Below are positions 1 through 64,000 of a stretch of 64,000 nucleotides of DNA, piece after piece; the stretch's first letter is position 1; each line of letters opens with the position of its first letter. The stretch covers positions 496,001 to 560,000 of the forward strand of contig NZ_JAMJXC010000001.1 in assembly GCF_023571765.1 (NCBI RefSeq), written 5' to 3'. Source of the DNA: Xanthobacter aminoxidans (lineage in GTDB: Bacteria; Pseudomonadota; Alphaproteobacteria; Rhizobiales; Xanthobacteraceae). The position numbers were made by a program, and so were the translations under genes. The notes beneath the pieces are model-generated. The model had not been told where the DNA came from, did not search any database, and worked only from the letters and a program-made list of their open reading frames with translations.

Positions 1-1
1 C

Positions 2-1801
2 ACCGGCATCTCGGGCGAGTTCTACCGGCAGTTCGCGCTGACCATCGCCGGCTCGACGCTGATCTCGCTGCTCGTGTCGCTGACGCTCTCGCCGGCCATG
101 TGCGCGCTGCTGCTGAAGCCGCACCGCTCCAAGCACGAGAAGCCAGCCTGGTATGCCCGGCCCATCGTCGGCTTCTTCGGCCTGTTCAATCGCGGCTTCG
201 AGAAGGTCGGCAACGGCTATGCCTGGATGACGGCCCGCCTCGTGCGGTTCGTCGCCCTCGTGCTCATCGTCTATGCCGGCATCGTCGGCTTCGGTGGCTG
301 GCTGTTCGCGACCACGCCGCAGGGCTTCATCCCGCAGCAGGACCGCGGCTATCTCATCGTCGTCGCCCAGTTGCCGCCCGGCGCCTCCATGCAGCGCACG
401 GAAGATGTGATGAAGCGCGCCGGCAACCTCGTGCTCGGCACGCCCGGCGTCGGCCACATCGTCAACATCGCCGGCTTTTCCGGCGCCACCTTCACCAATG
501 CGCCCAACGCCGGCGCCATGTTCGTGATCCTCGATCCGTTCACCTCGCGCGCGGGGCACCCCGAGCAGACAGCGGCAGCCATCCAGAAGGTGCTGTTCGG
601 CAAGGTGGCGTCCATCCAGGAAGCGCAGATGATCGTGGTGCAGCCGCCGCCCGTGCAGGGCATCGGCAATGCCGGCGGCTTCCGCATGATGCTGGAGGAC
701 CGCTCCGGCGCCGGCCTCCTCGCCTTGCGCAATGCCACCTATGCCATGATGGGCGCGGCGGCGCAGACGCCGGGGCTGATGCAGGTCTACTCTTTGTTCG
801 AGACCTCGACGCCGCAGCTCTTCCTCGACATCGACCGGCAGAAGGCCCAGCTGCTGAAGATCAACATCGCCGACGTGTTCTCGGCGCTCCAGACCTATAT
901 CGGCTCGTCCTACGTCAACGACTTCAACCTGTTCGGCCGCACCTTCCGGGTGCAGGTGCAGGCCGATGCGCCGTTCCGACTCGATCCCAAGGACGTGCTC
1001 TCCATCCGGGTGCGCGCCGCCAACGGGGAGACCGTGCCGCTCGGCTCCTTCACCACCGTGCGCGACATTTCCGGCCCCTACCGCGTGCCGCGCTACAATC
1101 TCTACCCCACTGCCGAGCTCGACGGCTCCCCGGCCCCCGGCTACTCGCAGGGGCAGGCCATCCAGATCATGCAGGAGCTGGCCGCCAAGGTGCTGCCGCA
1201 GGGCTTCTCCTATGAGTGGACGGCGCTTGCGTACCAGCAGCAGCGGGCCGGAAACACGGCCATCTTCGCCTTTGCTCTCGGCGTGGTGTTCGTGTTCCTG
1301 GTGCTGGCGGCGCAGTATGAGAGCCTGACACTGCCTCTGGCGGTCATCCTCATCGTGCCCATGTGCCTTGTCGCGGCGCTGATCGGCGTGATCCTGAGGG
1401 GGCAGGACAACAACATCCTGACCCAGGTGGGCTTCATCGTGCTCATCGGCCTCGCGGCGAAGAACGCGATCCTCATCGTGGAATTCGCCAAGCAATTGCA
1501 GGATCAGGGACACGGCCGGCGCGAGGCGGCGGTGGAGGCGGCACGGCTGCGTCTGCGCCCCATCATCATGACCTCGCTCGCCTTCATCCTCGGCGTCGTG
1601 CCGCTGGTGTGGGCCACCGGCGCGGGCGCGGAGCTGCGGCAGGCGCTGGGCACGGCGGTGTTCTCGGGCATGATCGGCGTGACGCTGTTCGGCCTCGTCT
1701 TCACCCCGGTGTTCTACGTCTTCGCCCAGTGGATCGCGTCCCTCGGCCGCCGCCGCGAGGCGGAAGCGCCGCCGCCGTCCCATCCCGCTCCGGCGGAGTG
1801 A
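2..1801 (+). CDS. RND efflux transporter inner-membrane subunit (C-terminal part)
   Basis: The reading frame is open from the first full codon of the window, so the N-terminal part lies upstream. The visible 599 residues match the second half of hydrophobe/amphiphile efflux (HAE1, AcrB-type) proton antiporters: a membrane segment ending in the typical SPAMCALLL, a large periplasmic porter region (GFIPQQDRGY, then the funnel with MLEDRSGAG), and a final group of membrane helices with VFLVLAAQYES and IGLAAKNAILIVEFA. It would act in the inner membrane with a periplasmic adaptor and an outer-membrane channel to export drugs or solvents; these partners are not in the window. The C-terminus is a short Pro/Ala/Arg tail. 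A strong terminator follows 16 bases after the stop. The family is certain; the substrate is unknown. Confidence 0.95.
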   Translation, partial: TGISGEFYRQFALTIAGSTLISLLVSLTLSPAMCALLLKPHRSKHEKPAWYARPIVGFFGLFNRGFEKVGNGYAWMTARLVRFVALVLIVYAGIVGFGGWLFATTPQGFIPQQDRGYLIVVAQLPPGASMQRTEDVMKRAGNLVLGTPGVGHIVNIAGFSGATFTNAPNAGAMFVILDPFTSRAGHPEQTAAAIQKVLFGKVASIQEAQMIVVQPPPVQGIGNAGGFRMMLEDRSGAGLLALRNATYAMMGAAAQTPGLMQVYSLFETSTPQLFLDIDRQKAQLLKINIADVFSALQTYIGSSYVNDFNLFGRTFRVQVQADAPFRLDPKDVLSIRVRAANGETVPLGSFTTVRDISGPYRVPRYNLYPTAELDGSPAPGYSQGQAIQIMQELAAKVLPQGFSYEWTALAYQQQRAGNTAIFAFALGVVFVFLVLAAQYESLTLPLAVILIVPMCLVAALIGVILRGQDNNILTQVGFIVLIGLAAKNAILIVEFAKQLQDQGHGRREAAVEAARLRLRPIIMTSLAFILGVVPLVWATGAGAELRQALGTAVFSGMIGVTLFGLVFTPVFYVFAQWIASLGRRREAEAPPPSHPAPAE

Positions 1802-1816
1802 GTGCAGGACACAAAA

Positions 1817-1847
1817 GAAAACGGGCGGCCCTGGGCCGCCCGTTTTC
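1817..1847. terminator. Bidirectional Rho-independent terminator
   Basis: A perfect 14-bp stem (1817-1830 pairs with 1834-1847) has a 3-nt loop. It is flanked by A residues on the left and a TTTT run on the right, so it can end transcription in both directions. It sits between the convergent RND gene and the response regulator gene. Confidence 0.9.
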
Positions 1848-1871
1848 GTTTCAGCACTGTGGCCGGCTGGA

Positions 1872-2279
1872 TCAGCGCGCCTTGTCGCGGCGCGACTTCA
1901 GCCACTTGATGCGGTTGACGATCTGCTGGGGCTGGTAAGGCTTGTCGACCCCCGGCCCGTCTTCGCAGAGATTGGTGGCGTGGGCGGCCGCCATGGCGGT
2001 GGAGCCGGCGAGGATCACGTCGATCTTCGGGTGTGCCTCGCGCAGCCACTGGGACAAAGCGAAGCCCTCGCGATCACCGGTGGCGGACGCATCGGCCAGC
2101 ACCACTTCGACCCGCTCGGCCTCGACTTCCAGGATGATCTCGGCCTCGGCACCCGTCGCGGCTTCCAGCACCTCATAGCCGCAGGTGCGCAGATACTCCG
2201 CGATCACGTGGCGCACGAGAATGTCGGACTCGACCACGAGCACGACGGGCGGGAGTTCGCTCGGACGGTTGTCGTTCAT
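1872..2279 (-). CDS. Single-domain response regulator (receiver only), divergent
   Basis: A 135-residue protein that is only a CheY-like receiver domain with no output domain. The acidic pocket is E17/D19 (VVESD), the phospho-acceptor is D63 (VVLADA) and the switch lysine is K113 (VDKPY). The usual Ser/Thr at the end of beta-4 appears to be replaced: ILAGS puts Ala91 where ILTSG would place Thr, which may weaken or alter the switch. It lies just downstream of another receiver-only gene on the same strand, with 24 bases between them, so both are probably one transcript. Such proteins usually relay phosphate or act on a partner by contact. No histidine kinase is in the window, so the signal is unknown. 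Confidence 0.85.
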   Translation of the reverse strand: MNDNRPSELPPVVLVVESDILVRHVIAEYLRTCGYEVLEAATGAEAEIILEVEAERVEVVLADASATGDREGFALSQWLREAHPKIDVILAGSTAMAAAHATNLCEDGPGVDKPYQPQQIVNRIKWLKSRRDKAR

Positions 2280-2303
2280 CGGTCGCCTTTCCTCGATCGT
2301 GTT

Positions 2304-2723
2304 TTACGAACCTGCTTTCCCCTGAAGCTGGGCCTGGATGATCTGCAGCACGCTCTCGACCCGGTAGGGCTTGGCGAGGAAGGGCGCGACCACGGCGGCA
2401 ACGGAACGGTCGAACTGGCCCGAGGTGAGGATCACCGGCAGATGCGGACGCTCGGTCTTGAGCAGCAGGGCAAACTGATAGCCGTCCAGCGCGCCCTCGG
2501 TGTGCACGTCGGAGAACACGACATCCACATGCAGGCCGGCGATGATGGCCTCATGCGCCTCCTCGGCCGAGACGGCCTCGATCACCAGCAATCCGGCGGA
2601 ACGCAACTCCGAGGCTGTCACCATGCGCACGAGCGCGTCATCCTCGACCAGCAGCACGGTGAGAGGAACCGGCTCCGCCATCGGCTGGGCTTCCCCAAAT
2701 GTCATTTTTGTTGCCCATTCCAA
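2304..2723 (-). CDS. Single-domain response regulator (receiver only)
   Basis: A 139-residue receiver-only protein with the complete set of switch residues: E27-D28-D29, phospho-acceptor D72 (VVFSDV), T100 in ILTSG and K118 in AKPY. A later start at Met15 (MAEPVP) is possible and would remove a poorly conserved leader. It is the first gene of a two-gene unit with the degenerate receiver at 1872-2279. It is divergent from the dehydroquinase-like gene, leaving about 150 bases for promoters. The pairing of one canonical and one altered receiver suggests a small phosphorelay or a sink pair, but this is inference. Confidence 0.88.
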   Translation of the reverse strand: MEWATKMTFGEAQPMAEPVPLTVLLVEDDALVRMVTASELRSAGLLVIEAVSAEEAHEAIIAGLHVDVVFSDVHTEGALDGYQFALLLKTERPHLPVILTSGQFDRSVAAVVAPFLAKPYRVESVLQIIQAQLQGKAGS

Positions 2724-2871
2724 GGTGCAGCCTGAAAACGCCGTAGCCGCGCTTCGGTTCCCGAATACGGTCCATCAAAAAAGCCGATCCCGCTCATTTC
2801 ATCTTCCGATTGGCAGGACGCCCCCTCCGGCGCGACGGTTGCGGCCTCTTTCTCGCAGCAGGACGACCCCC

Positions 2872-3330
2872 TTGGCCCTGACGATCTTCTTTCTCAACGG
2901 ACCCAACGCCAACCTCTACGGCCTCGATCCCTCCGGCACGTACGGGCGCGAGAGCTTCCCGGCCATCCGCGGGCGCTGCCTCGCCCATGCCGCCGGGCTT
3001 GGCGTGGCGCTGGACTTCCGGCAGTCGAACCACGAGGGCGAGATCGTGGACTGGATCCAGGAGGCGCGGCTGAAGGCGGATGCCATCGTCATCAACGCGG
3101 CCGGCCTCACCTACACGTCCATCGCCATCCTCGATGCGCTGCTCGCCTTCGACGGGCCGATCATCGAGACCCACATGAGCAACATCTGGAAGCGCGAACC
3201 CTTCCGGCACCACTCCTTCGTGTCGAAGGCCGCAACCGGCGTGGTGGCAGGGCTCGGCGCGCTGGGCTACGAGCTTGCCATCGGCGCCGCGGCGAAGCTC
3301 GCCGGCGAGCGCAAGGAGGGTGGCAAGTGA
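2872..3330 (+). CDS. Type II 3-dehydroquinase-like protein with altered active site
   Basis: A 152-residue protein with the type II dehydroquinase fold signature: LNGPN at 8-12, Y24, QSNHEGE, IETH and RHHS. The start is taken as TTG at 2872, preceded by AGGACG; an upstream ATG would run far into the divergent regulator. In characterised enzymes the flexible loop reads G-T-R-E-P with an essential Arg19, but here the loop is GLDPSGTYG with Asp at that position. The second active-site segment is also changed (INAAGLTYTS instead of INPAAYTHTS). The fold is clear, but classical dehydration of 3-dehydroquinate in the shikimate pathway is doubtful. It overlaps by 4 nt with a 2-hydroxyacid dehydrogenase, so the two proteins may share a small-molecule pathway. 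Confidence 0.8.
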   Translation: MALTIFFLNGPNANLYGLDPSGTYGRESFPAIRGRCLAHAAGLGVALDFRQSNHEGEIVDWIQEARLKADAIVINAAGLTYTSIAILDALLAFDGPIIETHMSNIWKREPFRHHSFVSKAATGVVAGLGALGYELAIGAAAKLAGERKEGGK

Positions 3331-4286
3331 CAGCGACTTCGCGCGGGGCGTTGGTGTTCTACAGCGCCTTCGATGATCCCGTGGAATGGAAGGCCGCGCT
3401 TCAGGCGGCGGTGCCGGGCCTCGATGTGCGGATCGCAGATGTGGCGACCGGTGCCGTGGACGGCGATTCCGCGGATGTGCGCTACGCCCTCGTCTGGAAG
3501 CCGCCGCAGGGGTTCTTCGCGCGCTTTCCCAACCTCGGGCTGGTCATCAATCTCGGCGCGGGCGTGGATGCGCTGGTCGCCCGGGATGATCTTCCCGACG
3601 TGCCCATCACCCGCCTCTCCGACCCGAACATGTCGCAGATGATGGCGTCCTTCGTGCTGTTCTGCGTGCTGCGCCATGCCCGCGAGATCCCGACCTTCGA
3701 GCGGGCGCAGCGGGAGGGGCGCTGGCATTATGTGCATCCGCGTACGGCGGGGGAGATCCGCGTCGGCGTGCTCGGGCTCGGCGAACTCGGATCCACGGCC
3801 GCGCTGGAGCTGGTGCGGCACGGCTTCGACGTGCGCGGCTGGTCCCGCTCACCGAAGCAGCTCGAAGGCGTGGAGACCTGCCATGGGGCCGGCGCGCTGC
3901 CGGGTTTCCTCGCCGAGGCGGACATCCTCGTGGTGATGCTGCCGCTCACCGGCGAGACGCGCCATCTTCTCGATGCCGGGCGCCTCGCTCTGCTGCCCAA
4001 AGGGGCGAAGTTCATCAACGTCGCCCGCGGGCCGGTGGTGGATGAGGCGGCGTTGATCGCGGCGCTGCGCTCCGGCGCCATTTCGGAGGCCACGCTCGAC
4101 GTGTTCGAGGTGGAACCGTTGCCGGCCGAAAGCCCGCTCTGGGGTATGGAGAATGTGCTGGTGACGCCGCACCTCGCCTCCATCGCCATCCCCGCCAGCG
4201 CTTCCGCCCAGATCGCCGAGAACATCCGGCGGGTGGAGGCGGGCGAGGAGGTGCAGAACCGGGTGGACCCGGCGCGGGGCTACTGA
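3327..4286 (+). CDS. D-2-hydroxyacid dehydrogenase, glyoxylate/hydroxypyruvate reductase type
   Basis: A 319-residue member of the D-isomer-specific 2-hydroxyacid dehydrogenase family, which reduces 2-oxo acids such as glyoxylate or hydroxypyruvate with NAD(P)H in the cytosol. The nucleotide-binding turn GLGELG is at about 150-155, the substrate Arg is R234 in ARGPVVDE, the acid is E263 in VFEVEPLP and the catalytic His is H282 in TPHLAS. It resembles the GhrA branch in length and in its N-terminal region. The start is GTG, overlapping the stop of the dehydroquinase-like gene in the arrangement GTGA, with AAGGAGG just upstream. The two genes are therefore translationally coupled. The real substrate is not evident from sequence. 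Confidence 0.88.
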   Translation: MTATSRGALVFYSAFDDPVEWKAALQAAVPGLDVRIADVATGAVDGDSADVRYALVWKPPQGFFARFPNLGLVINLGAGVDALVARDDLPDVPITRLSDPNMSQMMASFVLFCVLRHAREIPTFERAQREGRWHYVHPRTAGEIRVGVLGLGELGSTAALELVRHGFDVRGWSRSPKQLEGVETCHGAGALPGFLAEADILVVMLPLTGETRHLLDAGRLALLPKGAKFINVARGPVVDEAALIAALRSGAISEATLDVFEVEPLPAESPLWGMENVLVTPHLASIAIPASASAQIAENIRRVEAGEEVQNRVDPARGY

Positions 4287-4714
4287 GCCCCGTCCCGCCC
4301 CGCGAGAATCTCCCGCGCCCGCTCGTGCGGCGCCAGTGACTGCTCGGTCGCGGCGTCACCGAAATCCTCCATTTCGTAGAGCGGGCGGATCTCGATCTCG
4401 CTCGGGCCGGGCATGGGATTGGGGCAGCGCTTCACCCAGGCGACCGCCTCCTCCATGTCCCTGACCTCCCACAGCCAGTAACCGGCGATCAGCTCCTTGG
4501 TCTCGGCGAACGGACCGTCCATGACGATGCGGGAGGCACCGTCGAAGCCGATGCGCTTGCCGAGCTTGGAGGGCTTGAGCCCGGCGCCATCGCGCATGAT
4601 GCCGGCCTTGGCCAGTTCCTCGTTGAACCGGCCCATGGCCTCCAGCAGGTCCGGGGAGGGCATCAGCCCGGCTTCACTGTCCGCGGTCGCCTTCACGATC
4701 ACCATCACACGCAT
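4280..4714 (-). CDS. YCII-related (DGPF domain) protein
   Basis: A 144-residue protein of the YCII/DGPF family. The signature DGPF followed by AETKELIAGYW is present, and the ferredoxin-like start MRVMVIVKA is typical. The start at 4714 is chosen because AGGGAGAG stands just upstream; an earlier in-frame start adds 22 residues unlike the family. These proteins often lie next to ECF sigma factor genes, but no sigma factor is here. Its stop overlaps the end of the convergent hydroxyacid dehydrogenase gene by 7 bases. Biochemical function is unknown for this branch. Confidence 0.85.
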   Translation of the reverse strand: MRVMVIVKATADSEAGLMPSPDLLEAMGRFNEELAKAGIMRDGAGLKPSKLGKRIGFDGASRIVMDGPFAETKELIAGYWLWEVRDMEEAVAWVKRCPNPMPGPSEIEIRPLYEMEDFGDAATEQSLAPHERAREILAGRDGAQ

Positions 4715-4879
4715 GTCACTCTCCCTGGGGCGGATCGGCTCGATGCTGTAAGGACGTCGGACGAACGCCGCCCCCGACACGATGCGGGCAAATTTAGCGG
4801 GTGAATTGCACCGGGTCTGGCTGCGGCCAGGCTCCGGCGTGCCGGTTTGGCGTGGCGGGCAGATGCTCAGGGGAATGAC

Positions 4880-5368
4880 ATGCGTTTCTGGGGAATCGCG
4901 ATCGTGGCGGCGGCGGTCATGGCCGCAGGGGCAGCCGAGGCGGGCAAGCAGACCAACACCCAGTTCCGCGCGTTCGGCCAGTGGAAGGTCGAGACCGTGC
5001 TGGACGACGGCAAGTTCTTCCTGTGCCGGGGCGTCACCAAGACCAACGGCGGCATCGTCGGTCTGCTCTATTATCCCAACGGCAAGTGGGCCATCGCCTT
5101 CCCGGACCTCAGCCTGAAGCCGGGCAGCAAGGTCTCGGGATCGCTGGAGATCGGCAAGGCGTCGCAGCCGGTGGAACTGGTGGCCAGCCAGGCGGGCGTG
5201 CGCGAGCGGGTGTTCATCACGGACGACGTGCTCAATGCCCTGCGGCAGGGGGGCCGTGTCTCGCTCAAGATCGCCGGCAAGTCCTTCGACTGGGACATGA
5301 CCGATGCCGGCCAGGCCATCGGCGCGGTGCAGGATTGCTGGACCGCCGGCAAGAAGATCGGCGGCTGA
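4880..5368 (+). CDS. Exported protein of unknown function, IalB-like
   Basis: A 162-residue protein with a clear signal peptide (MRFWGIAIVAAAVMAAGAAEA, cleavage near residue 21). The start was set at 4880, after AGGGGAA. The mature part has two cysteines (FFLCRG and QDCW) that could form a disulfide, and alternating beta-strand segments. This recalls alphaproteobacterial invasion-associated locus B proteins, but the match is weak and no motif proves it. It should be periplasmic. It is convergent with the LysR gene, with only 6 bases between the stops. Confidence 0.65.
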   Translation: MRFWGIAIVAAAVMAAGAAEAGKQTNTQFRAFGQWKVETVLDDGKFFLCRGVTKTNGGIVGLLYYPNGKWAIAFPDLSLKPGSKVSGSLEIGKASQPVELVASQAGVRERVFITDDVLNALRQGGRVSLKIAGKSFDWDMTDAGQAIGAVQDCWTAGKKIGG

Positions 5369-5374
5369 CGGCCT

Positions 5375-6313
5375 CTAGTCCATATCTGGCGCGATCGAGC
5401 CCGGCGCGAACATGCCGCCGGGCGAGAAGGCGTCGGCGAGGAAGCGGGCGAACACCTCCACCGCCGGCCGCATGGGCTGGCGGCGGAGCGACAGCCGCAT
5501 GACGCGCACCGGCGCCAGCTGCTCCTTCAGCGGCCGCACGGCCACCCGGCTGCCGTCATAGGCCATGGTCGTGCGTGGCGAGGCATTGTGCAGCGTGTAG
5601 CCGCGCTTCTGGCCGACGAGGCCGCGGATCAGCTCGTAGGAGCGTGAGCGGTAGGCGATGCGCGGGGTGATGCCGCAGGAATCGAACAGCGAGAAGAAAT
5701 AGTCGCGCGTGTGGGGCAGGTCGTAGAGCAGGAAGGGCTCGTCGGCCACGTCCTTCAGCGAAACCACGGGCTTGCGCGCCAAGGGATGGTCGGCGGCGAG
5801 CACGAGGAGCGGCGGCAGGTCGATGAGGAGTTCGCCGGAAAAATCCTCAGGCACCGCATAGCCATAGGACACGGCGATCTCCAGCCGGCCGGAGAGGATG
5901 CCGTCGAAGATCTCCTTCTGGTCGCCTTCCTCCAGCTTCACCGTGATGCCGGGCTGCACCTCCGCGAAACGGGCCAGCAGGGCTGGCATGAAGCGCGGGG
6001 CGATGGTGAGGAAGCAACCCAGCGAAATCTCGCCCCGCAGCGTATCTCCCAGCGCCTGCGCGCTCTGGGCGAAATCACGCGCGTGGGCAAGGAGATGCCG
6101 GGCCTCGTTCACATAACGCTGGCCGGCGGGTGTCAGCGAGATGCCGCGCGCATGATGGCGGATGAACAGCGGGATGCGGAGTTCCGCCTCGGTCTGGGCG
6201 ATGGCGGCGGAAATCGACGGCTGGGAGACGTTGAGCTGGCGCGCGGCTTCCGTGACGTTGCCGAGATCCGCAGCGGCCACGACATATTTGAGCGCCCTGA
6301 GCGACACGTTCAT
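5375..6313 (-). CDS. LysR-family transcriptional regulator
   Basis: A 312-residue LysR-type regulator. The N-terminal winged helix-turn-helix covers about residues 4-62 (VTEAARQLNVSQPSIS, then LFIRHHARGISLTPAG). The rest is the periplasmic-binding-protein-like effector domain. The Met at 6313 gives the usual LysR start (MNVSLRALKYVV). It is divergent from the HpaB-type monooxygenase gene across 226 bases that hold a perfect 16-bp palindrome at 6461-6476. The standard LysR logic, binding the shared promoter and activating the neighbour when an inducer is bound, fits this layout. The same 11-nt motif occurs before the ABC importer at 9020, so the regulon may include it. The inducer is unknown. 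Confidence 0.93.
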   Translation of the reverse strand: MNVSLRALKYVVAAADLGNVTEAARQLNVSQPSISAAIAQTEAELRIPLFIRHHARGISLTPAGQRYVNEARHLLAHARDFAQSAQALGDTLRGEISLGCFLTIAPRFMPALLARFAEVQPGITVKLEEGDQKEIFDGILSGRLEIAVSYGYAVPEDFSGELLIDLPPLLVLAADHPLARKPVVSLKDVADEPFLLYDLPHTRDYFFSLFDSCGITPRIAYRSRSYELIRGLVGQKRGYTLHNASPRTTMAYDGSRVAVRPLKEQLAPVRVMRLSLRRQPMRPAVEVFARFLADAFSPGGMFAPGSIAPDMD

Positions 6314-6460
6314 TTCGCCCGTTCCCCGCAGGCGAGGGCGTGGCAATGGCACGGACGCAGGGGCGCGCCGGCAGGGGTCGGCTTGGTCACGGGCGGGGCT
6401 CCGGTGAGCCGTCAGTGTCGCGCATTGATCTGGATCAGAAAAGCCAATCTTTTCGCCAAA

Positions 6461-6476
6461 GATAAAATATTTTATC
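6461..6476. promoter_or_regulatory. Candidate LysR operator, 16-bp perfect palindrome
   Basis: GATAAAATATTTTATC is self-complementary over all 16 bases and is AT-only apart from its ends, in a region that is otherwise GC-rich. It lies 64 bases before the monooxygenase start and about 150 bases before the LysR start. It contains the interrupted dyad form T-N11-A expected of LysR sites. A matching 11-nt half occurs at 9020-9030. Confidence 0.6.
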
Positions 6477-6539
6477 GATCCCGCGGCCTCGCCCACTCTT
6501 GCTCCAATCGTGGGCATGACCAATTCGGGAGCAGGCGTG

Positions 6540-7994
6540 ATGATCAGGACCGGTGCCGCGTACAAGGAAGGCCTGCGCGACGGCCGCGAGATCTGGATCG
6601 ACGGCGAGCGCGTGGCCGACGTCACCACCCATCCCGCTTTCAAGCCCATCGTCGATATCAAGGCGCGCATGTACGACCTCCACCACGAGGAGGCGACCGC
6701 CCCGGCGCTGACCTATGTGGAGGAGAATGCGGTGCATTCCGTCTTCCACCAGCCGCCGACGGAGACCGCGCACTGGGACGCCAAGCGCAAGGGCGTCGAC
6801 ATCCTGCTGAAGGACGTGGGCGGCGTCGTCACCCGCGTCGGCGACGAGACCATCGGCGAGATGTGGTCGCTGCAGGATGGGCGCGACATGCTGGCGGAGA
6901 TCGATCCGCGCTTCGCCGCCAACATCGACAACCACATCAAGCGCGTGGTGGAGGAAGATCCCTTCCACGTCTCCGCCAACACCGATCCCAAGGGCGACCG
7001 CTCCCGCCACATCTCCGAGCGCGATCCGGACATGATGGTGCATGTCACCAAGGAGACGGACGCCGGCATCATCATCCGCGGCGCCAAATACGAGACCGCC
7101 GCCGCCTATGCCGACCAGGCCTATCTCAAGCCCACCGTGGGCGCCTGGACGGACGAGAAGGAAAGCGACTACGCGCTGGGCTGCATCGTGAAGATGGGGG
7201 CGCCGGGCGTGAAGCACATCTGCCGCTCCTCCTTCGCCGGCCGCTCGGACCCAAAGGATTATCCCCTCGCCAACCGCTATGACGAGGTGGATACGCTGGT
7301 GGTGTTCGATGACGTGCTGATCCCCTGGGAAGACGTCTTCTTCTATCGCTACACCAAGGCGGCCCAGTTTGTGCGCGGCACGCTGCACCGCTACTCCGCC
7401 TATCCCTATGTCCTGCGCCTGCTCTACGTGGCCGACATGATGATCGGCGCGGCCTTGTGGAACGCCAAGCAGACCGGCCTCGACAAGCTGCAATCGGTGC
7501 AGGAGAAGCTGGCGGATCTCGCGGTCTATCGCGAGGGCATCAACGCCCACCTCACCGCTTCCATCGCCCTCGCCGAGAAGAGTCCGGCGGGCCTGCTGAT
7601 GCCCAACCAGTCCATTCTCTATGCCGGCCGCGTGCTCGCCTGCTCGCAGCTGCCAACCATGATGCATGCCACCCGCGAGCTGATCGGCGGCCAGATCTGC
7701 GTCACGCCCAATGTTGCCGCCTTCGAGGCCGAGGGCACCGCCGAGTGGCTGAAGAAGTTCTATACGCTCAACGACAATTGGGAGTCCGAGGACCGGCGCA
7801 AGCTGCTTGCCTTCGCCCGCGATCTCGTGTCCTCCGACTATGCCGGCCACCGCCTCGCCTTCGTGCAGTTCGCGCAGGCGCCGCACTTCAACCACCTCGC
7901 GGCGGTCTACAAGAGCTTCGATTTTTCCGGACCCCTCGACTTCGTGCGCAAGACCGCGGGCCTTTCGGACAATGTCAAAGGCTCGCTGAAATGA
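6540..7994 (+). CDS. FADH2-dependent monooxygenase, HpaB / 4-hydroxyphenylacetate 3-hydroxylase family
   Basis: A 484-residue oxygenase subunit of the two-component HpaB family, which hydroxylates phenolic or related rings using O2 and free FADH2 supplied by a separate reductase. It starts with the family's characteristic MIRTGAAYKEGLRDGRE and THPAFKP. The central acyl-CoA dehydrogenase-like region contains NRYDEVDTLVVFDDV and IPWEDVFFY. The C-terminal helical part has GGQICVTPN. The start is ATG 6540 with GGGAG upstream; earlier in-frame starts add residues unlike the family. The flavin reductase follows with an ATGA overlap, then a Rid protein, forming a tight operon. The substrate is not predictable; HpaB itself acts on 4-hydroxyphenylacetate, but relatives act on chlorophenols and heterocycles. 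Confidence 0.92.
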   Translation: MIRTGAAYKEGLRDGREIWIDGERVADVTTHPAFKPIVDIKARMYDLHHEEATAPALTYVEENAVHSVFHQPPTETAHWDAKRKGVDILLKDVGGVVTRVGDETIGEMWSLQDGRDMLAEIDPRFAANIDNHIKRVVEEDPFHVSANTDPKGDRSRHISERDPDMMVHVTKETDAGIIIRGAKYETAAAYADQAYLKPTVGAWTDEKESDYALGCIVKMGAPGVKHICRSSFAGRSDPKDYPLANRYDEVDTLVVFDDVLIPWEDVFFYRYTKAAQFVRGTLHRYSAYPYVLRLLYVADMMIGAALWNAKQTGLDKLQSVQEKLADLAVYREGINAHLTASIALAEKSPAGLLMPNQSILYAGRVLACSQLPTMMHATRELIGGQICVTPNVAAFEAEGTAEWLKKFYTLNDNWESEDRRKLLAFARDLVSSDYAGHRLAFVQFAQAPHFNHLAAVYKSFDFSGPLDFVRKTAGLSDNVKGSLK

Positions 7995-8506
7995 GCGCGG
8001 CCGGCGACATCTCCTCCGTGGATGCGGGCCTGTTTCGTGACGCCATGCGGCGCATGGCGTCGGGTGTCGCGGTGATCGCCACCGACGGCCCGGCCGGGCG
8101 GGCGGGACTCACCGTTTCCTCGCTGGCCTCGCTGTGCATGGAGCCGCCTTCGGTCATCCTCTGCATCCACGAGCAGAGCAACGCGCTGAAGGTGATCGAG
8201 GCCAACGGTGTGTTCGTCGCCAACGTGCTGGCGCACCATCAGTCGCACGTCTCCGACACCTTCGCGGGGCAGGTGCCGCAGTTTCGCGACGACAAGTTCG
8301 CCTGCGCGGACTGGCGGGCGGCGGCGAGCGGCGCGCCGGTGCTCGACGGCGCGCTCATGAGCTTCGACTGCCGGCTCGCCACCCATCACGCCTACGGCAC
8401 CCACCGCATCGTCGTCGGCGCCGTGACCGCCGTCCATGGTCTTGAGGACGAGGCCGAGCCGCTGCTTTACGCCAACCGCGCCTACCGGCGCCTGACCGCT
8501 GCATGA
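7991..8506 (+). CDS. Flavin reductase, HpaC-like partner of the monooxygenase
   Basis: A 171-residue member of the short-chain flavin reductase family (FMN-binding split barrel). Typical segments are FRDAMRRMASGVAVIAT near the start, GLTVSSLASLCMEPPSV and the C-terminal LLYANRAYRRL. It should reduce FAD or FMN with NAD(P)H and pass the reduced flavin by diffusion to the HpaB-type oxygenase encoded just upstream. The ATG overlaps the upstream stop (ATGA), indicating translational coupling, and the downstream Rid gene overlaps in the same way. The assignment as reductase partner is strong from family and position; flavin preference is unknown. Confidence 0.92.
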   Translation: MSAAGDISSVDAGLFRDAMRRMASGVAVIATDGPAGRAGLTVSSLASLCMEPPSVILCIHEQSNALKVIEANGVFVANVLAHHQSHVSDTFAGQVPQFRDDKFACADWRAAASGAPVLDGALMSFDCRLATHHAYGTHRIVVGAVTAVHGLEDEAEPLLYANRAYRRLTAA

Positions 8507-8937
8507 GGCAAAGAACCGTGCCGACCCATACCCGCATCCGCCCCTTCAACACGAAGGAAGCCTATCCTGAGCAGAAGCTCGACAACGACGTGTGCATGGC
8601 GGTCCGCGCCGGCAACACCGTCTATCTCCGCGGCCAGACGGCCATGGACCTCGACGGCAACATCGTCGGCGTGGGTGATGCCGCGGCGCAGACCGAGAAT
8701 GCCATGGCCTGCGCCAAGGTGCTGCTGGAAGAGGCCGGCGCCAAGCTTGAGGACGTGGTGAAGATCGTCATCTACATCACGGACCGGGCCTATCGCGAGC
8801 CGGTCTATCGCGTGGTGGGCCAGTGGCTGAAGGGCGTCTTCCCGGTCTCCACCGGCATCATCGTGCAGGGGCTCGCCAAGCCCGAATATCTGATGGAAAT
8901 CGACATCATCGCCGAGATCCCGTCCGAGCGCGCCTGA
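8503..8937 (+). CDS. RidA/YjgF-family protein without the canonical Arg
   Basis: A 144-residue Rid-superfamily protein; similar folds form trimers in the cytosol. The Rid landmarks LRGQTAMDLDGNIVG and IYITD are visible. In RidA the motif FPARS carries the Arg needed for 2-aminoacrylate deamination. Here the matching segment is FPVST (residues 113-117), with Ser116 at that place, so this belongs to one of the other Rid groups. It overlaps the reductase gene by 4 nt, so it very probably handles a product of the monooxygenase, for example hydrolysis of an enamine, imine or carbamate intermediate. A GTG start five codons later (MPTHTRI) is an alternative. Confidence 0.88.
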   Translation: MRQRTVPTHTRIRPFNTKEAYPEQKLDNDVCMAVRAGNTVYLRGQTAMDLDGNIVGVGDAAAQTENAMACAKVLLEEAGAKLEDVVKIVIYITDRAYREPVYRVVGQWLKGVFPVSTGIIVQGLAKPEYLMEIDIIAEIPSERA

Positions 8938-9019
8938 GGCGTCGCCACGCGTTGCAGCGGCACGCCGCGTCCGGTTTTCCTCGCGCCGCAAATGGCGCGG
9001 GGAATATTTGTGTTGTTTC

Positions 9020-9030
9020 GATAAAATATT
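9020..9030. promoter_or_regulatory. Candidate half-operator matching the LysR palindrome
   Basis: GATAAAATATT at 9020-9030 is identical to the left 11 bases of the 16-bp palindrome at 6461-6476. It lies 138 bases before the binding-protein gene in a 230-base gap. This gap is strikingly AT-rich around 9003-9070 and also contains a repeated TTACGTA at about 9090-9104. No other sure promoter element was identified in the gap. Confidence 0.45.
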
Positions 9031-9167
9031 GATTTCCAAAATAAAAATCGCCACTCACAGGCATTTTTTGCTTCCATCGTCATCCGAATTACGTAGATTT
9101 ACGTATCGGCGACCTTCGCGGTCACACGAAAAGAAACCGCCAGAAGGCGGATCCAGAGGAGAGACGG

Positions 9168-10199
9168 ATGAACGGCAAGATCGTTGCCCTCGGGCTCGCG
9201 CTGGCCGCCTTCGTGGCGGGCCCGGCGAGCGCGGCGGAAAAACTGGTGGTGAGCACGTGGGGCGGCAGCTTCCGCGACCTCATCGCCGAGGCCATCGCCT
9301 CGAAATTCACCAAGGATACCGGCGTCGAGGTGGAATACATCACCGGCGGCACCATCGACCGGCTGAACAAGGCGAAGCTCGCCAAGGGCTCGCCGGAGAG
9401 CGACATCACCTTCACCACCGCCCATGTGGGCTGGCTCTACGCCAATGACGATCTGTTCGAGACCCTCGATCTCTCGAAGATCCCGAATGCGTCGAAGCTG
9501 GTGCCGCAGGCCAAGGTGAGCCCCTACCACATCGGCGCCTGGGCCTATGTCTACACCATCGGCTACCGGCCGGACCTGACCCCGAAGAACATCACCTTCT
9601 CCTCCTGGGGAGACCTCTGGAATCCCGAGCTGAAGGGGATGCTGGCGGCGCCTGATTTCGACCCGAGCCACATCATCGCCGTTTCGGCCCTGCTGGCGGG
9701 CGGCTCGCCGGCGGACTGGCAGAAGGGTGAGCAGAAGCTCCTGGCGCTGAAGCCCAATTTCAAGGCCTTCTACACCAACGACGCGAACTCCCAGCAGCTC
9801 ATCGCCACCGGCGAGACGCCGGTGCAGATCATGCTGTCCATGAACGCCTATTACATGATCGCGCAGGGCGTCCCGATCAAGCTCGTCATCCCGAAGGAGG
9901 GCGGCGTGCTGGGCATCGACACCATGGCCATCATGAAGGGCTCCAAGAACCGCGAGCTGGCGGAGAAGTTCATCAACACCGCGCTCGATCCCGAGGTGCA
10001 GGGCAAGATCGCCGAGCTGAAGAAGGGCTCGCCCACCGTGCTCGGCGCCAAGGTGAGCCCCGAGACCGCGAAGCTTCCCGGCGTCTTCACCACTGCCGAG
10101 CAGTGGGACAAGGAGACCATCATCATCGACCACAAGCTCCGCGCGGAGAAGACCGCCGAGTGGCGCAAGTGGTTTTCGGAAAACATGATCGCCAAGTGA
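9168..10199 (+). CDS. ABC transporter substrate-binding protein, PotD-like
   Basis: A 343-residue periplasmic binding protein with a signal peptide cut near Ala22 (PASA, then AEKLVVSTWGG). STWGGSF followed by a long extracellular-solute-binding domain is typical of the spermidine/putrescine-type (PotD, family 1) proteins, which bind polyamines, opines or related amines. A purine-rich site (GAGGAGAG) stands before the ATG. It is first in a four-gene importer operon followed by two permeases and an ATPase. Two strong hairpins lie between it and the permease genes, as in many importers where the binding protein is made in excess. The ligand is unknown; position suggests the substrate of the monooxygenase island. 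Confidence 0.92.
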   Translation: MNGKIVALGLALAAFVAGPASAAEKLVVSTWGGSFRDLIAEAIASKFTKDTGVEVEYITGGTIDRLNKAKLAKGSPESDITFTTAHVGWLYANDDLFETLDLSKIPNASKLVPQAKVSPYHIGAWAYVYTIGYRPDLTPKNITFSSWGDLWNPELKGMLAAPDFDPSHIIAVSALLAGGSPADWQKGEQKLLALKPNFKAFYTNDANSQQLIATGETPVQIMLSMNAYYMIAQGVPIKLVIPKEGGVLGIDTMAIMKGSKNRELAEKFINTALDPEVQGKIAELKKGSPTVLGAKVSPETAKLPGVFTTAEQWDKETIIIDHKLRAEKTAEWRKWFSENMIAK

Positions 10200-10232
10200 G
10201 TGATCGGCGAGTGATCGACGGGTGAGGCGGAC

Positions 10233-10270
10233 AGCCGCTTCCGTTAGACTGCCCTGACCCGGAAGCGGCT
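10233..10270 (+). terminator. Intra-operon hairpin after the binding-protein gene
   Basis: AGCCGCTTCC (10233-10242) pairs perfectly with GGAAGCGGCT (10261-10270) around an 18-nt loop. There is no T run, so it is more likely an mRNA-stabilising or partial termination structure than a full terminator. Confidence 0.5.
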
Positions 10271-10283
10271 CCGTAGCGCGGCG

Positions 10284-10319
10284 GGCAGGGAAGATGGGTC
10301 CCCTGTCATCTTCCCTGCC
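10284..10319 (+). terminator. Second intra-operon hairpin
   Basis: Bases 10284-10296 pair perfectly with 10307-10319 (13 bp, 10-nt loop). The stem covers an ATG at 10294 that could otherwise be read as the permease start, which favours the GTG at 10357. Together with the hairpin at 10233-10270 it separates the binding-protein message from the membrane components. Confidence 0.55.
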
Positions 10320-10356
10320 TCCGCCGGGGCTTCCCACAGAACCAAGAGCGAGAGCC

Positions 10357-11208
10357 GTGAACAAGCGCCCCTTCCTCGCCCTGTTCGTCGCCCCCGCGAC
10401 GCTGGCGGCCATCGCCTCCGCGGCGGCGCTCGCGGCGATCCTGCAATATGCCTTCCGTGCCTACGTGCCGGGCTCGCTCAATCCGGGCGGGCTCACGCTG
10501 GACAATTTCTTCGCGCTGCTGCGCCCGCTCTATGCGCAGGTGTTCATCCAGACCGTGTGGATCTGCCTCCTCACCGCGCTCATTACTTTGGTGGTGGCGT
10601 ATCCGCTCGCCTTCGCGCTGGTGCGGACGCGGAACGTGGCGCTGAAATCCTTCCTGCTGATTACCGCAGTCACGCCGCTCTTCCTCGGCGAGGTGGTGCG
10701 CACCTATTCCTGGATCATCGTGCTGGGCAACACCGGCTTCATCAATTCGGTGCTGAAGGGTCTCGGGATCATCGACCGGCCGATCCAGATGATGTTCACC
10801 ACCTTCGGCGTCGTCACCGCCCTCGTTCATGTGACGCTGCCGGTGATGGTCATCATGCTCTCGGCCGCGCTCTCCCACATCGATCGCGATTACGAGAAGG
10901 CCGCGACCTCCCTCGGCGCGGGGCCAGTGAAGGCCTTCCTCACCGTGATGCTGCCTCTTTCCATGCCCGGCGTGGTGGCGGGCGTTTCCACCGCCTTCGC
11001 CTGGACGTTTTCCGCCTTCGCCACGCCGCAGATGATTGGGGGCGGCAAGGTGAGCATGATCTCGACGCTGGTCTACCAGCTCGGTTTCGCCTCCTTCAAT
11101 TTCCCCTTCGCGGCGGCTCTCTCCGTCACCGGCCTCGCGCTCACCTTCGCGGTGCTCGCCATGGCGAAGCAGGCCATCAAGCCGCTGGAAAAGATCGGAG
11201 CCCACTGA
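10357..11208 (+). CDS. ABC transporter permease, PotB-like
   Basis: A 283-residue inner-membrane permease of the spermidine/putrescine type with about six membrane helices. The cytoplasmic EAA loop, which docks the ATPase, reads YEKAATSLGAGPVKAFLTV followed by a LP pair. The GTG at 10357, preceded by GAGCGAGAG, gives the usual PotB length; a longer start at 10294 lies inside a hairpin. The next permease begins on the last base of its stop codon. It forms the channel heterodimer with the following gene product. Confidence 0.9.
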   Translation: MNKRPFLALFVAPATLAAIASAAALAAILQYAFRAYVPGSLNPGGLTLDNFFALLRPLYAQVFIQTVWICLLTALITLVVAYPLAFALVRTRNVALKSFLLITAVTPLFLGEVVRTYSWIIVLGNTGFINSVLKGLGIIDRPIQMMFTTFGVVTALVHVTLPVMVIMLSAALSHIDRDYEKAATSLGAGPVKAFLTVMLPLSMPGVVAGVSTAFAWTFSAFATPQMIGGGKVSMISTLVYQLGFASFNFPFAAALSVTGLALTFAVLAMAKQAIKPLEKIGAH

Positions 11209-12050
11209 TGTCCGATCCGCGCAAGCGTCTCATCTCCGCCAAGGCCGGCGAGCGGCTTCTCGCCATCGCCGGCTGGACCGTGGTGTGGCTGGTGGTGGCC
11301 TTCATCATCCTGCCGGCGGTGGTGGTGGGCATCTCGGCCTTCAACGATCGCGCCATCCTCTCCTTCCCGCCGCAGGCCTGGTCCACGCGCTGGTTCGCGC
11401 GGGCCTTCTCCTATCGGGACTTCTCCGAGGGTTTTCGCAACGGCCTCATCATCACCGCCTTCGCCTCGTCCATCGCGCTCGTGGTGGGCGCCGGTTTCGC
11501 CTTCGCCCTCGATCGCTACAGCTTCCGGGGCAAGATGGCGCTGGAGGCGGTGCTGACCTCGCCGCTGGTGATCCCGCATTTCACCATCGGCCTCGGCTTC
11601 CTCATCCTCGCGGCGCAGATCCACGCCACGCGTACCTTCGCCCTCGTCATCGTCTGCCACGTGGTGCTGGTGCTGCCCTTCGTGATGCGCTCGGTCTATG
11701 TCTCGCTGCGCAATCTCGACAGCCGGCTGGAACTCGCCGCTGCGAGCCTCGGGGCGCGGCCTGGACGGGCACTGTTCACCGTGACGCTGCCTCTTCTCAT
11801 CCCCGGCCTGTTCTCGGGCTGGCTGTTCGCGGCCATCCTGTCCTTCAACGAGTTCACCGCCTCGCTGTTCGTCACCGCCCAGGCGACGCAGACGCTGCCG
11901 GTGGCCATGTACAATTACGTCCGCGAATACGCCGATCCGACGCTCGCGGCGCTGTCCGTCATCTACATCGTGGTCACGGCGCTGCTTCTCACCATCGCCA
12001 ACGCCTTCCTTGGCCTCGGAAAGGTTCTGAACGTTGAGCATGTCCGCTGA
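11208..12050 (+). CDS. ABC transporter permease, PotC-like
   Basis: A 280-residue permease with about six membrane helices and an EAA loop (LELAAASLGARPGRALFTV). It starts with ATG sharing one base with the preceding stop (TGATG), so it is translationally coupled to the first permease. The segment with VIPHFTIGLGFL and the motif FNEFTASLF are typical of PotC. It pairs with the PotB-like subunit to form the importer channel. Its 3' end overlaps the start of the ATPase gene by 11 bases. Confidence 0.92.
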   Translation: MSDPRKRLISAKAGERLLAIAGWTVVWLVVAFIILPAVVVGISAFNDRAILSFPPQAWSTRWFARAFSYRDFSEGFRNGLIITAFASSIALVVGAGFAFALDRYSFRGKMALEAVLTSPLVIPHFTIGLGFLILAAQIHATRTFALVIVCHVVLVLPFVMRSVYVSLRNLDSRLELAAASLGARPGRALFTVTLPLLIPGLFSGWLFAAILSFNEFTASLFVTAQATQTLPVAMYNYVREYADPTLAALSVIYIVVTALLLTIANAFLGLGKVLNVEHVR

Positions 12051-13197
12051 ACGCATCGATCCCCGGGAGCCTGTCTCCCCCGCCGTCTCCGCGCCTGTCG
12101 CGGACGCTGCCGCGCGCGTCGCCGGCGTCCAGATCGACGGCGTCACCAAGCGCTTCGGCGATGCCACCGCTCTGCACGAGGCGTGGCTGAAGATCGCCGA
12201 CGGCGAGTTCATGACGCTGCTCGGACCGTCCGGCTGCGGCAAGACCACGCTGCTCAACCTGATCGCCGGGTTTCTCGAGGCGGACGGCGGCGAGATCTTC
12301 GTCGGCGGACGGCTGATGACCGAGACCGCGCCCTATGATCGCGAGATCGGCGTCGTCTTCCAGAACTACGCTTTGTTCCCGCACATGAATGTCGCGAAGA
12401 ACGTGGGCTATGGCCTCCGGATGCGCGGCGTGGCGAAGCGCGAGATCGAGACGCGCGTCGCCGAGGCGCTGGCGCTGGTGAAGCTCGACGGCTTCGGCGA
12501 GCGCAAGCCGCGCCAGCTCTCCGGCGGCCAGCAGCAGCGCGTGGCGCTGGCCCGCGCGCTGGTGATCCGGCCCAAGGTGCTGCTGCTGGACGAGCCGTTC
12601 TCCGCCCTCGACAAGAATTTGCGCGGCGCCATGCAGGTGGAGCTGAAGGAAATCCAGCGCCGGCTCGGTGTCACCACCATCTTCGTCACCCACGACCAGA
12701 GCGAGGCGCTGTCCATGTCGGACCGCATCGCCGTCATGTCGCAGGGGCGCATCCGCCAGGTGGGCACGCCGGACGAGATCTATCGCCGGCCGCTGGACCC
12801 GTTCGTCGCGTCCTTTGTCGGCGATGTGAACGTGCTGCCGGGCCGGCTGGAGCGGCGCATCGGCGAGACCGCCACGGTGCTGATCGCCGAAGGGCGGCTC
12901 AGCGTCAGTGCGGATACGCTGGAGGGGATTGCTCCGGGCGCGGCCGTCGACCTCTACGTGCGGCCCGATGCAGTGCGCATCGCGGAAGGGGAGGGGCTGG
13001 TCTCCGGCACGGTGGCGACCCACGTCTATCAAGGCTCACACGTGGACGTGCTGGTGGACGTCGCAGCCGCGCGCGGTGGCCGCGTCACGGTGCGCGTGCC
13101 GGGGCACGGCGCCTCCACGCGCTGGCCGGCGGGCACCCGCGTCTCGCTCGATTTCTCGCCCGCCGATGCGGTGGCGTTCGCGTCCGATGTCGCCTGA
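12040..13197 (+). CDS. ABC transporter ATP-binding protein, PotA-like
   Basis: A 385-residue ATPase of the polyamine/iron (PotA/FbpC) class. Walker A GPSGCGKT is at 62-69, the Q-loop is near 108, the signature LSGGQQQR is at 160-167, Walker B LLLDEP is at 181-186 and the H-loop follows in FVTHDQSEAL. A C-terminal TOBE domain (YVRPDAVRI and onward) is present. A roughly 27-residue Ala/Val-rich N-terminal extension precedes the domain. The start is taken as ATG 12040; TTG 12034 is possible. It energises the importer encoded just upstream. It is convergent with DUF1028, with a hairpin in the short gap. Confidence 0.93.
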   Translation: MSAERIDPREPVSPAVSAPVADAAARVAGVQIDGVTKRFGDATALHEAWLKIADGEFMTLLGPSGCGKTTLLNLIAGFLEADGGEIFVGGRLMTETAPYDREIGVVFQNYALFPHMNVAKNVGYGLRMRGVAKREIETRVAEALALVKLDGFGERKPRQLSGGQQQRVALARALVIRPKVLLLDEPFSALDKNLRGAMQVELKEIQRRLGVTTIFVTHDQSEALSMSDRIAVMSQGRIRQVGTPDEIYRRPLDPFVASFVGDVNVLPGRLERRIGETATVLIAEGRLSVSADTLEGIAPGAAVDLYVRPDAVRIAEGEGLVSGTVATHVYQGSHVDVLVDVAAARGGRVTVRVPGHGASTRWPAGTRVSLDFSPADAVAFASDVA

Positions 13198-13202
13198 CAT
13201 TG

Positions 13203-13231
13203 CGGCGCGCCGGGTCTGGTCCGGCGCGCCG
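13203..13231. terminator. GC-rich hairpin between convergent genes
   Basis: CGGCGCGCCGG at 13203-13213 pairs perfectly with 13221-13231 around a 7-nt loop, in the 43-base gap between the ATPase gene and DUF1028. There is no T run on either side, so termination may need help. Confidence 0.5.
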
Positions 13232-13240
13232 GGTTCGCGG

Positions 13241-13894
13241 TCAGAAGGCCGGGGCGGAGGAGGGGTTGCGCGCGCGGCTTTCGAAGGCCGGCTGCTCCAG
13301 CGCATAGCGATCCCACAGGCTGCGCAGCGCGCCGATGGGGTCCTCCTGCCAGTCCACGCGCAGGTCCACCACGGGCCAGTCATAGGTGCGTGCAACGTGC
13401 AGGCCCGCCGCGTGCTCGTCCCCCGTCTCGCCACCGGCAGCAAGCCCGGCCTCCAGCCCACGCATGAGGCGCTCGGCGAGTGGCAGCCCCTCGGCCGCGA
13501 GGAAGGCATCGCGCATGGCGGCGGGGACGCCGTCGTTCACCAAGAGGTTTCCGAGCGCGATGCAGCCGGGGCCTTGCGCCGCCGCGGCGATGGGCAGGGC
13601 CTCGACCCCCGAGTGCCACGCGACCTGCCCGTAGCGGTCGATGACGCTGGCCTGCCGGAAAGCGGGCTCCGGCGTGCCGGCGAGCAGCGTGGACAGCACG
13701 CCCCCGGCGCCGAGCCCCTGCCGCAGCAGAGCAAGGCCGGCCGGGCCGAGGGCCGGGTCGGTGACGTTCTGCGTGGTGACGAGCCCAAGCGGGCTCACCC
13801 ACGCGCAGCGACTGGCAACGCAGATGCTGGACGAGGTGATGGCGATGCCGAAGGCGCCCGTCTCGGGGCAGCGGGCGGCGATGGAATAGGTCAT
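13241..13894 (-). CDS. DUF1028 family protein (Ntn-hydrolase-like)
   Basis: A 217-residue DUF1028 protein. The start MTYSIAARCPETGAFGIAITS and the segment GLVTTQNVTDP are characteristic. The family has an Ntn-hydrolase-like fold, but its reaction is not established. AAGGAGAC precedes the ATG. It is divergent from the M20 deacylase with only 44 bases between starts, so the two share a promoter region. In other bacteria DUF1028 genes occur near Rid proteins, amidohydrolases and amine importers, and the same company is kept here. A hydrolytic step on an amide or cyclic amide substrate is a fair inference. Confidence 0.88.
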   Translation of the reverse strand: MTYSIAARCPETGAFGIAITSSSICVASRCAWVSPLGLVTTQNVTDPALGPAGLALLRQGLGAGGVLSTLLAGTPEPAFRQASVIDRYGQVAWHSGVEALPIAAAAQGPGCIALGNLLVNDGVPAAMRDAFLAAEGLPLAERLMRGLEAGLAAGGETGDEHAAGLHVARTYDWPVVDLRVDWQEDPIGALRSLWDRYALEQPAFESRARNPSSAPAF

Positions 13895-13938
13895 TCCCGT
13901 CTCCTTTTCGGTGATTTTCTAGAGATGATGGCCTGAAA

Positions 13939-15111
13939 ATGCAAGTATCGACGGAAGAAATACTTGAAAAAATCATTTCCGTTCCTTCGGTAGCGAATAC
14001 GGAAAACTCCGAAATCGTCGCGCGCATCGCCGAAATCGCCGCGCCGTTCGCCCGCGTGCGCCATCTGCCCAATGCGGCGGGGGACCGCACCGCGCTGCTC
14101 CTCTCCATCGGCCCCGATGCGCGGCCGGGCGTGGTGCTCTCGGCCCATACGGACGTGGTGGCGGTGGAGGGCCAGCCCTGGACCAGCGATCCCTTCGCCT
14201 TGACCGCGCGGGGAGATCGCCTCTACGGGCGCGGTACGTCGGACATGAAGGGCTTCGTCGCCTGCGTCCTCGCCGCGCTGCCCGCCTTCGCCGCCGCTGC
14301 GCTGGAGACGCCGGTGCATGTGGCGCTCTCCTATGACGAGGAGATCGGCTGCAAGGGCGCGGGCGATCTGGTGGCGCTTCTGGCCGCCCTTCCGGCGCCG
14401 CCGCTCCTGTGCATCGTCGGCGAGCCCACGGGCATGAAGGTGAAGCGCGCCCACAAGGGCAAGACCGGCTGGCGCGTCACTGCCGACGGCCGCACCGGCC
14501 ATTCCGCCTTGCCGCACCGCGCGGCCAATGCGGTGACGGCACTCGCCCGTCTCGCCGCCCGCCTCGCCGACCTCGCCGACGATTTGCGCCACGGCACGCG
14601 GGACGAGGCCTTCGATCCGCCCTATGCGACGCTGCATATCGGCTCGCTGCATGGCGGCGGGGCGCTGAACGTGGTGCCGGACAAGGCGGTGATGGAATTC
14701 GAGCTGCGCAGCATCCCGGGTGCCGACACCCCTGCCATCCTGCGCCGCATTGGGGCGCTGGTGGCGGAGGCGCGCGCCGCCCTCAGGGCAGAGGCGGAGG
14801 AGGCGGATCTGGTGGTGGAGGAGCTCTCCTCCTATCCTGCCCTCGCCACTGCGGCCGGCAGTGCCGAGGCCGCCGCGGTGGCGCGTCTGTGCGGCGACAA
14901 TGGTCCGCCCGGCACCATCGCCTTCGGCACCGAGGCGGGGCTCTATTCCGACGCCGGTATTCCGACCCTCGTCTGCGGCCCCGGCGACATCGCCCGCGCC
15001 CACAAGGCCGACGAGTGGGTGGGGCGGGATGAGCTGGCCCAGTGCGACGCCATGCTGGCCCGCCTCGCCGAACTGCTGGGCCGTCCCGCCGCCGACTGGA
15101 TTACCCGCTGA
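13939..15111 (+). CDS. M20-family deacylase, acetylornithine deacetylase-like
   Basis: A 390-residue dinuclear-zinc M20 peptidase-family protein annotated by similarity as ArgE. Metal and catalytic residues are visible: H70 and D72 (SAHTDVV), D102 (GRGTSDMKG), E134/E135 (DEEIGCKG), E162 (GEPTGM) and H355 (RAHKADEW). The dimerisation domain contains GRTGHSA. Arginine synthesis here is served by argJ, a few hundred bases downstream, which recycles acetyl groups and makes an ArgE step unnecessary. A catabolic role, removing an acyl group from an imported N-acyl amine or amino acid, is therefore more likely. The ribosome site before the ATG is weak. Confidence 0.88.
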   Translation: MQVSTEEILEKIISVPSVANTENSEIVARIAEIAAPFARVRHLPNAAGDRTALLLSIGPDARPGVVLSAHTDVVAVEGQPWTSDPFALTARGDRLYGRGTSDMKGFVACVLAALPAFAAAALETPVHVALSYDEEIGCKGAGDLVALLAALPAPPLLCIVGEPTGMKVKRAHKGKTGWRVTADGRTGHSALPHRAANAVTALARLAARLADLADDLRHGTRDEAFDPPYATLHIGSLHGGGALNVVPDKAVMEFELRSIPGADTPAILRRIGALVAEARAALRAEAEEADLVVEELSSYPALATAAGSAEAAAVARLCGDNGPPGTIAFGTEAGLYSDAGIPTLVCGPGDIARAHKADEWVGRDELAQCDAMLARLAELLGRPAADWITR

Positions 15112-15122
15112 AAGGAGCCATG

Positions 15123-15551
15123 ATGACCGAGCACAAGCCGCTGACCCGCCCCGCCGCGAAGCTCACCCATGCCGGCGCTTTGGTCGCGCTCGCCGCCGCC
15201 GTGGCGCGGGCGGAGGAGATGGCCGTGCCGCAGAACATCACCATCGTGGATGACGGGGGCAACCTCCTCGCCTTCGTGCGCATGGACGGGGCGAAGCTGC
15301 TGTCGCGCGAGACCTCCCTCTCCAAGGCCATCAGCGCCGCCTCCCACCGCCAGCCCACGAGCCGGCTCGATCCGGCGCTGGAGCTGAAGCTCGCCATCGC
15401 CTCCGGTGGCCGACTCACCAATCTGGAAGGCGGCTTCCCCATCATCATCGACGGCGTGTGTGTCGGCGGCATCGGTGTGGGGTCGGGCAAGGGCAGCGAG
15501 GACGTGGACGTGGCCAAGGCGGCGCTTGCGGCCCTCGGCGCCCAGGTCTAA
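15123..15551 (+). CDS. GlcG/HbpS-family protein
   Basis: A 142-residue protein of the GlcG/HbpS (DUF336) family, with ITIVDDGGNLLAFVRMDGA near residues 40-60 and GGFPIIIDGVCVGGIGVGSG near the end. No enzymatic function is settled for the family; some members bind haem or cobalamin-like cofactors, and many sit in catabolic operons. AAAGGAG is correctly spaced for the second of two adjacent ATG codons. It follows the M20 gene after 11 bases, so it belongs to the same transcript. Confidence 0.88.
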   Translation: MTEHKPLTRPAAKLTHAGALVALAAAVARAEEMAVPQNITIVDDGGNLLAFVRMDGAKLLSRETSLSKAISAASHRQPTSRLDPALELKLAIASGGRLTNLEGGFPIIIDGVCVGGIGVGSGKGSEDVDVAKAALAALGAQV

Positions 15552-15569
15552 GGCGGCGAAAGTCTCGGC

Positions 15570-15595
15570 CGGTGCCGGTTTCTTTGCCGGCACCG
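15570..15595 (+). terminator. Weak hairpin after the GlcG-like gene
   Basis: A 9-bp perfect stem (15570-15578 with 15587-15595) with an 8-nt T-rich loop lies between the GlcG-like gene and argJ. There is no T run after the stem. It may mark the end of the catabolic island transcript. Confidence 0.4.
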
Positions 15596-15674
15596 TTGCG
15601 GATGCGGCCGCCAGCGCCCTTGCCTATCGGCTGAAGCTGCGGCACAGGTTGCGCGCCATCAACGGGGACTGCCC

Positions 15675-16916
15675 ATGTCGACCACCGTGTCTCCCCTCGC
15701 GCCGAAGTCCGTGCCCGAGCTCAAGCCTGTGCCGGGCGTCACCTTCACCACGGTGGCGGCGGGCATCCGATACAAGGGCCGCACCGACGTTCTGGCCATG
15801 GCGTTCGAGCCCGGCACGACGGTGGCCGGCGTCACCACCCGCTCGCTCTGCCCCTCCGCCCCGGTGGAATGGTGCCGCGATCTGCTGAAGAAGGGCAAGG
15901 CGCGGGCGCTGGTGGTGAATTCCGGCAATGCCAACGCCTTCACCGGCATGAAGGGCCGGGAGGCGACCAGCCTCACCGCCGACCTCGCCGCCCAGGCGTT
16001 CGGCTGCAAGCCCACGGAAGTGTTCCTCGCCTCCACCGGCGTCATCGGCGAGCCGCTGGAGGCCACCAAGTTCGAAGCGGCGCTGACCGAAGCCGCCGGT
16101 CAATTGGTGGACTGGCCGTGGCTTGATGCCGCGCGCGCCATCATGACCACCGACACCTTCCCCAAGCTCGCCACCGCCACCGTGCTGCTGGGCGACGTGC
16201 CGGTGACCATCAACGGCATCGCCAAGGGCGCGGGCATGATCGCCCCCGACATGGCGACCATGCTCTCCTTCGTCTTCACCGATGCGCCGATCGCCGCCGA
16301 CGTGCTGCAGAAGCTGCTCTCCAAGGGCGTGAAGACCACCTTCAACGCCGTCACCATCGACGGCGACACCTCCACCTCCGACACGCTCCTCCTGTTCGCC
16401 ACTGGCGTCGCCAAGGAGCGTGGCGCGAAGACGGTGAAGAACATCGACGATCCCGCGCTGAAGGCGTTCAAGCGCGCGCTCACCGAGCTGCTCGCCGACC
16501 TCGCCGAGCAGGTGGCCCGCGACGGCGAGGGCGCCCGCAAGCTGGTGCGCATCACCGTGACGGGCGCGGTCTCCAACAAGTCGGCGCGGCGCATAGCCAT
16601 GTCCATCGCCAACTCGCCGCTGGTGAAGACGGCGGTGGCCGGCGAGGACGCCAACTGGGGCCGTGTGGTGATGGCGGTGGGCAAGGCCGGCGAGCCCGCC
16701 GACCGGGACCTGCTCTCCATCTCCTTCGGCGACATCCGCGTCGCCCACGAGGGCGCCCGCGATCCCGACTATGACGAGGCCGAGGTCTCGGCCTACATGA
16801 AGAACGACGTGATCGACCTCACCGTCGACCTCGGCCTCGGCCGCGGCACAGACCGGGTGCTCACCTGCGACCTCACCAAGGAATACGTGGCGATCAACGG
16901 GGATTATCGCTCGTGA
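15675..16916 (+). CDS. argJ: Bifunctional glutamate N-acetyltransferase / amino-acid acetyltransferase
   Basis: A 413-residue ArgJ. It transfers acetyl from N-acetylornithine to glutamate and can also use acetyl-CoA, feeding cyclic arginine synthesis in the cytosol. The self-cleavage site that makes alpha and beta chains is in [14 protein letters not shown], with the nucleophile Thr195. [10 protein letters not shown] and the oxyanion-hole segment STGVIGEPL are also typical. The length is normal for the family. It overlaps the mutT gene by 4 nt. A 59-residue-equivalent gap with a hairpin separates it from the upstream catabolic genes, so it probably has its own promoter. Confidence 0.96.
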
Positions 16917-17317
16917 AGATCACCCTCGTCGCCGCCTGCGCCCTCATTGACGGCGACGGCCGCGTGCTGGTGGCGCAGCGGCCGGAGGGCAAGGCGCTGG
17001 CGGGCCTCTGGGAGTTTCCCGGCGGCAAGGTCGAGCCCGGCGAGCGGCCGGAGCAGACGCTCATCCGCGAGCTCGATGAGGAACTGGGCATCACGGTGAA
17101 GGAGGCGTGCCTCGCGCCTCTCACTTTCGCCAGCTATCCCTACGAGACCTTCCACCTCCTGATGCCGCTCTGGATCTGCCGCCGCTGGGAGGGCGTGATC
17201 CAGAAGAAGGAACATCAGGCGCTGCAATGGCTCCGGCCCGGACGCCTCCGCGACATTCCCATGCCGCCCGCCGACGAACCGCTGATCCCGGCGCTGATCG
17301 ACCTTCTCGGCCCCTGA
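16913..17317 (+). CDS. mutT: 8-oxo-dGTP diphosphatase, MutT type
   Basis: A 134-residue Nudix hydrolase. The complete Nudix box runs from Gly38 to Ile60 (GKVEPGE, then RELDEELGI), preceded by LWEFPGG, the combination typical of MutT. It should remove oxidised dGTP from the nucleotide pool. The start is GTG, overlapping the argJ stop (GTGA), an argJ-mutT arrangement common in alphaproteobacteria. The C-terminus has [16 protein letters not shown], also typical. Confidence 0.93.
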
Positions 17318-17324
17318 TCGCCCG

Positions 17325-18179
17325 ATGTCATCCGCTACGGCTACCCGCATCGGCTTCCTCGCCATCCTGCTGTGGGCGACGCTCGCCTTCTTCACGGCGG
17401 CGACGGGGAAGGTGCCGCCCTTCCTGCTGACAGCGCTCACCTTCGGCATCGGCGGTGCGGTGGGGCTGGGGGCGGCGCTGGCCGGGCCGGGGCTCGGCGT
17501 GCTGAAGCAGCGGCCGCTCGCCTATCTCCACGGCGTGGGCGGGCTGTTCGGCTACCACTTCCTCTATTTCACCGCCCTGAAGCTGGCCCCGGCGGCAGAG
17601 GCAGGGCTGATCGCCTATCTCTGGCCGCTGCTGATCGTGCTGCTCTCCGCCTTCCTGCCCGGCGGCGGCCTCAGGCGCGTGCATGTGGTCGGCGCGCTGA
17701 TGGGCTTTGCCGGCACCGTGGTGCTGCTCGCCGGCAAGGGCGGCTTCTCCGGCATCGAGATGCGCTTTCTGCCCGGCTATCTCGCGGCGTTCGCCTGCGC
17801 CTTCATCTGGTCGTCCTATTCGGTGGCCTCGCGCCATTTCGCCGATGTGCCGACGCAGGCGGTGGCCGGCTTCTGCCTCGCCACGGCGGTGCTGGCCGCC
17901 CTCTGCCACCTCGCGTGGGAGGAGACCGTGTGGCCCGCCTCGGCCGGGGAGTGGACGGCGGTGGTGCTGCTCGGCATCGGCCCGGTGGGGCTCGCCTTCT
18001 ACACCTGGGACATCGGCATGAAGCGCGGCGACGTGCGCCTTCTGGGCGTCGCTTCCTATGCGGCGCCGGTGCTCTCTACGCTGCTGCTGGTTGCGACCGG
18101 CTTCTCGGCGCCGTCCCTCTCGCTGGCGGTGGCCTGCGCGCTCATCGTCGGCGGAGCCTTCGTCGCCACACGGCGTTGA
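17325..18179 (+). CDS. EamA/DMT-family exporter, YddG-like
   Basis: A 284-residue membrane protein with about ten predicted helices in two EamA repeats. The first repeat contains GVGGLFGYHFLYFTALKLAP with AGLIAYLWPLLIVLLSA. The second contains FAFIWSSYSV-like and GVASYAAPVLSTLLL segments. These features match the YddG subgroup, whose known members export aromatic amino acids. The gene starts 7 bases after mutT, so it may be cotranscribed. The substrate assignment is tentative. Confidence 0.88.
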   Translation: MSSATATRIGFLAILLWATLAFFTAATGKVPPFLLTALTFGIGGAVGLGAALAGPGLGVLKQRPLAYLHGVGGLFGYHFLYFTALKLAPAAEAGLIAYLWPLLIVLLSAFLPGGGLRRVHVVGALMGFAGTVVLLAGKGGFSGIEMRFLPGYLAAFACAFIWSSYSVASRHFADVPTQAVAGFCLATAVLAALCHLAWEETVWPASAGEWTAVVLLGIGPVGLAFYTWDIGMKRGDVRLLGVASYAAPVLSTLLLVATGFSAPSLSLAVACALIVGGAFVATRR

Positions 18180-18206
18180 ACGCGCGAATCTGAACGGAGA
18201 ACCGCC

Positions 18207-19058
18207 ATGACCCATCCCGCGCTGTCCTCCGGCGCCGTCGCCGTCATCACGGGCGGCGCGTCCGGCATCGGCCTTGCCGCAGCGGAAAAGCTCGCCGCCC
18301 GCGGGCTGAAGGTGGCCATCGCCGATCTGCCGGGCGAAAAGCTCGATGCGGCTGCCGCGCAGGTGGCGTCCGTGGCGGAGGGCGGGGCCGCGGATGTGCT
18401 CGCCGTCGCTACAGATGTCAGTCGGCCCGAGGATATGGAGCGGCTGGAGGAGATCGTCGCCGGGCGCTTCGGCGGCACGGACCTCCTCATGAACAATGCC
18501 GGCGTGCAGCCGGGCAGCGCCATCTTCGGCCCCTTCGGCAATTGGGAGAAGGTGCTGGGCGTCAACCTCATGGGCATCATCCACGGCTGCCGCGCGTTCG
18601 GGCCGAAGATGATCGCGCGGGGACGGCCGGGGCTGATCGTCAACACCGGCTCGAAGCAGGGCATCACCACCCCGCCGGGCGATCCGGCCTACAACGTGTC
18701 CAAGGCCGGCGTGAAGGCCTTCACCGAGGCGCTGGAACACGAATTGCGCAACACGCCGGACTGCCGGATCTCGGCGCGGCTGTTCATTCCGGGCTTCGTC
18801 TTCACCCCGCTGGCGGCGGGCGGGCGGACCGAGAAGCCGGCGGGGGCCTGGACCGCTCAGCAGACCGTGGACTTCCTGCTGGAGAAGCTGGAGGCCGGCG
18901 ATTTCTACATCCTCTGCCCGGACAATGACGTGCCCCGCGCGCTCGACGAGAAGCGCATCGCCTGGGCAGCCGGCGATATCATCGAGAACCGCCCGCCGCT
19001 GTCGCGCTGGCACAAGGATTATGCGGCGGCCTTCGCGGCCTTCGTGAAAGGGGCCTGA
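18207..19058 (+). CDS. Short-chain dehydrogenase/reductase
   Basis: A 283-residue SDR oxidoreductase. The NAD(P)-binding motif TGGASGIG is at 15-22, NNAG at 96-99, and the catalytic Ser149, Tyr162 and Lys166 are all present (NTGSKQG, YNVSK). The acidic residue at the end of beta-2 (IADLP) suggests a preference for NAD. The sequence has an extended C-terminus beyond the classical 250 residues. GGAGAACC precedes the start. The substrate cannot be told from sequence. It stands between the exporter and leuB on the same strand. Confidence 0.9.
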   Translation: MTHPALSSGAVAVITGGASGIGLAAAEKLAARGLKVAIADLPGEKLDAAAAQVASVAEGGAADVLAVATDVSRPEDMERLEEIVAGRFGGTDLLMNNAGVQPGSAIFGPFGNWEKVLGVNLMGIIHGCRAFGPKMIARGRPGLIVNTGSKQGITTPPGDPAYNVSKAGVKAFTEALEHELRNTPDCRISARLFIPGFVFTPLAAGGRTEKPAGAWTAQQTVDFLLEKLEAGDFYILCPDNDVPRALDEKRIAWAAGDIIENRPPLSRWHKDYAAAFAAFVKGA

Positions 19059-19193
19059 ATACCGCAGGCCGGCGTGTTCCTCCTTGCCATCGGCCCTTTG
19101 AGGCCCTAGCACTCCGCGCCGAGCCGCCGCCCTCAGGGCGACCCAAAAACGGCGCGATGCCGCAGCGTAAATCAAGACCCGAGGAATCCACCC

Positions 19194-20306
<1,113 letters not shown>

Positions 20307-20334
20307 GCGGCTGCGCTGCCGTTCTGACCATCGG

Positions 20335-20357
20335 CCCCTCCGGTTCGCCCGGAGGGG
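20335..20357. terminator. Hairpin between leuB and the convergent rhodanese gene
   Basis: CCCCTCCGG (20335-20343) pairs perfectly with 20349-20357 around TTCGC. No T run follows, so it may act as an RNA 3'-end stabiliser or as a weak terminator. Confidence 0.5.
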
Positions 20358-20439
20358 GATCGGCGAAAACGGGCGTCATGCGCCACGCCGAAAGAATGGT
20401 GCCCGGTCTGGCCGGAGCACCGCCTCGGGCGCCTGCGCT

Positions 20440-20781
20440 TCAGCCGCGCTCGACGTCGAAGCCGGCTTCGCGCCAACCCATGATGCCGCCCTTCATGTGC
20501 TCCTCATAGGCAAGGCCTGCCTTCTGCGCCGCTGCGGCGGCCTGCTGCGAGCGCTGGCCCGAGCGGCAGGAGAAGACGAGGCGCTTGCCGGCCGGGTCCG
20601 GCAGGGCAGCGGGATTCCACGTGCTCAGCGGGAAATTGACCGCGCCGGGAATGCGCTCGGCCTGAATCTCGTTCGGCTCCCGCACGTCCACGAGAAGGAT
20701 GCTGCCATCGGCGAGTCCCTGACGGACCTCCGACGGGGAGAGGTGGCTGATGGTCCCGCCGAAGGGGTTGCGTTCACTCAT
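20440..20781 (-). CDS. Single-domain rhodanese-like sulfurtransferase
   Basis: A 113-residue rhodanese domain. The active-site loop is FSCRSGQRS with nucleophile Cys72, and the CH2A-like motif VDVREPNE is at 31-38. It has no signal peptide or second domain, so it is a cytosolic GlpE-like persulfide carrier. The start at 20781 is supported by AGGACAGG. It is convergent with leuB. The physiological acceptor is unknown. Confidence 0.9.
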   Translation of the reverse strand: MSERNPFGGTISHLSPSEVRQGLADGSILLVDVREPNEIQAERIPGAVNFPLSTWNPAALPDPAGKRLVFSCRSGQRSQQAAAAAQKAGLAYEEHMKGGIMGWREAGFDVERG

Positions 20782-21056
20782 TGACCTGTCCTGAACACGA
20801 GCTGTGAGCCGGTTTGTCCCGGGGGCGCGAGCCTGCACCGGAGCGCCTTGCTGATGCAAGAGGTGTTCCCTTGTCGTGGAAGGGACACGCAACGGAAGTG
20901 GGTCTTTACGGCGCAGCTTGCCCGGTCCAGAACCATGAACGAAGCTGCACGATGCCCGAACGCTCCGCTCATCTGGCGTTCATGTGGCCTTTGCTAAATC
21001 AGGTGCCATCGCAGCACGCCGCGGGTTGATGCCCGGCGGATGCGGAAAGGATCAAG

Positions 21057-21389
21057 ATGTCGACCCGTAATGCCGCGCTCGGCGCTTTCACTGCCTTCAC
21101 CCTGGCCGCCGCCGTCCTCGCAGGCTCGGCCGTCACCGCCAGCGCCCAGAACAACACGGTGGGCGGTGCGCTCATCGGCGGCACGGCCGGCGCGCTGATC
21201 GGCGGCGCTGTCACGGGCAATGCCGGTGGCGTCGCGGCCGGCGCGCTCATCGGCGGCACCACCGGTGCCATCATCGGCAACCAGCAGGACCAGCGCCGCG
21301 CCTATTATTTCTGGGGCAACAACGGCCGCTGCTACCTGCGCCAGACCAACGGCAACGTGGTCAAGGTGTCGCGCGGCTACTGCGGCTGA
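21057..21389 (+). CDS. Exported glycine-zipper protein
   Basis: A 110-residue protein with a signal peptide ending near AAxxxSAxA (TASA, then QNNTVGG). It then has a Gly-rich zipper of alternating GGALIGG, GALIGG and GGTTGAIIGN units, like outer-membrane 17-kDa/YMGG proteins, and a basic C-terminal segment with two cysteines (GRCYLRQ and GYCG). It is likely an envelope protein that inserts in or lies against the outer membrane. GGAAAGGA precedes the start. A strong terminator follows. Confidence 0.82.
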   Translation: MSTRNAALGAFTAFTLAAAVLAGSAVTASAQNNTVGGALIGGTAGALIGGAVTGNAGGVAAGALIGGTTGAIIGNQQDQRRAYYFWGNNGRCYLRQTNGNVVKVSRGYCG

Positions 21390-21449
21390 TCCTCGTTTTC
21401 AGGGCTGTTGATCGGTTCCGTTCCCCCGCACGGATCCGATCAGTGGGAG

Positions 21450-21477
21450 AGGCGCCGGCTTTTGCCGGCGCCTTTTT
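21450..21477 (+). terminator. Rho-independent terminator
   Basis: A 10-bp perfect stem (21450-21459 with 21464-21473), a TTTT loop and a following T run to 21477. It ends the glycine-zipper transcript. Confidence 0.92.
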
Positions 21478-21535
21478 CCGTTGGCGCGGAAACGCGGTGA
21501 GTTGCCTCCCGCACTGCGGCAGCTAGATTGGCGCC

Positions 21536-22513
21536 ATGCCGCCCGAGCCCGCTTCCGCCGACGCCCCAGACCGCCCGCGCACCTCCGCCGTGCCTGATCT
21601 CGCCACCGTGGCCGCCGGCGGCAAACGCGCCGTCGCGCGCGCGCTGGCGCTGGTGGAGACGGCCCGCGGACAGCCCGACCTCGTGGCGCTGCTCGATGCC
21701 GCGGCCCGCGCCGGCAAGGCCGAGGTGCTGGGCCTCACTGGCCCGCCCGGCGTGGGCAAATCGACCCTGACCAACGCGCTGGTCCGCCGCGCCCGTGCGG
21801 CCGGCCGCACCGTGGCCGTGTTGGCGGTGGACCCCTCGTCGCGGCGCACGGGTGGCGCGCTGCTCGGCGACCGGGCCCGCATGAAGACCGACCCCGACGA
21901 CCGCGGCGTGTTCGTGCGCTCCATGGCGGCGCGCGACCGGCTCGGCGGGCTTTCGGATGATTCGGTCGCTGCCGTGGTCCTGCTGCGTGCGGTCTATGAT
22001 CTGGTGATCGTCGAGACCGTGGGCGTCGGCCAGTCGGAGGCGGACATCTCCCTTGTCGCCGACACGGTGGTGCTGTGCATCCAGCCGGCGTCGGGCGACA
22101 GCCTTCAGTTCATGAAGGCGGGCGTGATGGAACTGCCCGACATCATCGTCGTCACCAAGGCCGACATGACCGAGGTTGCCCGCCGCGCCGCCTCCGAGGT
22201 GGCGGGAGCACTGTCGCTCGCCGGCTCCGCCTCCGCCGGGTGGACGGTTCCTGTGATCCGCCTGTCGGCGGCGACGGGGGAGGGGCTCGACGCCTTCGAG
22301 GCGGCGGTCGCGGCGCACGGCGCGTTTCTCGACACGGGAGACCGGCGCGCAGCCCAGCGCGCGACGCAGGAAGACAAGTGGGTGGAGGAGGCGGTTCGGG
22401 TCCGCTTCGGCACCCATGGCCTTGCACGGGCGCGCAAATTCCAGCTGCGGGGGCAGGGCCCGTTCGCCCGCGAAGCGGAGCTGGCGCTGAAATTAACCTC
22501 CAGGCAAGACTGA
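21536..22513 (+). CDS. meaB: MeaB-type GTPase (methylmalonyl-CoA mutase chaperone, formerly ArgK)
   Basis: A 325-residue G3E GTPase. Walker A GPPGVGKS is at 69-76. The characteristic VDPSSRRTGGALLGDRARM, the switch region FVRSMAARDRLGGLS, VETVGVGQSE and the base-recognition TKAD at 207-210 are all present. MeaB gates loading and repair of adenosylcobalamin on methylmalonyl-CoA mutase or ethylmalonyl-pathway mutases. No mutase gene is in this window, so it acts in trans. The N-terminus of this copy is Pro/Ala-rich. Confidence 0.94.
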   Translation: MPPEPASADAPDRPRTSAVPDLATVAAGGKRAVARALALVETARGQPDLVALLDAAARAGKAEVLGLTGPPGVGKSTLTNALVRRARAAGRTVAVLAVDPSSRRTGGALLGDRARMKTDPDDRGVFVRSMAARDRLGGLSDDSVAAVVLLRAVYDLVIVETVGVGQSEADISLVADTVVLCIQPASGDSLQFMKAGVMELPDIIVVTKADMTEVARRAASEVAGALSLAGSASAGWTVPVIRLSAATGEGLDAFEAAVAAHGAFLDTGDRRAAQRATQEDKWVEEAVRVRFGTHGLARARKFQLRGQGPFAREAELALKLTSRQD

Positions 22514-22595
22514 TCGGACAATGCTCTTGCGTGTCGCCGGCCGGCAACGGTCCGGCGCCCTATTGGGGACATGAAGTCTCGGCAAGGGCTGGCGT

Positions 22596-23996
22596 ATGGG
22601 AATTTGTCGGGATCGATGGCCGAGGGCCGGTCGGGCTTTGTCGCCGCTTCTCGTCGCCACCGCCTTCATCGTCGCAACGCCTTGCGGGGCGGGGGCTGAC
22701 GACGTATCGGGTCGGGCGCCGAAAGGCGTAGCGTCGGGTTCAGGTCTCGGCCTCTGGCCGGGCTCCGCGCGGGCGTTGAAGCTCGCCACGCTCGATCTGC
22801 CGCAGCCGGTCGGTACCGGCCTGCCGGAGATTCCGAAGGAGGCCATCGCCGAGGTCGTGAAGCCGGCGCGCCGTGTTGTCGCACCCGGCACCATCGTCAC
22901 AGCCTCCCTCGCGCCGGTCTCCGAAGACAGTGCGCGCGCCGCCGCGGTTGCCGCAATCGCGGGCCAGCCGGTGCTGAATGGGGCGCGGGACGAGATCGGC
23001 ACCGGGCCGGAGCCGTCGGACCTCGTCTCGCCCGCCCTCGCGTCTTCCACCCAGTCTTCCTCCGATACGACGGATGACGACGCCTTCGCCTTTCCCCCGC
23101 CGCTGGTGCTCTCGGATCGCGAGACGGTCGAGCCTCCGCGCCACCTCGACCTGTCGGGCGCCTATCTGGAATTGGCCCTCGACATCCTTCTGGAACTGCC
23201 GCTGATCCAGGACGCCGCCCGCGTTGCCGCGGCGGAGGACGTTCCCGCCGGTCTGGAGCAGGCTCGCCGTGCGGCCGAGACGCTGGCGCGCGAGGACGCG
23301 CCGGAGGAGGCCCTCGGGGAGTTCGGCGGCGGCACCACGCTCGTCGGCCCGGTGCCGCATCAGGATCCGGTGGCGGTGTTCAGCCGCGATCCGGTGCTGT
23401 TTCCGGCCCTTGCCTTCCAGTATGCCGCGCTCGCTGAGCACGGCTATGTGCCCCATCCGGCGCCGCACGCCGAGGGCGAGGCGACCCTGGTCTCACCGGA
23501 CAGCACCGTGGAGCTGGAGACACCGCCCAGCGACGGCATCTGGCCCTCGCCCGCGCAGCGGCTGGAGCTCGGCGGCGAGAAGCTGGCGCGGGCCCAGAAG
23601 TGCCTGGCGGAAGCCATCTATTTCGAAAGCCGCGGCGAGCCCAAGCGCGGCCAGATCGCGGTGGCGCAGGTCATCGTGAACCGCGTGTTCTCCGGCTACT
23701 ACCCGGCGGATGTGTGCGGCGCGGTCTACCAGAACGCCCACAAGCACCTCGCCTGCCAGTTCACCTTCGCCTGCGACGACGTGCCGGACGTGGTGCGCGA
23801 GCCGGACATGTGGGTGCAGGCCAAGGAAATCGCCGCCGACATGCTGGACGGAAGGCTATGGCTCGCCTCCATCGGCCGCGCCACGCACTATCACGCCTAC
23901 TGGGTGCATCCGAGCTGGGTGCGGGAGATGCGCAAGCTGGACAAGATCGGCGTGCACACCTTCTACCGCCCGCGCCGCTGGGGCGACAGCTACTGA
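22596..23996 (+). CDS. Exported cell-wall hydrolase, SleB family
   Basis: A 466-residue protein. A hydrophobic signal-like segment lies at about 15-35, followed by a long low-complexity linker rich in Ala, Pro and Glu. The C-terminal catalytic domain (about 335-466) is of the SleB/Hydrolase_2 type. Its landmarks are [20 protein letters not shown] with the catalytic Glu, [21 protein letters not shown] and the end [10 protein letters not shown]. Such enzymes cleave peptidoglycan glycan strands. The role in a non-sporulating alphaproteobacterium would be wall remodelling. The linker makes the protein longer than most family members. Confidence 0.9.
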
Positions 23997-24012
23997 GTCT
24001 TTCGCCGCCGTA

Positions 24013-24066
24013 CGGCGCCTGAGCGAAGCAACATCCCAAGCCCGCGCGGCGCCTGAGCGAAGCGAC
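24013..24066. repeat. Tandem pair of a short dispersed repeat (locus 1)
   Basis: CGGCGCCTGAGCGAAGC occurs at 24013-24029 and again at 24047-24063, joined by AACATCCCAAGCCCGCG. A second tandem pair of the same build, in the opposite orientation, is at 56676-56737. Both lie in gaps between convergent genes. Confidence 0.75.
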
Positions 24067-24068
24067 GC

Positions 24069-24686
24069 TCAGGCGTGGCCGGCGTCGCTGGAGAGCATGC
24101 CGGGCACGATGCCGAGCTTGCGCAGGGCACTATCGTATTTCGTCTCCACCCCTGCGCCGAAGATGAGGTCCGGGTCGGCCGGGCAGTTCAGCCAGCCGTT
24201 GGCCTGAATCTCCGTCTCGAGCTGGCCCGGCGCCCAGCCGGCATAGCCGAGTGCCAGCACCGCGCTGCGCGGTCCGCGGCCGCCGGCAATGGCCTTCAGG
24301 ATATCCAGCGTCGCGGTGAGGCAGATGCCGTCATCGATGGTCAGCGTGGAATTCTCGACGAAATAATCCGCCGAATGCAGCACGAAACCGCGTCCCGTCT
24401 CCACCGGCCCGCCGCGCAGCACTTTGACGGTGCCCGCGCTCTTCGGCAGCAGTATGCGCTCGGCGGCGGGAACCACGTCCAGCTGGACGAGGAGGTCGGT
24501 GAAGTCGATATGGCTCGCCGGCTGGTTCACCACGATGCCCATCGCTCCTTCCGGAGAGTGGGCGCACATGTAGACGAGGGTGCGGGCGAACTGCTCGTCG
24601 CGCATGGTCGGCATGGCGATGAGCATCTGCCCATCGAGGAAACCCGACCCTCCGCCTTCGATCGTATGGTTCTGGCTCGCAGTCAT
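24069..24686 (-). CDS. YqgE/AlgH family protein
   Basis: A 205-residue member of the YqgE/AlgH (DUF179) family. It shows [30 protein letters not shown] and the C-terminal [14 protein letters not shown]. The fold is known but the function is not settled; some members affect transcriptional regulation. The start at 24686 gives the normal length, though the ribosome site is not obvious and an in-frame start 25 codons upstream cannot be excluded. The repeat at 24013-24066 lies just after its stop. Confidence 0.9.
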
Positions 24687-24856
24687 GGAGAAAGGGTACC
24701 GCCGTTCGGGCGTCTTGGAAATGCGGATTGCATCGCAGGTCGCCGCGAAGCCTCGTCGCAAGGCTGCGAGTCCCGCGGCGGGTCACACGCTTGTGCACGC
24801 GATTGGTGAGCGGAAGGGCTTTGCGGCGAAGCCGCGAGCGGGTACCCGCTAGGCCC

Positions 24857-25762
24857 ATGACATCGACCCCTCAGCGCGCCCTGGGCGCTTGGCCGGCGGT
24901 TCGGCCCGCATTCCTGTTGTCGTCTCGTGGCGTGTTCGCCCGCGCACTTCTCGCCGGCGCCATGTTTGCCGCTCTCTCGCCGGCCGCATGGGCTGCGAGT
25001 GCGCCTCCGGTGAAGGTGCCTGGCGCGGATGTGGTCCTGATGGCGGGCGCCGTCTCCGGCACGACGGCGGATGCGGGCATCGAGCTGAAGCTCGCCCCCG
25101 GCTGGAAGACCTACTGGCGCTATCCCGGCGACAGTGGCGTGCCGCCGACGCTGGACTGGAGCGGTTCGGAGAACATCGCCCGGGTGGAGATGGAATGGCC
25201 CGCGCCCAAGCGCTTCGCCGACGGGGGCGGGGGCTTTTCCATCGGCTACAAGGGGGCGGTCCTGTTCCCCCTGAAGGTGGAGCTGAAGGACAAGGACAAG
25301 CCGGCGCGGCTCGCCCTCGCGTTCGATTTCGCGGTGTGCGAGGCCCTGTGCATGCCAGCCCGCGCCGACCTCTCCATCGCGCTTGGCGGCGACGCCGGCG
25401 CCGAGGCGTCCCGTATCTTGGCTGCCCGCGCGGCCCTGCCGGTGGAACGTCCGCTGGGCGTTGCCGAGCCGACCTCGGTGCAGAAGGTCGAACTGGACGC
25501 GAGCGCCGAGCCGCCGCGTCTCGTGATCGAGGTCAGGGCCCAGAATCCCAAGGCGGATCTGTTCGCCGAGGGGCCGGACCGCTGGGCCCTGCCGCTGCCA
25601 CAGAAGACCATGCTGCCGGACGGTGCCGCCCGGTTCGATCTGCCCCTCGACGGCATTCCCGCCGGCACCGATCCGTCCGGCACGCCGCTCACCCTGACCC
25701 TCGTGGACGGCACGAAGGCGATCGTGACAACGGTGCCTGTCCCGAAGCTGCCGCCACGCTGA
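24857..25762 (+). CDS. Periplasmic DsbD N-terminal-like thiol protein
   Basis: A 301-residue exported protein with a signal segment at about 28-47 (ending AAWA). The mature part resembles the immunoglobulin-like alpha domain of DsbD, including GIELKLAPGWKTYWRYPGD and the pair Cys161/Cys165 in VCEALCMPA. DsbD alpha uses two cysteines to pass electrons to periplasmic thiols. Here the domain is encoded alone, without the membrane beta and thioredoxin gamma domains. It may accept electrons from a separate CcdA-like protein. It is followed by a peroxiredoxin gene after 95 bases, which fits a thiol redox role. Confidence 0.82.
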   Translation: MTSTPQRALGAWPAVRPAFLLSSRGVFARALLAGAMFAALSPAAWAASAPPVKVPGADVVLMAGAVSGTTADAGIELKLAPGWKTYWRYPGDSGVPPTLDWSGSENIARVEMEWPAPKRFADGGGGFSIGYKGAVLFPLKVELKDKDKPARLALAFDFAVCEALCMPARADLSIALGGDAGAEASRILAARAALPVERPLGVAEPTSVQKVELDASAEPPRLVIEVRAQNPKADLFAEGPDRWALPLPQKTMLPDGAARFDLPLDGIPAGTDPSGTPLTLTLVDGTKAIVTTVPVPKLPPR

Positions 25763-25857
25763 GCTGGGCCGCTCCGGCCCGCAGCCAGCGCTTTTCTCCC
25801 GGTCAAAAGCCCGTATTGTCGGCGCGGGCGCAAACGCCCAAGACTGTGGAGAAGACG

Positions 25858-26343
25858 ATGCCCATTTCGGTCGGCGACAAACTGCCCAACGCCACCTTCC
25901 GTGTTCCCACCGAGGACGGCCCCGTGCCGAAGACCACCGACGAAATCTTCAAGGGCAAGAAGGTGGTGCTGTTCGCGGTGCCGGGTGCCTTCACCCCCAC
26001 CTGCCACAAGAACCACCTGCCCGGCTATGTGCACGAGGCCGACGCCATCAAGGCGAAGGGCGTGGATGCCATCGCCGTAGTGTCGGTGAACGATCCCTTC
26101 GTCATGGGTGCCTGGGAAAAGGCCTCCGGTTCCGACGGCAAGATCGCGTTCCTGGCGGACCCCGACGCGTCCTTCGCGGCCGCGCTCGACCTCACCTTCG
26201 ACGGCTCGGCCGCCGGCCTCGGCGTGCGCTCCAAGCGCTATTCGATGGTGGTCGAGGACGGCGTGGTGAAGACGCTCAACGTGGAGGACGTGCCCTCCAA
26301 GGCCGACGCCTCCGGCGCCACCGCGCTGCTCGCCCAGCTCTGA
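25858..26343 (+). CDS. Peroxiredoxin, Prx5 type
   Basis: A 161-residue redoxin of the Prx5/AHP1 class. The peroxidatic Cys49 is in PGAFTPTCHKNHLPGY, the exact family motif, with the supporting Arg/Thr environment. No second Cys is visible, so it is a 1-Cys enzyme that probably uses glutathione or glutaredoxin to reduce hydroperoxides. It is cytosolic. GGAGAAGACG precedes the ATG. It follows the DsbD-like gene on the same strand. Confidence 0.93.
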   Translation: MPISVGDKLPNATFRVPTEDGPVPKTTDEIFKGKKVVLFAVPGAFTPTCHKNHLPGYVHEADAIKAKGVDAIAVVSVNDPFVMGAWEKASGSDGKIAFLADPDASFAAALDLTFDGSAAGLGVRSKRYSMVVEDGVVKTLNVEDVPSKADASGATALLAQL

Positions 26344-26437
26344 TCCTTCTTACCGACTGACGGATGCCGGGCACGCCCGGCCTCCGCGCCCCGGACCCTC
26401 CTCAGGAGGGCCGGCCTCGCGCGTTTCTCGCGCGCTC

Positions 26438-26644
26438 TCAGGCGATGATGTCGGGGAACAATTCGTCCTCGATCTGGCCGATGCGGTCCTTCAGCTGCAG
26501 CTTGCGCTTCTTGAGCCGCTGGATCTGCAGGATGTCCGATCCCGACACGCTGGTCAGCGCCTCGATCGCCGCATCGAGATCCCGATGCTCCTGCTTCAGG
26601 CGTTCCAGGTGGACCTTGAGATCCCGTTCCTCGTCGCTCGTCAT
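26438..26644 (-). CDS. YdcH-like DUF465 small protein
   Basis: A 68-residue helical protein of the DUF465/YdcH family, a short coiled-coil hairpin (LKQEHRDLDAAIEAL, then KKRKLQLKDRIGQIEDEL). The start at 26644 is preceded by AGGAC; a GTG five codons earlier is possible. Function is unknown. A second DUF465 gene lies divergently 177 bases away, so the two may share a promoter region. Confidence 0.85.
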   Translation of the reverse strand: MTSDEERDLKVHLERLKQEHRDLDAAIEALTSVSGSDILQIQRLKKRKLQLKDRIGQIEDELFPDIIA

Positions 26645-26821
26645 GCCCGGTCCTGTCACCGGCGCGCAGGTCCGCCGCCCGCTCGCCCCATTTGGAATGA
26701 CTATGGCACGGGTATGCCGCGCCGCAAGATGGGAGGTCGCCGGAGGTGGCGGAAAGGCGGTCGACTCTTCGCCGGCTCCGTGACAGACTGATGTCGTGTT
26801 GCAGACAGGGAGTGGCTAAGA

Positions 26822-27001
26822 ATGTCCATCCAGTCGCACCTTCAGGAACTGAAGCGGCGTCACGCGGCCATCGAGCAGGAGCTCAACCGCGAAATGAACA
26901 GCCCCGCATCGGATCCTCTTCGTGTCGCAGAGCTGAAGCGCAAGAAGCTGGTTCTCAAGGACCAGATGTCGAAGCTGAATCCGACTTCCACCGTACATTG
27001 A
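26822..27001 (+). CDS. Second YdcH-like DUF465 small protein
   Basis: A 59-residue protein that is easily missed because of its length. The translation begins MSIQSHLQELKRRHAAIEQE, followed by a loop (SPASDPLRVAELKRKKL) and a second helix (VLKDQMSKL). This is the same helical hairpin as in the DUF465 protein at 26438-26644, with the conserved L-K-R-(K/H)-H and ELKRKKL patterns. GGGAG stands before the ATG. It is divergent from its paralogue. Function is unknown. Confidence 0.82.
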   Translation: MSIQSHLQELKRRHAAIEQELNREMNSPASDPLRVAELKRKKLVLKDQMSKLNPTSTVH

Positions 27002-27140
27002 TGGCTTGCGAGATGTGTGCGTCGCCCGCGTGAGGCGTGGCGCCCCGCACATCTCTTTGTCCTGTGAGACGGGCGGCGCAAAGCGGCGTTCCGCGCGAAC
27101 GGCCTTTGCGTTCCGGACCCAAGGGCTTTAATCCGGCCCC

Positions 27141-28964
<1,824 letters not shown>

Positions 28965-28970
28965 GGCGGC

Positions 28971-29456
28971 TCAGGGGCGGCGCCGCATCAGCACGGTGCT
29001 TTCGAAATCGATGACCAGATCCCCGTGCTGGTTCGTTCCTGTATTGTAGGTGCGCAGGAAGCCCCATTGGGGGCGGGACTTGATGTTGATCTTGTCCCGC
29101 ACCTCGGTGGCGAACGAGATGGTATCTCCCGCATAGACCGGCTTCAGCCAGCGCAGCTTGGTGAAGCCGGAGGCTGGGCCGAAGGAGCCGCCGCCCGGCA
29201 CGCCTTCCTCGCCGGGCTTCGAGGCTTCCTTGGGCAGCGCCATGTTGGAGGCGACGAAGCACTTCATCCACATGGCGGCCGTGTGCCAGCCGGACGCGAC
29301 CAGCGCGCCGAACGGACTGCGGCGCGCCGCCTCCGGATCCACATGGAACGGCTGGGGATCATAGAGACGGGCGAAGGCCAGCATCTCCGCCTCGGTGAAG
29401 GTGTGGTTGCCCAGCGCGGCGGTGGCGCCCGCCTCGACCTCCTCGAAATACATCAT
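28971..29456 (-). CDS. MaoC-like hydratase/dehydratase (1 of 3)
   Basis: A 161-residue hot-dog-fold protein. The MaoC hydratase-2 motif is seen in FARLYDPQPFHVDPEAARRSPFG with the catalytic Asp and His, followed by GALVASGWHT. The start is the first of two adjacent ATG codons at 29456, overlapping the stop of the second MaoC gene (ATGA), so the two are coupled and probably form a heterodimer or act together. The family hydrates enoyl-CoA or dehydrates 3-hydroxyacyl-CoA. No CoA-pathway genes adjoin, so the physiological substrate is open. Confidence 0.9.
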   Translation of the reverse strand: MMYFEEVEAGATAALGNHTFTEAEMLAFARLYDPQPFHVDPEAARRSPFGALVASGWHTAAMWMKCFVASNMALPKEASKPGEEGVPGGGSFGPASGFTKLRWLKPVYAGDTISFATEVRDKINIKSRPQWGFLRTYNTGTNQHGDLVIDFESTVLMRRRP

Positions 29457-29917
29457 GCGAGGCGCGCTCCCGGGTTGCGGCGGCCGACCATGACCACGCA
29501 GGTCTGATCCAACGCCGCGCTCTTGTCGGCCTTCAGAAGCTCGAAGCGGAAGGTCACGAGCCCCATGTCCGGATTGCTCCTGGAGGTGCGGCTCTCCAGC
29601 ACCGTGCGGCGGAGCGTGAGCACATCGTCGGGGAAGACGGGGGCGAGCCACTTGTTCTCGGGAACGCCGGGCGAGCCCATGCTGGCGGTGCGCAGGAGGA
29701 AGCCGTCGCAGACGAGCCGCATCATGATGGCGCACGAATGCCAGCCGGAAGCCGCCAGCCCGCCGAGCAGGGACACCTTGCCCGCCGCCGCATCGAGATG
29801 CATGGGCTGGGGATCGAACTCGCGGGCGAAGGCGAGGATCTCCTCCTCCGTCACCTTGTGCGAGCCGAACGTCTTCACCTCACCGATGATGAAATCTTCG
29901 AAGAAGATGTCGGGCAA
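29453..29917 (-). CDS. MaoC-like hydratase/dehydratase (2 of 3)
   Basis: A 154-residue MaoC-type protein with FAREFDPQPMHLDAAAGKVSLLG and GLAASGWHSC. The start is assigned to TTG at 29917, which has GGGAGG at good spacing and gives the usual short N-terminus (LPDIFFEDFIIGE). An ATG 48 bases upstream would add unrelated residues. It is translationally coupled to the first MaoC gene. About 90 bases upstream begins a palindromic repeat and the foreign-looking gene group, which separates this pair from the third MaoC gene at 31689. Confidence 0.87.
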   Translation of the reverse strand: MPDIFFEDFIIGEVKTFGSHKVTEEEILAFAREFDPQPMHLDAAAGKVSLLGGLAASGWHSCAIMMRLVCDGFLLRTASMGSPGVPENKWLAPVFPDDVLTLRRTVLESRTSRSNPDMGLVTFRFELLKADKSAALDQTCVVMVGRRNPGARLA

Positions 29918-30003
29918 GGCGGCCTCCCTGTCGTTGGAGGCCGATGGAAGGCGAGGATGACGCAAACGTCAAGCTGGGCGTGGGGATATCGGCGCATCAG
30001 GCC

Positions 30004-30117
30004 AGAGCACGATCCGATTAAATTGAATCAATTTGATCGGTGAATCGCCCTCTAATTTAAGGAGTGAGAACGCGTTGTCCGATCAGCTTGCGACGCAAGC
30101 TGATCGGCGCGTGCTCT
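30004..30117. mobile_element. MITE-like palindromic repeat with 8-bp terminal inverted repeats
   Basis: The element starts AGAGCACG (30004-30011) and ends CGTGCTCT (30110-30117), which are inverse complements. Inside are two hairpins: CCGATTAAATT with AATTTGATCGG near 30014-30040, and a perfect 12-bp stem (30079-30090 with 30096-30107). The internal AT-rich stretch contrasts with the flanks. It has no coding capacity. Its right end overlaps the stop codon of the adjacent gene at 30116-30460. Palindromic repeats of this style are common in Hyphomicrobiales genomes. Confidence 0.75.
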
Positions 30118-30460
30118 AGAAGGTGGCCTTGTCGCTCCCCACCAGAACGTCACGGATATTCTGGGTGACCGGAAACCCATAACCGCCTTCGCGACCGGGT
30201 GAATAGAGCACGCCGTCGTCGTGATACTCGGACACATAGAGGTTCACGCCGACGCACTTCATGGCCAGAATGAGCGCCTGCAAAGCATCCACCCCGTGAA
30301 CCACCATGCTTTTGGTGCGGTCCGGCCAGTCGATCTCGAAGCGGCAGCCCCAGGACTCGCCGAAGTCCTCCACGAGGTGTTCGGGCTGGTGAAGGCGAAT
30401 CTCCACCGGCGTGTCGCCGGTCTCTCCCCTGATAAAAAGGGTGTGCGTGAGGATCACCAT
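30116..30460 (-). CDS. Tandem paralogue A, candidate immunity protein
   Basis: A 114-residue protein of a three-gene paralogous set. The shared features are the start M-(V/L)-I-(L/M)-TH, a central FEIDWP, the helix DALQAL, the strand-loop GYGFPV and the end RD-(L/V)-L-(V/I)-G-x-DK. It has a 4-residue insertion (near EHLVEDFGESW) relative to the others and is the most divergent. No signal peptide or membrane segment is present, so it is cytosolic. Its TAG stop falls in the terminal repeat of the palindromic element. The family name is uncertain; the DUF6968 family is one to test. A role as immunity protein is inferred from the tandem array beside a toxin-like gene. Confidence 0.75.
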   Translation of the reverse strand: MVILTHTLFIRGETGDTPVEIRLHQPEHLVEDFGESWGCRFEIDWPDRTKSMVVHGVDALQALILAMKCVGVNLYVSEYHDDGVLYSPGREGGYGFPVTQNIRDVLVGSDKATF

Positions 30461-30485
30461 GGCGGGGCTCCGCGAGGGACTGAAA

Positions 30486-30818
30486 TCAGAAGCTTATCTT
30501 GTCGACGCCGATGAGCAGGTCACGCAGGTTGTTCGGGACCGGGAAGCCGTAGCCGTCCTCCTTGTCGTAGGCGCGCAAACTGCCGTCCTCATGATACGGG
30601 CTCGTGTAGATCTGGGCGCCGATCATCTGCAGCGTGATGACCAGTGCCTGCAGCGCATCTTCGCCCACGCCATAGCGAACCATTCGGCTCTCGGGCCAGT
30701 CGATTTCGAAACTGCATGTCCATGACCCATCCGTCAGGTGAGGCTGATACAGGCGGATTTCGATGGGAACATCGCCCGATGGTCCATTGAGATGTAGAAT
30801 ATGGGTCATAATAAGCAT
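30486..30818 (-). CDS. Tandem paralogue B, candidate immunity protein
   Basis: A 110-residue paralogue of the neighbours on both sides, with CSFEIDWPESRM, DALQALVITLQMIG, YHEDGSLRAYD and GYGFPVPNNLRDLLIG. It is closest to paralogue C by eye. The start at 30818 is chosen to match the conserved first residues M-L-I-M-TH; the ribosome site (GGAAATCT) is poor. The gap of 66 bases to paralogue C is AT-rich. It is small, acidic and probably cytosolic. The proposed immunity role rests only on context. Confidence 0.75.
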   Translation of the reverse strand: MLIMTHILHLNGPSGDVPIEIRLYQPHLTDGSWTCSFEIDWPESRMVRYGVGEDALQALVITLQMIGAQIYTSPYHEDGSLRAYDKEDGYGFPVPNNLRDLLIGVDKISF

Positions 30819-30884
30819 TATAGATTTCCAAAAATCGTCCCTTGCATCTAAACGCGGTTTCGTACGGGGGTATATCAATCGGGA

Positions 30885-31217
30885 TTATAAATAAATCTTG
30901 TCAGCGCCGACCAATAGGTCGCGGACGTTTCGGGCGACGGGAAAGCCATAGCCCTCTTCGTTGTCGTAGGCGCGAAGGGCTCCATCGTGATGATAGGTGC
31001 TCGTATAGATCTGGATTCCGATCATCTGCAAAGATATCACCAGCGCCTGCAATGCATCTAGGCCGGCGCCGGACATGGTCTTGGTGCCCTCCGGCCAGTC
31101 GATTTCGAAAGTGCAGGCCCAGCAGCCGTCCTTGGGTTCTGGCCTGTAAATACGGATTGCGATCGGAATTTCGCCTTCAGGGCGATTGAGATAAAGCGTG
31201 TGAGTCAGAATTAACAT
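30885..31217 (-). CDS. Tandem paralogue C, candidate immunity protein
   Basis: A 110-residue paralogue with CTFEIDWPEGTKTM, DALQALVISLQMIG, YHHDGALRAYD and GYGFPVARNVRDLLVG. It begins only 10 bases after the stop of the toxin-like gene at 31228, so the two are surely on one transcript. Gene order toxin-like, then C, B and A is the order expected for a polymorphic toxin followed by several immunity variants. A GAGAGAAT sequence precedes the ATG. Confidence 0.76.
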   Translation of the reverse strand: MLILTHTLYLNRPEGEIPIAIRIYRPEPKDGCWACTFEIDWPEGTKTMSGAGLDALQALVISLQMIGIQIYTSTYHHDGALRAYDNEEGYGFPVARNVRDLLVGADKIYL

Positions 31218-31227
31218 TTTTATTCTC

Positions 31228-31620
31228 TCAGAATGGGAGAGGAGGAATCGGTTTTCCGGCTAAACAGAAAGCATATCGCAGGGATGCTTGACCGTGGCAT
31301 GCTGGATTCTTGATGGCCGTGCAGTACGCCGTGTCTCTCTTGTTCAAGCGTTCGCATTCCGCTTCTGCCGCGGGCGAAATGCGCCGCGCCGCCATCGACA
31401 CACGTCGCTCCGCACCGGTGGGTTTGGGCCCGGTGCTGCCGTCGCTGCCTCCGGCCCATCTCCCGCCACCCGGCTGGCCGCTGGGGATACGCGGCTGGCT
31501 GGGATCATAGCTGCCCTTCAATGCGAGCTTGAGTCGCCATGCTGCGACGTCGAGGTTCAGCCGCCGCGTGAGGCGGCGCAATCGGTCGAGGGCATCCAAT
31601 TCTGCATCTGTCTGCGACAC
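31228..31620 (-). CDS. Small toxin-like protein with PGGGRW motif
   Basis: A 130-residue basic protein. The N-terminus is a charged helix (LDRLRRLTRRLNLDVAAWRLKL). The middle holds YDPSQPRIPSGQPGGGRW, a pattern I associate with diverse accessory proteins in Hyphomicrobiales, some of them toxin-like. The C-terminal 45 residues have four evenly spread cysteines (AECERL, AYCTAI, PACHGQ, AFCLAG) and end in PIPPLPF, suggesting a small disulfide- or metal-stabilised domain. The start is GTG with GGAGGAG upstream. There is no signal peptide. A promoter with a palindrome lies upstream. The enzymatic activity is unknown; the toxin assignment is inference. Confidence 0.6.
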   Translation of the reverse strand: MSQTDAELDALDRLRRLTRRLNLDVAAWRLKLALKGSYDPSQPRIPSGQPGGGRWAGGSDGSTGPKPTGAERRVSMAARRISPAAEAECERLNKRDTAYCTAIKNPACHGQASLRYAFCLAGKPIPPLPF

Positions 31621-31649
31621 AGCCGCTCTCCTCCGTCAATCCGAAGGAG

Positions 31650-31678
31650 ACGATATAGGAATATATTCCGATGTGCAA
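31650..31678 (-). promoter_or_regulatory. Candidate promoter with operator palindrome for the toxin-like operon
   Basis: On the minus strand TTGCAC (31678-31673) and TATCGT (31655-31650) are separated by 17 bases, like -35 and -10 boxes. The spacer contains the perfect 12-bp palindrome GGAATATATTCC at 31658-31669. A repressor bound there would block the promoter, the common autoregulation layout of toxin-antitoxin operons. It sits between the MaoC 3 stop and the toxin-like GTG. Confidence 0.5.
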
Positions 31679-31688
31679 CTGCAGCGTG

Positions 31689-32162
31689 CTAACAGTGGCG
31701 CGACTCTCGCGCGTCCGGCGCCAGATGCCTCAGCTCGAAGCGCATCACCTCGGTCCCATCCTCCCGCCGGGCGCTGCCGGTGCGGTGGTAGATGGTCCAG
31801 CCGGGGCGGCTGGTGCTGGGGCGGGCGTCGAGGATTTCGGTGAAGAAGGTAATGGTGTCGCGGACGCGGACCGGGGCGAGCCATTTGAGGTCGATGAGAC
31901 CGAAGCCGACGCCGACAGGTGCGATCACCGCCGCGTGGTCGGGGGGCAGGGCTTCAACCGCCGCGCCATGGGCGCGCACGAACAGGCCCATCCATGTTGA
32001 GACCGTGTGCCAGCCCGAGGCGATGAGGGTGCCGAAGGGGGAGGCGGCGGCCGCCTCCGCATCCACATGGAAGGGCTGGGGATCGTAGGCGCGGGCGAAG
32101 CGCACGATCTCCTCCGCCGTGAAGGTGAAGCGGCCGAGTAACTGCGGCCCGGCCCCGACCAT
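31689..32162 (-). CDS. MaoC-like hydratase/dehydratase (3 of 3)
   Basis: A 157-residue MaoC-type hot-dog protein, with FARAYDPQPFHVDAEAAAASPFG and GTLIASGWHT, very like MaoC 1 and MaoC 2. ATG at 32162 is preferred over a GTG one codon earlier. It follows ychF by 9 bases on the same strand and is separated from the other two MaoC genes by the insertion at about 30000-31680. It is probably a paralogue from local duplication. Confidence 0.88.
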   Translation of the reverse strand: MVGAGPQLLGRFTFTAEEIVRFARAYDPQPFHVDAEAAAASPFGTLIASGWHTVSTWMGLFVRAHGAAVEALPPDHAAVIAPVGVGFGLIDLKWLAPVRVRDTITFFTEILDARPSTSRPGWTIYHRTGSARREDGTEVMRFELRHLAPDARESRHC

Positions 32163-32171
32163 CACGGAGCC

Positions 32172-33272
32172 TCAGTTGGCGAAGCGGAAGTGCAGCACGT
32201 CGCCGTCGGCGACCACGTAGTCCTTGCCTTCCAGGCGGAAGCGGCCGCCCTCGCGGGCGCCGGCCTCGCCCTTGAACTTCACGTAGTCATCGAAGGCGAC
32301 GGTCTCGGCGCGGATGAAGCCCTTTTCGAAATCCGTATGGATCACGCCCGCCGCCGCGGGGGCCTTGGTGCCCGCGGTGATGGTCCAGGCGCGCGCCTCC
32401 TTCGGACCCACGGTGAAGTAGGTGAGGAGCTGGAGCAATTCGTAGCCGGCGCGGATGACGCGGTTGAGGCCCGGCTCGTCGAGATCGATGGCCTCCAGAT
32501 ATTCCTTCTGCTCGTCCGGGGGCAGCACCGCGATCTCGCTCTCGATCTTGGCCGAGACGACAACGGCCTTGGCGCCTTCCTCGGCGGCGCGCTTGAACAC
32601 TTCCGCCGAGAGGGCATTGCCCTCCTTGGCCGAGCCTTCCTCGACGTTGCACACGTAAAGCACGGGCTTGGCGGAGAGCAGGCCGAGCTGGTTGAAGAGC
32701 TTGCGCTCCTCCGGCTTCACCTCGGCGAGGCGGGCGGGCTTGCCCTCGCGCAGCAGGACCAGGGCGCGCATGACGAGGTCGAGGGTTTCCTTGGCCTCCT
32801 TGTCGGTGCCGCCCTTGGCCTTCTTCTCCAGCGCCGTGAGGCGCTTTTCCAGGCTCTCGAGATCGGCGAGCATCAGCTCGGTCTCGATGGTCTCGATGTC
32901 GTTGACCGGGGCGATCTTGCCTTCCACATGGGTCACGTCCCCATCCTCGAAGCAGCGCACCACATGGGCGATGGCATCGCACTCGCGGATGTTGGCGAGG
33001 AACTGGTTGCCGAGCCCCTCGCCCTTGGAGGCGCCGCGCACCAGGCCGGCAATGTCCACGAAGGTGAGGCGGGTGGGGATGATGGCGCCCGAGCCGGCGA
33101 TCTCCGCCAGCGTATCGAGGCGCGGATCGGGCACCGCCACGTCACCCACGTTCGGCTCGATGGTGCAGAACGGATAGTTCGCCGCCTGCGCCGCCGCCGT
33201 CTGGGTGAGCGCGTTGAAGAGGGTGGACTTGCCCACGTTGGGAAGCCCGACGATGCCGCATTTGAAGCCCAT
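32172..33272 (-). CDS. ychF: Redox-regulated ATPase YchF (OLA1 family)
   Basis: A 366-residue P-loop NTPase of the Obg-related YchF family. Walker A GLPNVGKST is at 9-17, the switch segment is in FVDIAGLVRGASKGEGLGNQFL, and a C-terminal TGS domain contains TWTITAGTKAPAAAGVIHTDFEKGFIRAE-like segments. YchF binds ribosomes and prefers ATP over GTP. The length is normal. In many bacteria ychF follows pth and rplY, as it does here on the same strand, supporting a conserved translation cluster. Confidence 0.96.
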   Translation of the reverse strand: MGFKCGIVGLPNVGKSTLFNALTQTAAAQAANYPFCTIEPNVGDVAVPDPRLDTLAEIAGSGAIIPTRLTFVDIAGLVRGASKGEGLGNQFLANIRECDAIAHVVRCFEDGDVTHVEGKIAPVNDIETIETELMLADLESLEKRLTALEKKAKGGTDKEAKETLDLVMRALVLLREGKPARLAEVKPEERKLFNQLGLLSAKPVLYVCNVEEGSAKEGNALSAEVFKRAAEEGAKAVVVSAKIESEIAVLPPDEQKEYLEAIDLDEPGLNRVIRAGYELLQLLTYFTVGPKEARAWTITAGTKAPAAAGVIHTDFEKGFIRAETVAFDDYVKFKGEAGAREGGRFRLEGKDYVVADGDVLHFRFAN

Positions 33273-33422
33273 GGACCGCTCAGGAGTTGCACCCGCCCGC
33301 CGGTGCGGCTGCAGGATGGAGATAAGGATCAGGCCGCGCTGCGGCCGTTGGGGATCGCATAGCCCCTCGGGCCTCGGGTGCGCAACCCGCCCGGCCAGGG
33401 GCGCATGGGCCTAGGCGCGGCC

Positions 33423-34031
33423 TCAGCCCTTCTCGCCGACCCTTTTCTGCTCGCCGAAGCCCTGGGCTTCGAGAAAGAGGTGGGTGCGGTTCTGGAATTC
33501 GTCGGGGCGCTGCTTCACCAGCAGTTCGGCGAAATCGGCGCAGGCGTCGCTCACGGCATCCACCCAGCCCTTTTCGGACTTGGCGAAGTCGTTGAGCACA
33601 TAGGCATGCACAAGCGCCTTGTCCCCGGGATGGCCGATGCCGAGGCGGATGCGCCAGTAGTCGTTGCCGCACTGGGCGGTGATCGACCGCAGCCCGTTGT
33701 GGCCGGCATTGCCGCCGCCCTTCTTGATCCGCACCTTGGCGGGGGGCAGGTCCAGCTCGTCGTGGAAGACGAAGATGTGGTCGAGGGGGATCTTGTAGAA
33801 GCGCTGGGCCTCGGCGACGGCCCGGCCGCTCTCGTTCATGAAGGTCTCGGGAAAGAGCGCGATGACCTTCTCGCCGGCAATCTCGCCTTCGGCGGCCGCG
33901 GACTGGAAGCGGCGGCGCAGCGGGCCGAGGCGATGGCGGCGGCAGATGGTGTCGAGCGCCATGAAGCCGACATTGTGCCGGTTGCCGGCATATTTCGGGC
34001 CGGGATTGCCGAGCCCTGCGAACAGGAACAT
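33423..34031 (-). CDS. pth: Peptidyl-tRNA hydrolase
   Basis: A 202-residue Pth that releases peptides from dropped-off peptidyl-tRNA. [18 protein letters not shown] carries the catalytic His19. FMNESG, the segment [19 protein letters not shown] with the catalytic Asp, and GHNGLRSI are all present. It follows rplY, separated by a terminator-like hairpin, and precedes ychF. The arrangement is typical of alphaproteobacteria. Confidence 0.96.
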
Positions 34032-34057
34032 GAGGCGGATCTCCGGCCCGGAAAACG

Positions 34058-34089
34058 GGGCGCCGCGGCTTCAGGAAAGCGCGGCGCCC
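34058..34089 (-). terminator. Terminator after rplY
   Basis: A 10-bp perfect stem (34058-34067 with 34080-34089) and 12-nt loop, followed on the minus strand by CGTTTTCC. It lies between rplY and pth and may reduce readthrough rather than stop it. Confidence 0.6.
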
Positions 34090-34108
34090 GGGATGGTCAG
34101 CGATCCGC

Positions 34109-34711
34109 TCAGGCCTTGGGCTCTTCCGCCGCCGGCTCCTCTTCGCCGCCCACGGGGGCGACGATGGTGGCGAGGGTGTCGTCGCCCTGGCCGACCCAGG
34201 TCACGCCCGCGGGGAGCTTCTGGGAGGACAGGTGGAACGCGTCACCATAGGCGGCGCCGGTGAGGTCGACCTCGATGGCTTCCGGGATGGATTCGGCCGG
34301 GCATTCCAGCTCGACGGTGTGGGCGACCACGTTCAGGGTGCCGCCGGACTTGAGCGCCGGGGAGGCCTCCTGCTTCACGAAGTGCACAGGCACTTCCACC
34401 GTCACGGTCGCGCCCTTGGAGACGCGCAGGAAGTCCACGTGAACGGGGAAGTCCTTCACCACGTCCAGCTGGTAGTCACGCGGGATGACGCGGTGCTTGG
34501 TGCCGTCCACGTCCACCTCGAACAGGGTGGTGAGGAAGTGGCCGGCATAGATGATCTTGTTGATCTCGATGAAGTCGAGCGAGATCGTGATGGGGTCCTG
34601 CTTCTCGCCGTAGATCACGGCGGGCACACGCCCGGCGCGGCGCTCGGCACGGGCGGCCCCCTTGCCGGCCCGCGGGCGCGCCACAGCCTTCAGTTCCTTG
34701 ATGGCAGTCAT
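34109..34711 (-). CDS. rplY: 50S ribosomal protein L25 (general stress protein Ctc type)
   Basis: A 200-residue long-form L25/Ctc protein. The N-terminal domain that binds 5S rRNA (about 1-95) contains GRVPAVIYGEKQDPITISLD, and a second beta-rich domain with VVKDFPVHVDFLRV follows. The C-terminus is acidic (EEEPAAEEP). The start at 34711 is preceded by AGGACAAG. It leads the rplY-pth-ychF cluster on the minus strand. Confidence 0.95.
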   Translation of the reverse strand: MTAIKELKAVARPRAGKGAARAERRAGRVPAVIYGEKQDPITISLDFIEINKIIYAGHFLTTLFEVDVDGTKHRVIPRDYQLDVVKDFPVHVDFLRVSKGATVTVEVPVHFVKQEASPALKSGGTLNVVAHTVELECPAESIPEAIEVDLTGAAYGDAFHLSSQKLPAGVTWVGQGDDTLATIVAPVGGEEEPAAEEPKA

Positions 34712-34869
34712 GGCACTTGTCCTGATTTCGAGTTTCCATCGCCGCATCCGTATGGACGCGCGATTTCGCCCTGCGGCACGCCTCCAGGGGGGCGCATGCC
34801 GAAAGCGAAGGCGCGCTTATAGCGGCGGAGCCCCGCCGATGCAAGGAAGCGGCGCGGTAAAAGGGGGTA

Positions 34870-35007
34870 TCAGCGCGGCGTCGCGGACTGACAGGCGCCG
34901 GGCTTGCCCACCGGCGTGCCCTGGCCGAACCAGTTGCCGCACTTGTCGCAGCCGGAAACGGCGATGGCCAGCGCGGCAACGGCGGCGAGACGGATGGCGA
35001 CGCGCAT
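34870..35007 (-). CDS. Small putative lipoprotein, 45 residues
   Basis: A very short gene. The translation starts MRVAIRLAAVAALAIAVSGC, a clear lipoprotein signal whose lipobox ends in Cys20. The mature part is only 26 residues: it continues DKCGNWFGQG and has further cysteines at 23 and 39. GAGGAG is ideally spaced before the ATG. It lies on the same strand as, and 94 bases after, the Zn alcohol dehydrogenase gene. I know no family for it. The strong start site and lipobox make a real gene likely. Confidence 0.65.
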   Translation of the reverse strand: MRVAIRLAAVAALAIAVSGCDKCGNWFGQGTPVGKPGACQSATPR

Positions 35008-35101
35008 GACTTCTCCTCGGGAACCCGCGGCAGATTAGGCGATCCACCGGGGAAGGGAAGGGGCCGCGCCGCCGCGGCCCCGATGCGCGTCCTTCCCGGC
35101 C

Positions 35102-36229
35102 TCAGTAGACGATGACGTGCCGTACCACTTCGCCACGGTCGAGGCGGTCGAAATTCTCGTTGATGGTGTCGAGCGGCCCGGTGGAGGAGAGCAGGCGGTT
35201 CACCGGCAGCTTGCCGCGCTTGTAGAGCGCCATGAAGCGCGGGATGTCGCGCGGGGGCACGCAGCTGCCCATGTAGCTGCCCTTGATGGTGCGCTCCTCG
35301 GCGACGAGGTGCACCGGCGGCAGCGAGATACGAGCGTTGGGATTGGCGAGGCCGCCCGTGGTGGTGGTGCCGCCCCGGCGGGTGATCTTGTAGGCCAGCT
35401 CGAAGGCGGGCGCAGAGCCGGCCATCTCGATGGCGTGGTCCACGCCGCCGCGGGTCGCCTCCTTCACCGCCTCCACAATGTCCGGATCGCTGGCGAGGAA
35501 GGTGTCGGTGGCGCCGATCTGGCGGGCGAGGTCGAGCTTCTGGGGGGAAAGGTCGAGGGCGACGATCTGGTCGGCACCCGCCGCCACCGCGCCCATCACC
35601 GCCGAGAGGCCGACGCCGCCGAGGCCGACCACGGCGACGCTCTGGCCCGGCCGCACGCCGGCGGTGTTCACCACCGTGCCGACGCCGGTCATCACCGCGC
35701 AGCCGAACAGGGCGGCGTCGATGAGCGACATCTCCTTGTCGATCTTGATGATGGAGCGGCGCGAGACCACCGCATACTCGCCGTAACCGGCGATGCCGCA
35801 CAAATGGTAGGCTTCGGTACCGTCATCGCATGTCAGCCGCCGACCGCCGCCGAGCAAGGTGCCGGCACCGTTCGCCGCCTGTCCCGGTCCGCACAACTGG
35901 GCGCGGCCTTCCATGCAGGACGGGCAGGTGCCGCAGGTGGGCACGAAGCTCATCACCACATGGTCGCCGGCGCTGAGATCGTCCACGCCCGGACCGGTCT
36001 CCACCACCACGCCCGCCGCCTCGTGGCCGAGCACCATGGGAAGCTGGCGCGGCCGGTCGCCGTTGATGACGGACAGATCAGAATGGCACAGCCCCGCCGC
36101 CGCCACCTTGATGAGCACCTCGCCGGCCTGGGGCGGCGCGAGCTGAACCGTTTCAATGGAGAGCGGGCGCGTGTCCGCATAGGGCTTGTTGACCGGAGAC
36201 GTGCGCAGGACGGCGGCGCGGATCTGCAT
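35102..36229 (-). CDS. Zinc-dependent alcohol dehydrogenase
   Basis: A 375-residue medium-chain dehydrogenase. Catalytic zinc ligands are Cys48, His69-Glu70 and a Cys near 177 (ALFGCAVMTGVG). The structural zinc site has all four cysteines at 99, 102, 105 and 113. The NAD-binding turn GLGGVG is near 205. The sequence resembles class III and aryl/aldehyde-type enzymes more than simple ethanol dehydrogenases. It lies downstream of the TetR gene on the same strand, across 144 bases. Oxidation of an alcohol or of a hydroxymethyl adduct released by the divergent operon is possible, but the substrate is unknown. Confidence 0.92.
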   Translation of the reverse strand: MQIRAAVLRTSPVNKPYADTRPLSIETVQLAPPQAGEVLIKVAAAGLCHSDLSVINGDRPRQLPMVLGHEAAGVVVETGPGVDDLSAGDHVVMSFVPTCGTCPSCMEGRAQLCGPGQAANGAGTLLGGGRRLTCDDGTEAYHLCGIAGYGEYAVVSRRSIIKIDKEMSLIDAALFGCAVMTGVGTVVNTAGVRPGQSVAVVGLGGVGLSAVMGAVAAGADQIVALDLSPQKLDLARQIGATDTFLASDPDIVEAVKEATRGGVDHAIEMAGSAPAFELAYKITRRGGTTTTGGLANPNARISLPPVHLVAEERTIKGSYMGSCVPPRDIPRFMALYKRGKLPVNRLLSSTGPLDTINENFDRLDRGEVVRHVIVY

Positions 36230-36373
36230 CTTTTCCTCCCGATGCTGTTACCGCGTTTTCGGACGCCGTGGGGCAGAGCGTCAAGCGCGGGAGACTGCGC
36301 ATTTCGCAGGGGGAGCAAGCCGTCTCCCGCTCTGGACGCATGGAGCGTGAGCGGGAAGGCGAAGGGGCGTCCG

Positions 36374-37009
36374 TCAGGCCGCTTCGGCCGCCATGCCGGA
36401 CAGCAGCAGGTCTGCGGTTTGACCCGCCAGCAGGGCGACGTTGGCGTCCTTGGTGATCATGGCGGCGACGATGGCGCCGTCGATCAGGACACCCAATTGG
36501 TGGGCCGCCCCGTTGGGATCGCGCGCTCCGGCCTCGGCGGCGAGGCGGGTGATGGTTTCCAGCACCACCTTCTTGTGGGCGAGGGCGATCTGGCGCATCC
36601 GGTCGTCCGCCTTGTCGTGTTCGGCCACCGCATTGATGAAGGGGCAGCCGAAGAAGCGGGCGTCGCCGAACCATTCGCGGAGCACGGGGAAGATGCGGCG
36701 CAGGCGCACCTGTGCGGTTGCCTCGCCTTTCAGCAGTTCGCCGAGAAACCAGTCGCGCCACGCCGCGCCCTCGCGCTCCAGCACTGCCTCCACCAGCCGC
36801 TCCTTGGAGCCGAACGACTTGTAGAGGGTCGCCTTGGCCGTTGCCGCCTCGGCAACCACAGCGTCCACGCCCACCGCATTGATGCCGTGCTGGCAGAACA
36901 GGCGCGTCGCGGCCTGAAGGATGCGCTCGCGGGCCTTCGGCTCCGCCTCGCCCGCGTCCGGGGCGGCGTGGGGATTGGCCTTGGGGCGGCTTGCCTTCGT
37001 TTGCTGCAT
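36374..37009 (-). CDS. TetR-family transcriptional repressor
   Basis: A 211-residue TetR regulator. The helix-turn-helix is at about 28-72 (RERILQAATRLF, then ATAKATLYKSFGSKERLVEAVL). The C-terminal ligand domain includes RFFGCPFINAVAE, a segment seen in a TetR subgroup linked with redox and electrophile stress. It is divergent from the OsmC-led operon. Two perfect palindromes with the core ACAGAC lie in the 220-base gap, one 35 bases before its own start and one 22 bases before the OsmC start, so it probably represses both directions. The ligand is unknown. Confidence 0.92.
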   Translation of the reverse strand: MQQTKASRPKANPHAAPDAGEAEPKARERILQAATRLFCQHGINAVGVDAVVAEAATAKATLYKSFGSKERLVEAVLEREGAAWRDWFLGELLKGEATAQVRLRRIFPVLREWFGDARFFGCPFINAVAEHDKADDRMRQIALAHKKVVLETITRLAAEAGARDPNGAAHQLGVLIDGAIVAAMITKDANVALLAGQTADLLLSGMAAEAA

Positions 37010-37043
37010 CGCTTCTCACCAATGTGCTGCTTTCGCGTGCACT

Positions 37044-37059
37044 CAGACAGACCTGTCTG
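37044..37059. promoter_or_regulatory. TetR operator 1, before tetR
   Basis: CAGACAG-AC-CTGTCTG is a perfect interrupted palindrome. It shares CAGAC and GTCTG half-sites with the palindrome at 37191-37208. It stands 35 bases upstream of the TetR start, where it would give autorepression. Confidence 0.72.
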
Positions 37060-37172
37060 TTTTCTACAGGCACGAACCGTGCCGGACAAGCCGCGTCCAC
37101 TTTTCCCACAGCTCCTTATTTCTCATAAGGAATCGCAGGTCTCCTCCAGTCCGTCTCTTCCCTCGGTGGATC

Positions 37173-37188
37173 TGGCATGGTGCGTGCA
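37173..37188 (+). promoter_or_regulatory. Possible sigma-54 promoter (-24/-12)
   Basis: TGGCATGGTGCGTGCA contains GG, then 10 bases, then GC, and matches the consensus TGGCACG-N4-TTGC at all but two positions. Transcription would start near 37199, inside the TetR palindrome, about 30 bases before the OsmC start. No NtrC-type enhancer site was seen upstream, so this is tentative. Confidence 0.35.
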
Positions 37189-37190
37189 TA

Positions 37191-37208
37191 AGACAGACCG
37201 GTCTGTCT
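37191..37208. promoter_or_regulatory. TetR operator 2, before the OsmC-cyanase operon
   Basis: AGACAGACCGGTCTGTCT is a perfect 18-bp palindrome, ending 21 bases before the OsmC start. It matches the half-sites of the palindrome before tetR. Position at the presumed transcription start suits repression. Confidence 0.78.
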
Positions 37209-37229
37209 ACACGACCCAAGGAGATCCTG

Positions 37230-37796
37230 ATGACTGCGCCCCAGACCGCACTGACCGGCTGCCTCGCGCCAGAAGCGACCACGGGCTGCCTTGCGCCCAT
37301 CGACAAGGAAGGCCTCGCCAAGCTGATCGCGGCCGGCAAGGCGGACCCCAAGGTCATCAAAACCCTGAAGTGCAAGACCGTCGCCGAAGGCCGCTTCCGC
37401 CACGCGAACTACATCCGCAATCTCGAGCCCTACATCGTTGACGAGCCCCCGGGCCTGCTCGGCGACGACACGGCGCCGAACCCCTCCGAAGCGTCGCTGG
37501 CCGCGCTCGGCTCCTGCCTCGCCGTCGGCCTCCACGCCAATGCGGTGCATCGCGGCTGGACCGTCCGCAAGCTGGAGCTGCAGCTCGAGGGCGACCTCAA
37601 CATCACCGCCGTGTGGGGTACGGGCGACGTCAGCGAGAAGCCGGTCGGCTTCACCGACGTGCGCGTGAAGGTCGACATGGAGTGCGACGGCGTGCCGAAG
37701 GAGGAGGTCGAGGCGCTCATCTCCCACGTCACCAAGTGGTCGCCCGTGGCCAACACCTTCGTGCGTCCGGTGAACCTGGAGGTGGCGCTGGGCTGA
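37230..37796 (+). CDS. OsmC-family protein, first gene of the cyanase operon
   Basis: A 188-residue OsmC/Ohr-fold protein with about 45 extra residues at the N-terminus. The peroxidatic-type Cys96 is in LAALGSCLAVGLHANA. The second conserved Cys of Ohr/OsmC enzymes (normally CPVxNT) is replaced by Ser171 in WSPVANTF. It may therefore not be a standard peroxidase and could bind or activate a sulfur compound instead. AAGGAGA precedes the ATG. It lies directly behind the TetR operator, so it is the leader gene of the operon that ends with cyanase. Homologues are often seen beside rhodaneses and flavoproteins. Confidence 0.88.
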   Translation: MTAPQTALTGCLAPEATTGCLAPIDKEGLAKLIAAGKADPKVIKTLKCKTVAEGRFRHANYIRNLEPYIVDEPPGLLGDDTAPNPSEASLAALGSCLAVGLHANAVHRGWTVRKLELQLEGDLNITAVWGTGDVSEKPVGFTDVRVKVDMECDGVPKEEVEALISHVTKWSPVANTFVRPVNLEVALG

Positions 37797-37831
37797 CCGG
37801 CGCCGACCGACCGGCCGCTTTCGGCCGCATC

Positions 37832-37855
37832 CCTGCCCGGCAACGGCCGGGCAGG
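37832..37855 (+). terminator. Hairpin between the OsmC-like and flavoprotein genes
   Basis: CCTGCCCGGC (37832-37841) pairs perfectly with 37846-37855 around a 4-nt loop, without a T run. It may let the OsmC message be made in excess over the rest of the operon. Confidence 0.45.
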
Positions 37856-37884
37856 CTCCCGCCCTCTTCCCGTTGAGGATCGCC

Positions 37885-39018
37885 ATGTCGCTGCCTGTGT
37901 CGCACGTCGCCGTCACTGCCTTGTCGCCGCATGACCCTGCTGCGGTCGATCTCGATGCCGGCATCGCCCTCGACGAGATCGGCAAGATCGCGCGGACCGA
38001 TCTGTCCGCCTGGGCGCGGGCCATCGACGAGGGCACCTATCCCGCAACGCTGCTGCATCGCTTCGCCGACGCCGGAGCCTTCCGCCTGCATCTGTCGCAG
38101 GGCCACCGGCTGAGCAATGCCATCGAGGGCATGTCGCGCATGTCCGAGGTCTGCGCCGCCACGGGCTTCATGGCCTGGTGTCAGAACACGCTGGTCTGGT
38201 ACCTCATCAATTCCGAGAATGAGGCGCCCCGCGCCAAATATCTCGCCGCCGTCGCCACGGGTCACGTGCTCGGCGGGACCGCTTTGTCCAATCCCATGAA
38301 GTCCTTCTTCGGCATCGAGGCGCTGAAGCTGAAGGGCACGCGGGTGGAGGGCGGTTACAAGGTGAAGGGCATTCTGCCCTGGGTGTCCAACCTCGGCCCC
38401 GACCATTTCTTCGGCTGCATCTTCGCCGTGGACGGCGCCGCGCCTGTCATGGCGATCATCGACTGCGCCGAGCCGGCCGTGACGCTGAAGCCCTGCGAGC
38501 CGTTCCTCGGCATGGACGGCACCGGCACCTACGCCGTGCAGGTGCGCGACCTGTTCATCCCCGACGAGATGGTGCTGGCCCACGATGCCATGTCGTTCGT
38601 GAAGAAGATGCGGGCCGGCTTCATCCTGCTGCAGGCCGGCATGGCCTTCGGCCTCATCCGTGACTGCATCGCCATGATGCGCGAGGTGGAGGAGCCCCTC
38701 GGTCACGTGAACCGCTATCTCGACGTCCAGCCCGACCAGCTTTGCGAGACGCTGGCGGCCATGGAAGCGGAGGTGAACGCCCTCGCCGAAACGCCGTTCG
38801 ACGAGAGCCCGGACTACTGGCGCCGCGTCGTCTCCGCCCGCCTGCTCGCCGGCGAGAAGAGCGTCGAAGCCGCCCACAACGCCATGCTCCATTGCGGCGC
38901 CCGCGGCTATGTGCGCGCCTCCCGCTGCCAGCGGCGCCTGCGCGAGGCCTATTTCGTCGCCATCGTCACGCCGGCCACCAAGCAGCTGAAGCTGATGCTG
39001 GACCAGATGCCGGCCTGA
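37885..39018 (+). CDS. Acyl-CoA dehydrogenase-like flavoprotein
   Basis: A 377-residue protein of the acyl-CoA dehydrogenase superfamily. The central beta domain includes GHVLGGTALSNPMKSF and the FAD-facing KVKGILPWVSNLGPDHFFG. The C-terminal helical bundle contains HNAMLHCGARGYVRASRCQRRLREAYF. It lacks an obvious catalytic Glu in the usual place and resembles the branch that includes flavin-dependent monooxygenases of organosulfur compounds (DszC/SfnC-like) more than beta-oxidation enzymes. GAGGA precedes the ATG. No enoyl-CoA pathway genes are in the operon, which also argues for an oxygenase or an unusual dehydrogenase. The reaction is unknown. Confidence 0.85.
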   Translation: MSLPVSHVAVTALSPHDPAAVDLDAGIALDEIGKIARTDLSAWARAIDEGTYPATLLHRFADAGAFRLHLSQGHRLSNAIEGMSRMSEVCAATGFMAWCQNTLVWYLINSENEAPRAKYLAAVATGHVLGGTALSNPMKSFFGIEALKLKGTRVEGGYKVKGILPWVSNLGPDHFFGCIFAVDGAAPVMAIIDCAEPAVTLKPCEPFLGMDGTGTYAVQVRDLFIPDEMVLAHDAMSFVKKMRAGFILLQAGMAFGLIRDCIAMMREVEEPLGHVNRYLDVQPDQLCETLAAMEAEVNALAETPFDESPDYWRRVVSARLLAGEKSVEAAHNAMLHCGARGYVRASRCQRRLREAYFVAIVTPATKQLKLMLDQMPA

Positions 39019-39106
39019 GGCCGGCCGCCCGTTTCAAAACATGAGGGGCAAAAGCCCCCGGTGCCTTCCGAAAGAGTGTCCTCCCGACCCGCAAGAGGGG
39101 ATCACC

Positions 39107-39970
39107 ATGAGCGCAATCCTGATTTCGCCGTCCGATCTTTCGACCCTCATCCTGTCTGAACCCACCGTCGTCATCGATACCCGTGACCCCGCGAGCTACG
39201 CCGCCGGCCACATTCCCGGGGCGGTGAACCTGCACGAGATCTTCACCTTCCTCGCCACCTCGACCCCCGAGGGCTACGCCGAGCTTCGGCAGAAGTTCGC
39301 CGATGCCTTCGGCAAGGCCGGCCTCTCCGGCACCGAGACGGCGGTGATCTACGAGCAGTCCATGAATTCCGGCTTCGGCCAGTCCTGCCGCGGCTATTTC
39401 CTGCTCACCTTCCTCGGCTATCCCAAGGTGAAGGTGCTGCATGGCGGGTTCGCCGCCTGGACGGCCGCTAGCCTTCCCGTCTCCACCGACGTGCCCGAGC
39501 CCAAGGCCACCACTTTCCCGGTGGACCCGGCGGCCGGGGAACTCATCATCGACGCCGCCGCCATGCTGAAGGCGGTGGAAGACCCGGCCGTCGCCAAGCT
39601 CGACGTGCGGGACGTGGACGAGTGGATCGGCGAAAGCTCGTCGCCCTATGGCAAGGACTTCTGCCCCCGCAAGGGGCGGATCCCCGGCGCCAAATGGATC
39701 GAGTGGTACCGCATGATGAAGCCGACCGCCGAGGGGCCGCGCTTCAAGTCGTCCGCCGAGATCCTCGCCGAGTGCGCCACCGTGGGCATTTCGCCCGAAA
39801 CCCCCGTCTATCTCTACTGCTTCAAAGGGGCGCGGGCCTCCAACACCTTCCTCGCGCTGAAAGAGGCGGGGGTGAAGGACGTGAAGATGTATTTTGGCTC
39901 CTGGAACGAGTGGTCGCGCGATCCGTCCCTGCCCATCGAGGAGGGGCACCCGGCCGCGGCCCTCGGCTGA
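39107..39970 (+). CDS. Two-domain sulfurtransferase (rhodanese / mercaptopyruvate type)
   Basis: A 287-residue protein with two rhodanese domains. The N-terminal domain (about 5-130) begins with VVIDTRDPASYAAGHIPGA and has no active Cys in its loop. The C-terminal domain (about 145-285) has the active Cys238 in YLYCFKGARASN. The active-site loop CFKGARA differs from those of typical thiosulfate (CRKGVTA) and mercaptopyruvate (CGSGVTA) enzymes, so the donor may be different. It has no signal peptide. Rhodaneses move sulfur between cyanide, thiocyanate and thiols; here the partner genes end with cyanase. It is the third gene of the operon. Confidence 0.9.
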   Translation: MSAILISPSDLSTLILSEPTVVIDTRDPASYAAGHIPGAVNLHEIFTFLATSTPEGYAELRQKFADAFGKAGLSGTETAVIYEQSMNSGFGQSCRGYFLLTFLGYPKVKVLHGGFAAWTAASLPVSTDVPEPKATTFPVDPAAGELIIDAAAMLKAVEDPAVAKLDVRDVDEWIGESSSPYGKDFCPRKGRIPGAKWIEWYRMMKPTAEGPRFKSSAEILAECATVGISPETPVYLYCFKGARASNTFLALKEAGVKDVKMYFGSWNEWSRDPSLPIEEGHPAAALG

Positions 39971-39992
39971 ACCGAGCCAAAGGAGCCCCGCC

Positions 39993-40619
39993 GTGCCCGA
40001 GATCATCTGCTATTTCAGCCCCCAGTCCGGCTATGCCTATCTGGGGCACGGCCGCCTGCGCGAGATCGCGCGCGCGGCGGGCGCCGACATTCTGTGGCGT
40101 CCCGTCGACATCCTGAAGGTCTTCGCCGAGGGCGGGTCCACCGCCCCGGCGAAGCAGTCGCCCCAGCGCAACGCCTATCGTAAGCAGGACATCGTGCGTT
40201 GGGCCAAGGTGCGCGGCATCTCCATCAATACCGAGCCGAAGTTCTGGCCCACGGATACGCTTCCCGCGTGTCGTCTCATCGCGGCGGCGCAGATCGAGGG
40301 CATCGACCCCGCCGACCTCATCGGCGCCTGCCTCTCCGCCGTGTGGGCGCGGGACATCCAGATTTCCGAGCGGGACAGTCTCGTCCGCCTCGCCAATGAG
40401 GTGGGGCTGGATGGTGAGAAGCTCGCCACCCTCTCCGACAGCGTGGAGGCGGCCGACAAGATCGCGCGCAACACCGCCGCAGCCATCGAGGCGGGCGTGT
40501 TCGGCTCGCCCACCTATTTCGTGAACGGCGAGATGTATTTCGGCCAGGACCGGCTGCTGTTCGTCGCCGCCGCGCTGGGCGTCGCGCAGGAACCGGTGGC
40601 GCAGGAGCATCTGTCGTGA
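39993..40619 (+). CDS. DsbA/GST-kappa-fold protein, 2-hydroxychromene-2-carboxylate isomerase family
   Basis: A 208-residue thioredoxin-fold protein of the kappa class. The start EIICYFSPQSGYAYLGHGRL and the pair GVFGSPTYFVNGEMYFGQDRL are typical of the HCCA isomerase group, which uses glutathione. The dithiol CxxC of DsbA is missing, and Ser/Gln residues stand at that place. The start is GTG behind AAAGGAG. A role in binding a glutathione conjugate or isomerising an intermediate is plausible. Its GTGA overlap with the next gene shows tight coupling in the operon. Confidence 0.87.
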   Translation: MPEIICYFSPQSGYAYLGHGRLREIARAAGADILWRPVDILKVFAEGGSTAPAKQSPQRNAYRKQDIVRWAKVRGISINTEPKFWPTDTLPACRLIAAAQIEGIDPADLIGACLSAVWARDIQISERDSLVRLANEVGLDGEKLATLSDSVEAADKIARNTAAAIEAGVFGSPTYFVNGEMYFGQDRLLFVAAALGVAQEPVAQEHLS

Positions 40620-41794
40620 GCGCGCCGCTCGTCATCATTGGGGCCGGGCAGGCGGCGGCGCAGGCCGTCACCTCCCTCAAGGCCGAGGGCTATGGCAAGC
40701 CCATCATCGTCATCGGCGACGAGCCCTATCTGCCCTACCAGCGCCCGCCGCTCTCCAAGGCCTATCTCGGCGGCGAGATGACCGAAGATCGGCTGGAGCT
40801 GAAGGCGCCCGCCTTCTACGCCGATGCGGGCGCCGAGATGCGCCTCTCCACCCTCGTCGCCCGCATCTTGCCTGTGGGCAAGGAGGTGGAGCTTTTCGAT
40901 GGCACCCGCCTCGCCTACGGCGCGCTGCTGATCGCCACCGGCACCCGCGCCCGCGCGCTGCCTGTGCCGGGGGCGGAACTGCCGGGCGTGTTTTCCATCC
41001 GCAGCATCGACGATGTGAAGCACTTCCGCGCCGCTGCGCTTGCGGGCGCGCGGCTGGTGATTATCGGGGGCGGCTATATCGGGCTGGAGACGGCGGCCAA
41101 GGCGAAGACGCTGGGGCTCGATGTCACCGTGGTGGAAGGCGCACCGCGTCTTCTCGCCCGCGTCGCCTGCACCACCATCTCCGATTTCGCGCGTGACCTG
41201 CACGAGGGCCACGGCATCACCATCCTCACCGGCACCGGCGTCGCCCGCATTCTGGGCACGGATGGCGTGACGGGCGTGGAACTCGCCGACGGACGGGTGC
41301 TGCCGGCCGATCTCGTGCTCTCCGCCGTGGGCGCGGTGCCCAATGGCGAAATTGCCGCCGATGCCGGCCTCGTCATGGAGAACGGCATCCGGGTGGACGA
41401 GGCGACCCGCACCAGCGTGCCCGACATCTACGCTGCCGGAGATGTGGCCAATTTCCCAAGCAAGCTCTACGGCCGGCGGGTTCGCCTCGAATCCGTGCAG
41501 AATGCGATCGATCAGGCCAAGGTTGCCGCAAAAGCAATCAGCGGTGGGACAGTTGCATACGATCCGGTCCCCTGGTTCTGGTCCGATCAGTATGATGTGA
41601 AGCTGCAGATCGTCGGCCTTCTCGACGGGCACGACCGCACCGAATGCGAGGGCGACGTCGCCGCCGGACGCTTCTGCGTCAGGTACTTCGCGGGGGATCG
41701 CCTCGTCGCGGTCGCCTCCGTCAACGATCCGAAAAGCCACATGCTGGCGCGCAAGGCGCTCGCCACCCCGCCGCCCGTCCCCGTTCCCGGGTGA
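40616..41794 (+). CDS. FAD-dependent NAD(P)H:ferredoxin reductase-like oxidoreductase
   Basis: A 392-residue flavoprotein of the rhodocoxin/putidaredoxin reductase family. The FAD motif VIIGAGQAAAQA is at 6-17, ATGTRAR at 107-113, the NAD(P) motif IIGGGYIGLETA at 149-160 and the FAD-binding YAAGDVANF near 280. The C-terminal domain has PWFWSDQYDVKLQIVG. It would feed electrons from NAD(P)H to an electron carrier or directly to the flavoprotein of the operon. No ferredoxin gene is adjacent, which is unusual. It starts with GTG overlapping the previous gene. Confidence 0.92.
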   Translation: MSAPLVIIGAGQAAAQAVTSLKAEGYGKPIIVIGDEPYLPYQRPPLSKAYLGGEMTEDRLELKAPAFYADAGAEMRLSTLVARILPVGKEVELFDGTRLAYGALLIATGTRARALPVPGAELPGVFSIRSIDDVKHFRAAALAGARLVIIGGGYIGLETAAKAKTLGLDVTVVEGAPRLLARVACTTISDFARDLHEGHGITILTGTGVARILGTDGVTGVELADGRVLPADLVLSAVGAVPNGEIAADAGLVMENGIRVDEATRTSVPDIYAAGDVANFPSKLYGRRVRLESVQNAIDQAKVAAKAISGGTVAYDPVPWFWSDQYDVKLQIVGLLDGHDRTECEGDVAAGRFCVRYFAGDRLVAVASVNDPKSHMLARKALATPPPVPVPG

Positions 41795-41867
41795 GCGTGG
41801 CACGGGCATTGCCCTATCCCAGCGTCACGTTCGTCCGGTCCATCGCAAGCCCTCACGGAGAGCCCTG

Positions 41868-43232
41868 ATGTCGATGTTTTCCAACCCGTTCTCGCTGAAG
41901 TCCACGCTGCGCCGCTGCCTGTGCGGGCGGCACGCGAGCGCGGAGGAACATGCGGCGGCGGAGCGGGCGGCGACGCTCTCCGATGAGGCGCGCTACAAGG
42001 AGGTGGTCGCCTCCGGCCTCATGCGGGCGCTGTTCCCGAACGACCTGAAGCGCCGCGCCTTCCTCAAGGCCGTGGGCACCTCCACCGCGGCGGCAGCCCT
42101 CGCCACCTTCTTCCCGCTGGATGTCGCCACCGAAGCCTTCGCCCAGACCGGCAAGCCGGAGAAGACGGACCTCAAGGTGGGCTTCATCCCCATCACCTGC
42201 GCCACGCCGATCATCATGGCCCATCCCATGGGCTTCTACACCAAGCACGGCCTGAACGTGGAGGTGGTGAAGACCGCCGGCTGGGCGGTGGTGCGCGACA
42301 AGACCATCAACAAGGAATACGACGCCGCCCACATGCTGGCGCCCATGCCGCTGGCCATCTCGCAGGGGCTTGGCTCGAACCCGATCCCGTTCGTCGCGGC
42401 GGCCATCGAGAATATCAACGGCCAGTCCTTCACGCTGGGCATCAAGCACAAGGACAAGATGGATGTGAAGTCGTGGAAGGGGATGAAGCTCGCCATTCCC
42501 TACGACTTCTCCATGCACAACTATCTGCTGCGCTACCTGCTGGCCGAGAACGGCATCGATCCGGATACCGACGTTCAGCTGCGCGTGGTGCCGCCGCCGG
42601 AGATGGTGGCGAACCTCAGGGCAGAGAACATCGACGGCTTCCTCGCCCCGGACAACGTGGCCCAGCGCGCGGTGTTCGACGGCGTCGGCTTCATCCACTC
42701 CTTGTCCAAGACCATGTGGGACGGGCACCCCTGCTGTTCCTTCGCGGCCAGCAAGGAATTCATCTCCACCATGCCGAATACTTACGCGGCACTGCTGCGG
42801 GCCATCGTGGATGCCACCGGCTATGCCTCCAAGGCCGAGAACCGCAAGGCCATCGCCGAGGCCATCGCGCCGGCCGCCTATCTTAACGCGCCGCCGATCG
42901 TGCTGGAGCAGGTGCTGGTGGGCAAGTATGCGGACGGGCTCGGCAACATCAAGGACGACCCCAAGCGCGTCGATTTCGATCCTTTCCCGTGGGATTCCTT
43001 CGCAGTGTGGATGCTGACCCAGATGAAGCGCTGGGGGCAGGTGAAGGGTGACGTGGACTACACCAAGGTCGCCAACGAGGTCTTCCTCGCCACCGACGCC
43101 GCGAAGGTGATGAAGGAGATGGGCCTCACCCCGCCCGCCACCACGATGAAGTCGTTCTCGGTGATGGGGAAGGTGTTCGATCCCGCAAAGCCCGCCGAAT
43201 ACGTCAATTCCTTCGCCATCAAGCGGAGCTGA
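41868..43232 (+). CDS. ABC transporter substrate-binding protein, NrtA/CynA type
   Basis: A 454-residue binding protein of the nitrate/bicarbonate/cyanate class. As in NrtA/CmpA, a roughly 60-residue leader with a Cys-rich patch (RCLCGRHASAEEH) comes before a twin-arginine-like signal (KRRAFLKAVG, Arg62-Arg63), with cleavage likely near residue 92. The binding domain contains LKVGFIPITCATPIIMAHPMGFY. Ligands of relatives are small anions. With cyanase at the end of the operon, cyanate is the most likely ligand, but another small nitrogen or sulfur compound (thiocyanate) is also possible. Confidence 0.92.
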   Translation: MSMFSNPFSLKSTLRRCLCGRHASAEEHAAAERAATLSDEARYKEVVASGLMRALFPNDLKRRAFLKAVGTSTAAAALATFFPLDVATEAFAQTGKPEKTDLKVGFIPITCATPIIMAHPMGFYTKHGLNVEVVKTAGWAVVRDKTINKEYDAAHMLAPMPLAISQGLGSNPIPFVAAAIENINGQSFTLGIKHKDKMDVKSWKGMKLAIPYDFSMHNYLLRYLLAENGIDPDTDVQLRVVPPPEMVANLRAENIDGFLAPDNVAQRAVFDGVGFIHSLSKTMWDGHPCCSFAASKEFISTMPNTYAALLRAIVDATGYASKAENRKAIAEAIAPAAYLNAPPIVLEQVLVGKYADGLGNIKDDPKRVDFDPFPWDSFAVWMLTQMKRWGQVKGDVDYTKVANEVFLATDAAKVMKEMGLTPPATTMKSFSVMGKVFDPAKPAEYVNSFAIKRS

Positions 43233-43236
43233 GGGG

Positions 43237-44076
43237 ATGAAGAGCCTCGGCGTGCGCGCCGGCCTCCTCTCGGTGCTGATGTTCGTCGCCTTCTGCGCGC
43301 TATGGCAGATCGCCGTCACCCCGAGCGCGAGTTCGGGGCCGGCGCTCGATCCCGAATATGCCAAGCTGATGGGCATCGCCACGGAGGGCGCCAAGTCCGC
43401 CATGCCCGGGCCGCTCGATGTGGCGGGCAAGCTCTGGGACAACCTGAAGCGGCCGTTCTACGACAACGGCCCCAACGACAAGGGCCTCGGCCTCCAGCTC
43501 CTCTATTCCATCGGCCGTGTGTTCATCGGCTATGGATTGGCGGTGCTGGTGGCGGTGCCCATCGGCTTCCTCATCGGCATGTCGCCGCTGGCCTACCGGG
43601 CGCTCGATCCCTTCATCCAGGTGCTCAAGCCCATCTCGCCCTTGGCCTGGATGCCGCTCGCCCTCTACACCATCAAGGATTCCTCCCTCTCGGCCATCTT
43701 CGTCATCTTCATCTGCTCGGTCTGGCCCATGCTCATCAACACCGCCTTCGGTGTCGGGGCGGTGCGCAAGGAGTGGCTGAACGTGGCGCGCACGCTGGAG
43801 GTGGGGCCGTGGCGGCGCGCCTTCACCGTGATCCTGCCGGCGGCGGCGCCCACCATCCTCACCGGCATGCGCATCTCCATCGGCATCGCCTGGCTGGTTA
43901 TCGTGGCGGCGGAGATGCTCGTGGGCGGAACCGGCATCGGCTACTTCGTCTGGAACGAGTGGAACAACCTCTCCATCGCCAATGTGATCGTGGGGATCCT
44001 GCTCATCGGCGTCGTCGGCATGGCGCTCGACCTCATTCTCGCGCGCCTGCAGAAGCGCGTGACGTTTCCGGAGTGA
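43237..44076 (+). CDS. ABC transporter permease, NrtB/CynB type
   Basis: A 279-residue permease of the nitrate/sulfonate/taurine class with about six membrane helices and one N-terminal helix. The EAA-type loop is VRKEWLNVARTLEVGPWRRAFTVILP. The loop LKPISPLAWMPLALY is diagnostic of NrtB-like proteins. It begins 4 bases after the binding-protein stop and is followed by the ATPase after 5 bases. It forms a homodimeric channel. Confidence 0.92.
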   Translation: MKSLGVRAGLLSVLMFVAFCALWQIAVTPSASSGPALDPEYAKLMGIATEGAKSAMPGPLDVAGKLWDNLKRPFYDNGPNDKGLGLQLLYSIGRVFIGYGLAVLVAVPIGFLIGMSPLAYRALDPFIQVLKPISPLAWMPLALYTIKDSSLSAIFVIFICSVWPMLINTAFGVGAVRKEWLNVARTLEVGPWRRAFTVILPAAAPTILTGMRISIGIAWLVIVAAEMLVGGTGIGYFVWNEWNNLSIANVIVGILLIGVVGMALDLILARLQKRVTFPE

Positions 44077-44081
44077 GGGCC

Positions 44082-45017
44082 ATGGCGAACCCCAGGACCG
44101 AGAGCGATCCCAAATTCATCTCCATCGAGGGCATCGCCCGGCGCTATCCGGCGGCGGGTGGCGGCTCCACCACCATCTTCGAGGATCTCTGGCTTCCCGT
44201 GGCGCGGGGCGAGTTCGTCTGCATCATCGGCCATTCCGGCTGCGGCAAGACGAGCGTGCTCAATATCCTCGCCGGGCTTGAGGAGCCTTCGGACGGCGTG
44301 GTGGTGGTGGACGGGCAGGCCATTTCCGGCCCGAGCCTCGACCGCGCGGTGATCTTCCAGGGCCATGCGCTGCTCCCCTGGAAGAGCGTCATCGGCAATG
44401 TGGGCTATGCCGTCTCTTCCCGCTGGCGCAAGGCGGGTCGGGCGGAGGTGGAGGCGCGGGCGCGCCGCTTCATCGATCTCGTCGGCCTCAAGGGCAACGA
44501 GCTGAAGCGACCGGCCGAACTCTCCGGCGGCATGCGCCAGCGCGTGGGCATCGCCCGCGCGCTGTCCATCGAGCCGAAGATACTGCTCATGGACGAGCCC
44601 TTCTCCGCGCTCGACGCGCTCACCCGCGGCACATTGCAGGACGAGGTGCGCCGCATCTGCAAGTCCACCGGTCAGACGGTCGTCATGATCACCCACGACG
44701 TGGACGAGGCCATCTACCTCGCCGACAAGATCGTCCTGATGACCAATGGTCCGGAGGCGATGATCGCCGAGGTGGTCGAGAACCCGCTGCCCATGGAGCG
44801 CGCCCGCGACAGCATCCATCGCGAAGAGGATTACTACGCGGTGCGCAACCACCTGGTGGACTTCCTCGTCTCCCGCAGCCGGACCTTCAAGACCGAGATG
44901 CCGGCCGGCTACGACCGCCGCCACCCGCCCGTGGTGCGTCTCGGCCGCCAGCCGAAGCCCGAGCCGGCGCCGGCCAACACCATTCCCTTCCCCGCCATCG
45001 CCCATGCGCGGGACTGA
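44082..45017 (+). CDS. ABC transporter ATP-binding protein, NrtD/CynD type
   Basis: A 311-residue ATPase. Walker A GHSGCGKT is at 50-57, the Q-loop in IFQGHALLPWKS, the signature LSGGMRQR at 147-154, Walker B LLMDEP at 168-173 and the H-loop in MITHDVDEA. A C-terminal extension of about 45 residues (RTFKTEMPAGYDRRHPP and onward) is Pro-rich. It resembles NrtD (ATP domain without the NrtC solute-binding extension). It drives uptake for the importer encoded just upstream, and cyanase follows after 38 bases. Confidence 0.92.
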   Translation: MANPRTESDPKFISIEGIARRYPAAGGGSTTIFEDLWLPVARGEFVCIIGHSGCGKTSVLNILAGLEEPSDGVVVVDGQAISGPSLDRAVIFQGHALLPWKSVIGNVGYAVSSRWRKAGRAEVEARARRFIDLVGLKGNELKRPAELSGGMRQRVGIARALSIEPKILLMDEPFSALDALTRGTLQDEVRRICKSTGQTVVMITHDVDEAIYLADKIVLMTNGPEAMIAEVVENPLPMERARDSIHREEDYYAVRNHLVDFLVSRSRTFKTEMPAGYDRRHPPVVRLGRQPKPEPAPANTIPFPAIAHARD

Positions 45018-45055
45018 CGGACCTTCGACCGAACTCAAGCGGAGACCATAAGAAG

Positions 45056-45544
45056 ATGAAGCGCGAGCAACTGACCGAGAAGCTTCTCGACATCAAGCGC
45101 GAGAAGGGTTGGACCTGGAAATACATCTGCGACGAGATCGGCGGCATGTCGCCGGTGCTCGTCGTCGGCGCGCTGCTGGGCCAGATGAAGCTGGTGAAGC
45201 CGCTGGCGAAGAAGGCCGCGGATCTGTTCGGTCTTTCCGAGGTGGAAGAGCGGATGCTGAACGAGGTGCCCATGCGCGGCGCCGGCACGCCCATGCCCCC
45301 CACCGATCCGCTGATCTACCGCTTCTACGAGCTGGTGATGGTCAACGGCCCGGCCTGGAAGGCGCTGATCGAGGAGGAGTTCGGCGACGGCATCATGTCC
45401 GCCATCGACTTCAACATGGAGATGGTGCGCGAGCCGAACCCCAAGGGCGACCGGGTGCAGATCACCATGTCCGGCAAATTCCTGCCCTACAAATATTACG
45501 GCAACGAGCAGGGCATCCCCGATTACGGCTTCAAGGAAAGCTGA
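45056..45544 (+). CDS. cynS: Cyanase (cyanate hydratase)
   Basis: A 162-residue cyanase, which converts cyanate and bicarbonate to ammonia and two CO2. The catalytic residues of the E. coli enzyme (Arg96, Glu99, Ser122) correspond to Arg89, Glu92 and Ser115 here, at the same spacing, in DPLIYRFYELVMVNGPAWK and FGDGIMSAIDFNMEM. The N-terminal helix-turn-helix-like domain that builds the decamer is present. It is the last gene of the operon and is followed by a strong terminator. It gives the organism cyanate as a nitrogen source and as a detoxification route. Confidence 0.97.
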   Translation: MKREQLTEKLLDIKREKGWTWKYICDEIGGMSPVLVVGALLGQMKLVKPLAKKAADLFGLSEVEERMLNEVPMRGAGTPMPPTDPLIYRFYELVMVNGPAWKALIEEEFGDGIMSAIDFNMEMVREPNPKGDRVQITMSGKFLPYKYYGNEQGIPDYGFKES

Positions 45545-45570
45545 GCCGGCCCTCCGCCGCTTGGCCAAAG

Positions 45571-45605
45571 AAAAACCCCGCCGGGCGACCGGCGGGGTTT
45601 TTTGT
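45571..45605. terminator. Bidirectional Rho-independent terminator after cynS
   Basis: A perfect 14-bp stem (45571-45584 with 45589-45602), GCGA tetraloop and a T run to 45605 ends the cyanase operon. The left arm starts with five A residues, so it can also end the convergent DUF4167 transcript. Confidence 0.95.
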
Positions 45606-45625
45606 TTCGGTCGAGGAATGCAGGC

Positions 45626-46816
45626 CTATTCGTTGAACAGTGCCGGCTGCTCGGGCGCAGGGGCCTCGGCGGCAGCCTCGGCTCCCTCGCCGGCCCGGGT
45701 GCGGAAGCGGCGGCGACGCGGACGCGGGGCGTCTGCGCCCTCGGCGACCTCTGCACCCTCCTCGCGGGGCGTTTCCGCAGCCGCCTTGGGCTCAGCCTTC
45801 TCCGCCTTGGCCACGGCCTTCGGTTCGGCTTTCGGCTCCGCCTTGGGTTCGCGGGGCTCCGCCTTCGGCTCGCTCTTCACCTCGGCCTTGGGTTCGGGGC
45901 GCTCCTTGGGAACGGCCGGTGCGCCGGTGATGAAGGACGGCAGGCCGAGATCCTGCTCCTCGACGCGGGGCGCGCGCGGCGGACGGGGCTGCTCGACCTC
46001 CTCATTGCGCGGCGCGCGATGCGGACGCGGCTGATCGCCATCGTCGCTGCGGGGCGCGCGGGCCGCGCGGGGCACGAAGCCTTCGCCATTGTCGTCGCGG
46101 TTGCGGCGGCGGAACTCGCGCGGCTCGCGCTGTTCTCTCGGCTCGCGCTGTTCCCGCGGGTCACGTTGTTCCCTCTGGTCGCGGGGCTCGCGCTGCTCCC
46201 GGGGTTCGCGCTGTTCGCGGGGGTCCCGATTCTCGCGATTGTCGCGGGCCTCGCGCGGCTGGTAGCTCTCGTCGTCATCCCGATTGCGACGGAAATTGCC
46301 CTGCCGATTGTCGCGCTGGCCACGGTCATCCCGCTGACCACGATCATCCCGCTGACCCCGGTCATCCCGGTAGCCCCGATCTTCACGTTGGCCGCGATCT
46401 TCGCGCTGACCCCGATCATCCCGATTTTCGCGCGACTGGTAGGGTTGCTCGCCGCGGCCATAGGGCTGCTCGTTGCGGCCGTAGGGCTGAGGGGCGTCGA
46501 GGGAGGACATGTCGTCCATGTCCTCGTCGTCGCCTTCCTCGTCGCGGCCGAAGCCGTTCACCGGGGCAAACTGGCCCTGCAGCGAGGCGATGAGGCGAAG
46601 ATAGTGTTCCGCATGCTGGAAATAGTTCTCAGCCGCCACGTGGTCGCCGGAGGACTGGGCGTCGCGGGCGAGCTGCTGATACTTTTCCGCAATGTGGTGG
46701 GCTGTCCCGCGCACCTTCACATCCGGGCCGTTCGACTCATACACCCGCGTCAAAGGGTTTGAGCTGCGCCGGTTGTTGTTGCGGCCGCGCATGCGCTTCT
46801 GCTGACCATTTCTCAT
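45626..46816 (-). CDS. DUF4167 protein with long charged repeats
   Basis: A 396-residue protein. Residues 1-85 form the conserved DUF4167 domain (MRNGQQKRMRGRNNN, then RVYESNGPDVKVRGTAHHIAEKYQQLARDA). The domain is found widely in alphaproteobacteria and probably binds RNA. The rest is disordered and repetitive: RGQR(E/D)D units at 131-170, EQREPR units at 196-234 and EPKAEPK units at about 308-345, ending in a basic RRRRFRTRAGEG stretch. The gene is placed just after prmC in direction of transcription, as in many Hyphomicrobiales. The function is unknown. Confidence 0.9.
   Translation of the reverse strand: MRNGQQKRMRGRNNNRRSSNPLTRVYESNGPDVKVRGTAHHIAEKYQQLARDAQSSGDHVAAENYFQHAEHYLRLIASLQGQFAPVNGFGRDEEGDDEDMDDMSSLDAPQPYGRNEQPYGRGEQPYQSRENRDDRGQREDRGQREDRGYRDDRGQRDDRGQRDDRGQRDNRQGNFRRNRDDDESYQPREARDNRENRDPREQREPREQREPRDQREQRDPREQREPREQREPREFRRRNRDDNGEGFVPRAARAPRSDDGDQPRPHRAPRNEEVEQPRPPRAPRVEEQDLGLPSFITGAPAVPKERPEPKAEVKSEPKAEPREPKAEPKAEPKAVAKAEKAEPKAAAETPREEGAEVAEGADAPRPRRRRFRTRAGEGAEAAAEAPAPEQPALFNE
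46115..46426 (-). repeat. Coding repeats in the DUF4167 gene
   Basis: The DNA encodes charged units of five to seven residues (DDRGQR and REQREP types) repeated many times in residues 131-234. The near-identical units make the region prone to length change by slippage or recombination. Confidence 0.8.
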
Positions 46817-47384
46817 ATGGATCGATCTCTACTCGCCCGGCGTTCACGCCGCCGTCTGCGCCCGGCCGCATCGCGCCGGTACAATCCGCATATCCCGCCG
46901 GGCTTCCCGCTCCGGCGGCGCGCGTCTCATGAAACGAACCTTCGGAACTCCACCCCATTGGAATGGGTGCCGTGGAACGCTGCTCCGTCCGCAGGACAAG
47001 ACCGTCAGATCCGCGGAAGCCGCCTGCGCCGGCGTCCGCGCTGGACCAAAGCGAAAGTCGTCAAGAAGTCAGGATCAGTCCGATCATCGAGCCCCGTTCC
47101 GTGCCCCCCAGCACGGGCGCCAATACACGAGATGCCGCACCCCCAAGACGACATCGCCGAAGACGACATCACCCAAGATGCCACCGCCTAAGATGTCACC
47201 GACATTCCGTGGGCCGCGCGTATTCAGCACCGTGAAACGATCCAACCGCGGGACGCTCGCATGAGCAGCGCCATCGCGCGCTCCACGCTCTCGCATCCCC
47301 AGCGACCGAAACATCCGTTTGAGATTTCGGAAGCCCGCATCAGCCCTCTGGACCAATGCTCCGGTTCGATTCCTGCGACTGACA
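46817..47384. other. 568-base gap between prmC and DUF4167
   Basis: I see no convincing gene here. Several overlapping open frames exist but have no family features or ribosome site. The gap must hold the DUF4167 promoter. Its one clear structure is the 15-base tandem repeat at 47145-47204. Confidence 0.6.
47145..47204. repeat. Four imperfect 15-base tandem repeats
   Basis: Units AAGACGACATCGCCG, AAGACGACATCACCC, AAGATGCCACCGCCT and AAGATGTCACCGACA follow each other without gaps. They share AAGA-G-CA/CC-C. They lie outside any supported gene. Confidence 0.75.
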
Positions 47385-48323
47385 CTAGCCATTTCCCTCA
47401 AAGGTTCCAAGCCTTTTTTCATCGGCCGGTGGGTGTGCGGCGCCGGGCCGCCGGGCGCAAAGGGCGCGCGGGATGCCTCCGAGGTCGGCGCGCGCCGGGC
47501 CGAGAAGCCCAAGCCCTGCCGCCTGAACGAGGGCGGCGACGGCGGGTTCCTGCCCCGCGCCGAGTTCGAGAACAGCCGCGCCGCCGGGCTTCAGCAGGCG
47601 CGTCAGATCGGCGGCGATGATGCGATAGGCAGCCAGCCCGTCGGCCCCCGCAACCAGCGCCAGCCGGGGATCGTGGAGGCGCACGTCGACTGCAAGTCCC
47701 GCCATCTCATCCTCGGTGATGTAGGGCGGGTTGGAGACCACGAGGTCGAAGCCGCCGGCAAGTGCGGTGCCCCAGTCGCCGACAAGAACAGACGCGCGGT
47801 CGGCGAGGCCGTTCGCTTCGAGGTTGTCCCGGGCCGTCCGGGCCGCGTTCTCCGAGCGGTCCACGGCGATGCCTGTTGCGGACGGCCGCTCCGAAAGCAG
47901 GGCCGCGAGGATGGCGCCCGTACCCGTGCCGAGGTCGAGGATGCGCAGCGGCGCGGCGCGGTCGGGAAAAAGGGACAGCGCCGCCTCCACCACCGTCTCC
48001 GTGTCCGGTCGCGGCACCAGCGTGTCCGGCGAAAGGCGGAAAGTGAGGCTCCAGAACTCCTTGTGGCCGAAGATGCGGGCCACAGGCTCCCCCGCGAGCC
48101 GCCGGGCGAGGAGCGCCTCGGTGGCGGCGAGGATGTCGGGCGCGGCAGGGGCGGCGCCGTGGCTGAGAAGCTCGCCCGTCGGGCATCCGAGGGCATGGGC
48201 CAGCAGCAGCCGTGCATCCAGCTCCGGCGTCTCCACGCCGCCGGCGGCGAGGCGGGCGGTCATCAGCCGGCGCAACTGGGCGATGGTCAGGTCGGCCGCG
48301 GGCGTGTCGCCGGGGCCAGGCAC
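47385..48323 (-). CDS. prmC: Release factor glutamine methyltransferase
   Basis: A 312-residue PrmC (HemK). The helical N-terminal domain is followed by the SAM motif ILDLGTGTGAIL at about 128-139 and the catalytic NPPY at 198-201. It methylates the glutamine of the GGQ motif in release factors. It sits 3 bases after prfA, which encodes its substrate, on the same strand. The C-terminus has a charged extension. Confidence 0.95.
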   Translation of the reverse strand: MPGPGDTPAADLTIAQLRRLMTARLAAGGVETPELDARLLLAHALGCPTGELLSHGAAPAAPDILAATEALLARRLAGEPVARIFGHKEFWSLTFRLSPDTLVPRPDTETVVEAALSLFPDRAAPLRILDLGTGTGAILAALLSERPSATGIAVDRSENAARTARDNLEANGLADRASVLVGDWGTALAGGFDLVVSNPPYITEDEMAGLAVDVRLHDPRLALVAGADGLAAYRIIAADLTRLLKPGGAAVLELGAGQEPAVAALVQAAGLGLLGPARADLGGIPRALCARRPGAAHPPADEKRLGTFEGNG

Positions 48324-48326
48324 GGC

Positions 48327-49409
48327 TCAGGCCTCCTCGGCGGCTGCGAGCAGGGCGGCCTGGTGCTCGGTCAGCAGCGGTTCGATGATGTCGTCGAGCG
48401 CGGTGCCGGCGATCACCTCCTCCAGCTTGTAGAGGGTGAGGTTGATGCGATGGTCGGTCACGCGCCCCTGCGGGAAATTGTAGGTGCGGATCCGCTCGGA
48501 ACGGTCGCCGGAGCCGACCTGCCCCTTGCGGTCAGCGGCGCGGCCGGCCTCCTTGCGCTGGCGCTCCTCGTCCAGCAGGCGGGAGCGCAGCAGCGCCATG
48601 GCGCGGGCCTTGTTGCGATGCTGGGAGCGCTCGTCCTGCACCGCCACCACCGTGTTGGTGGGGATGTGGGTGATGCGCACCGCCGATTCGGTCTTGTTCA
48701 CATGCTGGCCGCCGGCGCCCTGGGCCCGGAACACGTCGATCCGGAGGTCGGATTCGTTGATGTCCACGTCCACATCCTCCGCCTCCGGCAGGACGGCGAC
48801 AGTGGCGGCGGAGGTATGGATGCGCCCGCCCGCCTCGGTGGCCGGCACCCGCTGGACTCGATGGACACCGCTCTCGAACTTCAGCCGGGCATAGGCGCCC
48901 TTGCCGTGGACGGCGGCGACGATTTCCTTGTAGCCGCCCATGGTGCCCTCGCTCTCGGACAGCACCTCCACGCTCCAGCCTTTGTCGGCGGCATAGCGCG
49001 TATACATGCGGTAAAGGTCGCCCGCGAACAGCGCCGCCTCGTCGCCGCCGGTGCCGGCGCGCACCTCCAGAATGATGCCGCGCTCGTCCATGGCGTCCTT
49101 GGGCAGGAGCGCGAGGCGCACGGCGGTGGTCAGCTCGGCGATCCGCGTATCCAGCCGCTCCACCTCGGCCTCGGCCAGGGTGCGCATCTCCGGGTCGCCG
49201 GCCGAATCGGCGAGCAGCTCCCGGGCGCCCTCCAGATCGCGTTCCGCGCCGCGCAGCGCCAGCACCTGCTCCACCACGGGGGAGAGATCCGAGAACTCGC
49301 GGCCGAGGCGGACAAACTCCTCCCCCTCCGCCCCATGCGACAGGGCGGCCTCGATCTCGGCATGCCGGGCGACCAGCTGGTCGAGTTTGGCGAGGGGCAG
49401 GGTGTTCAT
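48327..49409 (-). CDS. prfA: Peptide chain release factor 1
   Basis: A 360-residue RF1 that recognises UAA and UAG. The codon-recognition motif is PAT (189-191), which marks RF1 and not RF2, and the catalytic GGQ is at 233-235 in GAGGQHVNK. The start at 49409 gives the standard length and N-terminus ([18 protein letters not shown]). It is followed by prmC. An upstream in-frame start would overlap the intergenic region and is rejected. Confidence 0.97.
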
Positions 49410-49488
49410 AAGGGGCTGACGGATCCGGACGGTTTGGGGAAAAGGGGCAAGAGAAAAGGGCAAGAGCAGAGGCGCGGAAGGGCGCCCG

Positions 49489-51765
49489 CTAGAGCGGCAG
49501 GCCGCAGTCCCGCGCGAACTTGGTCAGCATGGCACGCGGATCGGCCGTGCCGGTACGGTCCTCGAGCAAGGGCAGCAGCACCTTGCGGGCGGCGGAGACG
49601 TCGGTCTCGAGCAGCATCGCCTTGACCGGCCCCATGGCCGCCGGGGAGACCGACAGGGAGCGGTAGCCCAGGGCGGCGAGGGCCACCGCCTCCAGCGGCC
49701 GGGAGGCCAGTTCGCCGCACAACGTCACGGGCTTGCCATGGCGGAGGCCCGCCTCCGCCACCAGCCGGAAGGCCCGAAGGGCCGGGGGGGAGAGCGGATC
49801 GAAGCGGTCGGCGACCCGCACGTTGGCGCGGTCGGCCGCATAGAGGAACTGCACGAGGTCATTGGAGCCCACCGAGAGGAAATCGGCGCGCGACAGGATC
49901 TCGTCCAGCTGGAAGAGCAGGGACGGCACTTCCACCATGGCGCCCACCTGGACCCGATCCGGCAGGGCGTGGCCGTGACGGCGCAGGTGAGTCAGCTCCC
50001 GCTCCACCATGGCCCGGGCCCGGTCGAATTCATCCACCGCGGCGACCATGGGGAACATCACGCGCAGCTCACGCCCCGCGCCGGCGCGCAGCAGGGCACG
50101 CATCTGGCTGCGCAGCAGGCCCGGCCGATCCAGCCCGAGGCGGATGGCACGCCAGCCGAGGGCCGGATTCTCCTCCTCCACCGTCCGCATGTAGGGCAGC
50201 ACCTTGTCGCCGCCGATATCGAGGGTGCGGAAGGTGACCGGGCGGTCGCCTGCGGCGTCCAGCACGGCGCGGTAGAGCTTCAGCTGTTCGGAGATGCGCG
50301 GGAAGGCCGACGCGATCATGAACTGAAGCTCGGTGCGGAACAGGCCGATGCCCGCCGCGCCAGTCTCGGCGATGTGGGGCAGGTCCACCAGCAGGCCGGC
50401 ATTGAGGTTCAGGTCCACATGCACGCCGTCCTTCGTCACGGAGGGGCGGGTGCGGAGCGCGGCATACTGGGCCTGCCGGCGGGCGCGGAAGCGCACCTTC
50501 TCGGCATAGGCCTCCTCGACGTCGCCGGGCGGGCGTAGATGGACCTCGCCGTTCTGGCCGTCGACGATGACCGGATCGCCCTGGTCGGCGAGGCCGGCGG
50601 CATTCTCCACCTGTCCCACGGCGGCGATGCCGAGGGCGCGGGCGACGATGGTGACGTGGCTGGTGGTTCCGCCTTCCTCCAGCACGAGGCCGCGAATGCT
50701 GGTGCGATCGTAATCCAGCAGCGCCGCCGGGCTCATGTTGCGGGCGACGAGGATGGCGTTCTCGGGCAGCGCCTCCCGCTCCATGCCGCGAGACCGCCCG
50801 GTCAGCTCGCGCAGGAGCCGGTTGGCGAGGTCGTCGAGGTCGTGCAGGCGCTCGCGCAGATAGGGGTCGGAGGCGCGCATCATGCGGGCGCGGGTATCCG
50901 ACTGCACCCGTTCCACCGCGCCCTCGGCGGTGAGGCCGGAGAGGACGGCCTCGCGCATCTTGTGCATCCAGCCCCGGTCGTGGGCGAACATGCGGTAGGC
51001 TTCGAGGATGTCGCGATGCTCGCCGGCCTTGGAGAGGCCGTCGTCCTCCAGCATCAGGTCGATGGAGTGGCGCAGCTTGCCGATGGCGGCATCGAGCCGG
51101 GCGGTTTCCTTCACCACGTCGTCGGCGATGACGTTGGTCACCCGGATGCGCGGCTCGTGCAGCACCACATGGCCAAGGCCAAGCCCGTCGGCGAGGGCGA
51201 CGCCCTTGAGATGCAGCGGCCGGCGCACGGCGGGTTCGGCGCCCGGCTTGGCCAGCGCCGTGAGTTCGCCCGAGGCGATCATCTCCGCCAGCACCATGGC
51301 GGTGGTCTGAAGGGCCTCGATCTCCTCTTCCGTATAGGTGCGGCGGGCGCGATTCTGCACCACCAGCACGCCCAGCGTGTTGCCGCCGCGCAGGATCGGC
51401 ACGCCGAGGAAGGAGTTGTAGATCTCTTCGCCCGTCTCCGGACGGTAGGAGAATTCGGGGTGGGACTGGGCGTCCAGCAAGGCGAGCGATTCGGCCTCGC
51501 GCGCCACATGGCCGACGAGGCCCTCATCCACGCTCATGACGGTCAGATGAACCGCATCCCGGTTCAGGCCTTCCGTAGCGTACAGCTCAAGGGTCTGATC
51601 GACGCGCAGCACGTAGACCGAGCAGACTTCCGCCACCATGTTGGCGGCGATCAGCACAACGATCTTGTCGAGGCGGTCCTGCGCGCTGACCGGCTCCGCC
51701 ATCACCTCACGGAGACGCCGGAGCAGCACGCGCGGACCGCCGAGCGCGCCACGCATCGGCCGCAT
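49489..51765 (-). CDS. ptsP: Phosphoenolpyruvate-protein phosphotransferase PtsP (enzyme I of the nitrogen PTS)
   Basis: A 758-residue EI-Ntr. An N-terminal GAF sensor domain (about 25-165) is followed by the EI domains. The phospho-His is His370 in [12 protein letters not shown], and the PEP-binding barrel contains [10 protein letters not shown] and [16 protein letters not shown] domains of this enzyme sense glutamine and related metabolites. It starts the phosphorelay to NPr and EIIA-Ntr and so links nitrogen state to potassium and carbon use. It lies between lysC and prfA as in many Hyphomicrobiales. Confidence 0.95.
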
Positions 51766-51851
51766 CCTTAAAAATGAGCGGGTTCAGTAACCCCGCGAGG
51801 CTATCCAACGGATGGCGCGCCCCCGCAGGGCTACCGTCAACGGTTCCGCCC

Positions 51852-53111
51852 TCAGCTGTCCAGCCCGTATAGCGAATGGAGAGTCCGGACCGCAAGTTCG
51901 GTATAGGCCGCATCTATCAGGAAGGAGATCTTGATCTCCGACGTGGTGATGGCGCGGATGTTGATACCGCGGCCCGCCAGCGCCTCGAACGCCTTGGCGG
52001 CGACGCCGGCGTGGGAGCGCATGCCGATGCCGATGACCGACACCTTGGTCACGTCCCCGGCGCCTTCGATCGCCTGGAAGGCGATGGAGTCGCGGGCCCG
52101 CTCGATCACCGCCTTGGCGCGCTCGAAATCGGCCGTGGGGACGGTGAAGGTGATGTCGGTATAGCCGTCCGCGGACACGTTCTGGACGATCATGTCCACA
52201 TTGATGTGCGCGTCCGCCAGCGGGCCGAACACGGCGGCGGCGATGCCGGGCTTGTCGGCGACGCGGCGGATGGAGACCTGGGCCTCGTCCTTGGAAAAGG
52301 CGATGCCCGTGACCACCTGCGATTCCATCTGGCTTGCCACGATTTCCTCCTCGTCGCAGATGAGCGTTCCGGCCTTCTCGACCTCGCGCATCTCCGGCGC
52401 GTCGGGGTCCACAAGGCTCGAGCGCACGAAGGTGCGCACATTATGCACCATGGCGAGCTCCACCGAGCGCACCTGCAGCACCTTGGCGCCGAGCGAGGCC
52501 ATTTCCAGCATTTCCTCGAAGGCGATGCGGTCGAGGCGGCGGGCCTTGGGCACCACGCGCGGGTCGGTCGTGTAGACGCCGTCCACGTCGGTATAGATGT
52601 CGCACCGCTCGGCCTTCAGCGCCGCGGCTACCGCCACCGCCGAGGTGTCCGAGCCGCCGCGGCCGAGCGTCGTGATCCGCCCCGTGGGCAGGTGGATGCC
52701 CTGGAAGCCGGCGATCACCGCCACCTCGCCGCCCTCGATGGAGGTGGCCAGACGGTCGGCGTCGATGTCCATGATGCGGGCGGAGCCGTGGGCGTCGTCG
52801 GTGGAAATGGGGATCTGCCACCCCTGCCAGGACCGGGCGGAAACGCCCATTTCCTGCAGCGCGATGGCCAGCAGGCCGCTGGTCACCTGCTCGCCGGAGG
52901 CCACCACCGCGTCATATTCGCGCGCGTCGTAGAGCGAGGAGGCATCCTTGCACCAAGCGACCAGTTCGTTGGTCTTGCCGGACATGGCGGAGACCACGAC
53001 GGCCACCTTGTAGCCGGCCTCCACCTCGCGCTTGACGTGGCGCGCCACGTTGCGGATGCGCTCGATATTGGCGACCGATGTGCCGCCGAACTTCATGACA
53101 AGCCGAGCCAT
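51852..53111 (-). CDS. lysC: Aspartate kinase
   Basis: A 419-residue aspartokinase. The kinase motif MKFGGTSV is at 6-13 and GRGGSDTSAVAVAAAL near 170. The C-terminal region has two ACT domains (SIRRVADKPGIAAAVFGPLADAHINVDMI, in part, and VSVIGIGMRSHAGVAAKAFEAL) that bind lysine or threonine for feedback. It catalyses the first step to lysine, methionine and threonine. It is followed by ptsP on the same strand after 86 bases. Confidence 0.96.
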   Translation of the reverse strand: MARLVMKFGGTSVANIERIRNVARHVKREVEAGYKVAVVVSAMSGKTNELVAWCKDASSLYDAREYDAVVASGEQVTSGLLAIALQEMGVSARSWQGWQIPISTDDAHGSARIMDIDADRLATSIEGGEVAVIAGFQGIHLPTGRITTLGRGGSDTSAVAVAAALKAERCDIYTDVDGVYTTDPRVVPKARRLDRIAFEEMLEMASLGAKVLQVRSVELAMVHNVRTFVRSSLVDPDAPEMREVEKAGTLICDEEEIVASQMESQVVTGIAFSKDEAQVSIRRVADKPGIAAAVFGPLADAHINVDMIVQNVSADGYTDITFTVPTADFERAKAVIERARDSIAFQAIEGAGDVTKVSVIGIGMRSHAGVAAKAFEALAGRGINIRAITTSEIKISFLIDAAYTELAVRTLHSLYGLDS

Positions 53112-53419
53112 CGCTCGTGCCTTTCTTCGCCAGATATCCTTGGGGTTGCACGCGTGCGGCGCCGATCACGGCGGCCGGCTTCAGCTCCGCATCATTTTCG
53201 CCGGCTGAGCCGGGCACGCGATGCCTGGGGTGCGGAGGTGGCCGAGCGGAACATCCCTTAAGTCCTTGCGCGCGGGGTTTTCGAGGTCGCGCAGCTGTTG
53301 GGGCGCCTCCATAGCGGCTACGGCGGGCCGGGGCAACCGCTCTGCGCAAAGCCGGAAAACCTGCTTGCGGCGCGGGGAGGGCACAGGCATCAACCGTCTG
53401 TCCCACCGGAGCCCCGCCC
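53112..53419. other. 308-base divergent gap lysC / HIT
   Basis: This gap must hold the lysC promoter and that of the HIT-nudC genes. No clear hairpin, riboswitch or small gene was found. A sequence like the D-arm of serine tRNA occurs at about 53232 but has no full tRNA. Confidence 0.6.
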
Positions 53420-53860
53420 ATGACCGAAGACGCCTTCGCGCTCGACCCCCGCCTCGCCGCGGATGGACCGGCCGTGGGGGACCTGCCGTTGTGTCATGTG
53501 CGGCTGGTGGAGGACCGGCGCTTCTTCTGGGTTTCCCTCACGCCACGCCGGGCGGCCATGTCCGAGATTTTCGACCTCGACGCCGAGGATCGCCTGAGGC
53601 TGATGGAGGAGGTCGCCCTCGTCTCGCGGGCGCTGAAGGACATCACGGCCTGCGCCAAGCTGAACATCGCGGCACTGGGCAACATGGTACCGCAGCTCCA
53701 CGTGCATATCATCGCCCGCAATCCCGGCGATGCGGCCTGGCCGGGTGTGGTGTTCGGTGCCGGCACCCGCGAGCCGATGGGCGATCTGGAGCGCCAATCC
53801 CGCCTCGATGCCCTGCGCGGGCGGCTCAGTGTGCACAGCCAAGCCTTGCCGGTGGGATAG
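53420..53860 (+). CDS. HIT-family nucleotide hydrolase/transferase
   Basis: A 146-residue HIT protein. The histidine triad region is MVPQLHVHIIAR (about 89-100) with His94 and His96; the third position is Ile, as in several alphaproteobacterial HIT proteins. It should act on nucleoside polyphosphates or AMP conjugates. It lies 75 bases before nudC and on the same strand, so the two nucleotide-acting genes may be cotranscribed. Confidence 0.88.
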   Translation: MTEDAFALDPRLAADGPAVGDLPLCHVRLVEDRRFFWVSLTPRRAAMSEIFDLDAEDRLRLMEEVALVSRALKDITACAKLNIAALGNMVPQLHVHIIARNPGDAAWPGVVFGAGTREPMGDLERQSRLDALRGRLSVHSQALPVG

Positions 53861-53935
53861 CCTTGCCTCGGCTCCGGCTGCGTGCGACGGTCGCCATCAA
53901 TTCGCAGCCTGCCGCCTGCCGGGGTCGTCTGGTCC

Positions 53936-54874
53936 ATGTCCTTCATTTCCCGCCCCGATCTCGGCGTCTGGCCGACCCTTGGTTATGTGGACAGCCCGCT
54001 TGACCGCGCCTGCCACCTGCGTGCCGGCGCCGCCGATCTCCTGGATCATCCGGCCGCCCGCTTCTACCTTCTCGGCGGGGAATTGGTCGCGCTGAAGGGC
54101 GCCGGCCCGGTCTTCGATCCTCTGTTCGACCGGGCGGAAGCCGAAGCGCGCGGGCGCGGTGAGCCCCTGTTTCTGGGCATCGAGAGCGACGGCGCGCCGC
54201 GATTCGCCAAGGGGTTCGATCCTGCCCTTAGGGAGGCACTGGAGGGCGAGGGGCTCACGGTCCCCGACCTGCGCACCATCGCCGTCAGCGGCCTAATCGC
54301 ACCGCATCACCTCGGGCCCGTCGCCTGCGGCAAGGCGTTGCGCGCCTGGCATACGCGGCACGGCTTCTGCGCCAATTGCGGCGCCGCCTCGCGCATCGTG
54401 GATGCCGGCTGGCGGCGGGATTGCCCCTCCTGCGGCGCCCAGCATTTCCCGCGCACCGATCCTGTCGTCATCATGCTCACCGCCCGCGGCGACCGCTGCC
54501 TGCTCGGCCGGCAGCCCCATTTCGCCCCCGGCATGTGGTCGACCCTCGCCGGCTTCGTGGAACCCGGCGAGACCATCGAGGACGCCGTGCGCCGCGAGAC
54601 TTTGGAGGAGGCGGGCGTCCGGACGGGGGAGGTTCGCTACTTCGCGACCCAGCCGTGGCCCTTTCCCATGTCGCTGATGATCGGATGTATCGCGCAGGCG
54701 ACGAGCGAGGACCTCGTCATCGACCGCAATGAACTGGAGGATGCCCGCTGGTTCGGCCGGGATGAGGTGACGCTGATGCTCACCCGCACCCATCCCGACG
54801 GGCTGTTCGTGCCGCCGCCCGTCGCCATCGCGCACCATCTGATCCGCAGTTTCATCGAGGGCGGGCATGCTTGA
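53936..54874 (+). CDS. nudC: NAD(H) diphosphatase (NADH pyrophosphatase)
   Basis: A 312-residue NudC. It has a zinc ribbon with Cys145, Cys148, Cys163 and Cys166, a Nudix box at 206-228 (GFVEPGE, then RETLEEAGV) and the NADH-specific motif TQPWPFPMS at about 238-246. It cleaves NADH to NMNH and AMP and can remove NAD caps from RNA. The start at 53936 gives the normal N-terminus. The stop overlaps the following permease gene by 8 bases. Confidence 0.94.
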   Translation: MSFISRPDLGVWPTLGYVDSPLDRACHLRAGAADLLDHPAARFYLLGGELVALKGAGPVFDPLFDRAEAEARGRGEPLFLGIESDGAPRFAKGFDPALREALEGEGLTVPDLRTIAVSGLIAPHHLGPVACGKALRAWHTRHGFCANCGAASRIVDAGWRRDCPSCGAQHFPRTDPVVIMLTARGDRCLLGRQPHFAPGMWSTLAGFVEPGETIEDAVRRETLEEAGVRTGEVRYFATQPWPFPMSLMIGCIAQATSEDLVIDRNELEDARWFGRDEVTLMLTRTHPDGLFVPPPVAIAHHLIRSFIEGGHA

Positions 54875-56672
54875 ACCGGCGGCGCCCGATGGTGCTCCAC
54901 GCCCGGCGCGCCTTGCCCGTCTGACGCATCTGCTCGACCGTTTCTTTCCTGATTCCCGCCGCGGCACGCGGACCGGGCGCCGGCCGCCCTCCCTTGTCTA
55001 CGGGCTGGATGACCATGTGCCGCCCGCTGCGCTGATCCCGCTCGCCGCCCAGCACGCCATGCTGGCCGTGACCTTCCTGATCTATCCGGTGCTCGCCGCC
55101 ACCGAGGCCAAGCTGCCCGCCGACCAGATCTCCGCCATGGTCTCGGCCTGCGCCATGAGCATCGGCGTCGCCACCATCATCCAGTGCATGCGCACCCGCT
55201 TCGGCTCGGGCTATCTCGCCGTGCACATCCCCGCGCCCGGAGCGATCCCGCTGGCGGTGCAGGCGCTGGCGCTCGGCGGGCTGGGCCTTATGGCGACGAC
55301 GACGCTCCTCGTCGGCATCGCGCAACTGTTCATCGCCCGGCTGGTGCGGCCGCTCCGCGTGCTGCTGCCGCCGGAAGTGTGCGGCGTGGCGGTGAGCATG
55401 CTCGGCGTGTCGCTCGCGAGCCCGGCGCTCAGGCGGGCGCTCGGGCTCGACCATGGCCCCATGGTGGAGGAGAACGCCGTTCTCTCCAGCCTCGCGACGG
55501 TGGGCATCATCGTCGCCATCACCGTGTTCGCGCCGCGGCGGCTGAAGCTGTTCGCGGTGTTCGCGGGGGCGAGCATCGGCTGGATCGTCGCCCTCTCGCT
55601 CGGGGCCGGACGCCCTGAAGCACCTGAAGCCATTGCCGCGGCGCCGCTCCTCGCCTTGCCGACCCTGACGCTGCCGTCCTTCCAGTTCGCCCCGGCGCTG
55701 TTTCCGCTGATGGCTTTGCTGGTGGTCATGAACCTTGTGGACGTGCTCTCCGTTACCGTGTCGCTGGAAAAGATGAACGATGCCGACTGGCGCCGCGCCC
55801 ACATGCCGGCGGCGCAACGGGCGGTGACGGCCTGCGGCATCGGCAACATCCTGAACGGGCTCACCTCCGGCTTCCAGTCGGGGCTCTCGTCTTCCTCGGT
55901 CGGCCTCGCCTTCGCCACCCAGTCCACGGCGCGCGTCATCGGCTTCACCGCCGGCATCATGATCTTCGCCATCGCCTTCGTGCCCAAGGCGATCGTGGCG
56001 CTCACCCTCATTCCCTCGCCGGTGATCGGCGGCATCCTGCTCTACACCTCGGCCTATCTGGTGGTGGCGGGCATGGACCTCGTGACCTCGCGCCGCCTCA
56101 GCGAGCGGCGGGTGTTCGTGGTCGGGCTCTCGGTGCTGGCCGGGCTTTCGGTGGCGCTTTTGCCCATCACCCGCCAGCTTCCGTTGATGCTGCAGCCCTT
56201 GTTCTCGACGCCCCTCACGGTCGGCGCGCTCAGCGCCATCATGCTCAACCTGCTGTTCCGCATCGGCATCGCGCAGGAGGCGGTGGAGCAAGTGCCGGAG
56301 GGCGCGCACGCCTTCCCCTTCGTGCGGGATTTCCTTGAAAATCAGGGGGATAACTGGGGTGCCCGGCGCGATGTGATCGCCGCCGCCATCCCCACGGTGG
56401 CCCAGGCGCTCGAACTGGTGGCCGACAGCGGCATCGCCGAAGGTCCCATCGAGCTGCGCGCACGGTTCGACGAAAGCCACCTCGATGTCTCGGTCGTCTA
56501 TGACGGTATCGTCATGGAGGCCCCGAAGGAGCGGCCCTCACCGGAAGCGCTTCTGGGCGACGCCCAGGAGCAGGCTTCCTTCGCCGCCTATATGCTCACC
56601 CATCTGTCCGACCACGTGAGCTTCGGCCGCACCGCCGGTCGCGCCCGCATCATGGTGCGGTTCGATCATTAG
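54867..56672 (+). CDS. NCS2 nucleobase permease with soluble C-terminal domain
   Basis: A 601-residue protein. Residues about 45-470 form the NCS2 (uracil/xanthine permease) transporter with 12-14 helices, including the signature QHAMLAVTFLIYPVL and GYLAVHIPAPGAIPLAVQAL. Residues about 475-601 form a soluble domain not found in standard NCS2 carriers: WGARRDVIAAAIPTVAQALEL, a beta-rich segment (IELRARFDESHLDVSVVYDG) and HLSDHVSFGRTAGRARIMVRFDH. This tail resembles the ATP-binding lobe of histidine-kinase-type ATPases in layout. It is translationally coupled with nudC. The transported substrate is likely a purine or pyrimidine. Confidence 0.88.
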   Translation: MLEPAAPDGAPRPARLARLTHLLDRFFPDSRRGTRTGRRPPSLVYGLDDHVPPAALIPLAAQHAMLAVTFLIYPVLAATEAKLPADQISAMVSACAMSIGVATIIQCMRTRFGSGYLAVHIPAPGAIPLAVQALALGGLGLMATTTLLVGIAQLFIARLVRPLRVLLPPEVCGVAVSMLGVSLASPALRRALGLDHGPMVEENAVLSSLATVGIIVAITVFAPRRLKLFAVFAGASIGWIVALSLGAGRPEAPEAIAAAPLLALPTLTLPSFQFAPALFPLMALLVVMNLVDVLSVTVSLEKMNDADWRRAHMPAAQRAVTACGIGNILNGLTSGFQSGLSSSSVGLAFATQSTARVIGFTAGIMIFAIAFVPKAIVALTLIPSPVIGGILLYTSAYLVVAGMDLVTSRRLSERRVFVVGLSVLAGLSVALLPITRQLPLMLQPLFSTPLTVGALSAIMLNLLFRIGIAQEAVEQVPEGAHAFPFVRDFLENQGDNWGARRDVIAAAIPTVAQALELVADSGIAEGPIELRARFDESHLDVSVVYDGIVMEAPKERPSPEALLGDAQEQASFAAYMLTHLSDHVSFGRTAGRARIMVRFDH

Positions 56673-56675
56673 GCG

Positions 56676-56737
56676 TTGCCTTCGCTCCGGCACCGCCGCG
56701 GGCTGGGATGATGCCTTCGCTCAGGCGCCGCGGGCTT
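56676..56737. repeat. Tandem pair of a short dispersed repeat (locus 2)
   Basis: Read on the minus strand this gives GGCGCCTGAGCGAAGGC, then ATCATCCCAGCCCGCG, then a variant GGTGCCGGAGCGAAGGC. This is the same dimer and spacer as at 24013-24066 in the opposite orientation. It fills the gap between the permease and pheA, which are convergent. Confidence 0.72.
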
Positions 56738-56748
56738 CCGGGCGAGGC

Positions 56749-57621
56749 TCAGATCGCCGGATCTGAGTCCCCGAATCGCGCCCGGTAGGGATGCGCGGGA
56801 TAGACGCCCAGGATCCGCATCTCTCTGGAGAAAAAGGCCAATTCTTCCAGCGCCAGCTTCACGGAGCGGTCGTCCGGATGGCCTTCCACATCGGCATAGA
56901 ACTGGGTGGCGGTGAACTGGCCGTCGAGCTGGTAGGACTCCAGCTTGGTCATGTTCACCCCGTTGGTGGCGAAGCCGCCCATGGCCTTGTAGAGCGCCGC
57001 CGGGACGTTGCGGACGCGGAAGACGAAGGTGGTAATGACCGGCCCGCGCCCTGCCGGAGCCCAGTCGGCACCACGGCTGAGGATGATGAAGCGGGTGGTG
57101 TTGTGGGCTTCGTCCTCGATGTTCTCGGCGAGGATATCGAGGCCGTAGATGTCCGCCGCCAGGCGGGAGGCGATGGCGGCGCGGGTCACGTCGTTCGCCT
57201 CGGCGATCTCACGGGCGGAACCTGCTGTATCTGCGCCGATAATCGGCGTCAGCGACAGGGTGCGGATGGCCTTGCGGCACTGGCCCAGCGCCATCACGTG
57301 GCTCTGCACGGTCTTCAGCGTGGAGAGGGTCGCGCCCTTCACCGCCATGAGCTGGTGGGAGAGGGGCAAGAAGTACTCGCCGACGATGGAAAGGCTCGAC
57401 TGCGGCATCAGATGATGGATGTCCGCGACCCGCCCCGCTACCGAATTCTCTATGGGAATCATGGCGTAAGCCGCCGCCCCGTTCTCCACGGCGGCGAACG
57501 CGTCCTCGAAGGTGGGGCAGGGGACGGCTTCGAAGTCGGGGAAGACCTCGCGGCAGGCGATGTGGGAGTTGGCACCGGGCTCGCCCTGGAACGTGATACG
57601 TCGGCTCATGGGCATGCTCAT
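56749..57621 (-). CDS. pheA: Prephenate dehydratase
   Basis: A 290-residue monofunctional PheA. The catalytic domain (about 7-185) starts [19 protein letters not shown] and has the TRF triplet in NTTRFIIL. The ACT regulatory domain (about 200-275) contains [11 protein letters not shown], the phenylalanine-binding ESR-like motif. It makes phenylpyruvate for phenylalanine. Its ATG overlaps the kdsB stop (ATGA), so it is translated with kdsB. Two further Met codons follow within the first six residues, so the exact start is uncertain. Confidence 0.95.
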
Positions 57622-58403
57622 TTTTCCTGCGCGAGAAGGGCCCGTGCCCTTTCCAGATGGGACGGGGTATCGACCCCCAGCGGCACCACGTCAACCACCG
57701 CCACGTCGATCCGCATGCCGGCCTCAAGTGCCCGCAACTGTTCGAGTTTTTCTCTTCTCTCCAGGGGGGAAGGCGGCAGGGAGACGAAGCGTTCCAGGGC
57801 CGCCCGGCGATAGGCGTAGAGGCCGATGTGGTGGTATAATGGCCCTTCTCCATAGGGGGCCGTGGCGCGGGTGAAATAGAGTGCGCGCAGCAGCCCCGGC
57901 GCCAGCGGCGAGCCCACCACCTTCACCACGTTCGGGTCGGTGCGCTCCTCGGCCAGGGTGATTTCGGCGGCCAATGTCGCGATGTCAGCCGAGGTTGCCA
58001 GTAGGGGAATCAGTGCCGTTCGGATGGTGTTCGGTAGAATCGTCGGCAGGTCGCCCTGCACATTGACCACGATCTCCACCTCGCCCGCCGGATCGAGGGC
58101 GGTGAGCGCCTCGAAAATGCGATCCGAGCCGGAGGGGTGGTCCGCCCGCGTCATCACCGCCTCGAGGCCGGCGGCAGTCACGGCGGCGGCGATCTCCGGG
58201 GCGTCGGTGGCGACCGCCACCCGGCCGATGCCGGCTGCGACCGCGCGCCGCGCCACCTCGACGATCATGGGGCGGCCGCCCACGTCGGCGAGCGGCTTGC
58301 CGGGCAGGCGCGTCGCGGCCATGCGGGCGGGGATGAGCACGAGCACGCGCCCGGCCGGATGCCCGGTGGGGGCTGGGGCGGGGGAAGGGGTGTCGGCCGG
58401 CAT
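57618..58403 (-). CDS. kdsB: 3-deoxy-manno-octulosonate cytidylyltransferase
   Basis: A 261-residue KdsB that activates Kdo with CTP for lipopolysaccharide synthesis. [25 protein letters not shown] at the start and [13 protein letters not shown] and VQGDLP are diagnostic. The start at 58403 (MPADTPSP) leaves a short Pro-rich leader; an upstream in-frame Met at 58463 is possible. It overlaps pheA by 4 nt. Confidence 0.95.
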
Positions 58404-58631
58404 GGGCGGGGGTCCTCGGCGGGGTCCGGAAGGCCGCTCCGGGACAGACGCGGGGAGTGGCATTGGGGCGCGCCTTATACGGGTTGCTTCGACCGGTTCA
58501 AAGTGCTTAGTGTCGCCGACGGTTCGTGGGGCTCCCCCGCGCGCCATTCATCGACATGCTTGGGGCCGGGCAGCGCGCCGTTTCGGTGCAGCGCCCGGTG
58601 GGACACAGGACCTCCGAGGGGCGTAGCGCCG

Positions 58632-59234
58632 ATGGACAGTTTTGAATTGAACAAGATCGCGGGTGCAGTTCTGGGCACGCTCACGCTGACCCTCGGCCTC
58701 GGGATCGTGTCCGAAATCCTGTTCACCCCCGAGGCGCCGGCCAAGCCCGGCTTCGAGATCGCGGTGCAGGAAGGCGCAGCCGCTGCCGGCGCGCCCAAGG
58801 CGGCGGCCGAGGTTCCGATCGAGCAGCTCTTCGCCACCGCTTCCATCGAGAAGGGTGCGGCCGCGGCCAAGAAGTGCGCCGCCTGCCATAACTTCCAGGA
58901 AGGCGCCGGCGCCAAGGTCGGCCCCGACCTCTACGGCATCGTCGGTCGTCCGGTGGCTTCCGCCTCGGGCTTTGCCTATTCCGCGGCCATGAAGGCCAAG
59001 GGCGGCGACTGGACCCCGCTGGCGCTCAACACCTTCCTCACCAATCCCAAGGCCGCCGTGCCCGGCACCGCCATGGCCTTCGCCGGCATCGGCAAGGAAG
59101 CTGAGCGCGCGGACCTGATCGCGTACCTGAACTCGCTGTCCCACGATCCCAAGCCCCTGCCCACCGCAGCGGCTGCGGCCCCGGCAGCGGCTCCTGCCGC
59201 CGCCCCCGCTGCGGCGCCCGCCGGTCACAAGTGA
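58632..59234 (+). CDS. Membrane-anchored c-type cytochrome
   Basis: A 200-residue cytochrome c of the alphaproteobacterial CycM/c552 kind. An uncleaved membrane anchor (about 10-31) is followed by a linker. The haem motif is CAACH (Cys82, Cys85, His86), and the sixth ligand is probably Met148 in GTAMAF. The C-terminus (about 176-198) is an unusual Ala-Pro repeat. It should carry electrons in the periplasm between the bc1 complex and a terminal oxidase. A terminator follows. Confidence 0.94.
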   Translation: MDSFELNKIAGAVLGTLTLTLGLGIVSEILFTPEAPAKPGFEIAVQEGAAAAGAPKAAAEVPIEQLFATASIEKGAAAAKKCAACHNFQEGAGAKVGPDLYGIVGRPVASASGFAYSAAMKAKGGDWTPLALNTFLTNPKAAVPGTAMAFAGIGKEAERADLIAYLNSLSHDPKPLPTAAAAAPAAAPAAAPAAAPAGHK

Positions 59235-59289
59235 TCTGAGGGCTGGGCTCGGGGCGCCTGCTCCGGCCTGATCCTGCTCTGACGATGAA

Positions 59290-59320
59290 GCCCTCTCCCG
59301 CCTGCGGGGGAGGGCTTTTT
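59290..59320 (+). terminator. Rho-independent terminator after the cytochrome gene
   Basis: A 12-bp stem (59290-59301 with 59304-59315, one G-T pair), a 2-nt loop and a following T run to 59320. Confidence 0.85.
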
Positions 59321-59494
59321 CTTTTGGGGCGGCAAGCCGCCGAAAGACGCGCCGCGTTCGGCGGCTCGGCGCTGTTGCCTCCTGTCGTCATCGTCCGACC
59401 TCCCCTCTCCCTCTGCGGAAGAGGGCGTTCTGACGGTCAGGAGAAGGCGATGCGCTCGTCTCACCGCAGGTTGTCCGCTCCGGATTGTCCCTTT

Positions 59495-59597
59495 GTCATC
59501 GCCCGGCTCGTCCGGGCGATCCACTGTTCCACTTGCGCGATGATCGAGGGCGCGACCCGGCCCTACCGTGGATCGCCCGGACGAGCCGGGCGATGAC
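59495..59597. mobile_element. Palindromic MITE-like element with 30-bp perfect inverted repeats
   Basis: Bases 59495-59524 are the exact inverse complement of 59568-59597. The 43-base centre has no coding sign. The arm starts GTCATCGCCCGGCTCG, the type of GC-rich arm known from abundant intergenic repeats in Hyphomicrobiales. It lies in the gap between the cytochrome and the Yej genes. Confidence 0.8.
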
Positions 59598-59862
59598 GGT
59601 GGTGAATGGGGAAGCCACCAGCCTGCGCCGCCCCCGTGCCGTTTCACGCCATTGTCATCCCGCTCGCGCCGGCAGCCTTGCGCGCCGCCGCGCTCACCCA
59701 GCCCGCTGATCCTGTCGCCTCAAGGCTTCCCCAGCGTCGCCGTCCGCTCCACCCCGTCCTCGCGCCTGCCTCTCCCCCTTGTCGCCGCCATGTTTCTGCC
59801 GTCGCGGCGGGTGCCATAATCGGCTATTCCCGGATCAAAGCGCGATCCAACCGGAGTTGCCG
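59598..59862. other. Gap before the Yej-type operon
   Basis: I see no gene in these 265 bases. The sequence is GC-rich and the promoter of the operon must lie here. The start of the first binding-protein gene is preceded by CCGGAG. Confidence 0.5.
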
Positions 59863-61791
59863 ATGCTTGCGTCCCTCGCCCGCCGCCTTGCCCTCGCCGC
59901 CGCGCTGAGCCTTGCCTTCGCGGCGCCCGGCCGCAGCGCGGAGGACGCGAAACCGGCGCCGGACCCGGCCGCACCCTCGTCCACCACCACCGCCGCGCCG
60001 GCGGCCACGCCCGCAGCACCCGTGTTCAGGCACGGCCTGTCGCTGATGGGCGAGCCCGCCTATCCCGCCGGCTTTCCCCATTTCAAATATGTGAATCCCG
60101 CCGCACCCAAGGGCGGCCTGCTGCGCCTCGCCGAGGACGGCACGTTCGACACCTTCAATTTCGTGGTTCCGCGCGGCACGCCCGCGGCGGGCATCAATCT
60201 GATCTACGACACGCTCATGGTCGCCGCCTCCGACGAGGTGGCGAGCGAGTACGGGCTGATCGCGGAAGGGGTGAGCTACCCGGCGGATTTCTCCTCCGTC
60301 ACCTATCGCATCCGCGCCGACGCGCGCTGGCATGACGGCAAGCCCATCACCCCCGAGGACGTGGTGTTCTCCTTCGAGGCGCTGACGAAGAACAACCCCA
60401 ACCAGCGCTTCTATTACAGCCACGTCACCAAGGCCGAGAAGACCGGCGAGCGAGATGTGACCTTCACCTTCGACCAGGCCGGCAACCGCGAGCTGCCGCA
60501 GATCGTCGGCCAGCTCACCATCCTGCCCAGGCACTGGTGGACCGGCACGGACGCGAACGGCAAGCCGCGCGATATCGCGCAGGGCACGCTGGAGGTGCCG
60601 CTGGGCTCGGGCGCCTATCGCATCAAGAGCTTCATCGCCGGCCGCTCCATCACCTACGAGCGGGTGAAGGACTATTGGGCGAAGGATCTCAATGTGAACG
60701 TCGGAAAGGATAATTTCGACGAGATGCGCTACGAGTATTTCCGCGACGACACGGTGATGCTCGAAGCCTTCAAGGCCGACCAGTATGATTTCCGCGTGGA
60801 ATCCTCGGCCAAGAACTGGGCGACCGCCTATGACTTCCCCGCCCGCGCCGATGGCCGCGTGGTGCTGGAGATGTTCGAGAACCGCTCGTCCGGCGTCATG
60901 CAGGCCTTCATTCCCAACCTGCGCCGCGACAAGTTCAAGGACCCGCGCGTGCGCCGCGCACTGAATTACGCGCTCGATTTCGAGGGCATGAACCACACCC
61001 TGTTCTTCGGCCAGTACAAGCGCACCAGTTCCTTCTTCTCCGGTACCGAGCTTGCCTCCTCCGGCCTGCCGCAGGGCCGCGAGCTGGAGATCCTCAACTC
61101 GTTGAAGGACAAGGTGCCGCCGCAGGTGTTCACCACCGCCTACACCAATCCCGAAAGCGGATCGGAGGAGGCGCGGCGGGCGAACCTGCGCGAGGCGGCG
61201 CGGCTGTTCAAGGAGGCCGGCTACGAGGTGAAGAACCGCAAGCTGGTGAACGCCAAGGGCGAGCCCTTCACCATCGAGTTCCTGCTCTCCAGCCCGGCCA
61301 TGGAGCGGGTGGCGGTGTTCTACCGCCCGGCGCTGGAACGCCTCGGCATCGAGGTGTCGATCCGCATGGTGGACACCTCGCAATACATCAACCGCGTGCG
61401 CTCGCGCGATTACGACATCATCGTCTCCGGCTGGGGCCAGTCGCTCTCGCCGGGCAACGAGCAGCGCGAATTCTGGGGCTCGGAGGCCGCCGACCGGGAG
61501 GGCTCGCGCAACCTCGCCGGCATCAAGGACCCGGCGGTGGACGCGCTGATCGAGAAGGTGATCTACGCCACCGACCGCGCTGACCTCGTGGCCGCCACCC
61601 ACGCCCTCGACCGCGTGCTGCTGTGGAACGAATACGTCATCCCCGCCTGGGGGCTGAACTATACCCGCACGGCGCGGTGGGACCGCTTCGCCCATCCGGC
61701 GCAACTGCCCACCTATTCCTTCGCCTTCCCCGACATCTGGTGGTTCGATCCGGCCAAGGCGTCGAAGACCGGCGCGGGAGCGGGCAAATGA
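59863..61791 (+). CDS. Oligopeptide-type ABC binding protein, YejA-like (1 of 2)
   Basis: A 642-residue family 5 solute-binding protein. A signal peptide ends near AAPGRSA (about 27) and is followed by an Ala/Pro/Thr linker. The domain starts HGLSLMGEPAYPAGFPHFKYVNPAAPKGG, typical of YejA, and includes ARWHDGKPITPEDVVFSFEAL and the C-terminal FAFPDIWWFDP. Yej systems import peptides such as microcin C-like antibiotics and cell-wall or stress peptides. A second paralogue follows with ATGA overlap. Confidence 0.93.
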   Translation: MLASLARRLALAAALSLAFAAPGRSAEDAKPAPDPAAPSSTTTAAPAATPAAPVFRHGLSLMGEPAYPAGFPHFKYVNPAAPKGGLLRLAEDGTFDTFNFVVPRGTPAAGINLIYDTLMVAASDEVASEYGLIAEGVSYPADFSSVTYRIRADARWHDGKPITPEDVVFSFEALTKNNPNQRFYYSHVTKAEKTGERDVTFTFDQAGNRELPQIVGQLTILPRHWWTGTDANGKPRDIAQGTLEVPLGSGAYRIKSFIAGRSITYERVKDYWAKDLNVNVGKDNFDEMRYEYFRDDTVMLEAFKADQYDFRVESSAKNWATAYDFPARADGRVVLEMFENRSSGVMQAFIPNLRRDKFKDPRVRRALNYALDFEGMNHTLFFGQYKRTSSFFSGTELASSGLPQGRELEILNSLKDKVPPQVFTTAYTNPESGSEEARRANLREAARLFKEAGYEVKNRKLVNAKGEPFTIEFLLSSPAMERVAVFYRPALERLGIEVSIRMVDTSQYINRVRSRDYDIIVSGWGQSLSPGNEQREFWGSEAADREGSRNLAGIKDPAVDALIEKVIYATDRADLVAATHALDRVLLWNEYVIPAWGLNYTRTARWDRFAHPAQLPTYSFAFPDIWWFDPAKASKTGAGAGK

Positions 61792-63686
61792 GCCTCACGC
61801 GCCGCGCGCTGCTGGCGTCGTCCTGCGCCCTGCTGGTGCCCGCTCTGGCGCGGGCGCAAGGCGCTTCGCCCGCCCCCTCGGCGGCGGAGTCCGCGGCAGG
61901 GGAGGGCGGCACGTCCGCCGCCGCGGTGGAGCGGCACGGCCTCTCCTTCTTCGGCGACCTGAGATATCCGCCGAACTTCACCCATTTCGACTATGTGAAC
62001 CCGGATGCGCCCAAGGGCGGGCCCTTCTCCCAGCTCGGCCGCACCACCTATTACAACCAGTCGCTCACCACCTTCGACACGCTGAACCCCTACAACCAGC
62101 GGGGCAACGGCGCGCAGGGCATCGAGCTGATCTACGATACCCTGATGGCCGCCGCCGGCGACGAGAAGAGCGCCATGTACGGGCGACTGGCCTCGTCCGT
62201 GGTGATTTCGGACGAGGGGCTGACGTACCGCTTCAAGCTCAGGCGCGAGGCGCGTTTCCACGACGGCACGCCGCTGACCTCCGCGGACGTGGTGGCCACC
62301 TTCGAGGCCTTCAAGGCGGAGGGCTACGAGACCATCCGCATGGCCCTGCGCGACGTCACCGCCATCGAGGCGGACGGGCCGAACGAGGTGGTGTTCCGCT
62401 TCAAGCCGGGCCGCGCGCGCGACGTGCCGCTGACGGTGGCGGGCCTGCCCATCTTCTCCAAGGCGTTTCTGGCCAAGCACCCGTTCGGCCAGTCGTCGCT
62501 GGAGGTGCCCATGGGCTCGGGGCCGTACCGCATCGGCCGCTTCGAGCAGGGGCGCTACATCGAGTACAACCGCGTGCCCACCTATTGGGGTCGCGACCTG
62601 CCTGTCATGAAGGGGCGCTTCAACTTCGATCAGGTGCGCTACGAATATTTCCGCGACCGGGTGGCGGGCCTCGAAGGCTTCAAGGCCAAGGTCTATCTCT
62701 TCCGCGAGGAGTTCACCGCGCGCGAATGGGCCACCGGCTACGATTTCCCCGCCGTGCGCGAGGGGCGGGTGAAGGTGGAGACGCTGCCGGACGAGAGCTT
62801 CTCCGGCGTGCAGGGCTGGTTTCTCAACACCCGCCGTCCGAAATTCTTCGATCGCCGCGTGCGCGAGGCCGTCGGGCTCCTGTTCGATTTCGACTGGACC
62901 CGCAAGAACCTGATGTACGACAGCTACACCCGCACCGTCTCCTTCTTCCAGAATTCGGAGATGATGGCGCAGGGCCTGCCCTCGCCGGCGGAGCTGAAGC
63001 TGCTCGACCCCTACCGCGACCGCCTGCCGGAGGAGGTGTTCGGCGAACCCTACGTGCCGCCCCAGTCCGACGGCTCCGGCGAGGACCGCAACCTGCGCCG
63101 GCAGGCCCTCAACCTCCTCAAGGAGGCGGGCTACAGCGTGCAGCAGGGCAAGCTGGTGGATGCCAAGGGCGAGGCCTTCACCATGGAGTTCCTCGACGAT
63201 GACGGCGGCCTGGAGCGCCACACCGCCCGCTTCATCGGCCATCTGAAGAAGGTGGGCATCGAGGCCACCTTCCGCATCGTGGACCCGGCCCAGTTCCAGC
63301 AGCGGCTGCAGAATTTCGACTTCGACCTCGTGGTGCGCCGCTACAGCTTCGCGCCCTATCCCGGGGACGAGCTGCGCGCCTATTTCTCCACCGAGGCGGC
63401 GCGCACGCGCGGCTCCTACAACGTGGCTGGTATCGCCGACCCGGCGGTGGACGGCCTCATCAACGCGGCGCTGGCCGCCCCCGACGCGGCCGCCCTCGTC
63501 ACCGCCTGCCGGGCGCTGGACCGGGTGCTGCGGTCCGGCCGCTACTGGATTCCCCAGTGGTATTCCGGCCAGAACCGCATCGCCTACTGGAACCAGTTCG
63601 CACGCCCGGCGGTGAAGCCGCGCTACGAGCTGGGCGTGCTCGACACCTGGTGGAGCACCGGCCTTGATCCCGCCCGGGGCGGCTGA
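61788..63686 (+). CDS. Oligopeptide-type ABC binding protein, YejA-like (2 of 2)
   Basis: A 632-residue paralogue of the preceding protein. The signal has two Arg residues (TRRALLASSCALLVPALARA, cut near 23). The mature part begins HGLSFFGDLRYPPNFTHFDYVNPDAPKGG and shares the family features of its neighbour, including a VxTFxAF region and the end LDTWWS. The start overlaps the first stop (ATGA), so both binding proteins are made from one message. They may widen the ligand range of one permease. Confidence 0.93.
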   Translation: MSLTRRALLASSCALLVPALARAQGASPAPSAAESAAGEGGTSAAAVERHGLSFFGDLRYPPNFTHFDYVNPDAPKGGPFSQLGRTTYYNQSLTTFDTLNPYNQRGNGAQGIELIYDTLMAAAGDEKSAMYGRLASSVVISDEGLTYRFKLRREARFHDGTPLTSADVVATFEAFKAEGYETIRMALRDVTAIEADGPNEVVFRFKPGRARDVPLTVAGLPIFSKAFLAKHPFGQSSLEVPMGSGPYRIGRFEQGRYIEYNRVPTYWGRDLPVMKGRFNFDQVRYEYFRDRVAGLEGFKAKVYLFREEFTAREWATGYDFPAVREGRVKVETLPDESFSGVQGWFLNTRRPKFFDRRVREAVGLLFDFDWTRKNLMYDSYTRTVSFFQNSEMMAQGLPSPAELKLLDPYRDRLPEEVFGEPYVPPQSDGSGEDRNLRRQALNLLKEAGYSVQQGKLVDAKGEAFTMEFLDDDGGLERHTARFIGHLKKVGIEATFRIVDPAQFQQRLQNFDFDLVVRRYSFAPYPGDELRAYFSTEAARTRGSYNVAGIADPAVDGLINAALAAPDAAALVTACRALDRVLRSGRYWIPQWYSGQNRIAYWNQFARPAVKPRYELGVLDTWWSTGLDPARGG

Positions 63687-63782
63687 GGGGCGGTGCCATA
63701 TGGATGAATCTTCATGTGAAGCGGCAACCTTTTCCCGCCAATATGGTCTAGCCTGAACCGAAGTGCCGCAACGGGACACCTG

Positions 63783-64000
63783 ATGCTCGCTTACATTGTC
63801 CGCCGCATCGCCCTCATGGTGCCGACCATTCTCGGCATCATGCTGGTGTCGTTCGTGGTCATCCAGTTCGCCCCCGGCGGGCCGGTGGAGCGCGTGATCG
63901 CGCAATTGACCGGCGAGGACGTCTCCGCCACCTCGCGCGTCTCCGGCGGCGGCAGCGACTTCAGCGGGGCGGGCGCGGCGGCGCAGGCGGGGGCGGCGGC
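63783..64000 (+). CDS. yejB: Oligopeptide ABC permease, YejB-like (N-terminal part, cut by window end)
   Basis: The first 72 residues of a permease: MLAYIVRRIALMVPTILGIM, then a membrane helix ending in VVIQFAPGGPVERVIAQLTG, the YejB/DppB signature. The part after it is a Gly/Ala/Ser-rich periplasmic loop. The gene runs past the window end. It follows the second binding protein after 96 bases. YejE and YejF genes are expected downstream. Confidence 0.88.
   Translation, partial: MLAYIVRRIALMVPTILGIMLVSFVVIQFAPGGPVERVIAQLTGEDVSATSRVSGGGSDFSGAGAAAQAGAA

Follow-up and report, generated by a model that had tools for sequence, protein, structure and literature searches.

A TetR-associated OsmC–flavoprotein gene module recurrently linked to cyanase in Xanthobacter aminoxidans and other proteobacteria, with thiocyanate as its candidate substrate

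Use of thiocyanate as a nitrogen source has been reported in the heterotrophs Methylobacterium, Ralstonia, Klebsiella, Sphingomonas, and Arthrobacter, and the same 2017 paper lists just two enzymatic ways to begin its breakdown (PMC5328954). Thiocyanate dehydrogenase (TcDH) is described there as a Tat-exported copper enzyme, a thiocyanate:cytochrome c oxidoreductase, and a TcDH homologue has been reported in Afipia, which is, like Xanthobacter, an alphaproteobacterium (PMC8061750). In the case of Thiobacillus, genes for a NitT/TauT importer, for sulfur transfer, and for a cyanase accompany the thiocyanate hydrolase genes scnABC in one cluster; of thiocyanate hydrolase clusters, the source states that a cyanase beside a thiocyanate gene is no proof of a cyanate route (PMC5328954). 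The cynFABDS operon of Pseudomonas pseudoalcaligenes CECT5344 is described as a regulator, an importer, and a cyanase only (PMC6627978).

The window analyzed here, a stretch of 64,000 nucleotides from X. aminoxidans, holds a unit of nine co-directional genes on the + strand (37230–45544), divergent from a TetR gene. All genes named in the initial annotation were found in place and on the strands given, and the run was counted as nine genes because the importer consists of three. The order is OsmC-like protein, acyl-CoA-dehydrogenase-fold (ACAD) flavoprotein, two-domain rhodanese, GST-kappa/HCCA-isomerase-like protein, ferredoxin-reductase-like protein, NrtA/CynA-type substrate-binding protein (SBP), permease, ATPase, and CynS. 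An alcohol dehydrogenase (35102–36229, − strand) is indeed present in the region; as an operon member it was rejected, since it occurs in only 5 of the 23 named loci, each from Xanthobacter, and it lies outside the conserved unit. The terminator expected after cynS was located at about 45571–45604 (+ strand) as a hairpin with a U-run, with a folding energy of −32.9 kcal/mol and a z of −5.2. A consensus scanner did not list this hairpin and placed no terminator on the + strand between 37230 and 45544. The scanner is weak on this DNA and was given little weight, as its terminator-like sites (4) were fewer than the shuffle mean (7.4) and the same run returned no promoter.

The TetR-family regulator (36374–37009, − strand; Pfam TetR_N 1.2e-14) has a divergent homologue in 22 of the 23 named loci; in L037, only a fragment at the contig end is present. 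The gap between TetR and OsmC contains two near-perfect palindromes of the form AGACAGACCNGTCTGTCT, a feature absent from the initial annotation. Operator-like palindrome 1, AGACAGACCTGTCTGTTT, spans 37045–37062, and palindrome 2, AGACAGACCGGTCTGTCT, which is perfect, spans 37191–37208 immediately 5' of the OsmC gene; neither has a strand. Over both strands, AGACAGACCNGTCTGTCT gave 4 matches against 0.12 expected from shuffles of the window. Both palindromes or close variants recur in the named Xanthobacter loci L029–L036, except that L036 has one, and palindromes related to palindrome 2 were seen in Rhodoblastus L038, Methylobacterium L040, and L017.

The proposed oxidizing enzyme is the ACAD-fold flavoprotein (37885–39018, + strand), which is 97% identical to the ACAD of Xanthobacter sp. 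YC-JY1. Its predicted structure (pLDDT 89.9) and alignment show the ACAD fold and the FAD-binding W-I/V-T/S-N motif. Among the 50 Foldseek matches listed, which were generic ACADs and ColB1, TM scores ranged from 0.70 to 0.83 and identities from 14 to 20%. The catalytic Glu base of acyl-CoA dehydrogenases is missing, with Thr362-Pro363 found in 49/49 alignment rows. As the alignments stop just short of this residue, the position was placed with the SCAD motif EIYEGT, which we take to mark the catalytic Glu at Thr362. The protein has conserved motifs of its own, W-C-Q/H and LGHVN. Cys99 was considered as an essential sulfur acceptor and ruled out, because the residue is Ala in Caballeronia.

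The OsmC-like protein (37230–37796, + strand; Pfam OsmC 1.4e-18) retains the nucleophilic cysteine, Cys96, in 45/45 rows and carries Ser171, likewise in 45/45 rows, at the usual position of the resolving cysteine. This position was mapped by alignment to 1lql, whose second aligned residue is presumably the resolving Cys. Thus, only one of the two catalytic cysteines of an OsmC/Ohr peroxidase is kept. The nearest solved relative, 2opl, also has Ser at this position, so the module shares this feature with at least one other protein.

The sulfurtransferase (39107–39970, + strand; Pfam Rhodanese 2.2e-33) has two rhodanese domains with the active-site Cys238 in the C-terminal loop CFKGAR; Cys238, Cys94, and Cys186 were invariant in 13/13 aligned sequences. 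A remnant is left in X. oligotrophicus L033, and the gene is missing in L049. In L024 and L025, an MBL protein stands in place of rhodanese and matches the Blh model over its dioxygenase portion (for L024, 1.3e-116 and 390 bits, whereas the cut-off for the model as a whole is 625), and the ETHE1 persulfide dioxygenase is among its structural relatives (3.8e-20). The two genes that follow are accessory. The DsbA/GST-kappa-fold, 2-hydroxychromene-2-carboxylate (HCCA) isomerase-like protein (39993–40619, + strand, GTG start picked by eye; Pfam DSBA 9e-37, PDB 2imd 1e-16) was found in 9/23 named loci. The FAD-dependent ferredoxin-reductase-like protein (40616–41794, + strand; Pfam Pyr_redox_2 and Reductase_C), a candidate for accessory electron transfer whose gene overlaps the preceding one by 4 bases, was found in 15/23 and missing in 8/23. 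Consequently, the initial idea that five extra genes form a fixed set found no support. A rubredoxin-reductase gene lies directly 3' of ACAD in L024, L025, L055–L058, and L069. The core of the unit is OsmC and ACAD, joined by an intact rhodanese in 21/23 loci.

Downstream, the importer comprises an NrtA/CmpA/CynA-type SBP (41868–43232, + strand; Pfam NMT1_2 7.8e-77, PDB NrtA 2g29 5.9e-44) with a twin-arginine signal, RRAFLK, judged by eye, an NrtB-type permease (43237–44076, + strand; TIGR01183 220.2 bits, cut-off 209.05), and an ABC ATPase (44082–45017, + strand; Pfam ABC_tran 1.6e-27). The cyanase CynS (45056–45544, + strand) exceeds its family cut-offs (TIGR00673 142.1 against 113.3; NF002773 216.4 against 150) and is the sole PF02560 match in the genome. 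Accordingly, a cyanase adjacent to and co-directional with a predicted CynABD-type importer is present, as in cyn operons. A second importer type, SsuA/NMT1-like, occurs in 12/23 named loci. As the highest score of its SBP is with the SsuA sulfonate family (at 96 bits, below the cut-off of 163.5), an organosulfur substrate is possible, and the same architecture might serve an organic C-N-S compound of the isothiocyanate, thiourea, or thiocarbamoyl type, with cyanate as one of several products. The ACAD-fold relatives XiaF and 3-HSA hydroxylase, which oxygenate organic molecules and are among the structural relatives, agree with this. However, the same core is found with either the SsuA/NMT1-like or the nitrate/cyanate-class importer, a better fit to a small inorganic anion, and, with a simple gene caller, no family for a leftover carbon part was seen to recur in the unit across the groups beyond the genes already named. 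An organic substrate was thus judged unlikely.

The initial annotation had named conservation with cynS in relatives as its own test, and the core withstood it: of the 23 named loci, 19 combine OsmC-ACAD with cynS, and in the genomes of the remaining four cynS lies elsewhere. An accidental linkage is therefore very unlikely. In the order sample of 199 genomes, cynS was found in 10/10 ACAD-positive genomes (E ≤ 1e-45) against 45/199 overall (Fisher, about 1.5e-7), and in 8 of these 10 it lay within 10 kb of ACAD. The looser cut-off of 1e-20 added G076 and G170, and in each of them cynS and ACAD are on separate contigs. In the wider sample, 14 of 17 ACAD genomes had cynS, on another contig in G034, G196, and G464, and it was absent in G366, G290, and G513; two of the latter have the most diverged ACADs (38–39%), but that of G366 is 46% identical.

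The cyanases joined to the core fall into four CynS groups, with no cross-group pair reaching 60% identity, and two importer types are involved. In the case of Roseibium, L045 and L046 are sisters on the ACAD tree (support 100/97) with identities of 95% for OsmC, 84% for ACAD, and 88% for the sulfurtransferase, and of 48% for CynS. These comparisons suggest that different cyanases were recruited independently by the OsmC-ACAD core. A chance fusion between a plain cynABDS cyanate-assimilation operon and an oxidative-stress operon might account for L018–L021 (four genomes of one genus in the family of the window), where cynABDS and a sigma-54 gene diverging from it, an arrangement known from cynFABDS, adjoin a separate TetR-OsmC-ACAD-sulfurtransferase unit. 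Such a fusion is hardly probable at all given that the association recurs in alpha-, beta-, and gammaproteobacteria, each time with other kinds of cyanase, importer, and regulator among the partners, and given 8 adjacent ACAD-cynS pairs against 0.05 expected in the order sample.

Alternatively, ACAD and OsmC might desulfurize a sulfonate-like compound for sulfur supply, with the cyanase link being secondary. Loci L026, L054, and L068 would suit this, as they consist of importer-OsmC-ACAD with neither cynS nor rhodanese, and the genome of L068 (G366) has no cynS at all; in addition, genes for DUF1852 and methionine synthase are found some 5 kb away from the locus in Acetobacter. Against this, cynS is present in 14 of the 17 sampled genomes and comes from four groups, and no gene of the window's unit matched the sulfonate monooxygenase families above cut-off, which makes such scavenging quite improbable.

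Rhodanese and cyanase are the textbook enzymes of cyanide and cyanate, and intact rhodanese and cynS occur together in 17/23 loci. Both points speak for cyanide handling, in which the flavoprotein would oxidize cyanide to cyanate while rhodanese also captures cyanide as thiocyanate. However, an importer would be superfluous for HCN, a neutral molecule, whereas 22/23 loci encode an ABC importer at least in part, and cyanide use in P. pseudoalcaligenes is described as proceeding without a cyanate intermediate (PMC6627978). Cyanide handling was accordingly considered very improbable.

The gene run, its conservation, the cynS linkage, and the altered active-site residues were seen directly, and conversion of a C-N-S substrate to cyanate and sulfur stays the best inference from these sequences. 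To our knowledge, thiocyanate is the sole common small anion whose oxidation yields just cyanate and sulfur. Thiocyanate is favored for this reason, because the importer, of the nitrate/bicarbonate/cyanate class or the second NMT1 type, fits a small anion, and by analogy with the scnABC cluster. On balance, it is somewhat probable that the unit turns thiocyanate into cyanate and sulfane sulfur in the cytoplasm by means of a flavin enzyme; it would be a dedicated, TetR-controlled catabolic operon for the uptake and use of a small C-N-S anion, of which thiocyanate is the likeliest. The NitT/TauT-class ABC importer would bring in SCN−, and the flavoprotein lacking the dehydrogenase base would oxygenate it with electrons from a reductase, either of the ferredoxin or rubredoxin kind or a general one. 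In the weakest step, the OsmC thiol may trap the oxidized product, leaving a persulfide and releasing OCN−. The sulfur would pass to rhodanese or, in other lineages, to the persulfide-dioxygenase-like protein, both families being present, and CynS would remove cyanate as ammonia and CO2, the established reaction of its family.

A more detailed version, rather doubtful as a whole, would be a third thiocyanate route. Here, the ACAD-fold monooxygenase would form cytoplasmic hypothiocyanite, the OsmC thiol, having no resolving partner, would capture it as Cys-S-SCN, and hydrolysis would give cyanate and a persulfide for rhodanese or persulfide dioxygenase, with cyanase acting last; the part of OsmC might be played elsewhere among bacteria by a CxxC protein of the AhpD/CMD type. 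If true, this route could provide the first enzyme that is missing for heterotrophs using thiocyanate nitrogen. A flavoprotein module tied to cyanase in alpha-, beta-, and gammaproteobacteria would open that gap to direct testing by gene deletion in a laboratory Xanthobacter. The module would likewise suggest functions for a base-less ACAD-fold protein and for an OsmC without resolving cysteine, whose annotations rest on fold alone, and would supply a gene marker for substrate turnover.

No description of the flavoprotein-sulfurtransferase-cyanase set was found in searches of an open-access library. Compared with the TcDH pathway of Thioalkalivibrio and Thiohalobacter, the proposed net reaction, SCN− to cyanate and sulfane sulfur, would be the same, whereas the unit has an ACAD-fold protein with no export signal seen, OsmC, and rhodanese, and no copper gene; the Pfam and NCBIfam rows for its genes named no copper thiocyanate dehydrogenase. 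With the scnABC carbonyl sulfide (COS) pathway, the unit shares importer, sulfur-transfer genes, and cyanase. Thiocyanate hydrolase was excluded for the unit, in which NHase-like scn subunits were not found; the one NHase-alpha match of the genome is on another contig beside a single 231-aa beta-like ORF and is nitrile-hydratase-like. OsmC/Ohr hydroperoxide reductases share the fold family and nucleophilic Cys but have a resolving Cys where the module's OsmC has Ser. Similarly, acyl-CoA dehydrogenases and the ACAD-fold monooxygenases share fold and FAD motif with the module's ACAD, which differs in its low identity to the matches listed, the Glu-to-Thr change, and its own motifs. Finally, the CynABD-type importer and CynS stand in the same order as in cynFABDS, whereas here five more genes precede the importer and a divergent TetR replaces the sigma-54 regulator.

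The operon occupies 37230-45544 of the window as nine genes, all on the + strand, with TetR (36374-37009, -) divergent from it and a Zn alcohol dehydrogenase (ADH; 35102-36229, -) lying past TetR. The initial annotation had given the gene order and strands correctly, with the refinement that the importer consists of three genes. The genome carrying the window is 5.8 Mb and Xanthobacter-like. In order, the genes encode an OsmC-like protein (Pfam OsmC), an acyl-CoA-dehydrogenase-fold flavoprotein (ACAD; Pfam Acyl-CoA_dh_N at 23.7, barely above the cut-off of 22.9), a two-domain rhodanese, a DsbA/GST-kappa-like protein (HCCA-like) whose nearest solved structures are 2-hydroxychromene-2-carboxylate isomerases, a ferredoxin-reductase-like FAD reductase, an NrtA-type substrate-binding protein (SBP) with a twin-arginine signal judged by eye, an NrtB-type permease, an ATPase of the ABC importer, and CynS. 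CynS exceeded both curated cut-offs and was the sole match to PF02560 in the genome, and the PADLOC search gave no match for ACAD and hence no defence link. The HCCA-like and FAD reductase genes overlap by 4 bases, while 4 bases separate the SBP gene from the permease gene and 5 separate the latter from the ATPase gene. A long hairpin followed by a U-run was detected 3' of cynS at about 45571-45604 (fold z -5.2) and is absent from the list of the consensus terminator scanner. Past it, a long low-complexity ORF with abundant RE/RD and PKAE repeats was observed at 45626-46816 (-).

The TetR-OsmC gap contains two palindromes, AGACAGACCNGTCTGTCT, at 37045 and 37191, with 0.12 expected by chance. 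By pattern search, TetR-type palindromes were clear in Xanthobacter and in two further loci (L038 and L040) and partial in L017 and L067, some of the short AGAC...GTCT matches falling within or close to genes. The operator was rejected as a family-wide motif because the pattern used had no match in most of the remaining loci.

The named genomes were scanned once with ACAD as the query, which yielded 23 loci from Xanthobacter, Rhodoblastus, Methylocystaceae, Methylobacterium, Breoghania, Roseibium/Labrenzia, Martelella, a lichen Rhizobiales MAG and Rhodobacterales MAGs. OsmC was present in all 23, TetR in 22 (including one fragment at a contig end) and an intact rhodanese in 21. Rhodanese was missing from L049, and in L033 (X. 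oligotrophicus) a remnant was observed at 10129-10272 (48-aa frame, 35 residues matched) with the other operon homologues present. The FAD reductase was found in 15/23 loci and the HCCA-like protein in 9/23. ADH occurred in only 5/23 and was rejected as a member of the unit. An importer SBP was detected in 22/23 loci, being NrtA-type in 10 and of a second, NMT1/SsuA-like type in 12; the gene for the latter lies upstream of OsmC, L038 excepted. Within the locus, cynS was found in 19/23 cases, and together with intact rhodanese in 17/23. The loci without it (L037, L040, L042 and L044, of which L037 and L044 are short contigs) belong to genomes that each carry cynS elsewhere.

The association with cyanase was also examined in genome samples. 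In the order sample of 199 genomes, ACAD was matched at E <= 1e-45 in 10 genomes besides the query genome. A cyanase match was found in 45/199 genomes and in 10/10 of those with ACAD (Fisher about 1.5e-7, which is conservative as the query genome was entered as ACAD-negative and cynS-positive). In 8/10 the cyanase was within 10 kb of ACAD, against 0.05 expected; these counts are not independent by descent, as 4 of the 10 genomes are of one genus. Two genomes added at E <= 1e-20 (G076 and G170) have the cyanase on a different contig. The phylum sample of 398 genomes provided seven further ACAD genomes: cynS was within 10.5 kb of ACAD in G488, G510 and G215, on a different contig in G464, and not found by the cyanase search of G366, G290 and G513. 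Across the 17 ACAD genomes of the order and phylum samples combined, cynS was adjacent in 11, elsewhere in 3 and absent in 3. The class sample of 385 genomes gave no additional ACAD genome, and therefore the module is uncommon.

The 33 cyanases from module loci fell into four groups, with every cross-group pair below 60% identity. On the ACAD tree, Roseibium aggregatum PHM038 (L045) pairs with SY-2-12 (L046) as its sister at support 100/97; the two share 95% identity in OsmC, 84% in ACAD and 88% in rhodanese, but only 48% in CynS, and the L046 enzyme matches the CynS of the window at 85% identity. Replacement of the cyanase in place is the simplest interpretation. Importers too differ between module loci, and the regulators vary from the TetR of the window type to a GAF sigma-54 activator, the latter located within or close to L024, L025, L055, L057, L058 and L069. 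Differing cyanases, importers and regulators around a conserved core argue that cyanase is functionally required, and they speak against an accidental linkage to cynS.

Outside the window type, a core of OsmC, ACAD and rubredoxin-NAD reductase with importer and CynS was found in Caballeronia (L058), a Marinobacter plasmid (L055) and an Acetobacter plasmid (L057). In L024 and L025 the next gene encodes an MBL protein whose match to the Blh sulfur-transferase/dioxygenase model covers its dioxygenase part (1.3e-116 for L024, under the whole-model cut-off); L058 has a distant relative (27%) 3' of cynS, and L069 has a rhodanese next to OsmC. A CMD/AhpD-type CxxC protein stands in place of OsmC in Moraxella L056 and in L059, L070 and L071, and L026, L054 and L068 combine importer, OsmC and ACAD in a locus without rhodanese or cynS. 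Therefore, sulfur-accepting and thiol proteins swap around one flavoprotein. Neisseria gonorrhoeae L059 (4.4-6.5 kb) and L071 (6.6-8.6 kb; 1.8 Mb genome) each show an uninterrupted series of CMD-type protein, ACAD homologue and rubredoxin-matching stretch, and the cyanase search of the L071 genome gave no match. In the window's own genome, L027 (G000:C13:34500-53000) carries at about 8334-13000 a CMD/AhpD-type gene, then another ACAD-like gene that has diverged to about 31-34% identity, and after it an NMT1-type ABC importer; L028 has a similar set, and this may be a sister system acting on a different sulfur compound. On a Pseudosulfitobacter plasmid (L052, 0.8-13 kb), the module is flanked by TniQ, TniB and Mu-type transposase genes on one side and by an IS5 transposase on the other; ACAD was matched by 18 plasmid records of this genus, the gene context being from this one.

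The predicted ACAD model is confident (pLDDT 89.9) and was built from a 19-sequence alignment that combined the window with 18 of the 23 named loci, and the 50 Foldseek matches listed were ACAD-fold proteins at 14-20% identity. Residue counts and the tree used 49 of 51 rows, including the diverged paralogues L027 and L028. L052 and L059 were left out by the length filter because the tblastn match of each starts ahead of an in-frame stop that itself precedes the gene. The FAD motif was retained (W166 in 49/49 rows, S or T at 168). The position that we take to be that of the catalytic Glu, from the SCAD motif, is Thr362 in 49/49 rows, the printed alignments stopping just short of it. Acyl-CoA dehydrogenase activity is therefore unlikely, and a monooxygenase or another oxidase would fit better. 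Cys99 was rejected as an essential sulfur acceptor, being kept in 46/49 rows and Ala in L058. In OsmC, the nucleophile Cys96 was invariant, and Ser stood in 45/45 rows where 1lql has Cys; 2opl, the nearest solved relative, has the same Ser. OsmC is therefore not a standard two-cysteine peroxidase. The C-terminal active Cys of rhodanese was found in 13/13 aligned sequences, with two more invariant cysteines.

In the proposed route, the NitT/TauT-class importer would take in SCN-, and reduced flavin would oxygenate it with NAD(P)H electrons delivered via the ferredoxin- or rubredoxin-reductase; where the ferredoxin-reductase-like gene is absent (8/23 loci), a general reductase would have to serve. 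Capture on OsmC Cys96 would release cyanate and leave a persulfide, whose sulfur would pass to rhodanese or be oxidised by the dioxygenase-like protein, and CynS would turn cyanate into ammonia and CO2. Of this route, the family assignments, the conservation and the residue changes are the direct results. Thiocyanate is preferred as the putative substrate because it is a small anion needing an importer and would yield exactly cyanate and sulfane sulfur. Cyanide does not need the importer, sulfonates do not yield cyanate, and isothiocyanates would leave their carbon part over, for which no conserved gene was seen across the loci with a simple gene caller. The preference for thiocyanate also follows from the known thiocyanate hydrolase cluster having a similar importer and cyanase, as described in PMC5328954; the same paper carries the chief caution, that the presence of cyanase is no proof of a cyanate route.

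Elsewhere in the window's genome, the one nitrile-hydratase alpha match (CTLCSC metal motif) lies next to a single 231-aa beta-like ORF, the pair being at 1483-2854 of L074. It was rejected by eye as thiocyanate hydrolase, nitrile hydratase being likelier given the single beta-like ORF. No paper on this gene set was found among the matches listed from the open-access literature, most subscription papers being outside its scope. PMC5328954 describes two thiocyanate routes, by a hydrolase (to COS) and a copper dehydrogenase (to cyanate), and heterotrophs using thiocyanate nitrogen; a homologue of the dehydrogenase is reported for Afipia (PMC8061750). Like the unit in the window, the hydrolase cluster combines a NitT/TauT-like importer with a cyanase (PMC5328954). 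The unit would be a cyanate-forming catabolism, with thiocyanate as the putative substrate, by an enzyme set unrelated to the known routes.
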